DNA from: Alteromonas aestuariivivens
GTDB lineage: Bacteria; Pseudomonadota; Gammaproteobacteria; Enterobacterales; Alteromonadaceae
Assembly: GCF_003367475.1 (NCBI RefSeq)
Contig: NZ_QRHA01000003.1
Location: forward strand, 248,001-312,000
DNA: 64,000 bases
Reading direction: 5' to 3'
The position numbers and the translations under genes are program-made. The notes below the pieces were generated by a model. The model was not told the DNA's origin. It did no database searches and saw nothing but the letters and a program-made list of their open reading frames with translations. Of the stretch, positions 1 through 64,000 are shown piece by piece. Numbering within the stretch: the first letter of the stretch is position 1; every line of letters starts with the position of its first letter.

Positions 1-1
1 T

Positions 2-2650
2 GACTACCTACATCCTGATTCGTTGTTGCTGATGCACGGTGACCTGCAAAATGCCAGTGAGCTTTACTGGGCGGATGTCAACGAGCGCTACGAACAGCAT
101 CGTTACAACCCGGTGCGGCCGCTGTTGCCACCCGAAGAGTTGTTTCTGCCGATAAATCAGCTGTTCGAAGCCGTCAAAAAGTGGCCCCGTGTGTCGCTCT
201 CAAACCCAATGCTGGAAGAGCGGGCCGGTTACTGCAACCTCGGCTGTGAAAAACTGACCGACATTGCGTTTAGTCCCCAGAAAAAACAACCAGCTGACCG
301 TCTTCTGATAGCACTTCAACAGGCCTCACAGCGGGGAGCAAAAGTGTTGTTCTGCGCCGAATCCCAGGGGCGCAGGGAAAACCTGATGAACCTGTTGCAT
401 AAAGCAGGCATTCGCCCCAAGGTGTTCGAACATTTTTCGGATTTTCTTGCCAGCCATGAAATCCTCGGTGTCACCATCGGTATGGTTGAGCATAGCTTTA
501 CCTGGTACAACCCGGATGGTGAACTGCTGCTGATCACGGAAACCGAATTGCTCGGGCACAAGATCAGCCAACGACGCCTGCGGGACAAACGCGCCGCGAC
601 CGACGAAAATGCCGTTATCCGCAATCTGGCTGAGCTGTCAGTCGGGCAGCCGGTAGTCCACCTTGATCATGGCGTAGGCCGTTACCTCGGGTTACAGACT
701 CTGGATGCAGGAGGAGTGCCCACCGAGTATTTGTCGATTGAATACGCCAAACAGGCCAAACTGTATGTACCTGTGTCGTCATTACACCTTATTTCCCGTT
801 ACACCGGTGGTGACATTGACCACGCACCACTCAACGCCCTTGGCTCTGATGCCTGGAGCAAAGCCAAGCAGAAAGCCGCCGAGAAAGTTCGCGACGTAGC
901 CGCGGAACTGCTGGACGTTTACGCCAAACGGGCTGCTAAACCCGGCTTTGCCTACAAGATAGACTGGGAGGAATACCAGAGTTTCGCCGACAGCTTTCCG
1001 TTTGAAGAGACACCAGATCAGCTGCAGGCCATCAACGCCGTTATCCAGGATATGGGCAGCCCAAGTGCAATGGACCGGCTGGTGTGCGGCGATGTAGGCT
1101 TTGGCAAAACCGAAGTGGCCATGCGCGCCGCGTTTTTGGCAGCCAACGCGGGTAAGCAGGTGGCGATTCTGGTGCCCACTACCCTGCTGGCCCAGCAACA
1201 TTATGAGAATTTCAAGGACCGTTTCGCCAACTGGCCGTTCAATATCGAGGTCATGAGCCGCTTCGTCAGCGCAAAGGCCCAGAAATCCGTGATTGACGGT
1301 ATTCAAAGTGGCAAGGTCGACATCGTCGTTGGCACACACAAACTGCTGCAGGACGACATTCGTTTTAACGATCTTGGCCTCGTCATCATTGATGAAGAAC
1401 ATCGCTTTGGCGTACGGCAAAAGGAAAAGTTCAAGGCCCTGAGAGCCGATGTGGACATTCTCACCCTGACTGCTACCCCAATTCCAAGAACCCTGAACAT
1501 GGCGCTTTCCGGCATGCGTGATTTATCGATTATTGCCACCGCGCCAGCCAAACGCCTGTCGATAAAAACCTTTGTGCAGCAACGCAACAAGGCGGTTATC
1601 CGGGAAGCCATCATGCGCGAAATCCTCCGCGGGGGGCAGGTATATTTCCTGCACAACGAAGTGGAAAGTATCGAAAAAACCGCCCAGGAAGTGGCGGAAA
1701 TTGTCCCCGAGGCCCGAATAGCTATTGGCCACGGGCAAATGCGGGAGCGGGAACTGGAAGCAGTAATGAGTGATTTTTACCACCAGCGCTACAATGTTCT
1801 GGTATGTACAACCATTATTGAGACCGGAATCGACGTGCCAACCGCCAACACCATCATAATGGACCGCGCGGATCATCTCGGACTGGCCCAGCTACACCAG
1901 TTACGGGGGCGAGTGGGACGTTCCCATCACCAGGCATACGCCTACCTGCTCACACCGCATCCCAAGCGTATGACGCGGGACGCAGCCAAACGTCTTGACG
2001 CAATTGCGGCGCTGGAAGATTTGGGCGCAGGCTTTGCCCTGGCTACCCACGATCTGGAGATCCGTGGCGCCGGTGAACTGCTCGGTGATGACCAGTCAGG
2101 CCAAATTGCCAGCATCGGCTTCACCTTATATATGGACATGCTGGATCAGGCAGTAACCGCCCTCAAGGAAGGTAAGGAACCTTCGCTTGACGAGGCCATG
2201 GCCAGCCACACCGAGGTAGAATTGCGCATTCCTGCGCTTCTGCCTGAAGACTACATTGCTGATGTCAACACCCGACTGTCATTGTATAAGCGACTGGCCA
2301 GTTGCAAAAACAAAACCGAAATCGACGAATTTCAGATAGAATGCATTGACCGCTTTGGTTTGCTGCCCGATGCCGCAAAAAATCTGGTGCAGGTAGCGGA
2401 ATTGAAGTTACGGGCCCGGGAGCTGGGGATCCTCAAGATTGACCTCTCTGCAGGTGGTGGTACCGTCGAATTCAAACAAACCACCTCGGTTGACCCCGGA
2501 TACATCATTCAGCTGGTGCAAACTCAGCCGAAGGTATTTAAATTCGAGGGCAGCCAGAAACTGCGTATCGTTAAAACCACCCAATCCGCGTCAGAGCGGC
2601 TTCAACTGGTAGACGATATGCTGACCGATTTTGCCAGGGAGTCGCATTAG
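2..2650 (+). CDS. mfd: Mfd transcription-repair coupling factor, 5'-truncated by window edge
   Basis: Mfd removes RNA polymerase stalled at DNA lesions and recruits UvrA. The frame is open from base 2, so about 882 residues are visible and roughly the first quarter of the usual ~1150-residue protein (the UvrB-like N-terminus) lies to the left. In order: the end of the N-terminal module, a CarD-like RNA-polymerase interaction domain (VVHLDHGVGRYLGL, about nt 650-800), Walker A GDVGFGKT (nt 1088-1111), the DEEH box (nt 1391-1402), the TATPIPRT motif, the helicase motif QLRGRVGRS, and the C-terminal UvrA-interaction domain. The TAG stop lies exactly at the left end of a MITE-like element, which may have supplied it; the C-terminus looks near full length compared with E. 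coli Mfd. Confidence 0.97.
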   Translation, partial: DYLHPDSLLLMHGDLQNASELYWADVNERYEQHRYNPVRPLLPPEELFLPINQLFEAVKKWPRVSLSNPMLEERAGYCNLGCEKLTDIAFSPQKKQPADRLLIALQQASQRGAKVLFCAESQGRRENLMNLLHKAGIRPKVFEHFSDFLASHEILGVTIGMVEHSFTWYNPDGELLLITETELLGHKISQRRLRDKRAATDENAVIRNLAELSVGQPVVHLDHGVGRYLGLQTLDAGGVPTEYLSIEYAKQAKLYVPVSSLHLISRYTGGDIDHAPLNALGSDAWSKAKQKAAEKVRDVAAELLDVYAKRAAKPGFAYKIDWEEYQSFADSFPFEETPDQLQAINAVIQDMGSPSAMDRLVCGDVGFGKTEVAMRAAFLAANAGKQVAILVPTTLLAQQHYENFKDRFANWPFNIEVMSRFVSAKAQKSVIDGIQSGKVDIVVGTHKLLQDDIRFNDLGLVIIDEEHRFGVRQKEKFKALRADVDILTLTATPIPRTLNMALSGMRDLSIIATAPAKRLSIKTFVQQRNKAVIREAIMREILRGGQVYFLHNEVESIEKTAQEVAEIVPEARIAIGHGQMRERELEAVMSDFYHQRYNVLVCTTIIETGIDVPTANTIIMDRADHLGLAQLHQLRGRVGRSHHQAYAYLLTPHPKRMTRDAAKRLDAIAALEDLGAGFALATHDLEIRGAGELLGDDQSGQIASIGFTLYMDMLDQAVTALKEGKEPSLDEAMASHTEVELRIPALLPEDYIADVNTRLSLYKRLASCKNKTEIDEFQIECIDRFGLLPDAAKNLVQVAELKLRARELGILKIDLSAGGGTVEFKQTTSVDPGYIIQLVQTQPKVFKFEGSQKLRIVKTTQSASERLQLVDDMLTDFARESH

Positions 2651-2927
2651 GGTGTGTTTATCTTTGTTCGTAATTTATGTTGGAGACTAAAATGGTTGAG
2701 CACATGGCGTCTGTGACGCAGTTTGGCAATCCAAAAAAGTCAGTGACAACACTGTTATGGGTCATTTTAGCTTCCATCCGAAGGACAACCCGGAGGGCAG
2801 TGGCCATTATTGCACCATACTGCCCACAAATTCGCTCATTTAGGCCCACTAAACATCACTCATTTGCGATTGTATCGCGCAATAATGACCGACTGCATAA
2901 ACAATGAACAAAAATAAACATACCCTA
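2648..2927 (+). mobile_element. MITE-like element, copy A
   Basis: About 280 bp flanked by TA and bounded by terminal inverted repeats: the left end reads GGGTGTGTTTATCTTTGTTC and the right end is the near-complement, finishing ATAAACATACCC followed by TA. The reverse complement of 60576-60842 matches almost along its whole length, copy A having about 13 extra bases in the middle. There is no room for a transposase. A TA target and short TIRs suggest mobilisation by an IS630/Tc1-mariner-type transposase (inference). It fills the mfd-csiV gap, its left TA forms part of the mfd stop codon, and its right end runs into the csiV 5' region. Confidence 0.85.
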
Positions 2928-2930
2928 GAT

Positions 2931-4214
2931 ATGAAGCACTTCATTGCCGGTTTCTCAATGCTGTTATTCGGCAGCGGAGTTGCCCCTGCTGTCAGCGCCG
3001 CAGAAGACTGGTGGTTTGATGTTGAGGTGATCCTGTTTGAACGTGATGCGTCGATCAGTCAGTTGCAGGAGCAATTTTCCTATGCTCCCTCGCTCGACCC
3101 GGTTTCCACCGACTGGGATCTGATCACCAATCTGCTGCAACCGGACATCAGCTGGTTAAATCAGGGGCTCAAAGACTGCTCACCGACTTCTGCACTTCAG
3201 GCCAACAACCTGCTCAAGGTGAAAGGAGACTTTTCATCTGATTTTTCCTCATCCAGAAACCTTTCCAGCCAGACTGCAGCACAATCTTTGTCTGCTCCGA
3301 ACGGTTTGCAGGAAGCGCCTTTTGAACTTTCCGACACAGACATTGCCGAGTACTGGCTGGAGTTTGTCGCCCCCATATCCCAACATTCAGTATCTATACC
3401 CAAAGTTGGAGAATGTGATCCCAACAGTGCATGGTTGAGCTGGGATGAAAATGGCTGGCATAAGGAAACGCCAAACAACCTGCTGCCCTACCCTGACCGA
3501 TTGCAAGTGGTGCTGGAAGGCGAATTGCTCGAAAACGAAGACCGTCCTCACATTTTACCCAGTGACGCACAGGAGCTGGAAAAGCTGTCGCAACAAATTC
3601 GATGGGCAAAAGGTATCACCCGCATGTTGCATGTGGTTTGGCGCCAGCCAGTGGTATTCGGGCAGAGTAATGCCAAATCCGTGCGTTTGTTTGCAGGGCA
3701 GAATTACCAGCGTCAATTCGACCTAAACGGCCGGCCAATTGCTCCTGTTGAACAGCAAAGTGACCCGGCAACTGAGCCCACCGAGCAGCCCTCTTTGACT
3801 GTACAAACAGATTTTTTTGATCAGTTGGAAGAGCAGTTGAATACCGCTCAACCGATTTCGCTGGAAGAAGTGCTCGACACTCCTGAACTGTCGGCCGGCG
3901 AAGAACCACCGGTTACCCGTCTTGCCTATCAGAACTCCGGTACTGCTATATGGCAGCTTGACGGGTACTTAAAGGTCTTTTTAAAGAACATCAACCAGGT
4001 ACCTTATCTTCACATTGACAGCGAACTGTTCTACAGGCAGCCAGTCCCGGCTGACTCGCCACAGCACGGCTCACAACCGGAATACCAGCTGGTATCCGTG
4101 CCCTTTAAACAGATCCGCCGGGTGATCAGTAACCAGCTGCATTATTTTGATCATCCGCTTTTCGGAATGGTGGTACAGATTCGACGTTATCAGTTACCAG
4201 AAGAGTTCGACTGA
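2931..4214 (+). CDS. csiV: CsiV-family periplasmic peptidoglycan-binding protein
   Basis: 427 residues from the chosen ATG, with a signal peptide ending VSA-AEDWW and the family hallmark WWFDVEVILFERD just after it. The C-terminal part has the repeated R-R-(I/V) strand pattern seen at the end of CsiV proteins (QIRRVISNQLHYFDHPLFG). CsiV of Vibrio is a periplasmic protein needed for cell-shape integrity with D-amino acids. An in-frame ATG at 2904 lies inside the MITE-like element and would add nine residues; I prefer 2931 because the signal peptide starts there, though neither has a good ribosome site. The gene follows mfd as in Pseudomonas and is probably co-transcribed with the adenosyltransferase 8 nt downstream. 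Confidence 0.8.
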   Translation: MKHFIAGFSMLLFGSGVAPAVSAAEDWWFDVEVILFERDASISQLQEQFSYAPSLDPVSTDWDLITNLLQPDISWLNQGLKDCSPTSALQANNLLKVKGDFSSDFSSSRNLSSQTAAQSLSAPNGLQEAPFELSDTDIAEYWLEFVAPISQHSVSIPKVGECDPNSAWLSWDENGWHKETPNNLLPYPDRLQVVLEGELLENEDRPHILPSDAQELEKLSQQIRWAKGITRMLHVVWRQPVVFGQSNAKSVRLFAGQNYQRQFDLNGRPIAPVEQQSDPATEPTEQPSLTVQTDFFDQLEEQLNTAQPISLEEVLDTPELSAGEEPPVTRLAYQNSGTAIWQLDGYLKVFLKNINQVPYLHIDSELFYRQPVPADSPQHGSQPEYQLVSVPFKQIRRVISNQLHYFDHPLFGMVVQIRRYQLPEEFD

Positions 4215-4222
4215 GGAAGCAG

Positions 4223-4735
4223 ATGAAGGTTTATACCCGCACAGGTGACGGCGGCTCCACACAGGTGTTTGCCTCTGAACCGCTAAGAATGGATAAAGAT
4301 GACGCCGTTTTGGAATGTTACGGCTGTCTGGATGAGCTAAACTGCCAAATTGGCCTGCTCGCGTGTCAGGCTAATGAATTTAAGGCCGAGCTGGAAGTCT
4401 GTCAGCAACGGCTTTTTCAGGTTGGTTTTGCAATTTCAGCCCATACCCAGCTCAGCCAGGCTGATGTGGATGAACTGGAAATGCGCATCGACGCACTGAC
4501 AGAAAAGCTCCCTGTGCAGAATCATTTCATTTTACCCGGGGGTTGCCAGCCTGCGTCACAGGCACACCTTTGCCGGGCAGTGTGCCGGCGGGCGGAACGG
4601 AACCTGGTTACGGTATCCAGAAACTACCCGGTTCCGGGAATTGTTCTGGCTTATGTTAACCGGCTGTCAGATTATTTTTTCGTACTCGCCAGGGCGCTGA
4701 ATCATGCATCTGGCGTCATGGATGTAAAAGTATAA
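4223..4735 (+). CDS. PduO-type cob(I)alamin adenosyltransferase
   Basis: 170 residues, the usual length. Transfers the 5'-deoxyadenosyl group of ATP to cob(I)alamin, giving coenzyme B12 in the cytoplasm. Visible motifs are the N-terminal ATP-binding YTRTGDGGSTQVF, LDELNCQIG, FILPGG, the helix AHLCRAVCRRAER, and NRLSDYFFVLAR near the C-terminus. A good Shine-Dalgarno (GAGGAAGCAG) precedes the ATG. It lies 8 nt after csiV, so the two are probably one transcript. No B12 synthesis or B12-dependent enzyme gene is nearby. Confidence 0.93.
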   Translation: MKVYTRTGDGGSTQVFASEPLRMDKDDAVLECYGCLDELNCQIGLLACQANEFKAELEVCQQRLFQVGFAISAHTQLSQADVDELEMRIDALTEKLPVQNHFILPGGCQPASQAHLCRAVCRRAERNLVTVSRNYPVPGIVLAYVNRLSDYFFVLARALNHASGVMDVKV

Positions 4736-4783
4736 CACCGTTGTCCCGTTCCCCGGGCCGGCATTCTTCGCCAATACCGGCAA

Positions 4784-6154
4784 CTAGACCCGGGTAACCA
4801 TCATCACCGCAGTGACCACAACCGCAACAATGACGTTCAGAATAGCCCCCTCTTTCGCCATGGTCTGAATGGATATTTTACCGCTACTGAAAACGATGGC
4901 ATTGGTGGGTGTAGCCACCGGCATCATGAATGCACAGCTGGCACTGATGGCGGCTGGCATCATCAGGACGATGGGGTCAACACCAACCGCTACAGATGCA
5001 CTGGCCAGAACCGGCATCAGTAGCGTTGCGGTTGCGGTGTTAGACGTGATTTCGGTCATAAAGCTCACTGCCAGGCACAGAATCAACAGCAGCGCCACAA
5101 TAGGAAGCACCGACAACCCTTCAAGCCCCTGCCCCAACACCTGACTCAGGCCCGATGCGCTGAAAGCATTGGCCAGACAGATGCCCCCGGCAAACACCAG
5201 CAGCATCCCCCAAGGAATTTGCTGGGCCGTATCCCAATCCAGAACCTGCCCCGGATTTTGTTTGTCTCCGTCTGGAACCAAAAACATCAGCAGGACTCCG
5301 GCAATCGCAACGGTACTGTCATTGATAGCGTCCATACCCAGCCAACCGCTCCAGTAAGGACGAAACACCCATGCAAGAGCCACAGAGGAAAATATTACCA
5401 GCACACGAACTTCGGCCGAACGCCACGGCCCAACCTTCGGCAATTCACACTCCGGCATATGCCTCAAGCCTCGTGTCAGCCACAACGCCATCAGCGGAAT
5501 AGCCAGTACAACAATGGGTATGCCAGTGGTCATCCAGTCCAGAAAACTTATTTCGTTGCCTGTTGCCTGCTGATACACGCTCATAAATATGATATTAGGA
5601 GGAGTGCCAATAATCGTTCCGACACCACCAAGACTGGCGGCATAGGCAATGCCCAGCAAAATTGCCGATGCCAGGGCTGGTGCGTGCATGGAACTGATGA
5701 TAGCCAGTGCAATAGGCATTAACATCAGTGCCGTTGCCGTATTCGATATCCACATGCTTAACCCGGCAGCAGTCAACATAAAGCCTAGTACCAGCCGTCT
5801 CGCGCTTTGCGTTCCGGTAATACGCAACATATATACGGCAAGCCGATGATGCACGCCGGACTTCTCCAACGCTTTTGATAGCATGAACGCGCCCATCAGC
5901 AGCAATATAACGTGGCTGCCCAAGGCTGATGACGCCTGGCGAAAATCGATGATCCCTGCCATGGGAAAAGCCACAAAAGGGATCAACGCAGTCACCGCAA
6001 TAGGAAAAGCTTCTGTAAGCCACAGCACGGCTATCAGCAAAGTAATTCCTGCCGTTGTACTCATGGCAGGGTCCAACCCGGCCACCTTTAGAGCCATGGA
6101 CAGAAGCAAGCTGGCTACACCAGCAATCAGAACAAACTTATATTTGACCTTCAT
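4784..6154 (-). CDS. SLC13/DASS-family sodium-coupled anion symporter
   Basis: 456 residues, highly hydrophobic, with about 11-12 predicted membrane segments. The two family-defining sodium/substrate motifs are visible, one per half: SNTATALMLMP and SNTATATLLMP, each preceding a re-entrant hairpin, and the PPNIIFMS and TPTNAIVFSSG loops. Members carry di- and tricarboxylates or sulfate with sodium; this member's substrate cannot be told. It starts inside the end of nagZ (17 bp overlap), so the two are co-transcribed leftward and translationally coupled. The link to cell-wall recycling is unclear. Confidence 0.88.
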   Translation of the reverse strand: MKVKYKFVLIAGVASLLLSMALKVAGLDPAMSTTAGITLLIAVLWLTEAFPIAVTALIPFVAFPMAGIIDFRQASSALGSHVILLLMGAFMLSKALEKSGVHHRLAVYMLRITGTQSARRLVLGFMLTAAGLSMWISNTATALMLMPIALAIISSMHAPALASAILLGIAYAASLGGVGTIIGTPPNIIFMSVYQQATGNEISFLDWMTTGIPIVVLAIPLMALWLTRGLRHMPECELPKVGPWRSAEVRVLVIFSSVALAWVFRPYWSGWLGMDAINDSTVAIAGVLLMFLVPDGDKQNPGQVLDWDTAQQIPWGMLLVFAGGICLANAFSASGLSQVLGQGLEGLSVLPIVALLLILCLAVSFMTEITSNTATATLLMPVLASASVAVGVDPIVLMMPAAISASCAFMMPVATPTNAIVFSSGKISIQTMAKEGAILNVIVAVVVTAVMMVTRV

Positions 6155-7139
6155 AAGACTTTAACAACACGCAGGCTTGCGCGTATTCCTTACTCGCATG
6201 TGATGGTATTGGGCGTCCTGAAAGCCTTGGTAAACGGGTATTCGCTGGACGGCTCTGGCTTAGGCCATCCAAAATTTGTGTGGCACCGGGTGTATGATTA
6301 CAGGCAAGTATCATGTCACACCCCGCCTCAAGCGCCATTTCTGCGCGGGACAAATAGTCTCCCGCCACACTGGCACCGTGCATGGATAAATCGTCGGAAA
6401 AAATGACCCCATCAAACCCCAGTCGCTGACGCAACTGGGTTTGCAGCCAGAAAGGAGAAAAACCCGCCGGATTGGCGTCAAGGCATGAGTAAATCACGTG
6501 GGCGGGCATAACGGCATCAAGCAAATGTTGCTCAATCAACCTGCGGAACACAACCAGGTCAACGTGTTCAATTTGCTCCATAGTCCTGTCATCTACCGGC
6601 AACGCAACATGGGAGTCAGGTGCCACACTGCCGTGACCGGGGAAATGCTTTCCGGTAGAGGGCATGTTTCCGGCACGCATGCCATCAATCAGAGCGCTGG
6701 CAAGCGTCACCACCTTTTCTGGCTCTGCAGCGAACCCTCTGTCTCCGATCACCTGTGACACGCCATTCACGTCCAGCACAGGCGCAAAACTGAAATCGAT
6801 ATCCATTGATTTCAGTTCATAGGCCATGATCATGCCACAGGCCCTAGCAAGAACCTGCGCTTCTTTTATTTCGGAGGCCAGAGACTGAATTGCGCCCATG
6901 GCCGGAAGCCGGGTAAAACCATCACGAAATCGCTGAACCCGGCCGCCTTCGTGATCTACCGCAATCAATATTGGTCTTTTGGCAGCACGACGAATATCTG
7001 CAATTAACGCTTTCAGTTGGGCTTTGTCGTAGTAATTGCGCGCAAACAGGATCACCCCACCGGTGAGCGGATGCTCCAGCATCTCTTTTTCTTCTTTGAG
7101 TAATTCCTGTTGCTGACAATCCAGCATTAATGGGCCCAT
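6138..7139 (-). CDS. nagZ: Beta-N-acetylhexosaminidase NagZ
   Basis: 333 residues, glycoside hydrolase family 3, single-domain cytoplasmic form. It removes GlcNAc from GlcNAc-anhydroMur-peptides during peptidoglycan recycling. Visible signatures: AVDHEGGRVQRF, the substrate-binding KHFPGHGS with the flexible His loop, and SDDLSMHGA carrying the nucleophile Asp. There is no signal peptide, as expected for NagZ. The mfd-csiV-...-nagZ neighbourhood resembles Pseudomonas. The last 17 bp overlap the downstream SLC13 gene. Confidence 0.95.
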   Translation of the reverse strand: MGPLMLDCQQQELLKEEKEMLEHPLTGGVILFARNYYDKAQLKALIADIRRAAKRPILIAVDHEGGRVQRFRDGFTRLPAMGAIQSLASEIKEAQVLARACGMIMAYELKSMDIDFSFAPVLDVNGVSQVIGDRGFAAEPEKVVTLASALIDGMRAGNMPSTGKHFPGHGSVAPDSHVALPVDDRTMEQIEHVDLVVFRRLIEQHLLDAVMPAHVIYSCLDANPAGFSPFWLQTQLRQRLGFDGVIFSDDLSMHGASVAGDYLSRAEMALEAGCDMILACNHTPGATQILDGLSQSRPANTRLPRLSGRPIPSHASKEYAQACVLLKSYEGQI

Positions 7140-7400
7140 TTTGCCTCCGCAGTGCGCTCCCTGTTCAGTTACACAGGAAGAAGAGTTAGGATAGAGAAAA
7201 AAGAACAGATTTACACCTGTTAAATTGAAATAAGTGGTTGGTTCTTAAACTTTTTACATTCAGGGTTTAGCCATTTTGCTAAGCCTTGCCCGATGGTTTG
7301 AAACCAATTCACTCAACCATGCGCAAGAAACGGTGCCTTGCACTACGCCAATCTCAGCCCCCAAATGGGCATGGCGGCTCATTATGTCTTTGAGGAAACC

Positions 7401-7868
7401 ATGACTCCAGCGATAAATTTACTCAACAAGAAAAAGCTGCCGTATCAGATATTAAAGTATGTACACGATACCAGTGCCCCCGCATACGGACTGGAGGCGG
7501 CAGAAAAATTGTCGCTTCCTGTGAACAGCGTATTCAAAACACTGGTTGTAGAGCTCGATGGAAAATCCTGCGCTGTAGCGTTAATTCCCGTCAACCAGAA
7601 ACTCAGTATGAAAAAGCTCGCCAAAGCTGCCGGCAGCAAAAAAGCATCGATGATCCGGCCTGAAGACGCTGAGCGCATAACCGGTTACCAGGTGGGTGGA
7701 GTCAGTCCCTTGGGGCAAAAGAAAGCCCTACCTACTTGGTTGCATGTGTCGGCGCAGTGGTTACAGCGAATGTATGTCAGTGGTGGTCGGCGTGGGTTGG
7801 AAATTGAGATATCGCCACCGGATTTAATCGGTTTGGTTCGAGGAAAAGTGGCGGATTTGACCGAATAA
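7401..7868 (+). CDS. ybaK: YbaK/EbsC-type Cys-tRNA(Pro) deacylase
   Basis: 155 residues. YbaK hydrolyses Cys-tRNA(Pro) mischarged by prolyl-tRNA synthetase. The chosen ATG gives the canonical family N-terminus MTPAINLLNKKKLPYQI and is preceded by GAGGAAACC; upstream in-frame starts (such as 7338) lack this. Conserved blocks visible: VFKTLVVELDG, the Lys-rich MKKLAKAAGSKKASM and the glycine motif GYQVGGVSPLGQKK. It is a single gene facing a leftward gene, with no obvious operon partner. Confidence 0.93.
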   Translation: MTPAINLLNKKKLPYQILKYVHDTSAPAYGLEAAEKLSLPVNSVFKTLVVELDGKSCAVALIPVNQKLSMKKLAKAAGSKKASMIRPEDAERITGYQVGGVSPLGQKKALPTWLHVSAQWLQRMYVSGGRRGLEIEISPPDLIGLVRGKVADLTE

Positions 7869-7891
7869 AACGGCCAAATCCATCCGCCAAT

Positions 7892-8449
7892 CTATTCACC
7901 TTCGGAAGACAGATTGTGTTGATAACGTTCCTGCCACATTCGCTTGGCCTGCTGAATTTCAGCCTTGCCCGGAGCATCTCCATTGGCCAGGGTCGTTGCT
8001 ATGTTTTCAACAATCGAGTCCCGCTTGGCCAGCAAAGCTTCCGCTTTGGCAAACAGATCTTTAGCCTGGGGATATTGGGTTTTCAAATCGTCCATGCCTT
8101 CAAGCCGATAATAGCGTTGTTCAAACGCTTCGTTGAACAGCGCTCGATTGGCATTAAAAATTACGTATTCCTCTGCCTGCACAGAGCCAAGGTATTCAAT
8201 ATCAGACCGGGCGAGTTCAGCCTCTTCGGCTACGTACAGGGCTTTATCAAGCCATTCCTTTACAGCCTTGTCGTCCTGTTTTTTGACCGCCTCCTTAACC
8301 CCTTCCTGTAAATCACTGGCATGTAAAATATCCATAACAGTGATAACCGGTACCCGCGCGACGCTCTCGGCAGACTGTTGAGACAAATAAACAAACCAAC
8401 CGGTTAGGGCCAGCCCAAACAAACTTAAAGCGATGATCAACTTCTTCAT
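7892..8449 (-). CDS. Hypothetical membrane-anchored or periplasmic helical protein
   Basis: 185 residues. An N-terminal hydrophobic segment (residues about 4-24, MKKLIIALSLFGLALTGWFV) is a signal anchor or uncleaved signal peptide. The rest is soluble, Ala/Glu/Lys-rich and probably almost wholly alpha-helical, with features compatible with a short TPR-like repeat bundle (ALYVAEEAELARSDIEYLGS, AKDLFAKAEALLAKRDS). I recognise no family. It lies downstream of ihfA, separated by the ihfA terminator, so it probably has its own promoter. Confidence 0.7.
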   Translation of the reverse strand: MKKLIIALSLFGLALTGWFVYLSQQSAESVARVPVITVMDILHASDLQEGVKEAVKKQDDKAVKEWLDKALYVAEEAELARSDIEYLGSVQAEEYVIFNANRALFNEAFEQRYYRLEGMDDLKTQYPQAKDLFAKAEALLAKRDSIVENIATTLANGDAPGKAEIQQAKRMWQERYQHNLSSEGE

Positions 8450-8571
8450 GGCTTCCTCTGGTACAAATACATCGAAACCCGTGTCTTACTGTAAGACAAC
8501 AAATAGGCACATGGGTTTTAACAGGATTAATTCAAGGGCTCAGTGTAAGCTCAAAACCCCAATTTTCTGGA

Positions 8572-8613
8572 ATAAAAATAGCCTGCCCTCGCCGGTAATC
8601 AGCAAGGGCAGGC
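8572..8613 (-). terminator. Rho-independent terminator after ihfA
   Basis: On the minus strand a 9-bp perfect stem GCCTGCCCT...AGGGCAGGC with a 15-nt loop is followed by a U-rich tract (complement of 8572-8580, TATTTTTATT). It ends the leftward pheS-pheT-ihfA transcript. Confidence 0.8.
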
Positions 8614-8656
8614 AGTATCAGCAGGGGGAGCAGCCATCCTGGCTGCGTCTCAGGAT

Positions 8657-8956
8657 TTACTGAACGGGAGGCTTAGAGTTTTCAACCCGGCTTTTCAGTT
8701 TCTGACCAGGCCTGAACGTCACCACACGGCGGGCTTTGATAGGAATGTCCTCACCGGTTTTCGGGTTGCGCCCGGGACGTTCATTTTTATCACGCAGGTC
8801 AAAATTACCAAAACCTGACAGTTTCACTTGTTCACCGGATTCCAACGCTTCTTTGATTTCCTCAAAGAAAGCTTCCACCAAGTCCTTAGCATCTCTTTTG
8901 TTAATACCCAGTTTATCGAATAAGTGTTCAGCCATCTCGGCTTTGGTCAATGCCAT
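8657..8956 (-). CDS. ihfA: Integration host factor subunit alpha
   Basis: 99 residues, normal length. The alpha subunit of the IHF heterodimer bends DNA at specific sites. HU/IHF signatures are visible: [24 protein letters not shown] at the N-terminus, [24 protein letters not shown] (the DNA-intercalating arm with its conserved Pro) and [16 protein letters not shown]. It starts 3 nt after pheT, the conserved pheS-pheT-ihfA order. Confidence 0.97.
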
Positions 8957-8959
8957 AGT

Positions 8960-11347
8960 TTACTCTCTTAACGCTGCCCCGAATTCAGACTCAAGACCCT
9001 TAACGATGGTTTCCACTGACTGCTGAATCTCAGCTTCTTCCAACGTTTTCTGTGGATCCTGCAAGATTAGTGATAAGGCCAGGCTCTTATACCCGGGCTC
9101 AATACCCTTGCCTTTATACACGTCGAACAAGTTTAGGCCAACTAGTTGATTTACGCCAATTTTTTCTACAAAAGAAAGTATCGAACCAACAGTGACTTCT
9201 TCCTTGACGGTAATCGCAATATCACGACGATTTGCCGGGTACTTTGAAATGACTTTCGCAGTGGGTAATTGGCGTTCTGTAAGCGCTGTCAGCGCAAGTT
9301 CAAACACAAACGGACGCCCGTTCACACCCAGCAATTTGGTAAATTGAGGGTGAACGGCACCAATGTGCCCGATGACTGTGCCCTCAAGACGTATTTCTGC
9401 ACTCATACCCGGATGCAATGCAGGATGCTCAGCTGCCACAAACTCAATCAGATGAGATTTTCCTGTCAGAGCCAGTAACGCTTCGACATCGGCTTTGGCA
9501 TCAAAGAAATCGACGGCGGTGCTTTCCTGATCCCAGTGCTCTTCATTTCTGGGCCCTGCTATCACCCCTCCGAGCATTGGCTCCTGACGCACACCACTCG
9601 GCGCATCAGCATCCGGAATGAAACGTAAGCCACTTTCAAACAACCGAATACGACTTTGCTGACGTTTTTGATTGTATGCCGTTGCTCCGAGCAAGCCCGG
9701 CCACAGGCTGACCCGCATAACTGACATATCGGCCGAAATCGGGTGCGGAAGCACCAAACCTTCGAGCTCAGGAAACAGCGCTGACTGAATTTTCGGGTCG
9801 ACAAATGAATAGGTTATCGCTTCATTATACCCCCGGGCAATCAGCAGCGATTTCAGTGACTGCGTACTGAGTTGTGCTTCTGAAGCAGCCAGCATTTGCA
9901 GGCTGGCTTTAGGCGCTTCGTTAGGAATATTATTGTAGCCATAAACCCGGGCGATCTCTTCAATCAAATCTTCTTCTATCGAGATATCAAATCGATAGCT
10001 GGGTACTGTGGCTAACCAGCCTTCATCGGTCATTTCCGTTGCAAGCCCCAGACGAGTCAACATTTGTGTTACCTTGGTGTCATCGATAGTGATCCCGAGT
10101 ACCCGCTTGAGTCTGGCACGACGCAATGACACTTGTGATACCGCAGGAAGCGCCTCTTCAGCTACCGCTTCAACGACAGGCCCTGGCTGACCACCGCAGA
10201 TTTCGAGGATCAGTGCTGTCGCCCGCTCCATGGCCTGCTTCTGCAATTGCGGATCAACACCACGTTCATAGCGATGTGAAGCATCGGTGTGCAAGCCGTA
10301 CTGACGGGCCCGGCCCTGAATGGCATCACGGCTGAAAAACGCACTCTCCAGCAGAATGTGCTGAGTCTGCGCATTCACACCAGAGTGTAACCCACCGAAA
10401 ATGCCTGCCATCGCAAGTGGTTTTTGATCATCGGCAATGACAAGGGTGTTATCACTGAGAGACACCGTATTTTCATCGAGCAGGGTAAGTTGTTCACCTT
10501 CATGTGCCAGGCGCACCCGAATACTGCCATCTATGCTTTCCAGATTAAAAGCATGCATGGGCTGCCCCAGTTCCAGCAGCACGAAATTGGTTACATCTAC
10601 AATCGGGTCAATACTGCGAATTCCGCAGCGGCGAAGCTTTTCCACCAGCCACAGGGGTGACTTGGCCTGCACGTTGACGTTGCACACTACTCTGCCCAGA
10701 TAACGCGGGCAGGCTTGCGGCGCCTCAAGATGAATGGCCAGCTTGTCACCAATGGTCGGCTCTACCGGCGCCACTTCAGGCTCATGCACATCCAGATTGT
10801 TCAACACCCCAACTTCACGGGCAATACCTCGAATGCCAAGGCAATCTGCGCGGTTAGGAGTCAGGTCCACCTCAATGGTGTGATCATCCAGACCAAGATA
10901 CTCGCGGATATCGGCCCCAATAGGCGCATCCAGCGGCAACTCGACAATACCGTCGTGGTCTTCACTGATACCCAGTTCAGAAAAACTGCACAGCATTCCC
11001 ATTGACGGTTCACCGCGCAGCTTAGCCTTCTTGATTTTGAAATCGCCGGGCAAAACCGCGCCGACAACGGCGACGGCCACTTTGAGGCCCTGACGGCAGT
11101 TAGGTGCACCGCATACAATGTCCAGCAATTCGTCGCCGCCAACATTCACTTTGGTAACCCGAAGTTTATCGGCGTTGGGGTGCTGACCGCACTCAACCAC
11201 TTCGCCTACCACTACGCCCTCAAACTGCCCCGCAACCGGCTCAACAACGTCGACTTCCAGCCCGGCCATACTCAACTGCTCAGAAAGAACCTCGACAGAA
11301 ATTGCCGGGTCTATCCATTCACGTAACCACTTTTCACTGAATTTCAT
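8960..11347 (-). CDS. pheT: Phenylalanyl-tRNA synthetase beta subunit
   Basis: 795 residues, full length for the bacterial beta chain. With PheS it forms the alpha2-beta2 synthetase that charges tRNA(Phe). In order: an N-terminal [12 protein letters not shown], the tRNA-binding/OB-fold domain ([15 protein letters not shown]), the B3/B4 editing domain, the B5 domain, a degenerate catalytic core and the C-terminal anticodon-binding FDX domain ([22 protein letters not shown]). It lies 17 nt after pheS and 3 nt before ihfA. Confidence 0.97.
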
Positions 11348-11364
11348 ATTCGGTCTTGCCTGCC

Positions 11365-12437
<1,073 letters not shown>

Positions 12438-12971
12438 CTCTTTGGTGGTGCTACCCTAACGAGCTGATTAATCCCTCTTTATTGAGATTTTTGTACCGTC
12501 AAAGCACACCGGCAGACGAATTTTCCTGCCATAAAGCTGTTTAATGCAAATTCAGATGGAGTAAAACCCATTTCTCACGTACGCATTCCCGCCAGCTTCC
12601 GGGTTGTTCAGTGGAATTAAGGTATGAAAATAGCCCTTGTAATGTCCGCATGTGTTTTCCTCAACCATGCCTGAGCACTTTTTGACCACAAAATCCTCAT
12701 TAACCAACCTCTTTTTCACTTGCCGCTCACCCACAGGCGGTCAAATTTTAACCTTCGAAATAAAAAAAAATCTTTCATTATTCAATTTAATACGTTTGTG
12801 AATTTTCTAACTCATTAATATTAATAGCGTTTATATAAAAGCATACCTATAGATAAGTGATAATAACTAATACCTTTTGTAATCCCCAATTCCCACCTCT
12901 ATTCTGGCCCGGCGTTGACGAACTAACAGTCACTTCGCAACAAAAAACTTTAGCAGTATCGAGGTTTTCCC
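12438..12971. other. AT-rich gap at the left edge of the accessory block
   Basis: About 530 bp without a convincing gene. A minus-strand open frame of 60 codons (12552-12734) has no recognisable features. The right half is strongly AT-rich (TTAATATTAATAGCGTTTATATAAAAG around 12820-12840) and probably contains the promoter of the first GH-like gene. I found no integrase, tRNA or clear direct repeat marking an island boundary. Confidence 0.4.
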
Positions 12972-14066
12972 ATGTTGAACAAAAATCTTCTTTCCAACCG
13001 ATTTATCAAAAAGGCTGTTCTTACAGCGTCCGCCGCCGCAGCAATGACCTTTACGTCTTTTGGCACCCTTGCAGTAAACGAGCAAATGAAGCCACTTACC
13101 GGTTTGTACGCGCTCGATTGTAATCGTGGCCAGTTCCGCGACGACTGCGTTAGTGACCATGATTTTGTTGATGGCTACGCGTGGCGTATTTCCTGGCAGG
13201 AAATGGAACCTCAGCAAGACAAGTATGACTTCAGTGGTCTGGACCACATTGTTAAGTTACTGAACGAAAGAAATCAGAAACTGTCTCTGATCATCATGCC
13301 TGATCTGCCGGATTACCTGGCAAAAACTCCTGGCATGGACACTTACATCTATGAAAATCAGGCTGTGCCTTCACCTTGGGATCCTAAATTGATGGAGCGT
13401 TACACCAAGTTTGTAAATGCTCTGGCCATGCACAAAATGCCTGATCCGAAGAAAGGCAATCGCATGGTTCCTTATCGCTATCATTCGGTAAACGCAGTTC
13501 TGCACCCTACCTTCCCGGGAACTCCGCGAGGTGGCATGCGCAATGAAGGTATCCAAATCAAAGACATCCCTGGATACTCTCGTAGCAAACTGATTGACCA
13601 ACACGTAGACCAGGTTGTCAGCTTGTTCCGCAACACTTTCCGTAAGCAAGCACTGTTCTTCTCACTGTGGCCAATTAATGACAGTGATCGTTCTTACCGT
13701 TTGTACGATGCACTGAACGACAAATTTGCAGAGTACGATAACGTAGGTATCTGGATGGACAACCTGGCTGCAAGCCGTGCCTGTACAAACTGTGAACCCT
13801 ATACAGGCTACCCACAGGAAACCTGGGCAACGCACATGACCAACGTATCGGGCAAGCTGATGACTGGTTTCCAGATGCTGGGTTCATGGGAAAAGCCTTT
13901 CAATGTTAACCACGTACCTAAAGTGGCAAACGGCTCGCCTATGGACGGCATGGATTACGCGATGAAAGCTTTTGACTCTCAGTATTTTGAAGTTTACACC
14001 TGGGATCTGGAGCGCAAAGACTGGCAAGCAGGCCTGAAGCAATTCCAGGAAATACTTCACAAATAA
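12972..14066 (+). CDS. Secreted glycoside-hydrolase-like protein, paralogue 1
   Basis: 364 residues, with a basic N-terminus and an Ala/Thr-rich hydrophobic signal peptide ending near TLA-VNEQ. The mature protein resembles the N-terminal half of a TIM-barrel glycoside hydrolase: DGYAWRISWQEMEPQQDKYDF followed by DHIVKLL is the pattern in which GH42/GH5-like enzymes state that the substrate is approached alone. Other conserved stretches are PSPWDPKLMERY, HPTFPG, IWMDNLAAS, a CTNC pair and YFEVYTWDLE. I cannot assign a CAZy family. It shares about half its residues, by eye, with the next gene and has its own terminator, so it may be expressed separately and strongly. Confidence 0.75.
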   Translation: MLNKNLLSNRFIKKAVLTASAAAAMTFTSFGTLAVNEQMKPLTGLYALDCNRGQFRDDCVSDHDFVDGYAWRISWQEMEPQQDKYDFSGLDHIVKLLNERNQKLSLIIMPDLPDYLAKTPGMDTYIYENQAVPSPWDPKLMERYTKFVNALAMHKMPDPKKGNRMVPYRYHSVNAVLHPTFPGTPRGGMRNEGIQIKDIPGYSRSKLIDQHVDQVVSLFRNTFRKQALFFSLWPINDSDRSYRLYDALNDKFAEYDNVGIWMDNLAASRACTNCEPYTGYPQETWATHMTNVSGKLMTGFQMLGSWEKPFNVNHVPKVANGSPMDGMDYAMKAFDSQYFEVYTWDLERKDWQAGLKQFQEILHK

Positions 14067-14092
14067 GCAAGCTGTGTTAACAATATTTTTAC

Positions 14093-14123
14093 CACACCCT
14101 CTCAATGAGGGTGTGTTTTTTTT
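14093..14123 (+). terminator. Rho-independent terminator after GH-like gene 1
   Basis: A 9-bp stem CACACCCTC / GAGGGTGTG with a 5-nt loop is followed by eight T residues, 27 nt after the stop codon. It separates the two GH-like paralogues into distinct transcripts. Confidence 0.9.
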
Positions 14124-14563
14124 CATACAGACCCACCCTTTATAATGAATTTTTCTTTCAGTTGTCACCCACAGCCCGAATAAATCTCATACTTTTTTGT
14201 AAAAAATACACATATTACAAATCAATTGCTTATACCCAAAAAGCTCAACATTCATCCAGTTAATTATAACAATTCGACCTTTCGGCTTACTCCTTGCTAC
14301 CCCTGTAATTGTCGGGTGAATTGAGAGCTGGTGCCTTTCTGTCTGTCAGCTCTACAGGCTCTGCTGCACCGACTCTCCGGTAAGACAGAAAACGATATAT
14401 GGAATCGCAGTAGGTCTTTAGCTGGCTCCAACCAAGCCTGTAAAGCCGTTCAAAGCAATCCCCAAATGCAGTGCCTCTATGGACAAGGGCTATCGCTTTG
14501 CGAATGGACTTCGCGAATTCCTCTTAAATTCCGCTTCATTACAACGATATTATTAGGTGCAAC
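14124..14563. other. Intergenic region between the GH-like paralogues
   Basis: About 440 bp without a gene I can support. It holds small inverted repeats (AGAGCTG at 14324-14330 against CAGCTCT at 14347-14353; TTGCGAA/TTCGCGAA around 14495-14515) that could structure a long 5' leader or be operator sites. No known riboswitch consensus was recognised. A 78-codon plus-strand frame (14331-14567) shows no features of a real protein. Confidence 0.35.
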
Positions 14564-15631
14564 ATGAGAAAGTATTCTTATCAAACACGTGTATTTTCGA
14601 CGCGATCCTGTTCTTTTTTTTCGGGATTACTTTTTTTCTGCTTTTCCTTCCTGTCCTATGGCCAAGGTCTGTATATTCTGGACGGTAAAAATGGGACCTA
14701 CCGGGATGGTAACATCCGGGATTTGGATTTCATTGATGGTTATGCCTGGCGATATTCCTGGAAAGATCTCGAAACAGGCCAGGGCCGGTACAATTTTGCG
14801 CCTCTGGAACACATTGTTACCAAACTGGCTGCGAAGAACCAAAAATTATCCTGGGTGATGATGGGCGATATCCCAACTTACATAACCTCGATGAGAAGAG
14901 TGAATACCTATATAAGCGGTGGCGTACTCAAGCCCTCTCCCTGGGACAGCACCGTTTTGGAGCAGTACGCCAATTTTATCCAGGCAGCCGCCAACTACCC
15001 CATTGCCGATCCACAACAAGGGGGCAGAAAAGTGGCACTTAAATACCATTCTGCCTTTGGATTGATCCACCCTACCTTCCCGGGCCTCCCGGATGGTGCA
15101 ATTCGAGACAACGCCAGCACTAAAATCTACCAGGTTCCGGGCTACTCACGCTCCAATCTCGTGGATTACCATATCGATTACGTACTTGATCTAGTCTCCC
15201 GGCAATTTCCCGGCACCCCTCTGGTTGTCTCATTCTGGCCCATACATGATGACAATCGCAGAAGTCCACTGTGGAGTGATATACAATCCGAAGTGCTGCA
15301 GTTTGACAACGTTATGATTTGGATGGATAACCTGGCGGCGAGTCGCCCCTGCACGAACTGCAATCCGGTAACAGGCTACCCCAGCAGCACCTGGGCGCAG
15401 CACATGACCAATACGGGCGCCCGGGCAAGAACCGGTTTCCAGATGCTAAGCAGCTGGGACAAGACGTTCAACAGCAAACACGTCCCTAAAGTCAAGAATG
15501 CTACACCGATGGATGGCATAAATTATGCTATCGATGACTTTGATGCGGATTACTTTGAAATTTACGTCTGGGACGTGGAAAAAACCGCCTGGCAAGCCAA
15601 TTTGCGTCAGTTGCACAATCAATTACAGTAA
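14564..15631 (+). CDS. Secreted glycoside-hydrolase-like protein, paralogue 2
   Basis: 355 residues. A tandem paralogue of the previous gene, with the same blocks in order: DGYAWRYSWKDLE, HIVTKLAAKNQKLSW, PSPWDSTVLEQY, HPTFPG, PGYSRSNLVDYH, IWMDNLAASRPCTNC, TGFQMLSSWDKTF and YFEIYVWDVE. A long hydrophobic signal peptide ends near SYG-QGLY. The conserved Glu in YFE and Asp in WMDN are candidate catalytic or binding acids (inference). Together with the related domain at the end of the cluster this is a third member of one family. A role in trimming or processing the cluster's glycan is likely but unproven. Confidence 0.75.
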   Translation: MRKYSYQTRVFSTRSCSFFSGLLFFCFSFLSYGQGLYILDGKNGTYRDGNIRDLDFIDGYAWRYSWKDLETGQGRYNFAPLEHIVTKLAAKNQKLSWVMMGDIPTYITSMRRVNTYISGGVLKPSPWDSTVLEQYANFIQAAANYPIADPQQGGRKVALKYHSAFGLIHPTFPGLPDGAIRDNASTKIYQVPGYSRSNLVDYHIDYVLDLVSRQFPGTPLVVSFWPIHDDNRRSPLWSDIQSEVLQFDNVMIWMDNLAASRPCTNCNPVTGYPSSTWAQHMTNTGARARTGFQMLSSWDKTFNSKHVPKVKNATPMDGINYAIDDFDADYFEIYVWDVEKTAWQANLRQLHNQLQ

Positions 15632-15657
15632 CGGTCTTGTAACTTTTGCTTAATAAT

Positions 15658-15676
15658 GCACCTCAACAAGAGGTGC
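15658..15676 (+). terminator. Hairpin after GH-like gene 2, weak terminator
   Basis: A 7-bp perfect stem GCACCTC / GAGGTGC with loop AACAA lies 26 nt after the stop. The following tract (TTCGTTCTATTT) is only moderately T-rich, so some readthrough into the downstream operon is possible. Confidence 0.55.
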
Positions 15677-15843
15677 TTCGTTCTATTTGCACCAGTTTGG
15701 GTAGCTTCCAAGCCGCATGCGGCGCCCTGCTCCAGGCCAAAAAATCAGTGCCTTTAAGCAAAACTTAAGATATTTTTTTATTATTATTTTCAGATAATTA
15801 AGTTTCGCATCTGACGTTTTTTGCAAGGTTCTTTCAAACAACA

Positions 15844-15873
15844 TTAGAACTAAGGCAAACATGTTGCTATTAT
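15844..15873 (+). promoter_or_regulatory. Candidate promoter of the glycan operon
   Basis: A -10 TATTAT (15868-15873) lies 18 nt after a -35-like TTAGAA (15844-15849), about 70 nt before the first sulfotransferase. The surrounding 15740-15870 stretch is AT-rich. The next gap large enough for another promoter in the same direction is the 93 nt before the GT2 gene. Confidence 0.35.
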
Positions 15874-15945
15874 TCTGGTACATCGCATTATGATGACTCA
15901 GTCGCTTCAAATAATCGTTTCAATGGAAGAAGGATTAAAGCCGCT

Positions 15946-16794
15946 ATGCAAACTGCACCATTCACGGTGGACTTTATTGGCATAGGCTCAGGTAAATGCG
16001 GTTCTACTTGGATTTATGAAAATATCGTCAAGCACCCCGAAATCAGTGACGTAAACCTCAAAGAGCTGAATTACTTCAGCGATCTTTACCCCGAACATGA
16101 CTTCAGCTGGTATCAATCTCAGTTTGGAACAAAAGACGACGGGCTGATCAAGGGGGAGTTCTCTGTCACTTATCTTGCGCACCCTGAAGCGCCGAAGAGA
16201 ATCAAAAAGCATTTTCCGAATGCCAAATTGATTGCAATTGTGCGTAACCCGGTAAAACGCGCATTTTCCAATTATCTGCACTCCATCCGAAAAGGTGACA
16301 TTTCACCCAGCCTGTCATTTTCTGACTATATTAAGGATGAGGATAACCTTGCTCCTGGCCGTTACCACGAGTACCTGAAAAACTTTTATGATGTATTTCC
16401 AAAAGAACAAATACTGGTTATTGTTCTGGAAGAGTTTCTGCGCGATATTCCTACAGGAATGCGGCAGATATACCAACACATTGGTGTTAAAGATATCGAT
16501 TACCTCCCGGAGGGATACAACATCCCGTCTAATGAAGCGAAAAACTATCGCTTTCTGCTGTTAGAAAATGTTCTGGTTCAAAGCTATCGGTGGTTATCTC
16601 GCCGCGGTTACACCCGTTTTGTAAAATGGGTGGTTGACTCCGGTATTGCCAAAGTGCTGCGACGGTTCAACGACAGTCAGCAACGTCCTCCGTCCATCGA
16701 CGATGTGAGTAAACAAAAACTGGCGACCTATTTCGAATACCACAATCAGGAATTTGAAAAGCTTGTAGGTCGTAATACCAAGGTATGGTCTTAG
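15946..16794 (+). CDS. PAPS-dependent sulfotransferase 1
   Basis: 282 residues, cytoplasmic. Transfers sulfate from PAPS to a hydroxyl or amine, here probably on a sugar or glycolipid intermediate. The 5'-phosphosulfate loop is FIGIGSGKCGSTWIYE at residues about 10-25, and the 3'-phosphate-binding block is LIAIVRNPVKRAFSNYLHS. The overall layout resembles heparan N-sulfotransferase-type bacterial enzymes. An AAGGA ribosome site precedes the ATG. It is the first gene of the packed operon and is followed 87 nt later by a second, only distantly related sulfotransferase. Confidence 0.9.
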   Translation: MQTAPFTVDFIGIGSGKCGSTWIYENIVKHPEISDVNLKELNYFSDLYPEHDFSWYQSQFGTKDDGLIKGEFSVTYLAHPEAPKRIKKHFPNAKLIAIVRNPVKRAFSNYLHSIRKGDISPSLSFSDYIKDEDNLAPGRYHEYLKNFYDVFPKEQILVIVLEEFLRDIPTGMRQIYQHIGVKDIDYLPEGYNIPSNEAKNYRFLLLENVLVQSYRWLSRRGYTRFVKWVVDSGIAKVLRRFNDSQQRPPSIDDVSKQKLATYFEYHNQEFEKLVGRNTKVWS

Positions 16795-16881
16795 TTTTTT
16801 AGTACTCCCTCCCCTTTCGTAGTTTACAGGGAAGTCTGTACTCGCAGTTTGACGAGCCAACTACATATTGAGTGAGAAGCC

Positions 16882-17907
16882 ATGGATAGCCGTGTTGTTT
16901 TCCTGATCGGTGCCCCTCGGTCGGGTACCACTATGCTGGAAAGGATCATTTCCGGTCACAGTCAGGTGATGGGTGGGCCAGAACCCCATCTTTTAACCCC
17001 TTTAGCGCATTTGGGGGTTTGGAAGAATGTGGACAAGGCCCCCTACGACCACATCGTAGCCGGTATTGGGCAAAAAGACTTCATTCAAAGTTTGCCCAAC
17101 CGGGATCTGGATTACTGGCATGCGTGTAATCGTTATGCCCAGACCCTTTACAATTGCGCCACCGGGAACAATCCGGATACCGTATATCTGGACAAAACTC
17201 CTGAGTATGCAACCGTTTGGCCTTTTCTCAAAAAAGTGTTCCCTAAAGCGAAATACATCGTGATAAGTCGCCATCCTGCGGCCATTTTTTCGTCCTTTGC
17301 GAACAGCTTTTTTGAAGGCGATTATGCACTGACTCAAAAGCACGAACCTTTATTTGAGCGTTACATACCTGCTATATCGGCCATGTTGCAAGACCCGGAT
17401 ATGGATATCTTCCACATCCGCTATGAAGATTTGGTGTCGGATCCACAACGGTATGCCCAGGAACTATGTCAGTTTTTAAACCTGCAGTTCGAGCCGGAAA
17501 TGCTCTGTGTCGACAAAAGCAAATCCACCAGCGGCCTTGGTGACCCGATAGGCATCAAAAAATACAAGGGGCTGAGTAAACAAAGCATCGAACGCTGGGC
17601 CCACGAAATGGTCGAGAATCCAAACAATTACCAATTCTTAAAAAATCTGCTCGCCCGCATCTCTGCAGACGATTTGGCGACATACGGATACGCGCCGGAG
17701 TTGGTGTGGAAACCGGTTTCTGATTTGCTCAGCCAGAACAGTCAGAAAAACAGGCAGGCCGGTAACCATTCCTCATCATGGACGAGTTACAAGCTTCAAC
17801 GGAAGACAATAATAACGCTAAGGAACTTTGCTCAAAACAACTTGTTGTTTCGCAATTCACTGAGCAAGTTACGTTTGGCATGCGACGTACTTTTACGGGA
17901 GTACTGA
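16882..17907 (+). CDS. PAPS-dependent sulfotransferase 2
   Basis: 341 residues. A sulfotransferase-3-like enzyme with the N-terminal PAPS loop VVFLIGAPRSGTTMLERII and the 3'-phosphate block KYIVISRHPAAIFSSFANSFF; HIRYEDLVSDP is also typical. Its sequence differs clearly from the neighbouring sulfotransferase, suggesting a different acceptor position. The C-terminal 60 residues are Ser/Gln/Asn-rich and basic and are not part of the core domain. No PAPS-synthesis genes are visible here, so the donor must come from general sulfate assimilation. Confidence 0.88.
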   Translation: MDSRVVFLIGAPRSGTTMLERIISGHSQVMGGPEPHLLTPLAHLGVWKNVDKAPYDHIVAGIGQKDFIQSLPNRDLDYWHACNRYAQTLYNCATGNNPDTVYLDKTPEYATVWPFLKKVFPKAKYIVISRHPAAIFSSFANSFFEGDYALTQKHEPLFERYIPAISAMLQDPDMDIFHIRYEDLVSDPQRYAQELCQFLNLQFEPEMLCVDKSKSTSGLGDPIGIKKYKGLSKQSIERWAHEMVENPNNYQFLKNLLARISADDLATYGYAPELVWKPVSDLLSQNSQKNRQAGNHSSSWTSYKLQRKTIITLRNFAQNNLLFRNSLSKLRLACDVLLREY

Positions 17908-18000
17908 GTTAGTAAAAGGCAGCAGGGAACAAACAAGGATTTAACAGTGGTTTCATAAAGTTGTAGGAATCTACTTAACGCTTAATCGTAAGGATTAATT

Positions 18001-18867
18001 ATGGAATACCGTAAAGACTACTCAGATCTCAACGGCCACGAAGAAATTGAGATCGTCAACGCTGTTGAAGGTAGCGATAGCTACGAATACTCAGCCAGAA
18101 TGAAAGAACGAATTGCTTTTTCAGAAACCGGCAAACCATACAAGGGAATTTCAGTTATTTTTCCGGCCTACAACGAAGAAGATAACGTTGAGCGTGCAGT
18201 GAACGCTGCACTAAGTTCTTTCAGACGCTTTTTCGATAAAATCGAAATTATCGTTGTTGATGACGGCAGCCGGGACAAAACCTGTGAACGCTTGGACGCT
18301 TTAGCTGAAACCACTCCTGAAGTAGTGGCCAAGCACCATGCAAAGAACCGTGGTTACGGTGCCGCTCTGCGAACCGGCATCGAGTCGGCGCAATACGATC
18401 TTATTTTCTTTTCTGACTCCGATTTACAATTTGACCTAGATGAAATCGAACTGCTTCTGGAATGGATTGATCATCATGACATCGTTACCGGATACCGCGC
18501 AAAGCGTGCAGACCCGATGATCCGAAAACTCAATGCCTGGGCCTGGGGTACGCTGGTGAAAACCTTACTGGGTGTCAAAGTCAGGGATATCGATTGTGCT
18601 TTCAAGTTATTCCATCGTCATGTGTTTGATGGCTACAAACTGGAATCGGTTGGGGCAATGATCAACACCGAAATTCTTGCCCGCGCCAAGCAGAACAAAA
18701 TGACCATCAAGGAAGTGCCGGTAAATCACTATTCCCGCGAAGTTGGTGAGCAGACCGGAGCAAACATCAAAGTAATATTCAAGGCGTTCCGTGAACTCAT
18801 TGAAATGCACGGAAAGCTGCGAAAACCACAAGGTGCGGCCATGGATTTGGCCATGAACAAGAAGTAA
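18001..18867 (+). CDS. GT2 glycosyltransferase, polyprenyl-phosphate-sugar synthase-like
   Basis: 288 residues. A GT-A fold: ISVIFPAYNEEDNVERAV, nucleotide-binding IIVVDDGSRDKT, the DXD-like FFSDSDLQFD, and the DPM1-type block VRDIDCAFKLFHRHV. There is no membrane anchor, like the dolichol-phosphate-mannose synthase group that loads a sugar onto a polyprenyl phosphate. About 45 extra residues precede the fold. This fits the GT-C enzyme later in the operon (30270-31877), which should use such lipid-linked donors. Ribosome site GTAAGGAT. Confidence 0.85.
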   Translation: MEYRKDYSDLNGHEEIEIVNAVEGSDSYEYSARMKERIAFSETGKPYKGISVIFPAYNEEDNVERAVNAALSSFRRFFDKIEIIVVDDGSRDKTCERLDALAETTPEVVAKHHAKNRGYGAALRTGIESAQYDLIFFSDSDLQFDLDEIELLLEWIDHHDIVTGYRAKRADPMIRKLNAWAWGTLVKTLLGVKVRDIDCAFKLFHRHVFDGYKLESVGAMINTEILARAKQNKMTIKEVPVNHYSREVGEQTGANIKVIFKAFRELIEMHGKLRKPQGAAMDLAMNKK

Positions 18868-18921
18868 CTGGGGTTTTACACCAGATACAGTAAGGATTGA
18901 ATTAAATACGAGGGACTGCTT

Positions 18922-20367
18922 GTGGAATCGATTGGTTATCGTTTCGAGAAAGTTGCGGAGCGGCGCAAAGACGCTGTAGCGCTGGTAATAGACTCCGTTG
19001 AGTATACGTATGCACAATTGTTGGCAGATGTCAGGATCGCCAAAAACTGCATGCTGGCTCAGGGTTTACGGGAAAATGACTGCATTGCCAACCTGTATCC
19101 GAATGGGTACCCGTTTGTTGTATATTCTCTGGCGACTTTTGCACTGGGAGGGATCCTGTTGCCTGTCAACAACACCTACCAACCCAACGAGCTTCAGTAC
19201 TATCTCGAAACGGCTGAGGTCAAGGGGCTGTGCAGTCCCACAGGGCTGCCAGCTGCTGTTGACTGCGCATCCCGTCATACGATTCCCTGGTTTGACGAAA
19301 CGGCCCTTGAACAACATTCATCCTTTTCCAGTAGCAGCATGAGCCAAAGCGGTGGAATGTATTTATTTTCATCCGGCTCAACCGGAAAATCCAAACGCGT
19401 CTTTCGTACTCAACAGGATCTGGTGTGTGAGTACAGCATGATGTCAGAAGTCAATGGTGCAAACGAGCAAGACATTGTTTTATGCACTCTGCCGCTGTAT
19501 CACGCTCATGGTTTTGGTAATGCACTTCTTATGGCGCTGCTTTCCGGCGCAAAGTGCATTGTACTTACTCATGAATTTAACGGGCGTAAAACCATGCAAG
19601 CCATAGCAGACTACAAAGTCAGTTTGTATCCTGCCGTACCTTTCATGTTTCAGATCATGGCTCTGGCCCGATTTAATCCCCCTCTCGACTTCAGCTCACT
19701 TCGTTACTGTTTGTCCTCCGGTGCGCCATTGTCAGAGAAAATCTTCAAGGATTTTCACGATAGAACAGGCATATACATCGGTCAAATTTACGGTAGCAGT
19801 GAAACCGGAGCTATGTTCATCAACACACACCCCTGCCCTGAAAGTAAAAAAACTGTCGGCTTCCCACTCCCTGGTATTGACGTCGAAATTCGAAGTGACG
19901 AAGGAGAAGTATTGCTAGCCGGAGAAGAGGGAGAAATATGGGTCCGCAGTCCGGCAATGACCAAGCAATATGATGGGATGCCTGAAGCGACAGCGGCAGC
20001 ATTTGTGGACGGCTGGTTTTTCACCGGTGACATGGGGGTATTTTCCGAATTCGGTCTCACTGTAACAGGACGCAAAAAGCTGTTGATAAATGTAGCCGGC
20101 AACAAAGTGGATCCTCTGGAAGTTGAAACACTAATCAATTCCCACGAACAGGTGGAAGAGTCTGTAGTGGTGGCCAAGCCCCATGAGACTTATGGAGAAC
20201 AGGTGGTTGCCTACGTGGTGCTGTTACCGCAGTCACAAGCCAGCGTAGAAGACCTTCAACATTACGTAAAAGGCAAGCTTGTTGAATATAAGGTACCGAA
20301 ACAAATCATTTTTCTGAGTGCGATCCCCAAAAGCCCCTTAGGAAAAATTTTGCGCAAGTATCTGTAG
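18922..20367 (+). CDS. Adenylate-forming acyl/aryl ligase
   Basis: 481 residues from a GTG start preceded by GAGGGA. An ANL-superfamily enzyme that makes an acyl-AMP and passes the acyl group to CoA or a carrier protein. Visible motifs: A3 LFSSGSTGKSKRV, A5 YGSSETGAM, A7 GWFFTGDMG, the hinge GRKKLLINVAGNKVDP and the C-terminal catalytic Lys in PKSPLGKILRKYL. Two neighbours narrow the role: a DUF98 chorismate-lyase-like protein 41 nt downstream and an ACP just after that. I infer activation of 4-hydroxybenzoate or a related aromatic acid and loading onto the ACP. A fatty or hydroxy acid is the main alternative. Confidence 0.82.
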   Translation: MESIGYRFEKVAERRKDAVALVIDSVEYTYAQLLADVRIAKNCMLAQGLRENDCIANLYPNGYPFVVYSLATFALGGILLPVNNTYQPNELQYYLETAEVKGLCSPTGLPAAVDCASRHTIPWFDETALEQHSSFSSSSMSQSGGMYLFSSGSTGKSKRVFRTQQDLVCEYSMMSEVNGANEQDIVLCTLPLYHAHGFGNALLMALLSGAKCIVLTHEFNGRKTMQAIADYKVSLYPAVPFMFQIMALARFNPPLDFSSLRYCLSSGAPLSEKIFKDFHDRTGIYIGQIYGSSETGAMFINTHPCPESKKTVGFPLPGIDVEIRSDEGEVLLAGEEGEIWVRSPAMTKQYDGMPEATAAAFVDGWFFTGDMGVFSEFGLTVTGRKKLLINVAGNKVDPLEVETLINSHEQVEESVVVAKPHETYGEQVVAYVVLLPQSQASVEDLQHYVKGKLVEYKVPKQIIFLSAIPKSPLGKILRKYL

Positions 20368-20408
20368 TACATCGATGTTCAAGTTTCACTGCTCAGGAGA
20401 GTAAAAAG

Positions 20409-21023
20409 ATGATTGAACCGTATTACTGTAAGACTGAAAACGAGCAAACCTTATTCAGGAAAGACGGATTTGTGAAAGGCTGGTCAATTCCTCAACGTGG
20501 CATGGAAAAGCAGCTCCCAATGGAGGAAGTTCCCCCGTTTCTGCGAACCCTTCTTGTCACCGATGGTACCGTGACCAAGAGTCTGGAGGCTTACTTTTGG
20601 GAGCCGGTTACTGTGGTCCCCATTGATCAGGGGCTGCGCAAGGCAGAATACGATGTACCCTGGCTAAAAGTAAGCAGTGGAGAGGATGTTCTGACCCGCG
20701 AGGTCAAACTGCAGGGAGCGAACAGCCACAGCGTTTATGCCACAGCCTTCTCAATTATCCGGCCAAAAATCATTCCTGCCTTTTTCCGGCAACGTTTGCT
20801 GCGAGGCGAAATTGGTATTGGCATGCTGATTCGCGATTCGGGCATGGAATCGTATCGTGAAGTTCTGGAAATTGGCCTTGAGCGTTTCCCCAGTTTTCAT
20901 TACGACGAGAATTCGAACCGGATAGAAAAAATTAAAGTGCTGTTTCGCACCTATCGCATTGTACTGGGTGGTGAAGCGGCAATACTGATCACCGAACGCT
21001 TTCCCAAGGCGTTGTTTGAGTGA
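20409..21023 (+). CDS. DUF98 chorismate pyruvate-lyase-like protein
   Basis: 204 residues. The pattern matches the DUF98 family, which includes mycobacterial Rv2949c, an enzyme giving 4-hydroxybenzoate and pyruvate from chorismate. Shared blocks by recall: LLVTDGTVTKSLEAY near the start, REVKLQGANSHSVYATAFSII in the middle, the MLIRDSGMESYREVLEI helix, and RTYRIVLGGEAAILITERF at the end. It is distinct from classical UbiC and lies between the ligase and the ACP, which points to a pathway outside ubiquinone synthesis. The family call is confident; the exact product is inference. Confidence 0.75.
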   Translation: MIEPYYCKTENEQTLFRKDGFVKGWSIPQRGMEKQLPMEEVPPFLRTLLVTDGTVTKSLEAYFWEPVTVVPIDQGLRKAEYDVPWLKVSSGEDVLTREVKLQGANSHSVYATAFSIIRPKIIPAFFRQRLLRGEIGIGMLIRDSGMESYREVLEIGLERFPSFHYDENSNRIEKIKVLFRTYRIVLGGEAAILITERFPKALFE

Positions 21024-21062
21024 TCCAAACAAGGAAGAGCATACATCAGAGAGGTAAAAACC

Positions 21063-21296
21063 ATGTCATTGAATGTACTTGAATTACTCAAATCCACTAT
21101 TGGTCAGGTTAAAGGAGAAGACTTTAGCGATACACCCACATCGTCACCTCTGGACCTTGACTCAATTAACCGGATAACGCTGATCGCAGAAATGGAGAAT
21201 GTCTTCAATATCAACATCAGCGATATGGATATCGAACCAGAGACATTTGAATCCATCGATTCACTGTCGAGCTTTGTCAAGGGTGTGATCAAATGA
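21063..21296 (+). CDS. Acyl carrier protein
   Basis: 77 residues, acidic, with the four-helix ACP layout. The phosphopantetheine attachment Ser is in DLDSINRI (residues about 32-39), where DSI replaces the usual DSL. Ribosome site AGAGAGGT. Its stop codon overlaps the start of the first hexapeptide acyltransferase by 4 bp, suggesting tight coupling and possibly a direct hand-over from ACP to that enzyme. No ketosynthase, ketoreductase or dehydratase is present, so it probably carries a ready-made acyl group rather than building a polyketide. Confidence 0.92.
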   Translation: MSLNVLELLKSTIGQVKGEDFSDTPTSSPLDLDSINRITLIAEMENVFNINISDMDIEPETFESIDSLSSFVKGVIK

Positions 21297-21898
21297 GAAT
21301 GACCTTCAAAGAATTTTTGGCACTGGTTAAATCTGACATCGACCTTAAGAAACACTGGTTTCTCAAGAACGATACGCCATTCAATAAAAATGTCCGAGTG
21401 TGGCTTGAACCCGGGACCATCGCGGTAGTTGTCTACCGTTTTGGTCACTGGACCAATCATGTAAAAGTACCCATTCTCAAGCAGTTGTTGAGACTGATTT
21501 ACATTCTGGGTAAATCCGTGGTGGTGCTGGGTTTTGGAATTTATATTCCTTCGCGCTTCAAAATGGGTAAAGGGCTGGCCATTCACAACTTCTCAGGCAT
21601 TTTTATTCCCCCTACCACGGCGGGCGACAATCTGTTTGTTTTTCAAAATGTAACTATTGGGCACCTTCGTGGTCAGGGAGGCCGCCCACCCAAAATCGGA
21701 AATAACGTATTTTTGGGTGCCGGCGCCAAGATCCTCGGCGATATAACAATTGGCAATAATGTGGTAGTGGGAGCCAATTCACTGGTAATGAACGACGTGC
21801 CGGACGGGTGCACCGTAGTAGGCGTTCCTGCCAGGGTAGTTTCCAAGGAAACAACCTGGATCCAGGAAAAACTCGACGGAGTGGGCGACCACTGGTGA
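21293..21898 (+). CDS. Hexapeptide-repeat acyltransferase 1 (serine-acetyltransferase-like)
   Basis: 201 residues. The N-terminal half has a membrane-associating helix and the motif GTIAVVVYRFGHW; the C-terminal half is a left-handed beta-helix with hexapeptide repeats (IGNNVFLGAGAKILGDITIGNNVVVGANS) and the usual closing VVGVPARVV. Family members transfer acetyl from acetyl-CoA to sugars or serine, and relatives such as LpxA use acyl-ACP. The 4-bp overlap with the ACP gene makes acyl-ACP donor use attractive, but nothing in the sequence proves it. His in AIHNFS is the likely catalytic base. Confidence 0.82.
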   Translation: MRMTFKEFLALVKSDIDLKKHWFLKNDTPFNKNVRVWLEPGTIAVVVYRFGHWTNHVKVPILKQLLRLIYILGKSVVVLGFGIYIPSRFKMGKGLAIHNFSGIFIPPTTAGDNLFVFQNVTIGHLRGQGGRPPKIGNNVFLGAGAKILGDITIGNNVVVGANSLVMNDVPDGCTVVGVPARVVSKETTWIQEKLDGVGDHW

Positions 21899-21943
21899 TG
21901 TGACTTCAATGACGTGAACAAGGCGGGACCAAGGAACGGTGAC

Positions 21944-22567
21944 ATGAACTTAACAGCTGACATCAAACAGTCTATGCGGATTCAGGAGAAAAGTGGTGCC
22001 TGTGGCTTGATTTCAACACTTTTCAGCTCCGTTTTTTGGGCAGTAGCGGTATACCGCTACGGTCGGATGATTCAGCGACTTCCGGCGCCACTGGCGATTC
22101 CGGCAAAAATTGCATACTGGACAATGTTTTACCTGATTCAATCCCTTTTTGGCATAAGTATTCAGCTGTGGGGAAAAATTGGCGAAGGATTTGTAATTGT
22201 CAGAGGTGGGTGCATTTTTATTGTGGCAGAATCGATTGGCCGGCAGTTTACGGTTTTTCCCGGTGTAACCGTCGGTAATGTTCGAGGTTCAAAACGCCTG
22301 CCAATTATTGGCGATAACGTCACTCTGGAACCCGGTGTAAAAGTGCTGGGCGAGGTGAATATTGGAAACAACGTCATAGTCCGTGCAAATAGCCTGGTAC
22401 TCAGCGACGTTCCTGACAACTCGGTAGTCATTGGCAACCCCGTCAAAATTACCAGTACCTCTTCTTCGGTAGCTTACAAGCCCCCGATCCCCAAACCTGC
22501 TCACCTGGCTCCGTACTGCGGGCCCTTAAACGACTTATCTGAGACTGATTTATGCAAAGAAAACTGA
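21944..22567 (+). CDS. Hexapeptide-repeat acyltransferase 2
   Basis: 207 residues from ATG 21944, chosen because AAGGAACGGTGAC precedes it; an upstream GTG at 21914 lacks a ribosome site. It has an N-terminal AVYRYGRM motif, a hydrophobic stretch (YWTMFYLIQSLFGISI), then beta-helix repeats (IIGDNVTLEPGVKVLGEVNIGNNVIVRANS). Where its sisters have an IHNFS-type His it has VIVRGGCIFIV, so the catalytic His may be missing or displaced. Its last 16 bp overlap the GT4 gene. Confidence 0.78.
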   Translation: MNLTADIKQSMRIQEKSGACGLISTLFSSVFWAVAVYRYGRMIQRLPAPLAIPAKIAYWTMFYLIQSLFGISIQLWGKIGEGFVIVRGGCIFIVAESIGRQFTVFPGVTVGNVRGSKRLPIIGDNVTLEPGVKVLGEVNIGNNVIVRANSLVLSDVPDNSVVIGNPVKITSTSSSVAYKPPIPKPAHLAPYCGPLNDLSETDLCKEN

Positions 22568-23883
22568 AAATTGCCATGGTTGCTTCCTGCCCTTTTCCTG
22601 CAAACCATGGTACTCCGGGCGCAATACGAGAGCTTTCACTGTTTTTGCACAAGCAGGGGCACGAAGTTCACGTTGTGACTTACCCACAGTATGAAGAAGG
22701 CCTGACTACAGAGGGCCTGATTATCCATCGAGTTGAATCCAAGCGATTTAAAGATGACAAAATAACGATTGGTCCCAGCAAATCCAGAGTGGTCTACGAT
22801 TACCTGCTGATTCCCAAACTAATCGAAGTCATCCGGACGCACGACATCGATATTATCCACGCTCACAATTACGAAGCCAACATTGCCGGCTGGGTAGCCA
22901 AACTGTTTACCAAAACCCCGTTAGTCTATAACGGTATCAACAGCATGGCAGATGAATTACCCACTTACAATGTTCTGAAGCCAAAGTGGTTTTTTCGTGC
23001 ATTCGGAAAACTGCTCGACTACATCGTTCCCCGCATGGGCAACGCCTCCATGGTGCTCTCCGATGAACTCAAGGGTTACCTGACAGAAAATATGAACATC
23101 AATAGTGATAAGGTTTTTGTTATCCCCCCGGGCGTGGATCCCAGCCTGTTCTCCCATGGTAACAGGCAGGTAATATTCGACAAACTCAGCCTGTCCCCTG
23201 ATACCCCCATTATCTTGTACACCGGAGCGATTGAGGGATTTCAGCGCATCGATCTGCTGATGAGAGCAATGGGGACCGTAGCCAAACAAATGCCCGAAGC
23301 AAAACTGCTGATTGCCGGAAATGTCAAGAATGACAAGGCCAAAACAGAGTTACTGAAGTTAGCTGAGGAAGTCGGTGCGCACAATAATGTCATTATGGTG
23401 GAAAACGTTAGTTTCCCTCAATTACCAGACTTCCTCGATGCTGCGACAGTTACTGTCAGTCCCCGAACTTCGTGTCCAGGCTATCCGATTAAGTTGCTGA
23501 ACTATATGGCCGCTGGAAAAGCTATCGTGAGTTTTGCCGGCAGCGCAAAAGCTTTGTGTCACGGCTACAACGGCTACGTAGCAAAGGACGAAGATACCGA
23601 GGACTTTGCTAAAGGCATTCTCATGCTGTTGAAAGACCCACAACTCTCTGCCGTTCTGGGTCAACGGGCATTTGAAACCATCCAAGGTAACTTTGACTGG
23701 GACGCCATTGCCAGAGGAACGGTGGAAATTTACGCACAGTTAGTGGACAGGGGGCAAATTGATACCGCCCGACTTCGCAATGTCGTCAAGAAATCCTACA
23801 TACCCGAGTTTGTGGAAGTCACCAGTGCTGGCAGCAGCTTTCTCAAGGAAGGGGTACTGACCTTTCCGCAGTATGACCAGTAA
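22552..23883 (+). CDS. GT4-family glycosyltransferase
   Basis: 443 residues, GT-B fold. N-terminal MVASCPFPANHGTPGAIRELS is the acceptor-side glycine loop, DIIHAHNYEANIAG is typical of GT4, VIPPGVDPSLF links the domains, and the C-terminal donor site has the E-X7-E-like region VTVSPRTSCPGYPIKLLNYMAAGKAIV. It would add a sugar from a nucleotide-sugar donor on the cytoplasmic side. It overlaps the previous gene by 16 bp. It is the only clear GT4 in the operon, so the repeat unit is short or other transferases are encoded elsewhere. Confidence 0.9.
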   Translation: MQRKLKIAMVASCPFPANHGTPGAIRELSLFLHKQGHEVHVVTYPQYEEGLTTEGLIIHRVESKRFKDDKITIGPSKSRVVYDYLLIPKLIEVIRTHDIDIIHAHNYEANIAGWVAKLFTKTPLVYNGINSMADELPTYNVLKPKWFFRAFGKLLDYIVPRMGNASMVLSDELKGYLTENMNINSDKVFVIPPGVDPSLFSHGNRQVIFDKLSLSPDTPIILYTGAIEGFQRIDLLMRAMGTVAKQMPEAKLLIAGNVKNDKAKTELLKLAEEVGAHNNVIMVENVSFPQLPDFLDAATVTVSPRTSCPGYPIKLLNYMAAGKAIVSFAGSAKALCHGYNGYVAKDEDTEDFAKGILMLLKDPQLSAVLGQRAFETIQGNFDWDAIARGTVEIYAQLVDRGQIDTARLRNVVKKSYIPEFVEVTSAGSSFLKEGVLTFPQYDQ

Positions 23884-23921
23884 ACCAGACGTTAAGGCCA
23901 AAGGAACGGAACGACCGGACT

Positions 23922-24494
23922 ATGAAGTTGATGTTTACTGATATTAGAAGAAAGCAGCAGAACTACGTGTTGGTTCAACGCTTTTTTAATCAGGTTGTAA
24001 AGGTGCTTTTACAACATGGGACAATTGCGGTGATGTTTTATCGTTTTGGCCACTGTTGCACATTGATGCCTGTGCCGGTTCGCCTGCCGTTTGAACTTGT
24101 GCACGCATTAATGGCGCCATTGGTAAAGTTACTGACTGGAATTTATATCAATCCGCGTCAGACCATTGGTGGTGGGTTTGTCATCCATAACTTCAGTAAT
24201 GTGCATATCGATTGTGCACACATTGGCAAAAATCTGACGATTAATCAGGGGGTATATATTGGAAAAGGCGCTCTTTCTAAAGACAAACCTTCGATAGGCA
24301 ACAACGTCTATGTGGGAGCTGGTGCAAAAATCATTGGAAAAGTCCGTATCGGCGACAATGCGATTGTGGCTGCCAATTCCTGCATCATCAAAGATGTTCC
24401 GGACTGCTGTTTAGTGTCGGGTGTACCGGGGGTTTTGATATCGAGAACGATCACCTCGGACTATGTGCAAAGGGGTAAACCCCACAACAAGTAA
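23922..24494 (+). CDS. Hexapeptide-repeat acyltransferase 3
   Basis: 190 residues. Same architecture as the protein at 21293-21898, with GTIAVMFYRFGHC, a hydrophobic segment, GGGFVIHNFSNVHIDC with the probable catalytic His, and beta-helix repeats (IGNNVYVGAGAKIIGKVRIGDNAIVAANS) ending VSGVPGVLI. It is clearly a paralogue of acyltransferase 1. A second in-frame ATG at 23931 is possible. Three such genes in one operon suggest several O-acylation positions or several acyl donors. Confidence 0.82.
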   Translation: MKLMFTDIRRKQQNYVLVQRFFNQVVKVLLQHGTIAVMFYRFGHCCTLMPVPVRLPFELVHALMAPLVKLLTGIYINPRQTIGGGFVIHNFSNVHIDCAHIGKNLTINQGVYIGKGALSKDKPSIGNNVYVGAGAKIIGKVRIGDNAIVAANSCIIKDVPDCCLVSGVPGVLISRTITSDYVQRGKPHNK

Positions 24495-24511
24495 CCAGAG
24501 AGAGACATACT

Positions 24512-25072
24512 GTGGCAACACCTTTAGTACATGCATGTGTAGGCGTCACGCTGGTAGCCATACCACTGTTGACCAATAAGCAGCATTTTAACCTGCCCAT
24601 GCCCAAAGTGATCGCAGGGTCCATACTCTTTGCGTGCCTGCCAGACCTGGATCTGATTTACTCCTATTTACTCACCGGTGACGCAATTCGCTTACATTTC
24701 AAACATACGCATACACTGGTATTTTCTCTGATTTCAGGCTGGTTGGTGTGGTGGTTTACCAACACCAAGCTTGCCCTGGCAGCCACCTTACTGGTTCTCA
24801 GTCACGTCATTGTAGATGGGCTTACTGGTCCGGAACTGGGCTTCTACAGTACGCCTGGCGTACCCGCTTTCCTGCCATTCAGCCAGCTACCGGTCAGCTT
24901 TCCGATGACCCTGTTCCATGGTGTGGAACACGATAACTGGTTTAGTCAGAACAACCTGATAAATGCGGTATACGACATCGCTATCTATGGGCCAATACTA
25001 GCCATAAGTTGCTGGTGTCTGATCCGCAGAAAGACGTTGGATTCATTCAAAGATAGGGAGCAAAAAGGGTGA
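24512..25072 (+). CDS. DUF457/YdjM-like integral membrane metal-dependent hydrolase family protein
   Basis: 186 residues from a GTG preceded by AGAGAGAGAC. About four or five hydrophobic segments carry conserved polar residues typical of the family: TPLVHACVG near the start, LPDLDLIYS, HFKHTHTLVFSL and LSHVIVDGLTG. Relatives are annotated as membrane-bound metal-dependent hydrolases, but the reaction is unknown. Its stop overlaps the next GTG start by 4 bp. A lipid-linked intermediate is a plausible substrate (inference). Confidence 0.75.
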   Translation: MATPLVHACVGVTLVAIPLLTNKQHFNLPMPKVIAGSILFACLPDLDLIYSYLLTGDAIRLHFKHTHTLVFSLISGWLVWWFTNTKLALAATLLVLSHVIVDGLTGPELGFYSTPGVPAFLPFSQLPVSFPMTLFHGVEHDNWFSQNNLINAVYDIAIYGPILAISCWCLIRRKTLDSFKDREQKG

Positions 25073-26229
25073 AAACTGTCATTCATTATTTTGTTAAAGT
25101 GATTATCCCCGCGACCATTATATTAATCTTGCTCGCAATGGCGTTTCTGTTGCTCAGAGAAATGCGCCGTCATTCCAATATTGTTAACGCCGACTCCGCC
25201 CGACAAGCCGGCCAACCCCTTCCGGTCAGTGTCTACGAAGCCAACGTAGCTCCCATTCAGCCTCTGATTGTAGGCAGTTGTACCACTCAACCAAGTAAGA
25301 CCGTGGAACTGGCCAGCGCCATCAACGATATCATCATCACCGGAAGTTATTTTGTCGAAGGAGATCTGGTTTCTGAGGGTCAAAAATTGCTTGAGCTGGA
25401 CAAACGTCAAATACAGGCAAGCATCAGCAAGGCACAGGATCGTATTCGCTGGCTCAATGAGGAGATACGTGAGCGGGCAAGCCTGGTGCAGTATTACAAA
25501 GAAAACAGAGCCAGCGGGCAATCGCTGGAGATTGATTACCGGCGTGCGCTTATTGACCTGATACAGGCTGAAGGAGATCGTTCAACCGCTGATGAAGAGT
25601 TAACCCTGGCTCAGGTTGATTTGGAAAAGACCGACATAATCTCGCCCGTCACCGGGCGGGTGGATATCATAGCCGCCAAGGGCGAAGTCGCGCGGGTCAA
25701 CCAGACTGTAGCCACTATTACTGTAGTCAATCCCATGGTTGCAAATTGTGTGTTTGATACCTCTGACTATCAGTTTTTGATGGCAAAACGCAATGAAGGC
25801 GAAGTTGTCCTGAAAGGTCTGGACGGTTATCAGTTTTCAGGGCGCTTTTTGCAGGAAGCGCCATTGGATCCGGAAGCCGAACAAATCGATAACCTCAACT
25901 GGTATTTCACCATCAACAATGATCATCTGATGGTACAAGCCAATATGACCGGCTTCATTCGATTTACGTCCACCGAAGAGGTACTGCGCATCCCTGCAGT
26001 TGCACTGCTTAACCAAAATCAGAACCAGGCTCAGGTATTCAGGGTTAATGATACGACCGCTAACCTCGTGACAGTAAATACCGGTCAGCGGGCCAGCGGT
26101 TTTGTTGCCATAACCAGTGGTCTGGAACCCGGTGACAGAGTGGTCGTAGCGGGCCAGCTTGACTTGATCGACGGCGACTACGTAAACCCTATTGACCCAA
26201 GGGATGTCACATTCAGTTATGGCCAGTAA
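25069..26229 (+). CDS. HlyD/RND-type periplasmic adaptor protein
   Basis: 386 residues from a GTG. An N-terminal membrane anchor (residues about 10-30), then a split lipoyl domain (GSYFVEGDLVSEGQKLLELDKRQ and the half near DIISPVTGRVDIIAAKGE) flanking an alpha-helical hairpin, a beta-barrel, and a membrane-proximal domain (NTGQRASGFVAITSGLEPGDRVVVAGQ). Such adaptors link inner-membrane pumps to outer-membrane channels. No ABC or RND partner lies nearby, which is unusual, so it may pair with a distant pump or work with the flippase and GT-C module. Confidence 0.85.
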   Translation: MKTVIHYFVKVIIPATIILILLAMAFLLLREMRRHSNIVNADSARQAGQPLPVSVYEANVAPIQPLIVGSCTTQPSKTVELASAINDIIITGSYFVEGDLVSEGQKLLELDKRQIQASISKAQDRIRWLNEEIRERASLVQYYKENRASGQSLEIDYRRALIDLIQAEGDRSTADEELTLAQVDLEKTDIISPVTGRVDIIAAKGEVARVNQTVATITVVNPMVANCVFDTSDYQFLMAKRNEGEVVLKGLDGYQFSGRFLQEAPLDPEAEQIDNLNWYFTINNDHLMVQANMTGFIRFTSTEEVLRIPAVALLNQNQNQAQVFRVNDTTANLVTVNTGQRASGFVAITSGLEPGDRVVVAGQLDLIDGDYVNPIDPRDVTFSYGQ

Positions 26230-27679
26230 CCGTCGCCTGCTAAAAAACTCCGCCGCCGTCACGCTTAGCGTTGCCATAGGAGGTATTCTGGTTTTTCTGG
26301 CCATGATAATTCTGGCCAGATACCTCGGTGTGGAGGATTTTGGAATTTTTTCCACCCTGTTGGCAATCGTCAGTCTGATTCAGCTGTTCGCCGATGGCGG
26401 AATGGTAAACATCACCATACGGGATGTTGCCAGAGATAATCAAAGCCTCAACAGGTACATTGGCAGCACATCCATCGGCTTAATCATGGTTTCTGCCTTA
26501 CTACTGCTAATCACCGGGGGGGTTGTTTATGTGGCTGACATACCCAGTAAGGTGGGTGTATCTCTGTTGCTAATGTTACTGGCACAGCTTTGTGCTCTGC
26601 AGGGCCTGATTTTTGGTGCTGCAATAAGGGCGATGGAAGACATGGAAATCACGGCATTTATTGGCGTTGTACATAAGCTGATGCTGGTAGCGGCCATGTG
26701 GGGCACATTGGAACTTGGTGGAGACCTGACAGCGGTATGCGCCGCAAACCTGATAGTCAACCTGATTCAGACTTTATGGCTACAGTGGGTAGTGCACCGA
26801 AAGTATGGTGCGCTGGTGTACCGATTTGACCGCACGCTTTGGAAAACCGTATTTAAGGATTCCCTACCCCTGGGGATCTCCATGGTACTGCGTAAGCTGA
26901 CTGTGCATCTGGACATACTCCTGCTGTCTGTCCTGGCGACGGTTTTTGCCGTTGGCCTTTACAGCTCCGCCTACCGGGTTTTGCAGCTAATCGAAACGGC
27001 TTCAATTGCTTTTAGCGGCGTAATGCTTCCGGTTTTGTCACAGTTGGCTGTTCAGGACAAAACCCGGTATGCCGGTATGCTCAACAATGTACTTACCTTT
27101 ATGCTTGCCGCAGCAATCCCCCTTGCAGCATGGTTATGGGTTGCGTCTGACAACCTGGTTCTGGCACTTTACGGAGAAGACTACAAATCAGCAGGGCAGG
27201 TACTGCAGGTTCTGGGTATCGGCTTGATTGCACTGATCCCCGCCTCCCTGTTACACCCTGCGTTTGCGGCCATTAACGAGCAAAAGATTTTGATGAAACT
27301 GGCGATTGCCAGCCTGGCGCTGAACTCAGTACTGGGAGTTATTCTAATTTGGTATTTCAGCTATCTGGGTGCCGCAATTGGCACTGCAGTCACCGAATGC
27401 GTGGTATTTTTCACCGGTTTAGTCATTCTCGGAAAGCTGGGTTATGGATTCCGTAATCTAAGCAAAGTCCTCACGATCCTGTTGTCTGTATGCCTGACAA
27501 TGCTCGTGTACCAGTTGCTTCCTCAGCAGGCCGGGCTGCTACCGGAATTACTCAGACTCAGTGCCTGTATCCCCGTTTACCTGATGTGCCTGTTCACATT
27601 GCGGGTGTATTCCATTCGGGATATCCAGTTGATGCTTAAAAAGCCGAACGGCAATGAGCAACCCGTGGTGAATTCCTAA
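26219..27679 (+). CDS. Wzx/MATE-like polysaccharide flippase
   Basis: 486 residues from ATG 26219. Two upstream in-frame starts (26192, 26204) lie deeper in the previous gene and have worse signals. About 12-14 membrane segments, with the typical N-terminal block IILARYLGVEDFGIFSTLLA and the central FAVGLYSSAYRVLQLIE. It should move a lipid-linked sugar unit across the inner membrane. The ORF overlaps the adaptor gene by 11 bp and the next gene by 1 bp. Confidence 0.88.
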   Translation: MASNRRLLKNSAAVTLSVAIGGILVFLAMIILARYLGVEDFGIFSTLLAIVSLIQLFADGGMVNITIRDVARDNQSLNRYIGSTSIGLIMVSALLLLITGGVVYVADIPSKVGVSLLLMLLAQLCALQGLIFGAAIRAMEDMEITAFIGVVHKLMLVAAMWGTLELGGDLTAVCAANLIVNLIQTLWLQWVVHRKYGALVYRFDRTLWKTVFKDSLPLGISMVLRKLTVHLDILLLSVLATVFAVGLYSSAYRVLQLIETASIAFSGVMLPVLSQLAVQDKTRYAGMLNNVLTFMLAAAIPLAAWLWVASDNLVLALYGEDYKSAGQVLQVLGIGLIALIPASLLHPAFAAINEQKILMKLAIASLALNSVLGVILIWYFSYLGAAIGTAVTECVVFFTGLVILGKLGYGFRNLSKVLTILLSVCLTMLVYQLLPQQAGLLPELLRLSACIPVYLMCLFTLRVYSIRDIQLMLKKPNGNEQPVVNS

Positions 27680-28971
27680 TGCGAACGAATACGCTTGACC
27701 ACCATATTCAATACAAAAAGCTGGGAGCCGCCCTGCTCTTTTTAATGATTATGGCGATACTGATACTGATTCTGCGTCTGGATTGGCTAAACATGCCTTT
27801 GTCAGCCAATCACGTGGGTGCAGACATCAGGCTGTTTGGTCTCTCCATGCCAATAATCGTGCTGATCGGCTATCTGTTGGCGATAGTTCTTGGACTGATG
27901 CATTTTCAACTGGGGCTACCATTCCTGCTGTTACCCCCGCTACTTGGGCTGTGCTGGCCAGTCATCATTGCTAATGAGACTTCAGGCCTGCTGCCTACAT
28001 TTTTTGAGGAAGCTCGAGCCCGCTCTCTGGTGGAACAGGTTTTTCGCCTGCAGGTACAAAACAATTTCAACATGCAACCAACCTACACGGCAGTGTACGA
28101 TGTCCGGAGTGTACTGGAGCGCACGGTAGCTATCCTGAGCAACCTCAGTTTTGGCTGGTACGCGTTTGTCATCATGGGGCTTTTGATGCCTCTGGTATTC
28201 CGTCTGATAACACAGAAAAAGCAGCGCACCACGCTGTACTACCTGACGGTCGGCCTGGTTGTGATGATGATATTCAGCTTCTACTATGCCCGCGACCCCT
28301 ATCGGTTATCAGGCATCAGCGCGGACGCTTCACGCTCTGTCCAACTCATAGAACACTGCGGACAAAAACTCAAAGAAAATCCCGAGCTTTCCCAGTCTGA
28401 CTATTTTGTTACCCAGTGCGCCCGTGCTTACTCCAATTACGCCGGTTGGGCTGGCCCGGTTTCCCATATTCCGGTCATCTACGACTTTATGGGCAACAAT
28501 AACTTTTTGTATCTTTCTCAGCACCAGTTTGCGGAAATGGAGCAAAGGCTCACACCACTACTCTACCTTCCGGTACACAATGATCTCGATAAGATGTTTC
28601 TGCTGTTTGCCATGCGTCACTATCGTATGCTGCAAAATATTCGCGCGCTGGACGCCATTAAGAAGCAGGATTACAACCTTGCGGCCAATATGCTTACCAA
28701 CACGGCCTGGTTCAGGGAAGATGTGTCGTCGTGGATCCTGTTTGGATACGCGCGATCCAAGCAGGGCCAGTTACACGACACCATATCCAGTTTCGAAGAA
28801 GCCGTTCAGGAACTGAACAATCACACGGTCATCGCCAATCTGTACTGCACTCTGGGTGATACCATGGTCAGCAATACCTACTTCGAGCAAGCCCGGTATT
28901 ATTATCAACAGTGCATCGACTTTGACAGCGAAGGGAATTATTGGGCCGTAAGCGGATTGGGAGGGACCTGA
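27679..28971 (+). CDS. Multi-pass membrane protein with C-terminal TPR-like domain
   Basis: 430 residues. About six hydrophobic segments in the first ~220 residues, then a soluble region of ~200 residues ending in helical repeats typical of tetratricopeptides (ILFGYARSKQGQLHDTISSFEEAVQEL; TLGDTMVSNTYFEQARYYYQQCIDFDSEG). I recognise no enzymatic family. Its place between the flippase and the GT-C gene makes it a candidate scaffold or polymerase-associated subunit. It does not match the usual Wzy profile, although Wzy proteins are too divergent to exclude it. Confidence 0.65.
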   Translation: MRTNTLDHHIQYKKLGAALLFLMIMAILILILRLDWLNMPLSANHVGADIRLFGLSMPIIVLIGYLLAIVLGLMHFQLGLPFLLLPPLLGLCWPVIIANETSGLLPTFFEEARARSLVEQVFRLQVQNNFNMQPTYTAVYDVRSVLERTVAILSNLSFGWYAFVIMGLLMPLVFRLITQKKQRTTLYYLTVGLVVMMIFSFYYARDPYRLSGISADASRSVQLIEHCGQKLKENPELSQSDYFVTQCARAYSNYAGWAGPVSHIPVIYDFMGNNNFLYLSQHQFAEMEQRLTPLLYLPVHNDLDKMFLLFAMRHYRMLQNIRALDAIKKQDYNLAANMLTNTAWFREDVSSWILFGYARSKQGQLHDTISSFEEAVQELNNHTVIANLYCTLGDTMVSNTYFEQARYYYQQCIDFDSEGNYWAVSGLGGT

Positions 28972-28972
28972 C

Positions 28973-30280
28973 GTGAGCATCCGGCTTCTACTGCTTTATC
29001 TTCTCGTTTGTATAGGTTTTCTCTCCAGTTTGAGTGATATTCTCACCCACTTCACAGAAAAACCGCAGTGGCAGACACACTCGGGTATGTGGATGAAAAC
29101 GGCAGGTAACTCAGAACAGCTGATTGCCAGAGCGCGCCTTACCGTTACCCAGCATGAGAAAGCTGTTTTTTTGAATCTCGCATCCAGAGATACAGCCGAG
29201 CTATATCTCAACGGTGACAAAATATGGCGAAACCCCGCTGCCAACGAATATCTTTTGGGCAAATTTGATTTGACGCCTTTCGTTCGTCCCGGTGCCAATA
29301 TGCTGGTGATCAAAGTATTCAGCAACTCGCATTCCTCACCGGCTCTGCTACAGGCGTTCGTTGAATCTAAACGAATGGGTTCAAGCGAGGTTCAGCCCGT
29401 TGCTTTGCAGTGGGAAGTCGCCGCTAACGCACAGAACAACCAGTATCTGGCGCCCTGGGGCAAGCACGTTTACGGAAGCGGCAACTGGGCCCCCCCGACC
29501 CTTGTAAAAATGCCCGATAGCTTGGCCCCCGGTCATTCCGGATTCCCGGTTTCCACCAATACAGGTAACGCCATGGGCGACTGGTTCTGGTCAAACAACC
29601 CCATCGACCAGACCCTCGAATTGAACCGTTCACTGTTTGTATCACAAGGTGATGAACTGTACATGGGTATCGCCATCGATGGTTCCTACGAGATACGTAT
29701 CAACCAGGCAACGGCAGCCATATTTGCCGGTCACCCCAACGCGGTTCAGTATCACGATCTGAGCAGCTTTCTGCGACGGGGGTACAACCGTATCGACATT
29801 TATCTGCAGTCCAAGGTGTTTCAGCCACAGGCCGCCATCATTGGCTACCTGTATACTTTGGAGGGCCAGCAGGATCTATCTCAAATCGAGTTTTGGGAAG
29901 CCGACCACGAAATTCTCTATCATGGCAAATTGGCTGAGTCCCCTCCCGGCGTTCGTTTTCGCCCTGTAAAACAGGCAACTCTCAATTCCCGGGTCATCGT
30001 AACAAACCTATTGGTCAACGCATTCCCTTTGATACTGGCGTTTCTTTGTTGTGTCCTGATTAAATCTCTCTTACAGGGGTTTAAAATTCGGGACAGCATT
30101 GAATCGATTACCGGTGTCGCACTGGTCCTTTGTCTGGGCGGGATACTATTGATGCTGCTGCAAATAGCGGGGCTGGCTTTGCCTACTATTTTGCTTCCTT
30201 ACATCGGTCTTTTCAGTGCCATGCTGCTGTGTCTGTCATTGCTGGTAACCAAACAGGAGAAGATCACCGATGGAAACTAA
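28973..30280 (+). CDS. Membrane protein with extracytoplasmic jelly-roll sugar-binding-like domains
   Basis: 435 residues from a GTG. An N-terminal signal anchor (residues 2-20) is followed by about 300 extracytoplasmic residues with two related beta-rich modules. The first (LNLASRDTAELYLNGDKIWRNP...FDLTPFVRPGANMLVIKVF) is very like the galactose-binding jelly-roll of GH2 enzymes; the second repeats the pattern (GIAIDGSYEIRINQ...HDLSSFLRRGYNRIDIYLQ). Three to four hydrophobic helices close the protein. A membrane-tethered glycan-binding protein in a glycan operon is unusual. It overlaps the next gene by 11 bp. No catalytic motif is seen. Confidence 0.65.
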   Translation: MSIRLLLLYLLVCIGFLSSLSDILTHFTEKPQWQTHSGMWMKTAGNSEQLIARARLTVTQHEKAVFLNLASRDTAELYLNGDKIWRNPAANEYLLGKFDLTPFVRPGANMLVIKVFSNSHSSPALLQAFVESKRMGSSEVQPVALQWEVAANAQNNQYLAPWGKHVYGSGNWAPPTLVKMPDSLAPGHSGFPVSTNTGNAMGDWFWSNNPIDQTLELNRSLFVSQGDELYMGIAIDGSYEIRINQATAAIFAGHPNAVQYHDLSSFLRRGYNRIDIYLQSKVFQPQAAIIGYLYTLEGQQDLSQIEFWEADHEILYHGKLAESPPGVRFRPVKQATLNSRVIVTNLLVNAFPLILAFLCCVLIKSLLQGFKIRDSIESITGVALVLCLGGILLMLLQIAGLALPTILLPYIGLFSAMLLCLSLLVTKQEKITDGN

Positions 30281-31877
30281 TCCCCAGGAGTTACTGCAAA
30301 GAAGGCTAAAATGGCTTGCAATCACAGTGATTGTAGCAACATCTTTTTTTCTGCGATTAAGTGTGATTGACGAACGCTCAATCAGCCAGGATGAGTCAAC
30401 CATGGTGTTGTTCGCCGAAGGCATTCTGTCGTCCACATCCCCGACTTTTCCAACCATTAATCAAAATAATGGTTTGTTCGCTATGTCTACATACGAACTG
30501 GTTCCATTTCCGATTGCCCTTTCCATGGCGTTCCTTGGAAAGTCGGAATTTGCTGTCAGAATTCCCGCACTGATTTTCTCCAGCCTTACCGCAATGCTAA
30601 TTGTGCTTGCGGGAGAACGATTTCACAGTCTCAGGGCCGGGCTTATGGCTGCGGGCTGTTTTGCAGTATTACCCTGGGCAATCTACTGGGGCACCAATGC
30701 ATTTTACCCCTCACAGTTGCAACTGTTGACCCTGATCACAATGCTGGTGCTGCACGCTATCCTTTTACATGGCAATACCCGGCCAAAATTATTCTATGCC
30801 ATAGCACTTTGCGTCATCACAACCTACCTCACCTGGGAAGGCTCCGGATTTTTGTTGCCAGTATTTTTCGTTGTTGCAATTATTCTGACATGGGGTCGAT
30901 GGAACTGGCTTAAGACGATTCATGCCTGGATAGCCGCAGTCATCATTGTTGTGCTTTTGGTTGTTCAGTTAACCTGGCGTACCGTATTACGTGCGCCCTA
31001 CACAGGGCTTGGCACAAGTCGCTCTGATGTGTCGTTTCTCGAGCCTGCTTATGAGGCCTATTCGTTCGACCCAACCTTTTATATAACCGCTCTCACCACT
31101 CCTGAAAGCCTGCTTATTCTGCTCGCATTTGCGATGGGCATTTATGTGTTACGTAAACAATGGAGCCCCATGTTTCTGGTAATGACAGTGAGTTTTGCCA
31201 TATTGCTACTCACCACAATGCTGGGCTATTACGCCCTCCGCTATGTCTATTTTATGCTACCGGCCATACTGATTGTGGCTTCCTGCACGTTGATTGAAAT
31301 AACCCGGCCCATCGGTACTCTGGCGCTGAGAGCTGGCATGAAACCCAAGTATTTCCAGGCTCTCTCATTTGCCCTTGTGTTTGGACTCACCGTATACATC
31401 AGTTCCCCCTGGGGATTTAAACTCTATGAACGATCGCGGTTTGGTTTTTCCCCCCATGAATTGAGCTACGAATCCAAAGGGTTTGGATTCAGGAGCATTT
31501 ATCAGGCATTCAACCATTATTACCAGCAAGGTGACTTAGTGGTTATCCAGGCTCCCTTTCCATTCATGTTCTACACCACGCTGACCGGCGATCACTATAT
31601 CCAGCAAGGGACCTCCACAACCGTAGTTTATTACCCGGATGCCATGCCCTATTATCTGGACAAATGGATAGGTAATCCGGTTATACAGGACCGGTTCACG
31701 CTTAAAGAAATCCTTCACAAACATCGGCGTGTCTGGTTTTTATTCGCACCTTCCGGGGCGTCATTATCCAGTGCCGGAGAAGACATGGTGTCCTATCTCG
31801 ATCAGCATACCCGAACCATGTGGGAGATATCAGACGGAAAATTGATGCTGTGGGAGAACCCCTACTTCATCCAATAG
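30270..31877 (+). CDS. GT-C glycosyltransferase (GT39/GT83, PMT/ArnT-like)
   Basis: 535 residues. About 11 membrane segments and the first-loop acidic pair typical of the fold (SISQDESTMVLFAEG, residues about 36-50), then FAVRIPALIFSSLTAM, as in ArnT and PMT enzymes. These use polyprenyl-phosphate sugars on the outer face of the inner membrane, which matches the GT2 gene at 18001. The periplasmic C-terminal region of ~150 residues (from about SPWGFKLYERSR) is soluble. The gene overlaps its upstream neighbour and is followed 11 nt later by the GH-esterase fusion. Confidence 0.85.
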   Translation: METNPQELLQRRLKWLAITVIVATSFFLRLSVIDERSISQDESTMVLFAEGILSSTSPTFPTINQNNGLFAMSTYELVPFPIALSMAFLGKSEFAVRIPALIFSSLTAMLIVLAGERFHSLRAGLMAAGCFAVLPWAIYWGTNAFYPSQLQLLTLITMLVLHAILLHGNTRPKLFYAIALCVITTYLTWEGSGFLLPVFFVVAIILTWGRWNWLKTIHAWIAAVIIVVLLVVQLTWRTVLRAPYTGLGTSRSDVSFLEPAYEAYSFDPTFYITALTTPESLLILLAFAMGIYVLRKQWSPMFLVMTVSFAILLLTTMLGYYALRYVYFMLPAILIVASCTLIEITRPIGTLALRAGMKPKYFQALSFALVFGLTVYISSPWGFKLYERSRFGFSPHELSYESKGFGFRSIYQAFNHYYQQGDLVVIQAPFPFMFYTTLTGDHYIQQGTSTTVVYYPDAMPYYLDKWIGNPVIQDRFTLKEILHKHRRVWFLFAPSGASLSSAGEDMVSYLDQHTRTMWEISDGKLMLWENPYFIQ

Positions 31878-31888
31878 GAATAAAAACA

Positions 31889-33925
31889 TTGAAGAAGGTA
31901 ATTCACTGGCTTGCTTTTCTTGTTATTTCGTTTCACACGCAGGCTGACGTGCCTGGGGGTATTTACGTCCTCATTCCACCAGATAAAGCCATACCGGAGC
32001 GATTGCTTCAATCTTCGCAGATTACCGGGATGGTAATTCGGGCAAACTGGCAGGAAATTTATGTATCGGAGCAGGAAATTGATGTAACTGAGATTAAGCT
32101 GAAACTGCAACAAATCACCAAAGCAGGTAAAGCGGCCAGCCTTGTCGTCAATAATGGAGGCCTCAATACACCTGAACAAATTCAAAAAGAAATCAAAAAC
32201 TGGCTGCAATTCAGCAACAAAAATCGCTTTCATGACACCCATAAACAGGATGTGGGGATCCCGCTTTTTTGGGATGAAACCCTGTTGAAACACAAAACCA
32301 ATCTGCTCCGGCTGCTGGCCCGTGAACTGGCCGGGTTCAAAGCCCTGAAACTGATTTCGGTTCAATGTGCAAATGCAACAACCGACGACTGGAACGTCCC
32401 GCCCAATCTCCAGTGGAATCAATCCCGATTCGATGACGACAAACTGTTCTTCGCCTGCAAAAGCCTGATTGACAGTGCAGCAACACTGTTTCCAACTGCT
32501 GCTGTACGTATGGCCGTTGGTCCAATTCAACCCCCTCTGATGCGGGACCGATACGCACTTGCCCGACGTATATACCATTATGCCAGCCAGACTTATCCGG
32601 GAAGGTTTTACATACAGCGACACAATCTTTCCACCACAACGCCGAACCCAAACGAAACCCGACGATTAATGGGATGGCAACTGATATTTGACGCCAGACC
32701 GTACGCTGCTGCACAATTTCTCTGGCCTGTATCGGACACCAAAAGTTGCCGTACAAACGGACAGATTTCCCCCTGCGACAGCCTGACGATGCTGGATGAT
32801 ATCTACAACCTGATATCGGGCTACAGGCTGCATTACCTGGAAGTATATGCCAGTGATGCACTGCGATTCGCCGACAAGCCCCAGTACCAGCAATTCACCA
32901 AAATGTTCGACGGTACTGGCACAATCACTGCCACCCAAGTGCCCGCTGTTTCAGTAAACTCAGCGGCCATTTCCCCAGATTCAACCCAGCAGGGCAACCC
33001 CATGCCAGAGCACACCGATCAAAAAGACCATCAGCAAGCCGGCCAGCTTCCGTCTCCGCTGGATAGCCTAGCCCCAGGGGATTCCTGGGGAAGATGGAAA
33101 AATCAAGTCGGAGAGAGACCACTACCCAGATTGGTTTCACACCTTACTTTCAAAAGTGAACTACTCAAAACCGAGGTAGGATATACCCTTTACTTACCCA
33201 AAAACACCAGCAATCAGGCACTGCCTGTCATCTACTGGCTGCATGGCAAAGGGGGGAATGAAATACGCGGGGCATACATCCCCCAATACCTTGAAAAAGC
33301 AATTCAAAAAGGAATTATCCGCCCTACTGCCATGGTGCTGATCAATGGTGGTCTGCATTCGTTTTACAGTAACAGCTTTGATGGCAAACACCCGGTTGAA
33401 GACATGCTGATTCAGGAGTTAATTCCCTTGGCAGAGTCCCGGCACTCCATTGGAGGAAATCCCGATATGCGGATGCTGGAAGGTTTTTCAATGGGGGGAT
33501 TCGGAGCCTTGAAACTGGCAGCCAAATACCCTGATTACTTCAATTCGGTGCAAACGTACGGCGCCGCCCTGCTCAGTGAACAATTCATGCCATTCAAGCA
33601 GGATGCTGCTGCCTATCAAAACGTATTCAGCAGCGACCCGAATTACTTTATCCTGAATTCCCCCTCATACTGGCTGAAACACAATGCAGATAAAATCCGT
33701 AAAAGGCATCTGGCAATAAGGATGCTGGTCGGCAGTAAGGACGGCACCAGGCGCTACAATGATGCTGCTCATGAAGCACTGCAAAAACTGGGGTTAGAAC
33801 ATGAATACGGCAAACTTGAAGGGGTCGCCCATACACCTCGTATGTACTACGAAGCAGACCCCTATGGCAGTTTTGGATTTCACGAGCAAGCGCTTAGGAT
33901 GAGGGAAAGCGACCATTCATTTTGA
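31889..33925 (+). CDS. Exported fusion of GH-like domain and feruloyl-esterase/antigen-85-like alpha/beta hydrolase
   Basis: 678 residues from TTG 31889, chosen because it starts a signal peptide (KKVIHWLAFLVISFHTQA) and follows ATAGGAAT; an upstream frame opening at 31820 would hide it. Residues about 22-360 resemble the two GH-like proteins at the cluster's start (FWDETLLKHK against PWDPKLMERY; GWQLIFDARPYAAAQFLWPV; LHYLEVYASDALRF against YFEVYTWDL). A Pro/Gln/His-rich linker (~375-420) leads to an esterase-D-type hydrolase: HGKGGN oxyanion loop, nucleophile GFSMGG (Ser534) and His648 in GVAHTPR. Such domains hydrolyse feruloyl or coumaroyl esters or, as in antigen 85, transfer acyl groups outside the cell. 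It is the last gene of the operon. Confidence 0.75.
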   Translation: MKKVIHWLAFLVISFHTQADVPGGIYVLIPPDKAIPERLLQSSQITGMVIRANWQEIYVSEQEIDVTEIKLKLQQITKAGKAASLVVNNGGLNTPEQIQKEIKNWLQFSNKNRFHDTHKQDVGIPLFWDETLLKHKTNLLRLLARELAGFKALKLISVQCANATTDDWNVPPNLQWNQSRFDDDKLFFACKSLIDSAATLFPTAAVRMAVGPIQPPLMRDRYALARRIYHYASQTYPGRFYIQRHNLSTTTPNPNETRRLMGWQLIFDARPYAAAQFLWPVSDTKSCRTNGQISPCDSLTMLDDIYNLISGYRLHYLEVYASDALRFADKPQYQQFTKMFDGTGTITATQVPAVSVNSAAISPDSTQQGNPMPEHTDQKDHQQAGQLPSPLDSLAPGDSWGRWKNQVGERPLPRLVSHLTFKSELLKTEVGYTLYLPKNTSNQALPVIYWLHGKGGNEIRGAYIPQYLEKAIQKGIIRPTAMVLINGGLHSFYSNSFDGKHPVEDMLIQELIPLAESRHSIGGNPDMRMLEGFSMGGFGALKLAAKYPDYFNSVQTYGAALLSEQFMPFKQDAAAYQNVFSSDPNYFILNSPSYWLKHNADKIRKRHLAIRMLVGSKDGTRRYNDAAHEALQKLGLEHEYGKLEGVAHTPRMYYEADPYGSFGFHEQALRMRESDHSF

Positions 33926-34432
33926 CAAAACCCCATACCGCAATAATTAGTATCTTTAATCACAAAAACAAACACATAGAAAAAAGATCAAAAAAAAATT
34001 CAAACTTTAGTCGAAAAAAGTGAAATTGGTCATTTAGCTATTATACTGGAGCTAAGCAGACATTTTTTAGCTCGCCTTCCTGTTCTGAGCGCAATGTTTG
34101 CATTGCTCGTAACCCGCGGGCACTCCCAGATGCAATGTTTCCGATGTCCGGTCAAAACTGATGTACCGTCTGCGGGTACAACTGATGTTTTTAATAATTA
34201 ACCGATTGTTACGACCACCTGAATAACCACACTACGATTGAGAAACGACAAAACAGGCCAAAGGATTGGTAAGTTGAAAATTTTCCTGCGTTGAACCCGA
34301 TTCACTGACACTGCTTTGTGTCGGCAATAATTCTCATGCTTGATATTTGTAGTTTAGGGCTTTTCAGACCCAGCTCATGTTGAAGTCGTAAAATTGAGCT
34401 CCGTAGCATTTTAATGACACGAGGAGAGAAAC
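33926..34432. other. AT-rich intergenic gap between the glycan operon and the di-heme peroxidase gene
   Basis: About 500 bp without a supported gene. The left part is strongly AT-rich (poly-A runs near 33980-34000, TATTAT near 34040). An imperfect dyad GCAATG-TTTG-CATTGC lies at 34091-34106 and a direct repeat AACTGATGT occurs at 34158-34166 and 34178-34186. The promoter of the peroxidase gene should lie here; GAGGAGAGAAAC just before 34433 is its ribosome site. Confidence 0.4.
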
Positions 34433-35833
34433 GTGTATCCAAATGCAAGCGACACACCCAATACTCTTGAGCCAAAGCCTCGTTCTCTGCTGAGGCTGGT
34501 CAGGGCTCCTGTACTCGCAGCCCTGGCAGGGCTTTCGCTGACAATACAGGCAGGTCCGCTCCCCCCACCGATATCCGTCAACGATTTCTACGCCAACGCC
34601 AATCCCCCAGCTGACCAGGTTGAGCTAGGTAAATTGTTGTTCTGGGACAAGATCTTAAGCGGCAATCAGGATATTTCCTGCGGCACCTGTCACAACCCCA
34701 CATCGGGTACCGGTGACGGTCTCTCTCTGGGGTTGGGAACTGGCTCAGAAGGGCATGGTATGATGCGTACTACCATCCATCTTCCGCCAACTGACTCTCG
34801 GGCCCGGGGGCGCATCGTGCGAAACGCACTACCTCTTTATAACCTGGGCTGGGAAGGTTTTGAAGTCTTTCAATGGGACGGTGATCTGATAGTCGATCCC
34901 AGCGAACCAACAGGATTTGTTAATCCATTAGGAAACAGTTTTCCAACCGGATTCCAGAACCCTCTGGCTGCACACAACTTCCTGCCACCTGCACAGCCGC
35001 GGGAAATGGCCGGCATTGACCCGGCCAATCCCATCGCAGCGCTGGGTCTGGCTCAGGATATGTTAGGTGTCTGGGACGCCTACACTGCCCGTCTGGCAGC
35101 CATTCCTGAATACGTTGATTTGTTTCGTTCAGTCTACAGCGACGTAAATCAGGGCTCAGATATTACCGTAGTGCATGTAACCAATTCGCTGGCAGCCTAC
35201 CAGATTAAACACTTCACCTCGGTTAACAGCCGGTTTGACACCTACCTCAGGGGCAACCGGGGAGCCCTGACAGGCCAGGAACGCCGTGGAGCGGATTTAT
35301 TTTATGGTAAAGCCGGTTGTGATACCTGTCACTCAGGGCCACTACTGACAGATCAGGACTTTCACGCAATCTCCATTCCCCAAATCGGTCCGGGACGGCA
35401 GTTTGGATTTGGAGGGGTAGATAATGGTCGCATGCGCAACAGCGGGAGACTCGCAGACCAATACAAGTACCGCACACCGTCGCTTCGCAATGTAGCGTTA
35501 ACGGCCCCCTATGGTCATGATGGTGCCTACGATACCCTGGAAGCCGTCGTACGCCACCACCTTAATCCCGTTGTATCATTAAACGGCTATAATACCGACG
35601 AAGCTGTACTACCTGACAGCGATCGAATGGGTGATTTGGATTTTGTCGAACACAATAATGCTGGTGCCAGAGCAGACCGTGCATCACAGAATGAATTGGA
35701 TCCTGTTGCCCTGACCGCACGCGAATTACGAGACCTGATGAGTTTCCTGCAAACTCTCACCGACCCCGCTATGCTGGACAAGCGGGACGCTATTCCAAAG
35801 CGGGTCCCCAGTGGACTGCCGGTGTTTGATTAA
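34433..35833 (+). CDS. Di-heme cytochrome c peroxidase / MauG-family protein
   Basis: 466 residues from a GTG with ribosome site GAGGAGAG. A hydrophobic export signal (VLAALAGLSLTIQAGPLPPP) precedes two CXXCH haem sites, CGTCH (residue ~85) and CDTCH (residue ~300), each followed by the family pattern. The linker RTPSLRNVALTAPYGHDGAYDTLE is characteristic of bacterial cytochrome c peroxidases and MauG. It would reduce peroxide or oxidise a substrate in the periplasm. The spacing of the haem sites is larger than in short CcpA proteins, so a specialised MauG-like role is possible. No electron-donor gene is adjacent. Confidence 0.88.
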   Translation: MYPNASDTPNTLEPKPRSLLRLVRAPVLAALAGLSLTIQAGPLPPPISVNDFYANANPPADQVELGKLLFWDKILSGNQDISCGTCHNPTSGTGDGLSLGLGTGSEGHGMMRTTIHLPPTDSRARGRIVRNALPLYNLGWEGFEVFQWDGDLIVDPSEPTGFVNPLGNSFPTGFQNPLAAHNFLPPAQPREMAGIDPANPIAALGLAQDMLGVWDAYTARLAAIPEYVDLFRSVYSDVNQGSDITVVHVTNSLAAYQIKHFTSVNSRFDTYLRGNRGALTGQERRGADLFYGKAGCDTCHSGPLLTDQDFHAISIPQIGPGRQFGFGGVDNGRMRNSGRLADQYKYRTPSLRNVALTAPYGHDGAYDTLEAVVRHHLNPVVSLNGYNTDEAVLPDSDRMGDLDFVEHNNAGARADRASQNELDPVALTARELRDLMSFLQTLTDPAMLDKRDAIPKRVPSGLPVFD

Positions 35834-35900
35834 AGTAAGGATACCAGCAAACGCCAGCCAGAAGATTGAGCGCTCAGCTTAACATTCTGATGCAATGGAA

Positions 35901-35938
35901 AACGCCAGCGAGAGCCACTTTTAACTCTCGCTGGCGTT
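35901..35938 (-). terminator. Strong hairpin terminator between convergent genes
   Basis: A 14-bp perfect stem AACGCCAGCGAGAG / CTCTCGCTGGCGTT with a 10-nt loop lies between the convergent peroxidase and SDR genes. Read on the minus strand it is followed by TTTTCC, so it mainly ends the SDR transcript; it may also slow transcription arriving from the left. Confidence 0.75.
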
Positions 35939-35985
35939 ACCTATCTGGAAAGATTGATACTTCTCGTCTGCACAAAAAGCCAGCT

Positions 35986-36699
35986 TTAAAAGCCCCACAT
36001 ACCAATATTGTCAATTTTAAGACGTCTGGGCTGCTGCAACAGATAAAGCACCATTGACGCGAGATCTTCATTCTGGATAAGGCCATTGTCGACCGCGTCC
36101 TGGGGTTGTTTCTGCGATTGGATCAATGCCGGATTGAGTGAATGCACATGAATGCCATATTGTCTGACTTCTTCCTGCAGTGCTTTACCCAATCCCACCA
36201 TGGCAAATTTGGATGCACAGTAAACACCGGCATTGGCATAACCGTTCAAGGCAGCCTGAGAAGCAATATTAATGATGTAACCCTCGCGGCTTTCAATCAT
36301 GTGCGGCACCACCGATTTGCACATCAGATAAGTGCCTTTGACGTTGGTGTTCATCACCTCATCCCAGTCCTGTTCCGCAGTTTCCCAAACCAGAGTTTCC
36401 TTCCCAAAACCACTGTTATTAATGAGTACCTGCACCGGACCAAATTCACCAATCACAGCATCAATAAACGCTTCAACCTGAGCCGCTTGACTGACATCAC
36501 ACACCCTGCCAATGATATTGCCGGGGTGCGTTTGCGAGAATTCAGCAACGGTTTCATCAATGTGCTTCTGGGTTCTGCCACATATAGCCACCTTCATACC
36601 CTGGTTCAGCAGATACTCCGCAAGGGTTTTCCCCAACCCCTTACCTCCGCCGGTGACAACCGCCACTTTATTGGTTAAATCATATAGATGAGACATCAC
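35986..36699 (-). CDS. Short-chain dehydrogenase/reductase
   Basis: 237 residues, classical SDR. NAD(P)-binding VVTGGGKGLGKTLAEYLL near the N-terminus, VLINNSGFGKET, Ser in INIASQAALNGY, and the catalytic YCASKFAMVG. The fold resembles 3-oxoacyl-ACP reductase FabG, but substrate and direction cannot be told. It lies between the rplT terminator and the convergent terminator, so it is a single-gene unit. Whether it belongs to the accessory block or is ancestral flank is open. Confidence 0.88.
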   Translation of the reverse strand: MMSHLYDLTNKVAVVTGGGKGLGKTLAEYLLNQGMKVAICGRTQKHIDETVAEFSQTHPGNIIGRVCDVSQAAQVEAFIDAVIGEFGPVQVLINNSGFGKETLVWETAEQDWDEVMNTNVKGTYLMCKSVVPHMIESREGYIINIASQAALNGYANAGVYCASKFAMVGLGKALQEEVRQYGIHVHSLNPALIQSQKQPQDAVDNGLIQNEDLASMVLYLLQQPRRLKIDNIGMWGF

Positions 36700-36784
36700 T
36701 CCCCCTGCTTAATATTGATATGAATGAAAACGATCGATGATAGTGTAGCTTCTGATGCCGAATGGGCTGCAAGCTAGATTAGAA

Positions 36785-36816
36785 ACGAAAAACGGCGAGC
36801 TTCCTGCTCGCCGTTT
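36785..36816 (-). terminator. Rho-independent terminator after rplT
   Basis: On the minus strand an 11-bp stem AAACGGCGAGC / GCTCGCCGTTT with a 5-nt loop is followed by TTTCGTTTC. It ends the thrS-infC-rpmI-rplT transcript and isolates it from the accessory block where pheST would normally follow. Confidence 0.9.
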
Positions 36817-36850
36817 CCCGAAAGAACTTAAACTTAATTTAGTTAAAAAA

Positions 36851-37210
<360 letters not shown>

Positions 37211-37224
37211 TCAGTCTCCTAGTC

Positions 37225-37422
37225 TTAAACGTAAGGCAGCATGCGCTGAACCAGTTTGGTATCAGAGTCATGAACCAATTTCTTGCCACGCAAATGGCGT
37301 TTACGCTTACTGCTCTTCTTGGTCAGAATGTGACGCAAGTGAGACTGTTTGCTTTTAAAGCGGCCAGAGCCCGTTTTCTTGAAACGCTTGGCGGCACCAC
37401 TGTTCGATTTCATTTTAGGCAT
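37225..37422 (-). CDS. rpmI: 50S ribosomal protein L35
   Basis: 65 residues, the normal size. Canonical [20 protein letters not shown] start and [10 protein letters not shown] end. It lies between infC (115 nt) and rplT (17 nt). The infC-rpmI gap may hold the translational operator for L20 control, though I did not identify its pseudoknot. Confidence 0.99.
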
Positions 37423-37537
37423 TGCTAAAACTCCGCATTGTAAATATCAACCTTCGGATGTGCAGTCATCGTTGGGCTGGTTAATGTTTGCAGCAGGGTG
37501 TTTTGGGGTGCAGATTCCCAAAAACTTTAAACCACTA

Positions 37538-38077
37538 CTACTTCTTAATTGGGGCGAGCACCATGATCATTTGCCGGCCTTCCACCCGTCGGGGGAAAGA
37601 CTCGCAGTTGGCAACGTCTTCCAGATCGCCTTTAACGCGATTCAAAAGTTCGATACCGATCTCCTGGTGCGCCATTTCACGTCCGCGGAAACGGATGGTT
37701 ACTTTGGCTTTATCACCACCTTCCAGAAAGCGACGCAGGTTGCGCAGTTTTACCTGGTAATCGCCTTCATCAGTGCCAGGGCGAAATTTAATCTCCTTGA
37801 CCTGAATTTGCTTCTGTTTTTTCTTCTGCTCTTTCTGAGCTTTACTTTTTTCAAAGAGGAATTTGCCATAGTCCATAATTTTACAGACTGGCGGCTCAGC
37901 ATTGGGACTGATTTCAACCAAGTCGAGGCTCGCCTCTTCGGCCGATTGCAAAGCTTCATTCAAGCTCACAACCCCTACCTGCTCACCTTCTACACCAATA
38001 AGTCGTACTTCTCGGGCTTTGATTTCATCATTAATGCGGGCTTTATCACCCTGAGCCTTGTTGTTAGCGCCTTTAAT
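37538..38077 (-). CDS. infC: Translation initiation factor IF-3, ATT start codon
   Basis: 179 residues when read from an ATT codon at 38077-38075. The in-frame protein begins [20 protein letters not shown], aligning with the canonical IF-3 N-terminus, and GGAGG lies 7 nt upstream of the ATT. A shorter reading from an internal GTG at 37969 would lose the conserved [17 protein letters not shown]-3 discriminates against non-standard starts, and the AUU start underlies its autoregulation in E. coli. The C-terminal domain ([36 protein letters not shown]) is intact. Confidence 0.96.
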
Positions 38078-38169
38078 GTGCTATTCCTCCAAAAATCTTA
38101 ATCATAAAGTCCGCTTCCCGGTTCCAATCGGAAAAGCAGACCGCTTCATGCGTATCGCATGATAAATCG

Positions 38170-40086
38170 TTACTTAATGGCTTTATCGGCAATTTCTTGC
38201 TTTGCCATTCCTATAAAGGCTTCCAGGGTCATTTTACCCAAGTCTTCGCCTCTGCGGGTACGCACCGCTACTTCGCCGCTCTCCATTTCCTTGTCGCCTA
38301 CGACCAACATGTACGGGATGCGCTTAAGCGTGTGCTCGCGGATTTTAAAGCCTATCTTCTCATTTCTCAAGTCAGACTTTGCTCTAAAGCCCATTTCCTG
38401 CAGTTTTTTCACACAATCTTTAGCATAATCGGCTTGATTGTCGGTAATATTCATCACCACAATCTGCTGAGGCGCCAGCCACAACGGGAAATATCCGGCG
38501 AATTCTTCGGTCAGAATACCGATAAAACGCTCAAGAGAACCTAGAATGGCTCGGTGAATCATCACAGGAACCCGGCGCTCACCGTCTTCGGCGACATAAC
38601 TGGAGCCCAGGCGCCCAGGCATGGAGAAATCCAACTGGATGGTGCCACACTGCCAGGCCCGGTCAAGACAGTCATGCAGGGTAAATTCAATCTTAGGCCC
38701 ATAAAACGCGCCCTCACCCGGCTGGTAGTCAAACTCGATGTTATTGGCTTTAAGTGCTTCAGCCAGTGCCGATTCGGATTTATCCCAGATTTCATCTGAG
38801 CCCACACGTTTTTCAGGGCGGGTTGACAGCTTCACTGCCACCTTTTCAAAACCGAACGCTGCGTAGGTCTCGTACACCATCTGAATACAACCGCTGACTT
38901 CCGCAAGGATCTGCTCTTCGGTACAGAAAATATGAGCATCATCCTGAGTAAAACCACGCACCCGCATAAGACCGTGCAAGGCGCCGGAAGGCTCATTACG
39001 GTGACAACAGCCGAATTCCGCCATTCTGAGCGGCAGATCACGGTATGACTTCAGTCCCTGGTTGAAAATTTGCACGTGGCCCGGGCAGTTCATTGGCTTG
39101 ATTGCGTACTCACGCTTTTCCGATTCTGTGGTAAACATGTTTTCGGAATACTTGTCCCAATGGCCTGATTTTTCCCACAGGCTCCGATCCATCATCAGCG
39201 GGCCCTTCACTTCATCGTATCCGTATTCACGCAGCTTGCGACGGACAAACTGTTCCAGCTCGGTGTAAATCGACCAGCCATCGTTGTGCCAGAACACCAT
39301 ACCGGGCGCTTCTTCCTGCCAATGGAACAAATCCAGAGTTTTACCAATTTTGCGGTGGTCGCGTTTTTCCGCTTCTTCCAAACGGGTAAGGTAAGATTTC
39401 AACTGCTTTTTGTCTGCCCAGGCTGTGCCGTAGATACGTTGCAGCATTTTATTATTGCTGTCGCCACGCCAGTATGCACCGGCCACTTTCATAAGTTTGA
39501 AATGATGGCAGAACTTCATGTTTGGCACGTGAGGCCCACGGCACATATCGACGTATTCTTCGTGATGGTAAAGGCCAGGGAAACTGTCTTTGGGAATGTT
39601 TTCGTCCAGGATCTGAATTTTGTACGATTCGCCACGCTGGGCAAAGGTTTCTCTTGCCTGTGCCCAGCTGACTTTTTTCTTGATCACGTTGTAATCGGAT
39701 TTCGCCAGTTCCAGCATACGCTTTTCAAGCTTCTGCAGATCTTCCTGAGTCAGCGAATGATCCATTTCCACATCGTAATAGAAGCCGTTGTCAATTACCG
39801 GACCAATTGCCATTTTCGTACCCGGCCACAATTGCTTGATGGCGTGCCCGATAAGGTGAGCACAGCTATGACGGATGATCTCCAACCCTTCCTCGTCGCG
39901 GGCGGTAATAATTTGTAACTGGGCGTCCTGTTCGATTAGCTCTACCGCGTCAACCAGTTCCCCATTCACTTTTCCGGCGATGGTAGCTTTGGCCAGCCCC
40001 GGACCGATATCTTGTGCGACGTCCATAACGGACACTGAGTGGTCGAAAGCGCGCTGGCTTCCATCAGGAAGGGTGATTACAGGCAT
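38170..40086 (-). CDS. thrS: Threonyl-tRNA synthetase
   Basis: 638 residues from ATG 40086, preceded by AAAGGAATAAT and giving the canonical [11 protein letters not shown]; an upstream frame to 40125 is not family-like. In order: TGS domain, the editing domain with [10 protein letters not shown], the class II core (motif 2 [28 protein letters not shown]; motif 3 [15 protein letters not shown]) and the anticodon-binding domain. It heads the thrS-infC-rpmI-rplT group. Control by a tRNA-like leader, as in E. coli, was not evident. Confidence 0.98.
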
Positions 40087-40368
40087 TATTATTCCTTTAC
40101 AGTGGTGACGCCTACTCTGCGCCACTTGTTCATAAAATCAAAACCCGACAACGGGCAAAAACGGCTTGGCCAGACTCATCCGCAATGCTTAAATCTGAAT
40201 AAAAAGCGGGTAAGGGCCATCAAAACCAAAGGATTATAACGGCTGATATGACACATGCAATGAATTCCCGGTTCGCATGTAAGATCAGCTCATCAGGTAT
40301 GGAACTAGCAATGGAGAAAAATTGGGTCATAATCAGTGTGGAACAGACCTGTTAGATTTATCTTCCAC

Positions 40369-41247
40369 ATGTGGCATTTCATCAGCGAACGTATCAGCGA
40401 GGCGACTGGAGCACTGTTTGTATGTCAAAGCCGAACCGAAGTTCAGGGCGGTGACACTCACCAATGCTACGTCATTCGTGACGATACCCACCGATATTTC
40501 GTCAAAGTTTGTGCTCAGCAATGCCATGGTCAACTGGCATGCGAAGCGGACGGGCTCAAGGCAATTGCCAAAACAGGGCAGCTGCTTACTCCCCCTCTAA
40601 TTTGCCATGGCAGTGTGGAACTGGGGCACCAGGAGTCGGAGTACCTTGTTCTCGGATTTGTCCGGTTTATTAGCCCCGAGGCGTCACACTGGTATATGCT
40701 GGGAGAGCAGCTCGCACGGTTGCACCAGCAACCCACTGACGGTCAGTATGGATGGCGAACGGACAATTTTATTGGCAAGACCCGTCAGAAAAATCAATGG
40801 AATGGAAATTGGGCGTGTTTTTTCGCCGAACAACGTATTGGCTGGATGCTGGAAGAACTCGCCCGGCATAACCAACGACTGGTGAATATCGATGTCTTTA
40901 TAACCCAGATTGCTCAGTTTCTCAGTTCCCACCGTCCTGAACCAGCCTTATTACACGGTGACCTATGGAGCGGTAACGCCAGCATTTGCAAGCGTGGCCC
41001 CATTGTGTACGACCCGGCCGTTTACATCGGCGATCGGGAAACTGACCTGGCCATGAGCGAGCTGTTTGGTGCCTTTCCGGCCGGGTTTTATCAGGGCTAC
41101 CACGACACCTACGCCATTGATGGTGACTATGCAAGGCGCAAATCTCTATATCAACTGTATCATCTGCTGAATCACGCACTGATTTTCGGCGGACACTATC
41201 TGGCCTCCTGCAAATCTGCCATTATACACTTTCAGCAACAACTCTAG
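40369..41247 (+). CDS. Fructosamine kinase-family protein
   Basis: 292 residues from ATG 40369, matching the family N-terminus (MW-x-x-IS, as in E. coli YniA); an upstream GTG frame from 40336 is less likely. These kinases phosphorylate fructosamines or ribulosamines on proteins, a deglycation step. Catalytic signatures are visible: the aminoglycoside-kinase-like Brenner box LLHGDLWSGNAS and the metal-binding YDPAVYIGDRETDLAM. Preceded by a weak ribosome site. It sits 10 nt before the pteridine reductase gene and may be co-transcribed. Confidence 0.88.
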   Translation: MWHFISERISEATGALFVCQSRTEVQGGDTHQCYVIRDDTHRYFVKVCAQQCHGQLACEADGLKAIAKTGQLLTPPLICHGSVELGHQESEYLVLGFVRFISPEASHWYMLGEQLARLHQQPTDGQYGWRTDNFIGKTRQKNQWNGNWACFFAEQRIGWMLEELARHNQRLVNIDVFITQIAQFLSSHRPEPALLHGDLWSGNASICKRGPIVYDPAVYIGDRETDLAMSELFGAFPAGFYQGYHDTYAIDGDYARRKSLYQLYHLLNHALIFGGHYLASCKSAIIHFQQQL

Positions 41248-41257
41248 AGGTCACTGT

Positions 41258-42007
41258 TTGACTGTTTCCAATCCAGTAGTTCTGATCACCGGTGCAGCCA
41301 GGCGCATTGGTGCTACCTTAGCCCGGCATATGCACCAAGCGGGTTACCGGGTCATCATTCATTATCAGCATTCCGCCTCCCAGGCGAGTCTGCTGGCAGA
41401 TGAACTCAATGCCCAGCGTCCTAATTCTGCGTTGACCCTTTCGGCAGATTTGTGCGACATAAACCAGGTCGAGTCACTTGCTGAGCGTGCAAGCACTGCG
41501 TTTGGACAAGTTGACGTGCTGGTAAACAATGCCTCTTCGTTTTACCCCACCCCTGTTGGAAATATAACCGCTCAGGACTGGCATCTGCTGGTGGGTAGTA
41601 ACGTTCAGGGCCCTTTGTTTCTCAGTCAGGCATTACTGCCTTCCCTCAGGCGCGAGGGAGGGAGCATTATTAATTTGATTGACATGCACATAGACCGCCC
41701 CCTGCCGAAACATTCGGTGTATTGCCTGGCCAAATCGGCACTGGCTTCCCTCACCCGCTCGCTGGCCAATGAACTGGCTCCTGCAGTACGAGTCAATGGC
41801 ATCGCTCCGGGCGCCATACTCTGGCCGGAACGTGAACTGGATGATGCCGAGAAAAATGCACTTCTCGCTACCGTCCCACTCGGCAAGCTGGGTGACCCCC
41901 AGGCCATCGCTCAGGCACTGGATTATTTGCTTAAAGCAGATTACGTCACAGGCCAGATCCTGTATGTGGATGGCGGCCGCAGCATCATGTCCAACGCCAG
42001 TGCGTGA
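41258..42007 (+). CDS. FolM-like pteridine reductase (SDR)
   Basis: 249 residues from a TTG. SDR with the pteridine-reductase signature TGAARRIG instead of TGxxxGIG, the NNASSFYPTP block, and active-site YCLAKSAL. Relatives reduce dihydromonapterin or dihydrobiopterin. The stop overlaps the next lipoprotein gene by 8 bp. The folE/folX/folK genes that often accompany FolM are not here. Confidence 0.87.
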   Translation: MTVSNPVVLITGAARRIGATLARHMHQAGYRVIIHYQHSASQASLLADELNAQRPNSALTLSADLCDINQVESLAERASTAFGQVDVLVNNASSFYPTPVGNITAQDWHLLVGSNVQGPLFLSQALLPSLRREGGSIINLIDMHIDRPLPKHSVYCLAKSALASLTRSLANELAPAVRVNGIAPGAILWPERELDDAEKNALLATVPLGKLGDPQAIAQALDYLLKADYVTGQILYVDGGRSIMSNASA

Positions 42008-43034
42008 GACACACTGCGTTTACCGGTATACCACTGTGTGTTTACTGGCTGTTTTTTTAAGCGGGTGTATTGCCAGTAAAGGGCTTGAAGGTGATACAGC
42101 AGAGTACCGCAAAAGACTGGCACGGGTATTGAGACTGGAGTTAAGCGAGCCATCTGAGGCGCAGATGTTAACCTTCCCAGACACCCGATTGATGCGACAG
42201 GACATTTCCGCCGTAACCATCAATCTTACCCAGTGGTACGGACTTCGAAGTTGCAGACTGGGCACATTAATCGCCGAACGCAATACAACGCTTGGAAAAA
42301 CCGCCCCATCCTCACAACGCCTTATTTACGAGGCAAAACTGATTGAAGCTCTGCAGGATTGTCTGCTCGGGCAACCTCAACAAAGCGCGCAAACCCAACA
42401 ACTCCGTGGTTGGCTGCGAACCAAGCTGGACCAGTATCCTGCCGTCTGGGCGAACCTTATTCAAACCAGCCCGGAGATGCGTCAGGCATTTACGATGGGG
42501 CACGACAATCTGGCCATAGCGCCCGGAGCCGGGGCTGATGCCAGTGTGAGAGCGCTTCAACTACTTGGCCAACAAAGGGAATACAACACCGTAACGGACA
42601 GAGAGCTTGAGCAACAACTCAAAACTCTGGCTAATGAACGGTTGCCTGCCACAATATGGCGGCTTCAGGCACAGCTTACTGCAGAGCTGGAAAACCTTAA
42701 TAATCAATTACCACAGTTTTTCCAGCAACTTGCCTGCCCTGGCCGTAAGGCAAGTGAACAGGTGGAGATACTCAGAAATGTGTTTTATCTGTTTTTTATC
42801 CAGAAAATTCAGCCTGTGGCCAGCCGGTTGAACCACCACAGCTATCAGCTTAAGCCTGTTTGGCAGGCGTGGCTGAGTGACGATGCGCTGCACCCCGAGT
42901 TTCGCTATTACCTGAAATACCACACCGAAGAAGCGTTTACCGCTTATCAACAAGCCATGGCCCAGCACATCGAACTGTGGCAGCAGCTTTTTGCGCGCTG
43001 TTCACTATCTCCCCAGGCCCCAGCCTTACTCTGA
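42000..43034 (+). CDS. DUF3080-like lipoprotein
   Basis: 344 residues from GTG 42000. The open frame continues upstream inside the reductase gene, but the lipobox signal peptide (CVYRYTTVCLLAVFLSGC, Cys about residue 23) fixes the start. The mature part is Gln/Leu-rich and mostly helical, with no known catalytic motif (EYRKRLARVLRLE near the start, QWYGLRSCRLGTLIAERN). Length and neighbourhood fit the DUF3080 lipoproteins, which often follow pteridine reductase in gammaproteobacteria; this rests on recall. Confidence 0.7.
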   Translation: MRETHCVYRYTTVCLLAVFLSGCIASKGLEGDTAEYRKRLARVLRLELSEPSEAQMLTFPDTRLMRQDISAVTINLTQWYGLRSCRLGTLIAERNTTLGKTAPSSQRLIYEAKLIEALQDCLLGQPQQSAQTQQLRGWLRTKLDQYPAVWANLIQTSPEMRQAFTMGHDNLAIAPGAGADASVRALQLLGQQREYNTVTDRELEQQLKTLANERLPATIWRLQAQLTAELENLNNQLPQFFQQLACPGRKASEQVEILRNVFYLFFIQKIQPVASRLNHHSYQLKPVWQAWLSDDALHPEFRYYLKYHTEEAFTAYQQAMAQHIELWQQLFARCSLSPQAPALL

Positions 43035-43042
43035 ACCATACA

Positions 43043-44083
43043 TTACAGTATGTTGCCGCCCGCTTCCGGATCCCGTGATTTGGCCGCCTGCTGACGAATG
43101 GTCTCGTTGTCACTGGACACGTCTTCGTTTAACTGGGACTGGGTAGTAACTTCCTCGGGCGCGGTGCGCGCCCACTGCGCGGGAGCCTCTGGCTTGGCTG
43201 CAGGCCCAGCTTTGTCTTCAGATTGATGAATGACTGGGATCCCTTGCGGAAAAATAATCTCCCTGGCGTCATCAGGCATGCTGATCCCCTGCCGGGTGTA
43301 CAAGGCCACCAATTCCCGCATCAGTACCGAGCTCATTTTCACTACGCTGGTTTGTTCCACATTGATCCAGTAATACACTTTGATATTGACCGTAGCGGAC
43401 CCCAGACTGTCTATCAGCACCTGGGGTGCAGGATCATCCAGCACCTGGGGGCGGGACGCCAGCAAGTCCACAGCCAGTTGCTGCGCGACGGCAATGTCGT
43501 TGTCATAACCCACGCCAATGACAAACTGACCGCGCATTTTCGGGTTGGCGGTGAAGTTTTTAATCACACCTTTATAAATGCTGGCATTGGGGATCTGTAT
43601 ATGATTGCCATCAAAATCGACCAGTGTGGTGGCCCGGGTGGTAACCTTTTGCACAATTCCCATATGCTGGTTGATTTGTACCACATCATTCAGCTTAAAA
43701 GGCCGTTGCACAGTGAGTAACAAACTGGAGACAAAATTTTCTGCAATATCCCGAAACGCAAAGCCCAGAATAATACCCAAAATGCCGGTACCACTGACTA
43801 CCGCCACGGCAAACTCGGTCAGTCCGGCCAGTTTAAGAAACAGATAACAGCCCATCAGTACAATCAGCACCGCTATCGTTCTGCGGGTTACCAGCCGCAT
43901 CAATGCGTTTTGTGAAGAACGGAAAAACGGGCTCACCACCCAGGACGACAACGGGTTGGCCAAAAAAAGGGTAAGTAACAACAGCAACAACCCCAAAGCG
44001 ATTCCGGGAAGTTGCTGCCACAACGACAGACCAAAATCATTCAGTAGGTCACCCATTTTTTGCCAGTTAGCGTTGGAGTCCAC
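43043..44083 (-). CDS. MscS-family mechanosensitive channel
   Basis: 346 residues. Three or more N-terminal membrane helices, then the pore-lining TM3 with Ala/Gly packing (FAVAVVSGTGILGIILGFAFRDIAENFVSSLLLT), the beta domain (GIVQKVTTRATTLVDFDGNHIQIPNASIYKGVIKNFT) and a C-terminal alpha-beta domain. It releases solutes on hypo-osmotic shock. The last ~70 residues are Pro/Glu/Ala-rich and low complexity, beyond the usual MscS end. Convergent with the DUF3080 gene. Confidence 0.9.
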   Translation of the reverse strand: MDSNANWQKMGDLLNDFGLSLWQQLPGIALGLLLLLLTLFLANPLSSWVVSPFFRSSQNALMRLVTRRTIAVLIVLMGCYLFLKLAGLTEFAVAVVSGTGILGIILGFAFRDIAENFVSSLLLTVQRPFKLNDVVQINQHMGIVQKVTTRATTLVDFDGNHIQIPNASIYKGVIKNFTANPKMRGQFVIGVGYDNDIAVAQQLAVDLLASRPQVLDDPAPQVLIDSLGSATVNIKVYYWINVEQTSVVKMSSVLMRELVALYTRQGISMPDDAREIIFPQGIPVIHQSEDKAGPAAKPEAPAQWARTAPEEVTTQSQLNEDVSSDNETIRQQAAKSRDPEAGGNIL

Positions 44084-44306
44084 AGTAATTCCTCTCTAGA
44101 TGAGTCGTTTTGGTTGTTTAACACCTGATGAAGATCTGACCGTGCGCGATATTGTTTTGTTTGTGTCCGGCACTTAAAAAGTGTAGTGCCAGATTATCGA
44201 TCTGGCGCGCAACCTCAGGCCAAAACTCACTTATTCGCATTTTGGTTGGCAGCAGCGTCAGATTTCGCTATTTTGTTACCTTTGTGTATCGCGTTGGGCA
44301 GGGAGT

Positions 44307-45125
44307 ATGGTGTCTCGCAAAAACCTTCTGGCACTGATAGAACAGCATTACCCGGCGCTACCGCCTTCTTCCCGCGCCATTGCCAACTATCTGCAGAAAA
44401 ATCCGCTGGCGATGCTGAGCCAGTCAGTTGCCGACATCGCAGGCAATACCAGTACATCAAAGGCCACGGTGAGCCGTTTTTTTCGCCAGTTGGGTTTTGA
44501 GTCACACCAGGATGCCAAACAGAATTATCTCGCCCTGCGACAAAGCGGAGTTCCTCTGGAAACCGCCACCGCGCCAACGGATCAAGCCAAGCAGGAACTG
44601 GCAAATCTGCAACTTACCTATCATAACCTGGACAGTGAAGCACTGCAGGTCATTACCGAAAAACTGGCCACTGCCAGCCGGATCACCGTGATTGGATTTC
44701 GCAACGCCTACCCCATGGCATTGCATTTTCGCCAGCAACTCAAACAAATTCGTTCCACCGTGCGACTATTACCCCAGCCCGGGCAAACATTAGGGGAAGA
44801 TTTGCTCGATATGGCCGAAGACGAAGTGATCATTCTGATGGGATTCAGACGTCGAACCCGAATATTTTCCTCGCTGGTGGAAATCCTCAAGGACCGGTAT
44901 ACCGTGTTGATTACCGATCCCACCGGCCAGGTCTACAACCAGAAAGTCAACCACCTGATTGTTTGCCACCTGGGCCAGGATTCGCCCTTCGACAGCTATG
45001 CCGCGCCCATGAGTGTAATTTCGCTGCTGTGCAACCGGGTCTACCTGCAGTTGGGAGACAGTGCCTTCAACCGTTCTGATCGTATCACCCGTGCCTATGA
45101 CCAGTTAGGTGAACTGGAACCCTGA
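44307..45125 (+). CDS. RpiR/MurR-family transcriptional regulator
   Basis: 272 residues. An N-terminal HTH (IANYLQKNPLAMLSQSVADIAGNTSTSKATVSRFFRQLGF, residues ~25-65) and a C-terminal SIS domain (RITVIGFRNAYPMALHFRQQLKQI, residues ~130-260) for a sugar phosphate or other ligand. HpxU of Klebsiella, next to the oxamate operon, belongs to this family as far as I recall. A perfect 18-bp palindrome precedes the amidase operon 0.75 kb downstream and is its probable operator. Ribosome site GGGAGT. Confidence 0.88.
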   Translation: MVSRKNLLALIEQHYPALPPSSRAIANYLQKNPLAMLSQSVADIAGNTSTSKATVSRFFRQLGFESHQDAKQNYLALRQSGVPLETATAPTDQAKQELANLQLTYHNLDSEALQVITEKLATASRITVIGFRNAYPMALHFRQQLKQIRSTVRLLPQPGQTLGEDLLDMAEDEVIILMGFRRRTRIFSSLVEILKDRYTVLITDPTGQVYNQKVNHLIVCHLGQDSPFDSYAAPMSVISLLCNRVYLQLGDSAFNRSDRITRAYDQLGELEP

Positions 45126-45236
45126 GCACGCTCACCGGGTCTATCCGGTAAACCGGCTTACCATTGTGAACATCCTGGTCCATACTGATTTATCAGAGCA
45201 AACATTGCACGAACCGAAAGAGACGAAAGGAGCGGT

Positions 45237-45797
45237 ATGGGCTCACAGTTGATTACAGTCGAGGCGTCAGCGGCGATTCTGTCATTCTGGTTTGAAGAGC
45301 TGTGTGAAGAACACTGGTTTAAAGCGGATGCAGCGCTGGACGCCATGATTCGGGCGCGATTTCTGGCGGTGCACGAAGCAGCCTGCCAGGGCGAACTCTG
45401 GCCATGGCGCGCGACGCCGCAGGGCCGTCTGGCGGAAATACTGGTCCTCGACCAGTTTTCGCGCAACCTGTACCGTGATGACCCCAAAGCCTACGCCGCC
45501 GACCCAATGGCATTGGCGCTGGCCCAGGAAGCACTGAGTGTGAATGCCGACACAGCACTGGAGAACCAGCAAAAACTGTTTTTATACATGCCCTTTATGC
45601 ACAGTGAATCTTTGGAGGTGCACGACATCGCGTATGAACTTTTCAGCGCCCCCGGCCTTGAGCAACACCTCGCTTACGAGAACCAGCATCGCAAGCTGCT
45701 GCTGGAGTTTGGTCGTTATCCGCAGCGCAATGCCGTGCTCGGCCGGCCTTCCAGCGAAGCTGAACTGCGCTATTTGTCTGCCGGTTCAAAAAGCTGA
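45237..45797 (+). CDS. DUF924-family protein
   Basis: 186 residues. Conserved family features: ILSFWFEE near the start, the arginine/Asp block LAEILVLDQFSRNLYRDDPKAYAADP and the FLYMPFMHSE motif. The function is unknown; the structure is an all-helical TPR-like fold. Ribosome site AAAGGAGC. It lies between the RpiR regulator and its probable target operon but seems to be transcribed separately. Confidence 0.85.
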   Translation: MGSQLITVEASAAILSFWFEELCEEHWFKADAALDAMIRARFLAVHEAACQGELWPWRATPQGRLAEILVLDQFSRNLYRDDPKAYAADPMALALAQEALSVNADTALENQQKLFLYMPFMHSESLEVHDIAYELFSAPGLEQHLAYENQHRKLLLEFGRYPQRNAVLGRPSSEAELRYLSAGSKS

Positions 45798-45873
45798 CCC
45801 CATACCTTTTTTCGTGCGGTGGCAGCAAAGGAAAAAAGCACCGCCAAACACAATTGTTTCACTTGACTTAATT

Positions 45874-45891
45874 ATGAAACAATTGTTTCAT
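45874..45891 (+). promoter_or_regulatory. Perfect 18-bp palindrome, probable RpiR/MurR operator
   Basis: ATGAAACAATTGTTTCAT is a perfect dyad, 27 bp before the amidase start. A second half-site-like CAATTGTTTCA lies at 45851-45861 in the same orientation, about 30 bp upstream (three helical turns). TTGACT at 45863-45868 would be a suitable -35, so a bound regulator would cover the promoter. The adjacent regulator gene makes it the likely ligand-controlled target. Confidence 0.7.
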
Positions 45892-45917
45892 TGTGTTGTT
45901 ATCCAACGGAATGAATC

Positions 45918-47102
45918 ATGAAAACAACAGTACAGCCCAACCCCTTTATCCTCGTTACCCCCCCAAACCCAGAAAACGGAGCTAGTTCCTTACCGTTAAG
46001 CGGTATGCGACTGGCGGTGAAAGATTTGTTTCACATTGAGGGATTGGAAACCACTGCCGGAAATCCGGATTGGGCTCGTACTCACCCTTTGCCAACCCAC
46101 ACAGCCAGTGCAGTAGCCCGGCTGCTCGAAAGAGGGGCACATGTGGTTGGCAAAACCGTTACGGATGAGTTGGCGTACAGTCTTAACGGCCAAAACGTGC
46201 ATTACGGAACCCCAGTCAACCCCATTACTCCCGACCGGCTGCCCGGAGGATCATCATCGGGATCAGCCGTGGCCGTTGCAGCAGATTTAGCCGACATTGG
46301 CCTGGGTACCGATACCGGCGGTTCCATAAGAGTACCTGCCAGTTACAATGGCTTGTTCGGCCTGCGCCCGACGCATGGTGCGATCGGCTGCGACAATATG
46401 GTTGCGCTGGCCCCATCCTTCGACACAGTTGGCTGGATGACCCGGGACCTCGACACCCTGGTCAAGGTGGCCGAAGCCATGTTCAATGGATCACTGCCCC
46501 GCTTCCATCAACCAAGGCTTGGGGTGCTGACTTCGCTGCTCAATCACGCGCAGCACCGGGAGCAGATAGAAACATGGCTTCAAGCCGACTCAGTTCGCGA
46601 TGCATTTGAATCAATAACAGCGCTTTCAACTGATTGGGGCCCGGTTCCCCCCGGAGAGTTATTCCGGGTATTGCAGGGAGCTGAAATCTGGCAACAGCAC
46701 GGTGAATGGATATCCGCAACCCAACCCGCGATTGCGGCAGACATCCGCAGCCGGCTGGATTGGTGCAAAACCATTACGGACCAGCAGGTTGAGTTGGCAA
46801 AGGCTGGCCAGGGTACAGTTATCAAACAACTGGATGCGCTATTCGGGCAGGCAGACATACTGCTGCTCCCCACTACCCCTGGGCTGGCACCAAAACTGGA
46901 TGAAGCCCCAAAGAACCTGGTCAGCTATCGTAACCACCTGCTGAATTTCACGGCTCTGGCCGGGCTTGGCGGGCTGCCGCAATTACATTTGCCGGTATTT
47001 TCAGTATCCGGTGCACCTTGCGGAGTGTCCCTGCTGGGCAAAAAAGGCAGCGATCTTGCTTTGCTTGCTGTGGCAACTCAAATTCTGGAATTCGAACTAT
47101 GA
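45918..47102 (+). CDS. Amidase-signature family amidohydrolase
   Basis: 394 residues. The Ser-cisSer-Lys triad is visible: Lys in LAVKDLFHIEG, cis-Ser in PGGSSSGSAVAVAADL, and nucleophile Ser in DTGGSIRVPASYNG. The C-terminal region is short for the family (~450-500), giving a compact enzyme. In the Klebsiella hpxWXYZ group an amidase of this type accompanies the oxamate amidohydrolase, so an oxalurate-, oxamate- or allantoate-derived amide is a plausible substrate (inference). Its stop overlaps the next ATG by 3 bp. Preceded by an RpiR-type operator. Confidence 0.83.
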   Translation: MKTTVQPNPFILVTPPNPENGASSLPLSGMRLAVKDLFHIEGLETTAGNPDWARTHPLPTHTASAVARLLERGAHVVGKTVTDELAYSLNGQNVHYGTPVNPITPDRLPGGSSSGSAVAVAADLADIGLGTDTGGSIRVPASYNGLFGLRPTHGAIGCDNMVALAPSFDTVGWMTRDLDTLVKVAEAMFNGSLPRFHQPRLGVLTSLLNHAQHREQIETWLQADSVRDAFESITALSTDWGPVPPGELFRVLQGAEIWQQHGEWISATQPAIAADIRSRLDWCKTITDQQVELAKAGQGTVIKQLDALFGQADILLLPTTPGLAPKLDEAPKNLVSYRNHLLNFTALAGLGGLPQLHLPVFSVSGAPCGVSLLGKKGSDLALLAVATQILEFEL

Positions 47103-48688
47103 CAAAAAAAATCGCCACAGGGTTTACCGCTCCCCACTATGCTGCCGCCCAGGTGGGCAATCAGGTTCTTGAGCGGGGCGGCACAGCTATTGAGGCGATG
47201 GTCGCCGCTGCCGCATCCATAGCGGTGGAATACCCGCACATGAACGGTCTGGGCGGAGACGGCTTCTGGCTTATCAGCGAACCGGGCAAAAAGCCTATCG
47301 CCATAGACGCTTCAGGCACCGCAGCCAGTGGAGCCACACCGGAGTTTTACGCCGGGCACAGCGCCATTCCAAGCCGCGGAGGTAAAGCGGCCCTTACCAT
47401 GGCCGGCGCCGTTGCCGGCTGGCAGAAGGCTCTCGACATCAGCCACCAATGGCAGCCGGGCATACCACTGACAGAACTGCTCGATACCGCTATCAGCCAG
47501 GCCAATTGGGGCATTGAGGTCACCACCAGCCTTTCCGATGCCAGCTTCAAAACCTTTGAGGAACTGGGTTCCGCCGCCAACTTCGCTCCTTTCCTGATCA
47601 AAGGCAAGCCGCTGAAGAAAGGTAAAATCGTCAAGCTCACTCAATTGTCGGCGACCCTGCAACAGCTTGCCCACGCCGGGCTGAGTGATTTTTATCAGGG
47701 CGACATCGCTCAGCAACTGGCCAATGACCTGGCGGATGCCGGTTCTCCCATCACGCTGGAAGATTTTCACCAGTACCAGGCTTCTTTTGTAGAGCCCCTC
47801 GCGGTCACCACGTCCAAAGGCACACTCTACAACTTGCCTGCCCCAACCCAGGGTATTGCCTCGCTGTTGATTCTGGCCCTGTATGACCGGGTGTGGCAGC
47901 AGGGTAAATCCGACGCCGACATGGTGCATTTACTGATTGAGTGCACCAAACAGGCCTTCATAGCCCGTAACCGCTATGTGACTGACCCTAGCCGGCTGAG
48001 CACGGAATTGCAGGCACTCCTGAGCGATGATGCGCTCAGCCAAATGCTGCAGGCCATTGACTTGGAATCGGCTCAGACCTGGCCCCATCCGGCCAGACCC
48101 GGCGATACCATCTGGATGGGGGCGTGTGACAACCAGGGACGAATGGTCAGTTACATTCAAAGCCTTTACTGGGAATTTGGCAGTGGTGTGGTCAGTCCGT
48201 CCACCGGTATTGTATGGAACAACCGCGGCACCTCGTTCTCATTACAGCCCAATGATTTGCAAGCCCTGAAACCGGGCCTGAAACCATTCCACACTCTCAA
48301 TCCGGCGTTTGCCGAACTGAACGACGGGCGCAGGATGAGCTATGGCACTATGGGTGGCGAGGGGCAACCACAAACCCAGGCTGCCATATTCAGCCGCTAC
48401 GTATACCACAATCAGCCGCTGGCAAAGTCAATCACCCTCGGTCGCTGGCTGCTGGGGCGAACCTGGGGTGATCAAAGCCACAACCTCAAGGCCGAAACCG
48501 ACGTGGCCGAGTATGTGGGTGAGGAACTGCTGCGCCGTGGGCACGAGATGGTCGTTGTACCACCGTGCAACGAATTAATGGGGCATGCCGGTGCCGTGGT
48601 TTTGCATCCAAACGGTTATACCGATGCTGCCACCGATCCGCGCAGCGACGGTAAAGCGTTCGCATCTTCTCTTGGGGACTCGTTGTAA
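47099..48688 (+). CDS. hpxW: Gamma-glutamyltransferase-family oxamate amidohydrolase (HpxW-like)
   Basis: 529 residues from ATG 47099, coupled to the amidase stop (an upstream open frame starts at 47018 but is spurious). An Ntn-hydrolase of the GGT family that self-cleaves before a Thr; the nucleophile candidate is Thr337 in GDTIWMGACDNQG, and a downstream MGGEGQPQTQ block is present. There is no signal peptide, unlike periplasmic glutathione-cleaving GGTs, and this agrees with HpxW, which hydrolyses oxamate to oxalate and ammonia. The neighbouring allantoate amidohydrolase and ureidoglycine-type aminotransferase strongly favour that role, but glutathione-type substrates are not excluded. Confidence 0.75.
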   Translation: MTKKIATGFTAPHYAAAQVGNQVLERGGTAIEAMVAAAASIAVEYPHMNGLGGDGFWLISEPGKKPIAIDASGTAASGATPEFYAGHSAIPSRGGKAALTMAGAVAGWQKALDISHQWQPGIPLTELLDTAISQANWGIEVTTSLSDASFKTFEELGSAANFAPFLIKGKPLKKGKIVKLTQLSATLQQLAHAGLSDFYQGDIAQQLANDLADAGSPITLEDFHQYQASFVEPLAVTTSKGTLYNLPAPTQGIASLLILALYDRVWQQGKSDADMVHLLIECTKQAFIARNRYVTDPSRLSTELQALLSDDALSQMLQAIDLESAQTWPHPARPGDTIWMGACDNQGRMVSYIQSLYWEFGSGVVSPSTGIVWNNRGTSFSLQPNDLQALKPGLKPFHTLNPAFAELNDGRRMSYGTMGGEGQPQTQAAIFSRYVYHNQPLAKSITLGRWLLGRTWGDQSHNLKAETDVAEYVGEELLRRGHEMVVVPPCNELMGHAGAVVLHPNGYTDAATDPRSDGKAFASSLGDSL

Positions 48689-48702
48689 CTTAAGGAATTT
48701 CA

Positions 48703-49521
48703 ATGGAATTTATAGCTGAACACGCCAGTACCTTTGTTGCACTGGCTGGAACCGGTGTGTTTGCCGGTCTGTTGGCAGGCCTGCTGGGCGTAGGCGGTGG
48801 CATTGTCATCGTTCCGGTACTGTTTTTCCTGTTTCAGGCGCTGGGAGTATCAGCAGACTCGGCAATGGTGATCGCCACCGCAACCTCACTGGCCACCATT
48901 GTCCCCACTTCGGTCAGCTCCATCCGCGCGCACCATGGGAAAGGAAATGTCGACTGGCCCCTGTTAAAACAGTGGGCTCCGTTCATTCTGATTGGCGTGC
49001 TGATGGGAAGTTACCTGGTCACCAGGGTGAAAGGGGAATGGCTGAGCATTATGTTTGGTGTTATTGCTACCTTGTCGGCCATCAACATGCTTATTGGCCG
49101 CAAGGATGCCCTGTTCAGCGGCCTGCCCGGGCGCACCGGCCAGGGCATCATGGCTGGCAGTATTGGTCTTTTCAGTTCGATGGTAGGCATCGGTGGTGGA
49201 ACGCTTACCGTGCCCACGCTCACATTTTGCAACTACCCCGCTCACCGGGCGGTAGGTACGGCTGCTGCTGTAGGCCTGCTGATTTCCCTGCCTGCTGCTG
49301 TCACCCTGCTGTTTGCCGGTGCCAGCCCGCAAGACGCGCCGGTTGGCACTGTTGGACTAGTGAATCTGGTTGGATTTATCTGCATTGTACCGCTTACGGT
49401 GCTGTTCGCCCCGGTTGGAGCAGCGCTGGCCAATCGGCTGGATGCCGGCAAACTGAAAAAAGTCTTTGCCATCGTTCTCATTATTACCGGCGTTCGCATG
49501 CTGGCCCAATCTTTCGTTTAG
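48703..49521 (+). CDS. TSUP/TauE-family membrane permease
   Basis: 272 residues, about eight membrane segments. Two inverted glycine signatures: GLLGVGGGIVIVPVLFF in the first half and GIGGGTLTVPTLTF in the second. Members export or import organic sulfonates, sulfite and small carboxylates. Located between HpxW and the aminotransferase, so oxalate or oxamate transport is a reasonable guess (inference). Ribosome site AAGGAA. Confidence 0.85.
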   Translation: MEFIAEHASTFVALAGTGVFAGLLAGLLGVGGGIVIVPVLFFLFQALGVSADSAMVIATATSLATIVPTSVSSIRAHHGKGNVDWPLLKQWAPFILIGVLMGSYLVTRVKGEWLSIMFGVIATLSAINMLIGRKDALFSGLPGRTGQGIMAGSIGLFSSMVGIGGGTLTVPTLTFCNYPAHRAVGTAAAVGLLISLPAAVTLLFAGASPQDAPVGTVGLVNLVGFICIVPLTVLFAPVGAALANRLDAGKLKKVFAIVLIITGVRMLAQSFV

Positions 49522-49530
49522 GAGCAAAAA

Positions 49531-50754
49531 ATGAAAGCCTTGTCTTTACCACCGCGCCTGCTGATGGGCCCAGGCCCAATCAACTGTTACCCCCGGGTAC
49601 TGCAGGCAATGTCCACCCAGTTGGTGGGGCAATACGACCCTGTCATGACCGCTTACATGAATGAGGTTATGGCACTCTACCGCCAGGTATTCAATACTCA
49701 AAACACCCAGACGTTGCTGATCGACGGAACGTCCCGGGCCGGTATTGAAGCAGTGCTGGTATCCTGCCTGGAGCCCGGTGACAAAGTACTGGTGCCGATT
49801 TTCGGCCGTTTTGGACACCTGCTGGCCGAAATTGCCGAACGCGCAGACGCCGAGGTTCACACCATTGAAGTCCCCTGGGGTGAAGTTTTTGACCCAGAGC
49901 AAATTGAACAGGCCATTCGTAAGATACGGCCTAAAGTGCTGGCGCTGGTGCAGGGAGACACCTCAACCACCATGCTACAGCCGCTTGAACACATTGGTGC
50001 TATCTGCCGCCAGTACGACGTTCTGTTCTACTCTGACGCCACTGCATCCATTGGCGGTAACCCGTTTGAAACCGACGCCTGGCAGTTGGATGCCGTTTCG
50101 GTGGGCTTACAGAAATGTCTTGGCGGCCCTTCCGGTAGCGCCCCCGTTACCATGAGCGACCGGTTTGTGGACTGTGTGCGCCAACGTCATCATGTTGAAG
50201 CTGGCATTCGTGACCCACACCACAAAGATGCCAGCGGTTCACGCATTCGCTCCAACTATTTTGATTTACCCATGATTATGGATTATTGGGGAGATGAACG
50301 TCTGAACCACCATACCGAAGCCGCTTCCATGCTGTTCTGTGCCAGAGAATGTGCCGTCAACCTGCTGGAAGAAGGCCAGCAGGCGGTTATTGAACGGCAC
50401 AAGATGGCCGGAGTCGCCATGCTGGCAGGGATCCAGGCCATGAATCTGGCCCCGTTTGGCAACCTCAAACATAAAATGAATAATGTGGTGGGGGTTTACA
50501 TTCCCATGGGCGTTGAAGGCGAACAAATCCGCAGCGAAATGCTGAACACTTTCAACATTGAAATTGGTACCAGTTTCGGCCCACTGAAAGGCAAAATCTG
50601 GCGTATTGGCACCATGGGCTATAACGCCCGCCAGGATGCGGTACTGCACACTCTGCAGTCTCTGGAAACCGTTCTGAGAAGAGCGGGTCATAAACTCTCT
50701 CCTGGAGCAGGCGTAGACGCAGCCATGGACGTTTATGCCAAGGCTATTGCATGA
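49531..50754 (+). CDS. Class V PLP aminotransferase, (S)-ureidoglycine-glyoxylate type
   Basis: 407 residues, alanine-glyoxylate/serine-pyruvate aminotransferase group. Visible PLP features: Asp in SDATASIGGNPFE, the internal-aldimine Lys in GLQKCLGGPSGSAP, and the N-terminal MGPGPINCYPRVL. In Bacillus (PucG) and Klebsiella (HpxJ) this enzyme moves the ureidoglycine amino group to glyoxylate, giving oxalurate and glycine. The allantoate amidohydrolase 4 bp overlapping downstream supports that. Ribosome site AGGAGC. Confidence 0.85.
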   Translation: MKALSLPPRLLMGPGPINCYPRVLQAMSTQLVGQYDPVMTAYMNEVMALYRQVFNTQNTQTLLIDGTSRAGIEAVLVSCLEPGDKVLVPIFGRFGHLLAEIAERADAEVHTIEVPWGEVFDPEQIEQAIRKIRPKVLALVQGDTSTTMLQPLEHIGAICRQYDVLFYSDATASIGGNPFETDAWQLDAVSVGLQKCLGGPSGSAPVTMSDRFVDCVRQRHHVEAGIRDPHHKDASGSRIRSNYFDLPMIMDYWGDERLNHHTEAASMLFCARECAVNLLEEGQQAVIERHKMAGVAMLAGIQAMNLAPFGNLKHKMNNVVGVYIPMGVEGEQIRSEMLNTFNIEIGTSFGPLKGKIWRIGTMGYNARQDAVLHTLQSLETVLRRAGHKLSPGAGVDAAMDVYAKAIA

Positions 50755-51980
50755 TGCTGTTTGAAGATGCCGCCGCCCAGGTCATGGCCCGTTGCGACGA
50801 ACTGGGAAACATCAGCCAATCGCTGCAACATCTGGACAGACGTTACCTGACCGAGCAACACCGTCACGCCAATCAGCTGGTGGCACACTGGATGGCCGAA
50901 ACAGAAATGGATAGCTGGGTGGACGCCGCAGGTAATGTATGGGGCCGCTACGCCAGTGACGTACCTGACGCCCCGCGTTTAATCCTTGGCAGCCACCTGG
51001 ATACAGTGCCCAATGGGGGGCGTTACGATGGCATGCTGGGCGTGGTAGCGCCCATTTCGTTGCTGGCCATTCTCAAAGGGCAGCAGGTAAAACTGCCATT
51101 CCATGTTGATGTGGTAGGCTTTGGAGACGAAGAAGGCACCCGATTTGGTTCAACCCTGCTGGGAAGCCGGGCACTCACCGGCACCTGGCCGGATGAATGG
51201 GCCAAACTCACCGACAGCGATGGCAAATCACTGGCTAAGGCTCTGCTGGAATTCGGCCTGGATTTCAGCCGGATAAAAGAAGCCGCAATCGCCCCAGCGC
51301 AACTGCTCGGCTACGTGGAGCTTCATATTGAACAGGGCCCTGTGCTGGAGCAGCAAAATCTTGCGGTCGGCGTTGTCAGCGGCATTGCGGGCGCCCGAAG
51401 GTTTGAAATAGCGCTGTCCGGCATGGCCGGGCATGCCGGTACCGTTCCGATGAATATGCGTCAGGATGCCCTGTGCGCCGCCAGTGAAATGATTCTCTGC
51501 GTCGAACAGCTGGCCATTCAACACGCCCTGGTGGCCACTGTCGGCAAAATTAGCAACCGCCCTAACGGGGTAAATGTTATTGCCGGCAACACCAGTTTTT
51601 CACTGGACATACGAAGCGAATCGGACGCTCTTAGGGATGCCACAGTGGATGAAATTTTTACCTGCTTTCAGCAAATTGCCCAACGACGAGGTGTTTCACT
51701 GCAAATCCAGCAAACTCACAGTGCCCCGGCTGTATTGTGCTCGGAATTTCTGCAGCAAAATTTGCGCAATGCCGTGGCCGGGTGCGGTTACCCTGTGCTG
51801 ACACTGCCTTCGGGAGCGGGTCACGACGCTATGGCAATGGCTGACATTTGCCCGGTTGCCATGCTGTTTACCCGCTGTCACCGTGGCATCAGCCACCACC
51901 CCGACGAAGCCATCCGACAGGATGATGTAGCGGTAAGCCTGCAGGTACTGCACCGCTTTCTTACCCAACTGAAATTTTGA
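50751..51980 (+). CDS. Allantoate amidohydrolase (M20 family, AllC/HpxK-like)
   Basis: 409 residues. Zn/Mn-binding signature residues: LGSHLDTVPNGGRYDG, GDEEGTRFGSTLLGSRALTG, ELHIEQGPVLE, dimerisation MAGHAGTVPMNMRQDAL, and the C-terminal GAGHDAMAM with HHPDEAI. It hydrolyses allantoate to ureidoglycine, CO2 and ammonia. The closest alternative within the family is N-carbamoyl-amino-acid hydrolase, but the operon favours allantoate. Start ATG overlaps the aminotransferase stop. Confidence 0.87.
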   Translation: MMLFEDAAAQVMARCDELGNISQSLQHLDRRYLTEQHRHANQLVAHWMAETEMDSWVDAAGNVWGRYASDVPDAPRLILGSHLDTVPNGGRYDGMLGVVAPISLLAILKGQQVKLPFHVDVVGFGDEEGTRFGSTLLGSRALTGTWPDEWAKLTDSDGKSLAKALLEFGLDFSRIKEAAIAPAQLLGYVELHIEQGPVLEQQNLAVGVVSGIAGARRFEIALSGMAGHAGTVPMNMRQDALCAASEMILCVEQLAIQHALVATVGKISNRPNGVNVIAGNTSFSLDIRSESDALRDATVDEIFTCFQQIAQRRGVSLQIQQTHSAPAVLCSEFLQQNLRNAVAGCGYPVLTLPSGAGHDAMAMADICPVAMLFTRCHRGISHHPDEAIRQDDVAVSLQVLHRFLTQLKF

Positions 51981-52006
51981 TGACCTTTGATATACAGGAG
52001 TAAAGG

Positions 52007-52372
52007 ATGATAATTCCACGGATATACCACGATGAACAAGGCAAGAGCCACTTTGGTGAGATTGACATACCGTTGTCAGACGGAGGCCCGATAGGCCTGC
52101 TTTCGGAACGTTTCGATGCGGGTACCATTATTTTCAGGGAAACTCCCGCAGACTACGATTTCAAATGGCACCCCGCCCCGGCCCGCCAGCTGCTGTTCAT
52201 TCTCAAAGGGCGTGCGGAATTTACTGTGTCTTCAGGAGAGCGTAAGGTGTTTGGCGCCGGAGACGTCCTGTTGCTGGAAGACACTGAGGGTGAAGGCCAC
52301 TGCAGCCGGGCAATGTACAACGAAGTCAGACATTCCATTTTTGTTACCCTTCCCGACCACGTTACATTCTAG
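52007..52372 (+). CDS. Small cupin-domain protein
   Basis: 121 residues, single cupin. The first beta-barrel motif is FKWHPAPARQLLFILKGRAEFTVSSGE and the second FGAGDVLLLEDTEGEGHCSR, giving His and Glu metal ligands. Not the two-domain ureidoglycine aminohydrolase (AllE), which is about 250 residues. It is the last gene of the amidase operon. Ribosome site ACAGGAGTAAAGG. A metal-dependent role in the pathway, such as a small epimerase or decarboxylase, is possible; function unknown. Confidence 0.75.
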   Translation: MIIPRIYHDEQGKSHFGEIDIPLSDGGPIGLLSERFDAGTIIFRETPADYDFKWHPAPARQLLFILKGRAEFTVSSGERKVFGAGDVLLLEDTEGEGHCSRAMYNEVRHSIFVTLPDHVTF

Positions 52373-52433
52373 GTTGCTGCGGGCCATGCCCGCTGCATTT
52401 CCCACCGTTTAACGCTAAAAATCAAGGCATTAC

Positions 52434-52449
52434 TTGACTCACTGGTCAG
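52434..52449 (+). promoter_or_regulatory. RutR-like operator site 1
   Basis: TTGACTC-AC-TGGTCAG fits the 7-2-7 dyad TTGACCA-NN-TGGTCAA bound by RutR, with 11 of 14 arm bases matching. It lies 46 bp before the exported adenosine-deaminase-like gene. The next bases (GTTATTG) also match the flank of the permease site. Confidence 0.65.
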
Positions 52450-52494
52450 GTTATTGATTGAATACCGAAACTGACCATTCACAGCCGATCCCCT

Positions 52495-53949
52495 ATGCGC
52501 CTTGCCTTAACACTTTCTATTGTTGCCGTCATGACCCTGATGGTGCCATGTACCTTTGCTGATGAGAACCATCGACGCATGTCGCAGTGGTTTCGTGACT
52601 TTAAGAATGAAGCCTCAGACCAACAACTCTACAACTTCTTATGGCAGTTTCCCAAAGGCGCGGATTTGCATCATCACCTGTCAGGCTCTGCGTTCAGTGA
52701 ATGGTGGTACGAGCTTGCCATTAACCCCCAACTGAACGGCGGCTATCATTACTATACACGGGTGAAGTTTAATCACTGCCGCGGCTATGGCACTGATGAG
52801 TTTGGGCCTGACCCACAATATCTGATGTTCCGAACCCTGCAAGAGTCCAGTTGGGAGCGACTTGATGATTGTGAAAAGGGTGAATACCTGCCGCTCATTA
52901 AGTTGTCAGAACAACAGCAGCAGGCGTTTCTTGACAGCATTCGGCTGGATAAACAACACGAAGGACGGGATGAATTTTTCCAGACCCACTGGCAGCGCCT
53001 CAATGAAATGACCAGTAACCCCACTCTGATGGCACAACTGCTACTGAAAAATATGCAGGCCTATCAGCAGGAAGGGTTGATCTATCTTGAAACCCAGGTC
53101 AATGTGGCCAACAAATTAAAGCCTGATGGCGAGCACTACTCACCCGAAGCGGCACTGGCAATCTACAAACAAATGCTTGCCAGCCCCGCAGCCAAACAAA
53201 CCGGGGTAAGGGTAAAATTCCAGTACGCCCTGCTGCGCTTTTTACCGAATGCAGAAGAGCGCCTGCGCTGGATGTACGATTTTGTCGATCGGAACCGAGA
53301 CATCTACGTCGGCATAAACTTTGTCGGCCGGGAAGACAATGACAAAGGCCATCCTTTGCGCTTTCTTCCGGTACTCAGAGAACTGCGTCATCAGTACCCC
53401 AGTATTCCTCTGGCCATACACGCCGGTGAGGTGGATGAACCCAATGCCCACGTTCGCAATACTTTGTTGCTGGGTGCCAATCGTATCGGCCACGGCCTGA
53501 ATACCATAACCGATCCGGATACCCTGCTGTTGATGCGACACGGCCCTTACCTTATAGAAATCAATCTGATATCCAATAAACTTCTGGAATACGTGGAAAA
53601 CTACCGCCAACACCCGTTCCCGGAATATCTGCGCACCGGTATTCCGGTGGCGCTTTCCACTGACGACAGAGGCATGTGGGACAGTAACCTGACAGACGAA
53701 TATTTTATTGCGGTAAAGCACTTCAACCTTTCCTGGCAGGAACTGGTTACCTTGTCTCGTAATGGTCTTACCCACAGCTTCTTGCCTGAGGAAGAGAAAA
53801 ATTCTGCGCTAGCGCAATTCCAGTCCAGCCTAGACCGTTTTATTGAGGCCCGCCTGCAGAATAAAACGCTTGAACAAAGCCCGCCCAAACGCCAGTTTAT
53901 CTGTGGCCATACCCCCGCCTTATGTGCATTAGCTAACGAAATCCAGTAG
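52495..53949 (+). CDS. Exported adenosine-deaminase-like enzyme (ADGF type)
   Basis: 484 residues. Signal peptide MRLALTLSIVAVMTLMVPCTFA then ADENHR. The deaminase TIM barrel has metal ligands in ADLHHHLSGS, the active-site Glu/His in AIHAGEVDE, HGL in RIGHGLNT, and Asp in ALSTDDRGMWDSN. It is about 130 residues longer than cytosolic Add because of an N-terminal extension and a middle insertion, as in secreted ADGF/CECR1 proteins. It should deaminate adenosine to inosine in the periplasm or outside. Preceded by a RutR-like site and followed by the nucleoside-uptake genes. Confidence 0.85.
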   Translation: MRLALTLSIVAVMTLMVPCTFADENHRRMSQWFRDFKNEASDQQLYNFLWQFPKGADLHHHLSGSAFSEWWYELAINPQLNGGYHYYTRVKFNHCRGYGTDEFGPDPQYLMFRTLQESSWERLDDCEKGEYLPLIKLSEQQQQAFLDSIRLDKQHEGRDEFFQTHWQRLNEMTSNPTLMAQLLLKNMQAYQQEGLIYLETQVNVANKLKPDGEHYSPEAALAIYKQMLASPAAKQTGVRVKFQYALLRFLPNAEERLRWMYDFVDRNRDIYVGINFVGREDNDKGHPLRFLPVLRELRHQYPSIPLAIHAGEVDEPNAHVRNTLLLGANRIGHGLNTITDPDTLLLMRHGPYLIEINLISNKLLEYVENYRQHPFPEYLRTGIPVALSTDDRGMWDSNLTDEYFIAVKHFNLSWQELVTLSRNGLTHSFLPEEEKNSALAQFQSSLDRFIEARLQNKTLEQSPPKRQFICGHTPALCALANEIQ

Positions 53950-54008
53950 GTCTTTTCCCCTGAAGGGGGCTGCAAGCTCATCTCTTGCAGCCCCTCACAC
54001 TCCAAAAT

Positions 54009-54054
54009 GCACCAAAATAAGACTAACGCACCCACCATATCACTATTTTGGTGC
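54009..54054 (+). promoter_or_regulatory. Inverted repeat, possible NtrC site or convergent hairpin
   Basis: Arms GCACCAAAATA (54009-54019) and TATTTTGGTGC (54044-54054) are exact complements with 24 nt between. The right arm with its left flank, TCACTATTTTGGTGC, resembles NtrC half-sites (GCACTA-N3-TGGTGC). About 130-170 bp upstream of a sigma-54-like promoter, a good enhancer distance. It could instead be a transcript hairpin following the deaminase gene; another GC-rich stem (53966-53994) lies before it, without a U-tract. Confidence 0.4.
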
Positions 54055-54158
54055 GCCACAAAAACAAACCGGTTAGTTTTCACCCAACAATTTCATTAAC
54101 AACTTTGTAAAGAATTGAATTATACAATAAAAACAATAGGTTAAAGCCAATCCCGCAC

Positions 54159-54174
54159 CTGACCATATGGACAG
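54159..54174 (+). promoter_or_regulatory. RutR-like operator site 2
   Basis: CTGACCA-TA-TGGACAG matches the RutR 7-2-7 consensus in 11 of 14 arm bases. It lies 6 nt upstream of a sigma-54-like -24 element and 100 nt before the TonB-dependent receptor gene. Confidence 0.7.
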
Positions 54175-54179
54175 TAATC

Positions 54180-54194
54180 TGGCACAATATCTGC
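54180..54194 (+). promoter_or_regulatory. Candidate sigma-54 promoter of the receptor gene
   Basis: TGGCAC-AATAT-CTGC has GG and GC elements 10 nt apart as required (-24/-12), differing from TTGC at one base. Transcription would start near 54206, leaving a 5' UTR of about 70 nt. Nitrogen control is sensible for purine uptake. Confidence 0.5.
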
Positions 54195-54273
54195 AAACTC
54201 TGGCAGATAATTCACTAAGTAAATAACCAAAATAGTGCTTTGTGAAAATATTAAAACTACAGCGAGGAAGAAC

Positions 54274-56673
54274 ATGACACACTCAACATTCACCAAAAGC
54301 CCGCTTGCCCGCGCGGTAACACTGGGCCTGATGGTTTTACTGCCAGGTCAGGCGTTGGCGCAAGAGGCTGAGAGCAAAGCAGCTCAGGAAGGCGCCATCG
54401 AGAAAATTGAAGTAACCGGCTCTTTGGGCAGCTTGCCAGGTCAGGATGTTGAGGCTGTATTCGGCTTTGGCAAATCCATTCTGGAAACTCCACGTTCGGC
54501 ATCTACCATCTCCGATCTTCAGATGGAACGTTTTAACGTATCCGACATCGATGAACTGGTTGCATTTGCCCCCGGTACGTTTACGCAGTCTTTCTTCGGT
54601 GTTGCAGGCTCCTTGGATGTGCGGGGAACGCCGGGTGAAGTTTACTTCCGGGGCGTAAGACGACTGGACAACCCGGGCAACTACCCCACACCAATTGGTG
54701 CATCCAGCAGCGTAGATATCGTTCGTGGCCCGGCATCACCAATTTATGGTCCGGCCAAAATTGGTGGCTACCTGAACTTCAATCCTAAGTCAGCCAAAGT
54801 TGGCCGCGGTGCCTATATTGAAGAGCCAACAGGCGCAATGTCTTACACCACCGGCTCCTGGGACAAAAATATTGTCTCCGCCGAAGTAGGTGGCCCTGGC
54901 AAAGTAACAGGCAAAGACTTCGGTTACTACATCTACGCAGAAGTAGAAAATTCTGATTCTTACTACAGAAACAGTAAAACTGACCAGTCAGTAGTACAAG
55001 CCGCTTTTGATATGGAGTTAACTGACAGTCTGAGTATTGAATTTGGTGGTATGTACCATAAATACGATGGTAACCAAAACGCTGGATGGAACCGCCTGAC
55101 CCAAGACCTTATCGACCACGGCACCTACATTACCGGTGACGCCAAGCCTCTTGATGCTAATGGTGACGGCAGCATTGATCACTTTGAATATTTTGCTGGT
55201 GGTTTGTTTGTAGGCGGTATCGATGCACAGACTGAAGACGGTTCAAGCTTCGGTGACTCTCTGGCACTGGTCAATGTCGGAACAACTAAGCTTGGGCGTG
55301 ACCAAACTCTTATTGCAGCTGACGACGTATTGGCTAACGAAGTAACTACTCTTTACTTTGACACTATTTATTACTCAGACAGTGGCTGGGAAGTCAAAAA
55401 CCAGCTGTTTTATGAAAGCTACGAGAACCTCAATGAAAATGCCTATGGCTTCTCTCAGTTCCATGATGCTTTTGTAGTAGAAGACAAAATTGTTGTTGCT
55501 ACCGAGTTTGAAACCGACAGCTTGTATGCTCAGTTCCAAATTTCACCTTCCGTTCGCTATACGGATTTTGAAAGTGGTGATGACTTTATCAATGAATACT
55601 TTGACCGTAGAGATTTGACCGGTCCATCAACTGCACTTGACAGACGTTTGTTGGCAACTCGAGCAGGCTGGGGTTACTCCAACTATGATAAGGGCAACTA
55701 CCTCAACCTGGGCTTGGCGGCCATGACCGACCTGACCTGGGAATCAGGGCTGAGTCTGGTACTGGGTGTGCGTTATGATTCCGTTGACGTTGAAAGTACA
55801 ACACCCGGCGGCATAACTCTGTTTGACGGTGACGAAGACATCACTGCAGAAGACAAAGAAGATGGAATTTCCTGGAATGCCAGTATTTCCTACAAAACTC
55901 CATTTGGCTTAATCCCTTACATTACAGCCGCTGAGCAGGTTACCATTGTAGCTGGCCAGGGTGCCAACATCGATGTTGAAAATATCCCTGGCGGATACTT
56001 TGATACGTCAGAGTTGTTCGAATACGGTGTCAAAGGTTCATTTCTGGATGACAGCCTGTACTTTGCGTTATCCATTTACGAGCAAGAACGTACTGACATC
56101 AACGCTCAGTCCAGCGTAACAAACAATACCACCAACAACGAAGGTACCGAGTTTGAACTGCGTTGGGTTGTGAATGAGCAATTAGTCCTTACAGCAGTTT
56201 ACACCAATATCGAAGTAACCAACCTGACTGTGCTTGATGGCGGCGGTTTCCAATTCGGCTTCTTCGGTGCAGAGGACTTCCCGAACATCGACGATCCCTC
56301 AATCTTTTTTGGTGGAACGCCTAACGGTAACACTGCCTATGCGAACACAGGGGCTGTTAAAGCAGGTATTCCAGAAAACACCTACGGTCTGACCGCAACC
56401 TATGACTTCCAGAACGGTTACGCCGCTAGCGTCAGTGTCATCGACGTAGATGAAGTTGCTTCAGGTTTCTCAGGTGCGGTAACGTTACCTTCTTATACTT
56501 TGGTGAACGCTGGTTTGTCATACCAGACCGAATCCTGGGGTGTAAACTTGACGGTTAAAAACCTGACGAATGAAGAGTATTTCCGCTCTAATTTCCCAGA
56601 TTTGTTTGGAACCGCAATCGTACTTCCTGAGTTGCCTCGTCACTGGAATGCGAAATTTAACTACAAATTCTAA
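54274..56673 (+). CDS. TonB-dependent outer membrane receptor, probable purine/nucleoside uptake
   Basis: 799 residues from ATG 54274, preceded by GAGGAAGAAC. Signal peptide ends GQALA-QEA. A TonB-box-like segment (EKIEVTGS), plug domain (ETPRSASTISDLQMERF, VRGTPGEVYFRGVRRLDNPG, VDIVRGPASPIYGPA) and a 22-strand barrel ending in aromatic KFNYKF. It resembles the siderophore-receptor subfamily (FecA/FhuE-like), but no siderophore genes are nearby. Genes on both sides handle nucleosides, so a purine compound is the likely ligand (inference). Regulation: RutR-like dyad plus sigma-54-like promoter. Confidence 0.85.
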   Translation: MTHSTFTKSPLARAVTLGLMVLLPGQALAQEAESKAAQEGAIEKIEVTGSLGSLPGQDVEAVFGFGKSILETPRSASTISDLQMERFNVSDIDELVAFAPGTFTQSFFGVAGSLDVRGTPGEVYFRGVRRLDNPGNYPTPIGASSSVDIVRGPASPIYGPAKIGGYLNFNPKSAKVGRGAYIEEPTGAMSYTTGSWDKNIVSAEVGGPGKVTGKDFGYYIYAEVENSDSYYRNSKTDQSVVQAAFDMELTDSLSIEFGGMYHKYDGNQNAGWNRLTQDLIDHGTYITGDAKPLDANGDGSIDHFEYFAGGLFVGGIDAQTEDGSSFGDSLALVNVGTTKLGRDQTLIAADDVLANEVTTLYFDTIYYSDSGWEVKNQLFYESYENLNENAYGFSQFHDAFVVEDKIVVATEFETDSLYAQFQISPSVRYTDFESGDDFINEYFDRRDLTGPSTALDRRLLATRAGWGYSNYDKGNYLNLGLAAMTDLTWESGLSLVLGVRYDSVDVESTTPGGITLFDGDEDITAEDKEDGISWNASISYKTPFGLIPYITAAEQVTIVAGQGANIDVENIPGGYFDTSELFEYGVKGSFLDDSLYFALSIYEQERTDINAQSSVTNNTTNNEGTEFELRWVVNEQLVLTAVYTNIEVTNLTVLDGGGFQFGFFGAEDFPNIDDPSIFFGGTPNGNTAYANTGAVKAGIPENTYGLTATYDFQNGYAASVSVIDVDEVASGFSGAVTLPSYTLVNAGLSYQTESWGVNLTVKNLTNEEYFRSNFPDLFGTAIVLPELPRHWNAKFNYKF

Positions 56674-56695
56674 CCAAATTTTGCTGTAACATTGC

Positions 56696-56733
56696 AACGG
56701 CATAAACCGTCATGGTTTATGCCGTTTTGTTTT
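56696..56733 (+). terminator. Terminator/attenuator between receptor and NUP gene
   Basis: A 13-bp perfect stem AACGGCATAAACC / GGTTTATGCCGTT with loop GTCAT is followed by TTGTTTT, 22 nt after the receptor stop. The NUP gene starts 19 nt later with no room for a strong promoter, so partial readthrough would set a high receptor-to-NUP ratio. Confidence 0.85.
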
Positions 56734-56751
56734 ATTAATGGAGTATTCATC

Positions 56752-57861
56752 ATGCCAAGATTCGTGCCTTTGTGGGCGCTGCTGACTCTCTGCGTCAGCC
56801 TGCTATCCGGTTGCCAGAGCGACCAGTCAACATCCGCAGCCCATTCCCCTGCCCCGCTAAAAGTGAAAGCTGTGGTCGTCACCATGTTTGAAATAGGTGA
56901 AGATACCGGCGACAAAGCCGGTGAATTTCAGATGTGGAAAGAGCGCTACGGGCTGGATACGGTATATCCGTTCCCACAATCCTTCCACGACATCCACGTG
57001 AATGAAGAAAAAGGCGTACTCGCTATTGTCACCGGCATGGGCATTGCCCGCGCCACTGCGGCAATCATGGCGCTGGGGCTGGATCCAAGATTCGACTTGA
57101 CCGAAGCCTACTGGCTGGTCGCTGGCATTGCCGGTATTGACCCTGCCGACGGTACCATTGGCTCTGCCGTGTGGGCCGACTACCTGATCGACGGTGACCT
57201 GGCCCATCAGATTGACGGGCGCGAAATTCCTGAAGACTGGTCAACCGGTTATTTCCCGCTATTTGCTAATGAACCCTATCAACAACCGGAAGATGGCAGT
57301 GCGCCGCAGGCACATAATGGTGAAATGTACCAGTTGAATGCCAATTTGGTTAACTGGGCCTATCAGCTCACTGAGTCACTAACCCTTATGGACACACACG
57401 GTATGGAGGCGCTGCGCAGCCGCTACACCGCGCATCCGAAAGCCATGCAAACCCCAATTGTGATGAAGGGCGCGCAAATGGCCTCTTCAACGTTCTGGCA
57501 TGGTGAACTGTTCAATCAGTGGGCCAACGACTGGACCAAATACTGGACCAACGGTAATGGCAACTTCATGACATCCGGTATGGAAGACACCGGCAGTTAT
57601 CAGGCTATGATTTACCTGGATCGCGCCGGTAAGGTCGACAAGCAGCGTTTTCTTGTCTTGCGCACGGCGAGTAATTTCACCATGCAGCCTCCTGGCCTGA
57701 CTGCAGCTGAAAACCTCAAGATGGAAAGCTCTGGTGAAGGCTATGCGGGCATGGTCCCGTCACTGGAAGCAGCTTATCTGGTTGGCAGCACCGTTGTCGA
57801 CGAACTGGTAAACAACTGGGCTAAATATCAGACTCAGTTACCCCTGCCTGCTGCGGAATAA
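56752..57861 (+). CDS. NUP-family purine nucleoside lipoprotein
   Basis: 369 residues from ATG 56752, chosen for the lipoprotein signal peptide MPRFVPLWALLTLCVSLLSGC and ribosome site GGAG. An earlier frame start overlaps the terminator. The mature part matches the NUP family (purine nucleoside permease): KVKAVVVTMFEIGEDTGDKAGEFQMWKERYGLD, ATAAIMALGLDPRFDLTEAYWLVAGIAGIDP. Despite the name these proteins have a nucleoside-phosphorylase-like fold and no membrane helices, so a periplasmic binding or nucleoside-cleaving role is more likely. It would act between the receptor and the inner membrane. Confidence 0.8.
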   Translation: MPRFVPLWALLTLCVSLLSGCQSDQSTSAAHSPAPLKVKAVVVTMFEIGEDTGDKAGEFQMWKERYGLDTVYPFPQSFHDIHVNEEKGVLAIVTGMGIARATAAIMALGLDPRFDLTEAYWLVAGIAGIDPADGTIGSAVWADYLIDGDLAHQIDGREIPEDWSTGYFPLFANEPYQQPEDGSAPQAHNGEMYQLNANLVNWAYQLTESLTLMDTHGMEALRSRYTAHPKAMQTPIVMKGAQMASSTFWHGELFNQWANDWTKYWTNGNGNFMTSGMEDTGSYQAMIYLDRAGKVDKQRFLVLRTASNFTMQPPGLTAAENLKMESSGEGYAGMVPSLEAAYLVGSTVVDELVNNWAKYQTQLPLPAAE

Positions 57862-57908
57862 GGTTTTTTGGGGCAGGCTTGAGCCTGCTCCCCTGTTACC
57901 CCTGCACA

Positions 57909-58901
57909 TCAGGGCGTGAGCGTGTTAATCCACTTCTGTTTAATTGAATCATCCAGAAAACTGGCTTTAAAGCTGTTGATGGCCAATTGGCGCAACTGCA
58001 CTTCTGTCATATCCAAAGCATCACAAAGAGCCTGATAATTGGCATTTAACTGACCACCAAAATACGCAGGGTCATCTGAGTTTACCGTTACCAGCAGCCC
58101 CTCCTCCAACAACCGAAGAATATTGTGCTGCTGCATCGCACTGATAACCCGAAGTTTGAGATTACTCAATGGGCAAACCGTCAGCGGGAGCTGACGCATC
58201 TTGATGTAAGCCATTAATTCGGTGTCTTCCTCACAGCGCACCCCATGGTCGATTCGATCAACCCCTAACAGCTTGATGGCCTGCCAGATGTACTCAGGTG
58301 GCCCCTCTTCACCGGCGTGAGCAACACACTTAAACCCCAGCTCCCGCGCCCTGGCGAACACACGCTCAAATTTTGATGGCGGGTTTCCCACTTCGGAACT
58401 GTCAAGACCGACAGCGGTTATGTGTGCATAGTAAGGCTTTGCAAACTCCAGGGTATCCATGGCCTCTTCTTCGCTCAGGTGGCGCAGGAAGCTCATGATC
58501 AGCATTGCACTCATGCCCCACTGTGATTCGGCATCCTTAATGGCGCGCAAAAAACCGGGCATAAATACCTCAAAGCCCACGCCCCGCTCGGTGTGCGTTT
58601 GAGGGTCAAACATAATTTCTGCATGCACAATATTCTGTTCACGGCAGCGGCACAGGTAACGCCACATCAACTGATAAAAATCCTCCTCATCCCTGAGTAC
58701 ACTAGCCCCCTGGTAGTAAATATCCAGAAAGCTCTGCAAGTCTTCAAACTGATACGCCGCCCTGATTTCCTCTACACTCTGGTACGGTAAGGAAACCTGA
58801 TGTTTGCTGGCCAGTTGCCATAAAAGTTCAGGCTCCAGGCTGCCTTCAATGTGCAAATGCAATTCGGCTTTAGGTAATTGACTGATTGTCTCTGTATTCA
58901 T
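57909..58901 (-). CDS. Adenine deaminase (Add-like, PA0148 type)
   Basis: 330 residues, cytosolic. Metal-binding [21 protein letters not shown] (the signature separating adenine deaminases from adenosine deaminases), [41 protein letters not shown], and [11 protein letters not shown]. It closely follows Pseudomonas PA0148, an experimentally known adenine deaminase, by recall. It converts adenine to hypoxanthine and ammonia. It is transcribed leftward, divergent from the permease, and converges on the NUP gene. Confidence 0.9.
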
Positions 58902-58930
58902 TCAAACCTCTCTTGGGCTACCCCTTAGCA

Positions 58931-58971
58931 CCAATCTAATGCACGCTCACAATTTCGGTGCAAAAGATTGG
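58931..58971 (-). promoter_or_regulatory. Imperfect dyad upstream of adenine deaminase
   Basis: Arms CCAATCTAATGCAC (58931-58944) and GTGCAAAAGATTGG (58958-58971) match in 12 of 14 bases around a 13-nt centre, 30 bp before the start codon. It could be an operator or a 5'-leader hairpin. It does not match the RutR-like consensus. Confidence 0.5.
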
Positions 58972-59145
58972 CAAAACTATGATAGCCTTAAACAAAATGT
59001 CATCGACAATGGCCCCAACCAAGGGGAAAGCTGCAAATTTTAGGCATGCGGAGCAACAATTTGCCTGATTAATGAGCACTGAAACCCGGTTCGATGACCG
59101 CTAAAGCAGTAATAACACAAATCAGGCCCGTTGCGCACCCGAAAG

Positions 59146-59161
59146 CTGACTATGTGGTCAG
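59146..59161 (+). promoter_or_regulatory. RutR-like operator site 3, overlapping a sigma-54-like element
   Basis: CTGACTA-TG-TGGTCAG matches the RutR 7-2-7 pattern in 11 of 14 arm bases, 53 bp before the permease gene. The right arm continues as TGGTCAGGTAATTGC (59155-59169), which has GG and GC 10 nt apart as in sigma-54 promoters. Also 245 bp upstream of the divergent adenine deaminase gene, so it may control both. Confidence 0.65.
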
Positions 59162-59214
59162 GTAATTGCTTTATGCAGGATGACAATAATAAATCCCATC
59201 AATTGAGAGCAACC

Positions 59215-60549
59215 ATGTCTTCAAACGCACTAATTGAACGAATATTCAAACTTCAGGAACACGGAACAACCATTAAGACTGAAGTGATAGCCGGCCTGAC
59301 TACCTTTGCCGCCATGTCTTACATTCTGGTGGTCAACCCCAGCATTCTAGGCCTCAGCGGAATGCCGGTTGAAGGGCTTATCACAGTGACGGCGCTTGCG
59401 GCCTGCCTTGGCACGCTGCTGATGGCTGCCCTGACCAATTACCCCATTGCCATGGCACCAGGGATGGGGCTTAACGCCTTCTTTGCCTTCACAATCTGTA
59501 TGACACGGGAAATGCCATGGGAAGCGGCCTTGGGCATCGTTTTCTGGAATGGCATTCTGTTTCTGATGCTGACACTGACTGGCATTCGAACCAAAATTGC
59601 CGAGGCAATTCCGGCGGAACTTAAAATCGGTGTTCAGTGCGGTATTGGATTGTTCATCGCGTTCATCGGTTTAAAGAATGCCGGCCTTATCGTGGACCAT
59701 CCCGCCACGTTTGTAACCATTGGTGATCTGTCTCACCCTCCCGTATTACTTGCTCTGGCTGGTATTATTCTGACTGTGATCATGGTAATGAAGCGGGTGA
59801 CTGGCGCCATTCTGGTGTCTATTGTGGTACTCACGCTGATTGGGTATTTCATCCCCACAGAATCCGGATTCCTGACGGCTCACCCCGATGCCGTTGTAGG
59901 TATGCCTGACAGCATTTCCGATACATTTTTGGCTATGGACATCTGGTACCCCATCGATAACTTTTCACAAACCTGGGACCTGATATTTGCCCTGATGTTT
60001 GTCAACATGTTCGATACCATTGGTACCCTGATTGGGGTATCGCGCAACGCCAATCTGCTGGATGAAAACGGCCGCCTGCCCAAAATTGGCAGCGCCATGA
60101 CCGCCGATGCTTCGGCCAGCGTAGTGGGTGCGGCGTTGGGTACCTCGCCTGTCACCAGTTACGTTGAATCTGCAGCGGGCGTATCTGCAGGTGGCCGCAC
60201 TGGCCTCACCGCAGTAGTTGTTGCCCTGTGTTTCGTCGGCGCTTTGTTCCTGACCCCGTTGATGAAAGTCATACCACTGATGGCAACAACCCCGGCGCTG
60301 ATAATGGTGGGTATTCTGATGATGGAATCCATCCGCCAACTTGATTTTGACGATTTAGGCGCACTGGCCACCACATTCGTCGCCCTGATTGCCATGCCGC
60401 TGACCTTCAGTATCAGTGAGGGCATCGCGCTGGGATTCATCACCTACACCGCTGTTATGGTCGGTTCCGGCCGGTTCCGCCAGGTTAGCCTGATTACCTA
60501 TATGCTGGCTGCCCTGTTCGTACTCCGGTACCTGTTTGATTTGAAATAG
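59215..60549 (+). CDS. AzgA-type NCS2 purine permease
   Basis: 444 residues from ATG 59215, preceded by TGAGAG; an upstream frame to 59131 would include the operator. About 12-14 membrane segments with AzgA hallmarks: GLTTFAAMSYILVVNP, NYPIAMAPGMGLNAFFAF, FVNMFDTIGTLIGVSRNANLLDENGRLPKIGSAMTADA and the GTSPVTSYVESAAGVSAGGRTGLTA motif. Such permeases import adenine, guanine or hypoxanthine with protons. Adjacent adenine deaminase suggests adenine or hypoxanthine. Confidence 0.9.
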   Translation: MSSNALIERIFKLQEHGTTIKTEVIAGLTTFAAMSYILVVNPSILGLSGMPVEGLITVTALAACLGTLLMAALTNYPIAMAPGMGLNAFFAFTICMTREMPWEAALGIVFWNGILFLMLTLTGIRTKIAEAIPAELKIGVQCGIGLFIAFIGLKNAGLIVDHPATFVTIGDLSHPPVLLALAGIILTVIMVMKRVTGAILVSIVVLTLIGYFIPTESGFLTAHPDAVVGMPDSISDTFLAMDIWYPIDNFSQTWDLIFALMFVNMFDTIGTLIGVSRNANLLDENGRLPKIGSAMTADASASVVGAALGTSPVTSYVESAAGVSAGGRTGLTAVVVALCFVGALFLTPLMKVIPLMATTPALIMVGILMMESIRQLDFDDLGALATTFVALIAMPLTFSISEGIALGFITYTAVMVGSGRFRQVSLITYMLAALFVLRYLFDLK

Positions 60550-60575
60550 GCTCAATTCCTGTCGAGCCATATGGC

Positions 60576-60842
60576 TAGGGAGTGTTTATCTTTGTGCATT
60601 GTTTATGCAGTCAGTCATTATTGCGCCAGACAATCACAAATGAGTGAGGTTTAGCGGGCCTAAATGAACGAATTTGTGGGCAGTATGGCGCAATAATGGC
60701 CACTGCCCAACGGGTTGAAGCTAAAATGACCGATAACCGCGTTGTCGCTGACTTATTGGATTGCCAAACTGCGTCACCGACGCCTTGTTCTCAGCCATTT
60801 TAGTTTCCAACATAAATAATGAACAAAGATAAACACTCCCTA
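60576..60842 (-). mobile_element. MITE-like element, copy B
   Basis: About 267 bp with TA flanks and terminal inverted repeats: left GGGAGTGTTTATCTTTGTGC, right GAACAAAGATAAACACTCCC. Nearly identical in reverse complement to copy A (2648-2927) but lacking ~13 central bases. The two copies lie 58 kb apart in opposite orientation. No coding capacity. It lies directly after the permease gene and abuts a second TIR element. Confidence 0.85.
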
Positions 60843-61047
60843 GGGCCTGTTGATCTTTACTGTTCAAAATTTGTTCTCTCTGAGTGGTTTCAGGGCAAGG
60901 CGAGAGTCATGAAGCTTAGTCAGCTAAGTAAATGGCGAGCAACGCAGCCATGGAAGCACTCAGAGTGAACCCGAAGGGCAGCGTTTGTCGCGCTTTTGTG
61001 CAAGGCAACTCGTTGCAAAATTGAACACCAAAGATCAACAGGCCCTA
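60841..61047. mobile_element. Second, unrelated MITE-like element sharing a TA with copy B
   Basis: 207 bp bounded by TAGGGCCTGTTGATCTTT and its exact complement AAAGATCAACAGGCCCTA. The left TA is also the right TA of copy B, so the two elements share a target dinucleotide. The internal sequence differs from copy B. No gene. This is the only copy I saw in the window. Confidence 0.8.
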
Positions 61048-61303
61048 GAATCCCGCGGGAGTTTCGCCCCCGCAAAGAAATATTGTTTTTCTTGTCTGTC
61101 AAAAGGTTAGCTGAATAACCAAAAAATTAACGCAAATTTTACATTCAGACAGCTTGAGTAACCTGCCAGTCCATTGCTAAATTTAATTCAGCCTGTTCAA
61201 GGCCATCAGCGATCATTGTTCCTCTTGCATTCTTTGTCCGCGTATTTGATAGGGCTGCCCTTGCACCGGCATAAAAACCAAATCATAACAAGGAAGCTTT
61301 TCC
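61048..61303. other. Intergenic region after the MITE pair
   Basis: About 250 bp with no supported gene: a short GC-rich dyad near 61062-61075 (CCCGCGGG), then AT-rich sequence leading to the hypothetical gene. AAGGAAGC before 61304 is its ribosome site. Confidence 0.3.
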
Positions 61304-61732
61304 ATGATAGTTCAATTTTTCGACCCCCTGGACAATCTGTCTTTTGAAATGCCTTTGGTCGCCATCAATGACCGTTTATGCAGTAAACTGAGAAGAAATT
61401 TTTATTTTGGTGGCTACTGTAAAATTGATACCGAAACCGTTAACTCGGTAGAACGATTACAAACATTACGGGAACAGCACAAGCAACCGAAACCGGAATC
61501 CAAAGCTTCACCGCACCAGCTCAGTGTGCAGGAACAGGCCAATATTCTGGCCGCGTTATCGGTAATGCAGGAAATTCTGTTGAGCGGCGATTTGCCGAAA
61601 TTCAGCCGAATGCACGCCATTTCATCGATTGATGTGCTCTCGCCGGCAAAATGTCAGGCGCTGATAAGCCGGTTGGCAAGAAGCCACCTTTCACTCACCC
61701 CTCAACCCGAAACCGCGCTCGAACAGGCCTGA
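61304..61732 (+). CDS. Hypothetical protein, 142 residues
   Basis: A good ribosome site (AACAAGGAAGC) 8 nt upstream supports the start. No signal peptide or membrane segment. The N-terminal ~60 residues look globular (FDPLDNLSFEMPLVAINDRLCSKL), then a Gln/Lys/Pro-rich hinge and a helical C-terminal part (LSVQEQANILAALSVMQEILL). I recognise no family. It lies just right of two mobile-like elements and is transcribed toward the DUF3862 gene. Confidence 0.6.
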   Translation: MIVQFFDPLDNLSFEMPLVAINDRLCSKLRRNFYFGGYCKIDTETVNSVERLQTLREQHKQPKPESKASPHQLSVQEQANILAALSVMQEILLSGDLPKFSRMHAISSIDVLSPAKCQALISRLARSHLSLTPQPETALEQA

Positions 61733-61776
61733 AAAAGGCACTGGCAAACAGCCGGTCACCCAGACCGGCCCTAGAA

Positions 61777-62034
61777 TTATTTAAGCCCATCATTTGAGAA
61801 TGTCATGGCTTTATCGGCCATAAACAGAACCTTGATGTGCCTGCCATCATCGCTTCCCCAAATACAGCTTGTTGAACCCAGTGTTTCTGAGCAGTTGTCC
61901 GGCTTACCAATGATGGTTTCAACCTGCTGCTGTGACATGCCCATCTCCAGCTTGTCGTAATTCTCTTTATTCAGCTTTGAACAACCGGCCAGCGCCACAG
62001 CCAGGGCTACCAGGCCCAGTACTTTTAGTTTCAT
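61777..62034 (-). CDS. Small DUF3862-like lipoprotein
   Basis: 85 residues. Lipobox signal peptide MKLKVLGLVALAVALAGC, then a SmpA/OmlA-like fold region: NYDKLEMGMSQQQVETIIGKPDNC is the typical G-M-x-x-x-x-V-x-x-x-x-G-x-P pattern of DUF3862 and BamE-like proteins. Probably a periplasmic outer-membrane-anchored protein of unknown role. It lies downstream of puuE on the same strand, 42 nt away. Confidence 0.8.
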   Translation of the reverse strand: MKLKVLGLVALAVALAGCSKLNKENYDKLEMGMSQQQVETIIGKPDNCSETLGSTSCIWGSDDGRHIKVLFMADKAMTFSNDGLK

Positions 62035-62076
62035 TGTTGATTATCCTTTGTTTGCGATTTGCTTCAGGCAGTAAGT

Positions 62077-63000
62077 CTATTTCTGATACGGATGATGCTC
62101 AAGCCAGTGACGGGCGATGTTTTCCCGGGTTGCCAGCCAAACCTGCTCATGCCCTTGTACATACTCAATAAAGCGCTGCAGTGCAGCCAGCCTTGCCGGT
62201 CTGCCAACGATTCTGCAGTGCAATCCTATAGAGAGCATTTTAGGGGCATAGGTTCCCTCCTCATACAAAACATCGAACGCATCTTTCAGATACTGAAAAA
62301 ATTGCTCACCACTGTTAAACCCCTGAGGAGTCGCAAAGCGCATGTCGTTAGTATCCAGAGTATAGGGCACCATTAGCAGCGGCCGGGCGTAATGGGTGTC
62401 ATAATAGGGCAAATCGTCAGCGTATGAGTCAGCGCAGTAAACAATGTCATCGCGCTCTGCCAGCAGTTCCAGCGTGTGGGGGCTGGTACGACCGGTGTAC
62501 CAGCCGGCAGGTTTACTGCCGGTCAGAGCTTCATGCAATTGTATCGATTCATCAATCATCTTGCGTTCGGTTTCGCGATCCATATCCTGAAAATGGATCC
62601 AGCGTAACGCGTGACTGGCAATTTCCCAGTTGGCTTCTTGCATGGCCGCCAGCGCTTGGGGATTACGTTGCAGGGCCATGGTCACACCAAACACGGTGAC
62701 AGGAATATCATACTTTGTCAGCAACCGGTGCAGGCGCCAGAACCCCACACGACTGCCATACTCGTACAGCGACTCCATACTCATATGGCGATCGGCAAAG
62801 GGTTGCGCCCCGACGATCTCAGAGAGAAAAATTTCCGAATGGCTGTCACCATGCAGTACACAATTTTCCCCCCCTTCCTCATAGTTCAGAACAAACTGAA
62901 CTGCAATTCTGGCGTCATTCGGCCATTTTGGATGCGGGGGCTGGGCTCCGTATCCAACCAGATCACGAGGGTAAGAGGCGTTGCACGTTTTTTCAGACAT
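62077..63000 (-). CDS. puuE: Allantoinase PuuE (polysaccharide-deacetylase fold)
   Basis: 307 residues from ATG 63000, which overlaps the stop of the upstream regulator. NodB-like allantoinase, not the classical metallo-dependent AllB. Signatures: YPRDLVGYGAQPPHPKWP near the start, NYEEGGENCVLHGD, SLYEYGSRVGFWRL, the WEIASHALRWI His motif, SKPAGWYTGRTSPHT and LSIGLHCRIVGRPAR. It converts allantoin to allantoate, feeding the operon at 45918-52372. Cotranscribed with the RutR-like gene. Confidence 0.92.
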   Translation of the reverse strand: MSEKTCNASYPRDLVGYGAQPPHPKWPNDARIAVQFVLNYEEGGENCVLHGDSHSEIFLSEIVGAQPFADRHMSMESLYEYGSRVGFWRLHRLLTKYDIPVTVFGVTMALQRNPQALAAMQEANWEIASHALRWIHFQDMDRETERKMIDESIQLHEALTGSKPAGWYTGRTSPHTLELLAERDDIVYCADSYADDLPYYDTHYARPLLMVPYTLDTNDMRFATPQGFNSGEQFFQYLKDAFDVLYEEGTYAPKMLSIGLHCRIVGRPARLAALQRFIEYVQGHEQVWLATRENIARHWLEHHPYQK

Positions 63001-63662
63001 CAAATTGAACTCCGGTATTTTTCAGGTACAGTCAGACCGCACCCGGTTAAAATGACCTCAATCAGTTGCTGGGTCGCGGCCTGATAATCGGCCTTCTTCA
63101 TCTTCGCGCCGCGCAAGCGTGTTACCTGAACGGCAAAATCGGCATAGTGCTGGGTACTGGACCAGATGTGAAACAGCAGATAGTAGGGGTCCATACGGCG
63201 CATTTTGCCGCTGTCCATCCAGGCCTTCAGAATTGCAATTCGACTGGCCATCCATTTAGCGTGCTCGTCATCAAAGTATCGGTTCAGATTCGGCGCGCCG
63301 TTCAGGATTTCCATGGCAAATATTTTTGATGCAACAGGATGGGTACGGGACATTTCCACCTTTTCGGTAATATAACTGGCCAGAATCTCAGCCGGGTCAT
63401 CCTCCGCTGTCGCCTGGTCAAAACGGGAATTCCACAAACTAAGGGTTTGTTGCAACACTGCCAGATACAAATCCTGCTTGGACTTGAAGTAATACAATAC
63501 GTTGGTTTTGGGAAGACCAGCACCGTCAGCGATTTGCTGAACCGAGGTGCCTTTAAAACCGTTTTGCGCGAATGCTTTCTCGGCCGCATCCATGATCCGG
63601 GCCTTGTTCTTGGCCCCTACTCCTGCGTCCGCCATCTTGCTTAATGTCATTGGTGTTTTCAA
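63000..63662 (-). CDS. RutR-like TetR-family regulator
   Basis: 220 residues. N-terminal HTH (RIMDAAEKAFAQNGFKGTSVQQIADGAGLPKTNVLYYFKSKQDLYLAVL) very similar to RutR, and a C-terminal ligand domain with shared blocks (EVSRDYPQASRLF-like EMSRTHPVASKIFAMEILNGAP; IWSSTQHYADFAVQV). RutR senses uracil in E. coli and controls pyrimidine and purine degradation. Here the ligand could be a purine-ring breakdown product. A RutR-like dyad lies 25 bp upstream, indicating autoregulation. Confidence 0.9.
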   Translation of the reverse strand: MKTPMTLSKMADAGVGAKNKARIMDAAEKAFAQNGFKGTSVQQIADGAGLPKTNVLYYFKSKQDLYLAVLQQTLSLWNSRFDQATAEDDPAEILASYITEKVEMSRTHPVASKIFAMEILNGAPNLNRYFDDEHAKWMASRIAILKAWMDSGKMRRMDPYYLLFHIWSSTQHYADFAVQVTRLRGAKMKKADYQAATQQLIEVILTGCGLTVPEKYRSSI

Positions 63663-63686
63663 TTCCTTGTGTGAACGTTGCCGATC

Positions 63687-63702
63687 CTGACCATTCAGTC
63701 AT
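63687..63702 (-). promoter_or_regulatory. RutR-like operator site 4 (autoregulatory)
   Basis: CTGACCA-TT-CAGTCAT: the left arm matches TTGACCA in six of seven bases; the right arm keeps GTCA. It lies 25 bp upstream of the regulator's start, over its probable promoter. The weakest of the five sites. Confidence 0.5.
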
Positions 63703-63726
63703 AGTGCCACATTGTCATAGTGGCAC

Positions 63727-63945
63727 AAGAAATAATTCTTCTGGCTTCAGATTTTGTACCAGGCCTCAGCAAAATTGCATTTGAGCATGAAACTTGCGTA
63801 CGGTTTTTGGCGAAAAAACGAAACTTCGAACCCGTCCAGGTTTCAAATAAACAGCCTTTGGACGTTTTTCCAGCAAAATCGGGTTTAACGGAAAATGAGA
63901 GCGTCATGCCTGTTGAAGGGTTGGCGTGTTTTTTTAATCAAAAAA
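63727..63945. other. Upstream region without a supported gene
   Basis: About 220 bp between the RutR-like gene's upstream repeats and the last operator. No convincing gene; a plus-strand open frame lacks recognisable features. Poly-T and poly-A tracts (GTGTTTTTTT, CAAAAAACTG) flank the end. Confidence 0.3.
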
Positions 63946-63961
63946 CTGACCATTTGGTCTA
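63946..63961 (+). promoter_or_regulatory. RutR-like operator site 5 before the right-edge gene
   Basis: CTGACCA-TT-TGGTCTA matches the RutR consensus in 12 of 14 arm bases, the best site in the window. A -10-like TATAGT (63983-63988) follows, and an ATG at 63990 starts a frame that leaves the window after four codons. The gene beyond is therefore probably another purine-pathway member. Confidence 0.7.
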
Positions 63962-64000
63962 CTTTTAAGTTGCAAAGACAGATATAGTAATGCCTAAACA

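Follow-up and report, generated by a model that had tools for sequence, protein, structure and literature searches.

The window, a stretch of 64,000 nucleotides of Alteromonas aestuariivivens DNA, carried a glycan operon with all of its genes on one strand. Within it, the genes for an adenylate-forming ligase (LIG), a DUF98 protein and an ACP were consecutive on the + strand in that order, with gaps of 41 bases between LIG and DUF98 and 39 bases between DUF98 and ACP, and the following gene (LbH1) shared its first 4 bases with the 3' end of the ACP gene. The 19 genes scanned between 12972 and 33925 are listed below.

12972..14066, +, GH-like protein 1, akin by alignment to the N-terminal part of the 31820..33925 product; PF02449, 25.1 bits (cut-off 21) over a 34-residue stretch
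14564..15631, +, GH-like protein 2, aligning with GH-like protein 1; no Pfam match
15946..16794, +, sulfotransferase SulfT1; PF00685; homologue in 8/8 operons
16882..17907, +, sulfotransferase SulfT3; PF13469, E 5.6e-33; homologue seen in G003 and G569
18001..18867, +, GT2 glycosyltransferase; PF00535, E 6.7e-30; immediately upstream of LIG in 8/8 operons
18922..20367, +, adenylate-forming ligase LIG, proposed 4-hydroxybenzoate:ACP ligase; PF00501, E 5.9e-66, and PF13193
20409..21023, +, DUF98 protein; PF01947 ("Chorismate pyruvate-lyase Rv2949c-like"), 40.7 bits (cut-off 22)
21063..21296, +, stand-alone ACP with serine S34 in L-D-S-I; PF00550, 25.8 bits (cut-off 20.8)
21293..21898, +, LbH1, CysE/EpsC-like hexapeptide acyltransferase, proposed 4-hydroxybenzoyl transferase; PF00132
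21914..22567, +, LbH2 hexapeptide transferase; PF00132; not seen in G003 or G569
22552..23883, +, GT4 glycosyltransferase; PF00534, E 9.3e-26
23922..24494, +, LbH3 hexapeptide transferase; PF00132
24512..25072, +, YdjM-family membrane protein; PF04307, E 2.7e-13
25069..26229, +, RND-type periplasmic adaptor (HlyD-like); TIGR01730, 124.2 bits (cut-off 94.9)
26192..27679, +, Wzx/MOP-type flippase; PF01943, E 1.3e-27
27679..28971, +, membrane protein, possibly a polymerase; no family above cut-off
28973..30280, +, membrane protein with a weak sugar-binding-domain match; PF02837, 23.6 bits, under the cut-off of 28
30270..31877, +, PMT_2-type glycosyltransferase; PF13231, E 2.9e-9
31820..33925, +, GH-like domain fused to a CE1 feruloyl-esterase-like domain, last gene of the operon; PF00756, E 5.6e-20

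The preliminary description had placed a ligase, a DUF98 protein and an ACP side by side among acyltransferases, sulfotransferases and glycosyltransferases, with no polyketide synthase following. Pfam matches upheld the identity of the three genes, the DUF98 assignment included, and the neighbours supported by Pfam included the sulfotransferases, the GT2 and GT4 enzymes, three hexapeptide transferases, the Wzx-like flippase and the PMT_2-type protein. No ketosynthase was matched by Pfam in the 19 genes, in agreement with the absence of a polyketide synthase. The match of SulfT3 to the NoeE family in NCBIfam was far under the cut-off. The real start of the last gene is probably downstream of 31820.

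The DUF98 protein as a putative chorismate lyase

The predicted model of the DUF98 protein (pLDDT 89.5) had as its closest solved structure AF1396, also a DUF98 protein (Z 19.1, rmsd 1.9 over 154 residues), and matched UbiC (1g81; Z 12.8, rmsd 2.9 over 148 residues) and UTRA domains (Z up to 13.4) at tied scores. No NCBIfam family was found for the protein. Residues R97 and E196 were invariant in 86/86 aligned rows, a count that includes one duplicate row (L115, the same as G022) and excludes the split gene L107, both being left out of the trees; the two residues were also present in L140 and L142. We take them to be the counterparts of the catalytic residues R76 and E155 of UbiC. In an alignment with the UbiC encoded by the window genome itself, R97 fell opposite an Arg, while E196 was one column off and was matched by motif only.

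The distribution of the family was consistent with replacement of UbiC by DUF98. Of 48 genomes carrying a relative of the window DUF98, 46 gave no ubiC hit. A separate UbiC was found in 0/41 genomes with a DUF98 relative, which were hand-picked from 80 loci and many of which were metagenome assemblies of unreported completeness; the 80 loci were those kept from 121 relatives, with a contig scan that required one of two peptide patterns. A PF04345 match in G094 was rejected as a separate UbiC, as it coincided with the DUF98 gene. Among loci L001-L031, the window DUF98 as query found only L002-L006; weak PF01947 matches in the window's genus were set aside, all but five falling on UbiC genes. 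In this genus, three of the four genomes lacking a detectable ubiC were among its five DUF98 genomes (Fisher p 0.005, relatedness ignored), and ubiC was not found in G569, G881 and G989 either. UbiA was matched in 21/21 genomes tested, once weakly, and PF01947 copy number was counted in 22 entries, G022 and G098 being one genome in each of these two sets. The mutual exclusion of ubiC and DUF98 is not a strict rule, since five of the 60 relatives searched (G033, G037, G039, G053, and G058) had neither ubiC nor PF01947; ubiA was nevertheless present in G033. Based on the ubiC-replacement pattern, the presence of ubiA and the invariant Arg and Glu, the DUF98 protein is very probably a chorismate lyase, converting chorismate to 4-hydroxybenzoate and pyruvate.

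The window genome (G000) and its congener G003 carried both ubiC and the operon DUF98 gene. The two operon DUF98 proteins were 87% identical, with pN 0.086 and pS 0.80, the synonymous sites being saturated; in the comparison of nine genes with G003 these sites were saturated in eight and nearly so in the ACP gene, and therefore pN and pS are given instead of dN/dS. Because ubiC was kept beside it, the operon copy in these two genomes is probably dedicated to the glycan. In G022, G091, G097, G099, and G100, the genome's one PF01947 gene was the operon copy and the search for ubiC gave no hit, so that DUF98 may there serve ubiquinone synthesis also, or mainly.

Ligase, carrier protein and conserved linkage

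LIG was 63% identical to the ligase of G003 and 39–40% identical to four further operon relatives. None of the best 25 of the 106 NCBIfam families matched scored over its cut-off. The nearest PDB sequences were oxalate, malonate, fatty-acid, coumarate and benzoate ligases, and the AlphaFold model, of moderate quality (pLDDT 72.8), gave a similarly mixed set of best fold matches (oxalate, feruloyl, malonate and salicylate ligases, and NRPS domains). With matches spanning so many acids, no specificity was assigned to LIG from family, PDB sequence or fold. In the ACP, D33-S34 was invariant in 9/9 proteins aligned.

Eight operons of the window type were found, in about five lineages, and each contained LIG, DUF98, ACP and LbH1. 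Searches with LIG alone recovered the window genome and G569 (one of the eight operons), G881, and G989; in 3/3 of the latter genomes DUF98 and ACP genes shared the cluster with the LIG relative, and in G881 and G989 the three stayed together in different surroundings. The chance of finding DUF98 this near to LIG by random placement of one copy was 0.001–0.007 per genome. Searches with LbH1 alone recovered the window genome and G569, where the gene also adjoined DUF98 and ACP. In these searches, run on overlapping samples, 4 or 8 candidates were scored per genome at thresholds of 1e-50 and 1e-105; with so few candidates and chosen thresholds, relatives may have been missed. Judged from gene neighborhoods, the association of LIG, DUF98 and ACP is more than chance, because it recurs in other genera even with LIG alone as the query. 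This conserved linkage supports the earlier proposal that the three genes form a 4-hydroxybenzoyl-ACP module.

Phylogenetic analysis showed that the operon DUF98 copies did not form one clade (AU p 0.0005) and that solo copies were interleaved with them in a 40-row tree, which was thinned by hand and preferred to an 85-row tree with long branches; the placement of L131_G569 was unsure and L103 was weakly supported. Gain or loss of the DUF98 gene by the operon has thus apparently occurred on more than one occasion.

The acyltransferase LbH1 and the esterase-like domain

LbH1, located after the ACP gene in 8/8 operons, was 58–93% identical to the five relatives aligned. Its closest solved relatives were serine acetyltransferases, and it scored under the equivalog cut-offs of both EPS_EpsC (111.7 bits against 150) and cysE (103 against 210.65). 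LbH1 is therefore a CysE/EpsC relative rather than an assigned member of those families, and could be an ordinary O-acetyltransferase.

The best PDB sequence match of the CE1-like domain, searched with the C-terminal part of the product from 33122, was the ferulic acid esterase 7xrt (E 3.1e-18). The alignment placed a Ser in GFSMGG, an Asp in KDGT and a His in VAHTP, which we take to be the catalytic residues. This esterase part was conserved in G003 and G569, and was absent from both Alteromonadaceae-type loci in the alignment, L113 and L117. To judge from its relatives, a domain of this kind at the end of the operon fits an aryl-ester glycan.

Proposed pathway and alternatives

It is reasonably probable that the module is a 4-hydroxybenzoate supply-and-activation unit inside a sulfated surface glycan operon, with LbH1 arylating the glycan. 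The DUF98 protein would supply 4-hydroxybenzoate from chorismate with release of pyruvate, a step well supported by comparison, and, as the conserved linkage suggests, LIG would adenylate 4-hydroxybenzoate and attach it to the phosphopantetheine arm of the ACP encoded nearby. LbH1 would then most likely esterify a sugar hydroxyl of the nascent glycan with the 4-hydroxybenzoyl group, a role that an LpxL-like acyltransferase may take over in related clusters. Other groups would be attached by the sulfotransferases and the further hexapeptide transferases, and the product would be exported via the flippase and the RND-type adaptor. The GH-like/feruloyl-esterase-like fusion, read as secreted, may trim or recycle the arylated glycan.

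Alternatively, the DUF98 protein could be a ubiquinone-pathway lyase that is merely located in the operon, with LIG and ACP activating an unrelated acid, e.g., a short fatty or dicarboxylic one, with which the glycan is acylated. The five operon genomes named above, with the operon copy as their sole PF01947 gene and no ubiC hit, are in keeping with this, as are the oxalate and malonate ligases among the nearest PDB sequences of LIG. We consider it unlikely, however, given the strong constraint on the operon DUF98 in G000 and G003 despite their ubiC, the presence of DUF98 in the cluster of 3/3 LIG relatives found without a DUF98 query, and the persistence of the linkage in the changed surroundings of G881 and G989.

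A second alternative, quite unlikely in our assessment, retains the 4-hydroxybenzoyl-ACP and places the aryl group on a lipid or small molecule, for which the flippase and the RND-type adaptor would be the exporters, instead of on a polysaccharide. An adaptor of this type is encoded in the operon, outer-membrane efflux proteins occurred in L113 and G569, and LpxL-like acyltransferases adjoined LIG in L101 and G881. Yet glycosyltransferases, a sulfotransferase and a hexapeptide transferase were constant neighbors, the esterase domain is similar to enzymes whose substrates are polysaccharide esters, and the 19 genes scanned gave no ketosynthase match. That DUF98 is a non-catalytic, UTRA-like ligand sensor, as its structural similarity to UTRA domains might suggest, is very improbable, since no DNA-binding domain was matched in the protein by Pfam, the Arg and Glu are invariant, the nearest solved structure is that of a DUF98 protein, and DUF98 relatives were found where ubiC is missing.

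Comparison with known systems

As in the starts of phenolic glycolipid and aryl polyene synthesis, the 4-hydroxybenzoyl-ACP module pairs an adenylate-forming ligase (PF00501) with a carrier protein (PF00550). In mycobacteria, phenolic glycolipid synthesis is described as beginning with p-hydroxybenzoate made by the DUF98 lyase Rv2949c and activated by the adenylate-forming ligase FadD22 (PMC7205293). Pks15/1 then elongates the aryl starter, and the mycobacterial comparison drawn in the preliminary description therefore held for the parts, whereas their final use must differ, no ketosynthase having been found in the operon. FadD22 has a fused carrier domain, in contrast to the separate LIG and ACP genes of the window. 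XanB2-type chorismatases belong to a protein family other than DUF98. In Xanthomonas oryzae, XanB2 and hydroxybenzoates were reportedly linked to exopolysaccharide, as the title of a 2013 study by Zhou has it. At the start of xanthomonadin/arcuflavin synthesis, the AMP ligase ArcT is described as activating chorismate-derived hydroxybenzoate for a cell pigment (PMC3949708); the product is a polyene, unlike the glycan ester proposed here.

The window DUF98 shares its fold and proposed reaction with the UbiC and DUF98 lyases of quinone pathways, solo DUF98 genes occurring where ubiC was not found, but differs in sitting by LIG and ACP in a glycan operon, in two genomes with ubiC as well. The cyanobacterial chorismate lyase belongs to the PF01947 family, and PF01947 was present in the Synechococcus elongatus control genome. 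Exosortase/XrtA-associated exopolysaccharide clusters also contain an acyl ligase and an ACP, and in this they resemble the window operon; we know of no chorismate lyase in them, and the XrtA-associated ligase model was absent among the best 25 of the 106 NCBIfam matches of LIG. Cyanobacterial plastoquinone is described as deriving from 4-hydroxybenzoate (PMC6394484). The titles and abstract openings listed, mainly of open-access literature, mentioned neither a hydroxybenzoyl-ester exopolysaccharide nor these genes in combination.

More tentatively, the lyase, the aryl:ACP ligase and the ACP may constitute a portable aryl-ester cassette for bacterial surface polysaccharides, combined with an acyltransferase of the LbH or the unrelated LpxL type and, in some lineages, with a matching secreted aryl esterase. 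The lyase would be exchanged with ubiquinone synthesis, and in some genomes one gene would therefore supply the cell surface as well as the quinone pool. The comparison also makes DUF98 a testable candidate for the chorismate lyase that ubiquinone synthesis lacks in purple sulfur bacteria, and in other proteobacteria, that gave no ubiC hit.

Aryl starters on carrier proteins are known as polyketide primers, whereas here, in sulfated-glycan operons from several lineages, activation seemingly occurs without elongation genes nearby. This suggests phenolic esters as a type of decoration on bacterial glycans, one that carbohydrate analysis could overlook, since such esters are lost in alkali. If true, a phenolic-ester bacterial glycan would be comparable to feruloylated plant cell walls, and its possible roles would include UV screening, metal binding and oxidative cross-linking.

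Organization of the operon

The trio of genes proposed in the preliminary description as a 4-hydroxybenzoyl-ACP module was present where it had been placed, within a + strand gene run with short gaps or overlaps that spans about 15946 to 33925.

18922–20367, + strand, adenylate-forming ligase (PF00501, E 5.9e-66)
20409–21023, + strand, DUF98 protein (PF01947, 40.7 bits; cut-off 22)
21063–21296, + strand, small protein, ACP (PF00550, 25.8 bits; cut-off 20.8)
Operon start, + strand, in order: two sulfotransferases, GT2, ligase, DUF98, ACP
Operon middle, + strand: hexapeptide transferases LbH1–3 around GT4, then YdjM-type protein, RND-type adaptor, Wzx-like flippase
Operon end, + strand: two membrane proteins with no family over cut-off, PMT_2-type protein, GH-like/esterase fusion

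PF01947 is currently named Rv2949c-like chorismate pyruvate-lyase. The glycan setting claimed for the trio held, with sulfotransferases, GT2, GT4 and hexapeptide transferases in the same + strand run, as did the absence of a PKS beside it, since a Pfam scan matched a ketosynthase in none of the 19 genes between 12972 and 33925.

An RND-type periplasmic adaptor (25069–26229) scored over its NCBIfam cut-off within the operon; no RND pump was found among the 19 genes scanned. The adaptor possibly reflects an unusual glycan export route. An outer-membrane efflux protein also occurred in the clusters of locus L113 and genome G569. The operon has three related GH-like domains (12972–15631 and 31820–33925). 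The only Pfam family to match them was PF02449 (GH42), over a short stretch of the first and over longer ones in the L113 and L117 homologues; a PDB sequence search with the first GH-like protein gave nothing at E 1 or below. The gene 3′ of the operon (34433–35833) is a putative di-heme cytochrome c peroxidase by reading of its translation, with a homologue (357 bits) upstream of the L117 operon. Positions 44300–63700 hold an apparent purine/allantoin breakdown island, named from translations alone (adenosine deaminases, permease, aminotransferase, amidohydrolases, TonB receptor).

Conservation across lineages

Eight operons of this type were found: those of the window, G003 (L034), G022 (L033, identical to L115), L113, L116, L117, L103 and G569. 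The DUF98 genes of L033, L113 and L116 were near-identical copies, and the eight therefore represent about five lineages. All shared GT2, ligase, DUF98, ACP (in L103 identified from a listing of short ORFs), LbH1, GT4 and the sulfotransferase SulfT1, and the order GT2-ligase-DUF98-ACP-LbH1 was uninterrupted in seven; in G569, the ligase lay about 20 kb from DUF98 on one contig, with apparent transposase pieces near. LbH1 was 58–93% identical to the window copy in five relatives aligned. L113 carried HddA-like and HddC-like genes, both under cut-offs, a hint of a possible heptose, and a condensation-adenylation-carrier-thioesterase NRPS adjoined the G569 cluster (L136, 13510–17562).

Profile searches scored few candidates per genome, so that members can escape; within that scope, the ligase (398 genomes from the phylum, 369 from the class, E ≤ 1e-105) had no matches beyond the window genome, G569, G881 and G989, and LbH1 (394 and 398 genomes, E ≤ 1e-50) none beyond the window genome and G569. 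DUF98 was in the same cluster in all three ligase relatives found, a nearness with a chance of 0.001–0.007 per genome for one randomly placed copy. In G881, genes resembling sulfotransferases and flippases lay upstream of the set, which ran LpxL-like acyltransferase (other strand), ACP, DUF98 and ligase. In G989, ACP came first, then the ligase, and a pair of B12-binding radical SAM proteins (L142, 2058–4832) separated the ligase from DUF98; the pair perhaps modifies the aryl unit. In Teredinibacter (G089), L101 grouped ligase, ACP and an LpxL-like protein, with DUF98 past one opposite-strand gene; a second DUF98 lay elsewhere in the genome (L137), and ubiC was not found.

DUF98 and ubiquinone

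When 84,980 species genomes were scanned with peptide patterns, 121 DUF98 relatives emerged, and 80 were kept. Five were in operons of the window type; the remainder were mostly from Chromatiaceae, with the window's operon genes not nearby, and the ten solo neighborhoods read were varied and chiefly housekeeping. In a selection of 41 genomes from these loci, many of them metagenome assemblies and possibly incomplete, UbiC had one match, which was the DUF98 gene itself, and no separate gene was found; five of the 41 have the glycan operon. Among 36 genomes of the window's genus, ubiC was missing in four, comprising three of the five DUF98 carriers and one incomplete genome without DUF98 (Fisher p 0.005, or 0.0015 minus the incomplete genome, kinship ignored in both). 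It was also not found in G569, G881 and G989, giving 46 of 48 DUF98 genomes examined (G022 and G098 counted as one). UbiA was matched in 21 of 21 genomes tested, two of which are one genome, with a weak match in G092. A simple reading makes DUF98 the supplier of 4-hydroxybenzoate for ubiquinone in genomes without ubiC; it appears to replace UbiC in Chromatiaceae and in several further groups of proteobacteria (solo loci L038–L112). Neither family was found in five of 60 relatives searched, and other 4-hydroxybenzoate sources or losses therefore exist.

In G022, G091, G097, G099 and G100, no PF01947 gene other than the operon DUF98 was found, nor was ubiC; the operon gene may therefore also serve ubiquinone there. 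The window genome and G003 have ubiC and retain the operon DUF98 (87% identical, synonymous sites saturated, pN 0.086). The operon DUF98 is thus probably more than a ubiquinone gene. A single clade of operon DUF98 proteins was rejected (AU p 0.0005, in a tree with long branches): the window and G003 copies grouped with solo genes of Chromatiaceae, the L113/L117 type lay next to the solo genes of G002 and G015, both in the window's genus, and L103, weakly placed, was near beta-proteobacterial solo genes. DUF98 has therefore apparently switched at least twice between operon and solo settings, an indication that the same product is required in both.

Predicted structure of DUF98

The closest solved sequence was the DUF98 protein AF1396. 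The predicted model (pLDDT 89.5) aligned with it at Z 19.1 (rmsd 1.9, 154 residues), with Escherichia coli UbiC (1g81) at Z 12.8 (rmsd 2.9, 148 residues) and with UTRA sensor domains at up to Z 13.4, as good an alignment as that of UbiC; catalysis is therefore not proven by fold alone. R97 and E196, which we take to be the counterparts of UbiC R76 and E155, were invariant in 86 of 86 aligned rows (one a duplicate). The protein is very probably a chorismate lyase, a role for which genomic distribution is stronger evidence than fold and residues.

Proposed fate of the aryl group and relation to known pathways

4-Hydroxybenzoate is the probable substrate of the ligase, although family, PDB sequence and fold comparisons singled out no acid. 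LbH1, whose gene overlaps that of the ACP by four bases in the window and lies downstream of it in all eight operons, would by this position transfer the aryl group. It may instead be a plain O-acetyltransferase. It is related to serine acetyltransferases and EPS acetyltransferases but scored under the cut-off of all NCBIfam models among the best 25 of 36. The transferase role of LbH1 is the weakest step of the proposal. In G881 and L101, the protein adjoining ligase and ACP belongs to the LpxL-like family PF03279, which is known for the use of acyl-ACP donors.

If the glycan carried aryl esters, a phenolic-ester esterase would be expected beside the aryl-activation module. In the final gene of the operon, a GH-like domain is fused to a CE1 domain, the best solved match of which was the ferulic acid esterase 7xrt (E 3.1e-18). 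Among the five operons aligned, the esterase part was retained in G003 and G569 besides the window and missing in L113 and L117. This domain would fit, short of proof, an aryl ester on the glycan, a predicted product that we favor somewhat; the likelihoods assigned to lyase, ligase substrate and aryl ester are judgements. A literature search, with most subscription papers outside its reach, found no such aryl-ester glycan or gene combination.

One study describes mycobacterial p-hydroxybenzoate as made by Rv2949c and activated by FadD22 for Pks15/1 (PMC7205293), and another an XanB2-type enzyme and an AMP ligase that make and activate the aryl unit at the start of arcuflavin/xanthomonadin synthesis (PMC3949708). 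The operon parts resemble the first two steps of each pathway, but the defining third step of both, ketosynthase elongation, is missing within the window operon, which is therefore not classed with either type. The module would represent a new form of aryl-carrier activation, turned to a different use.
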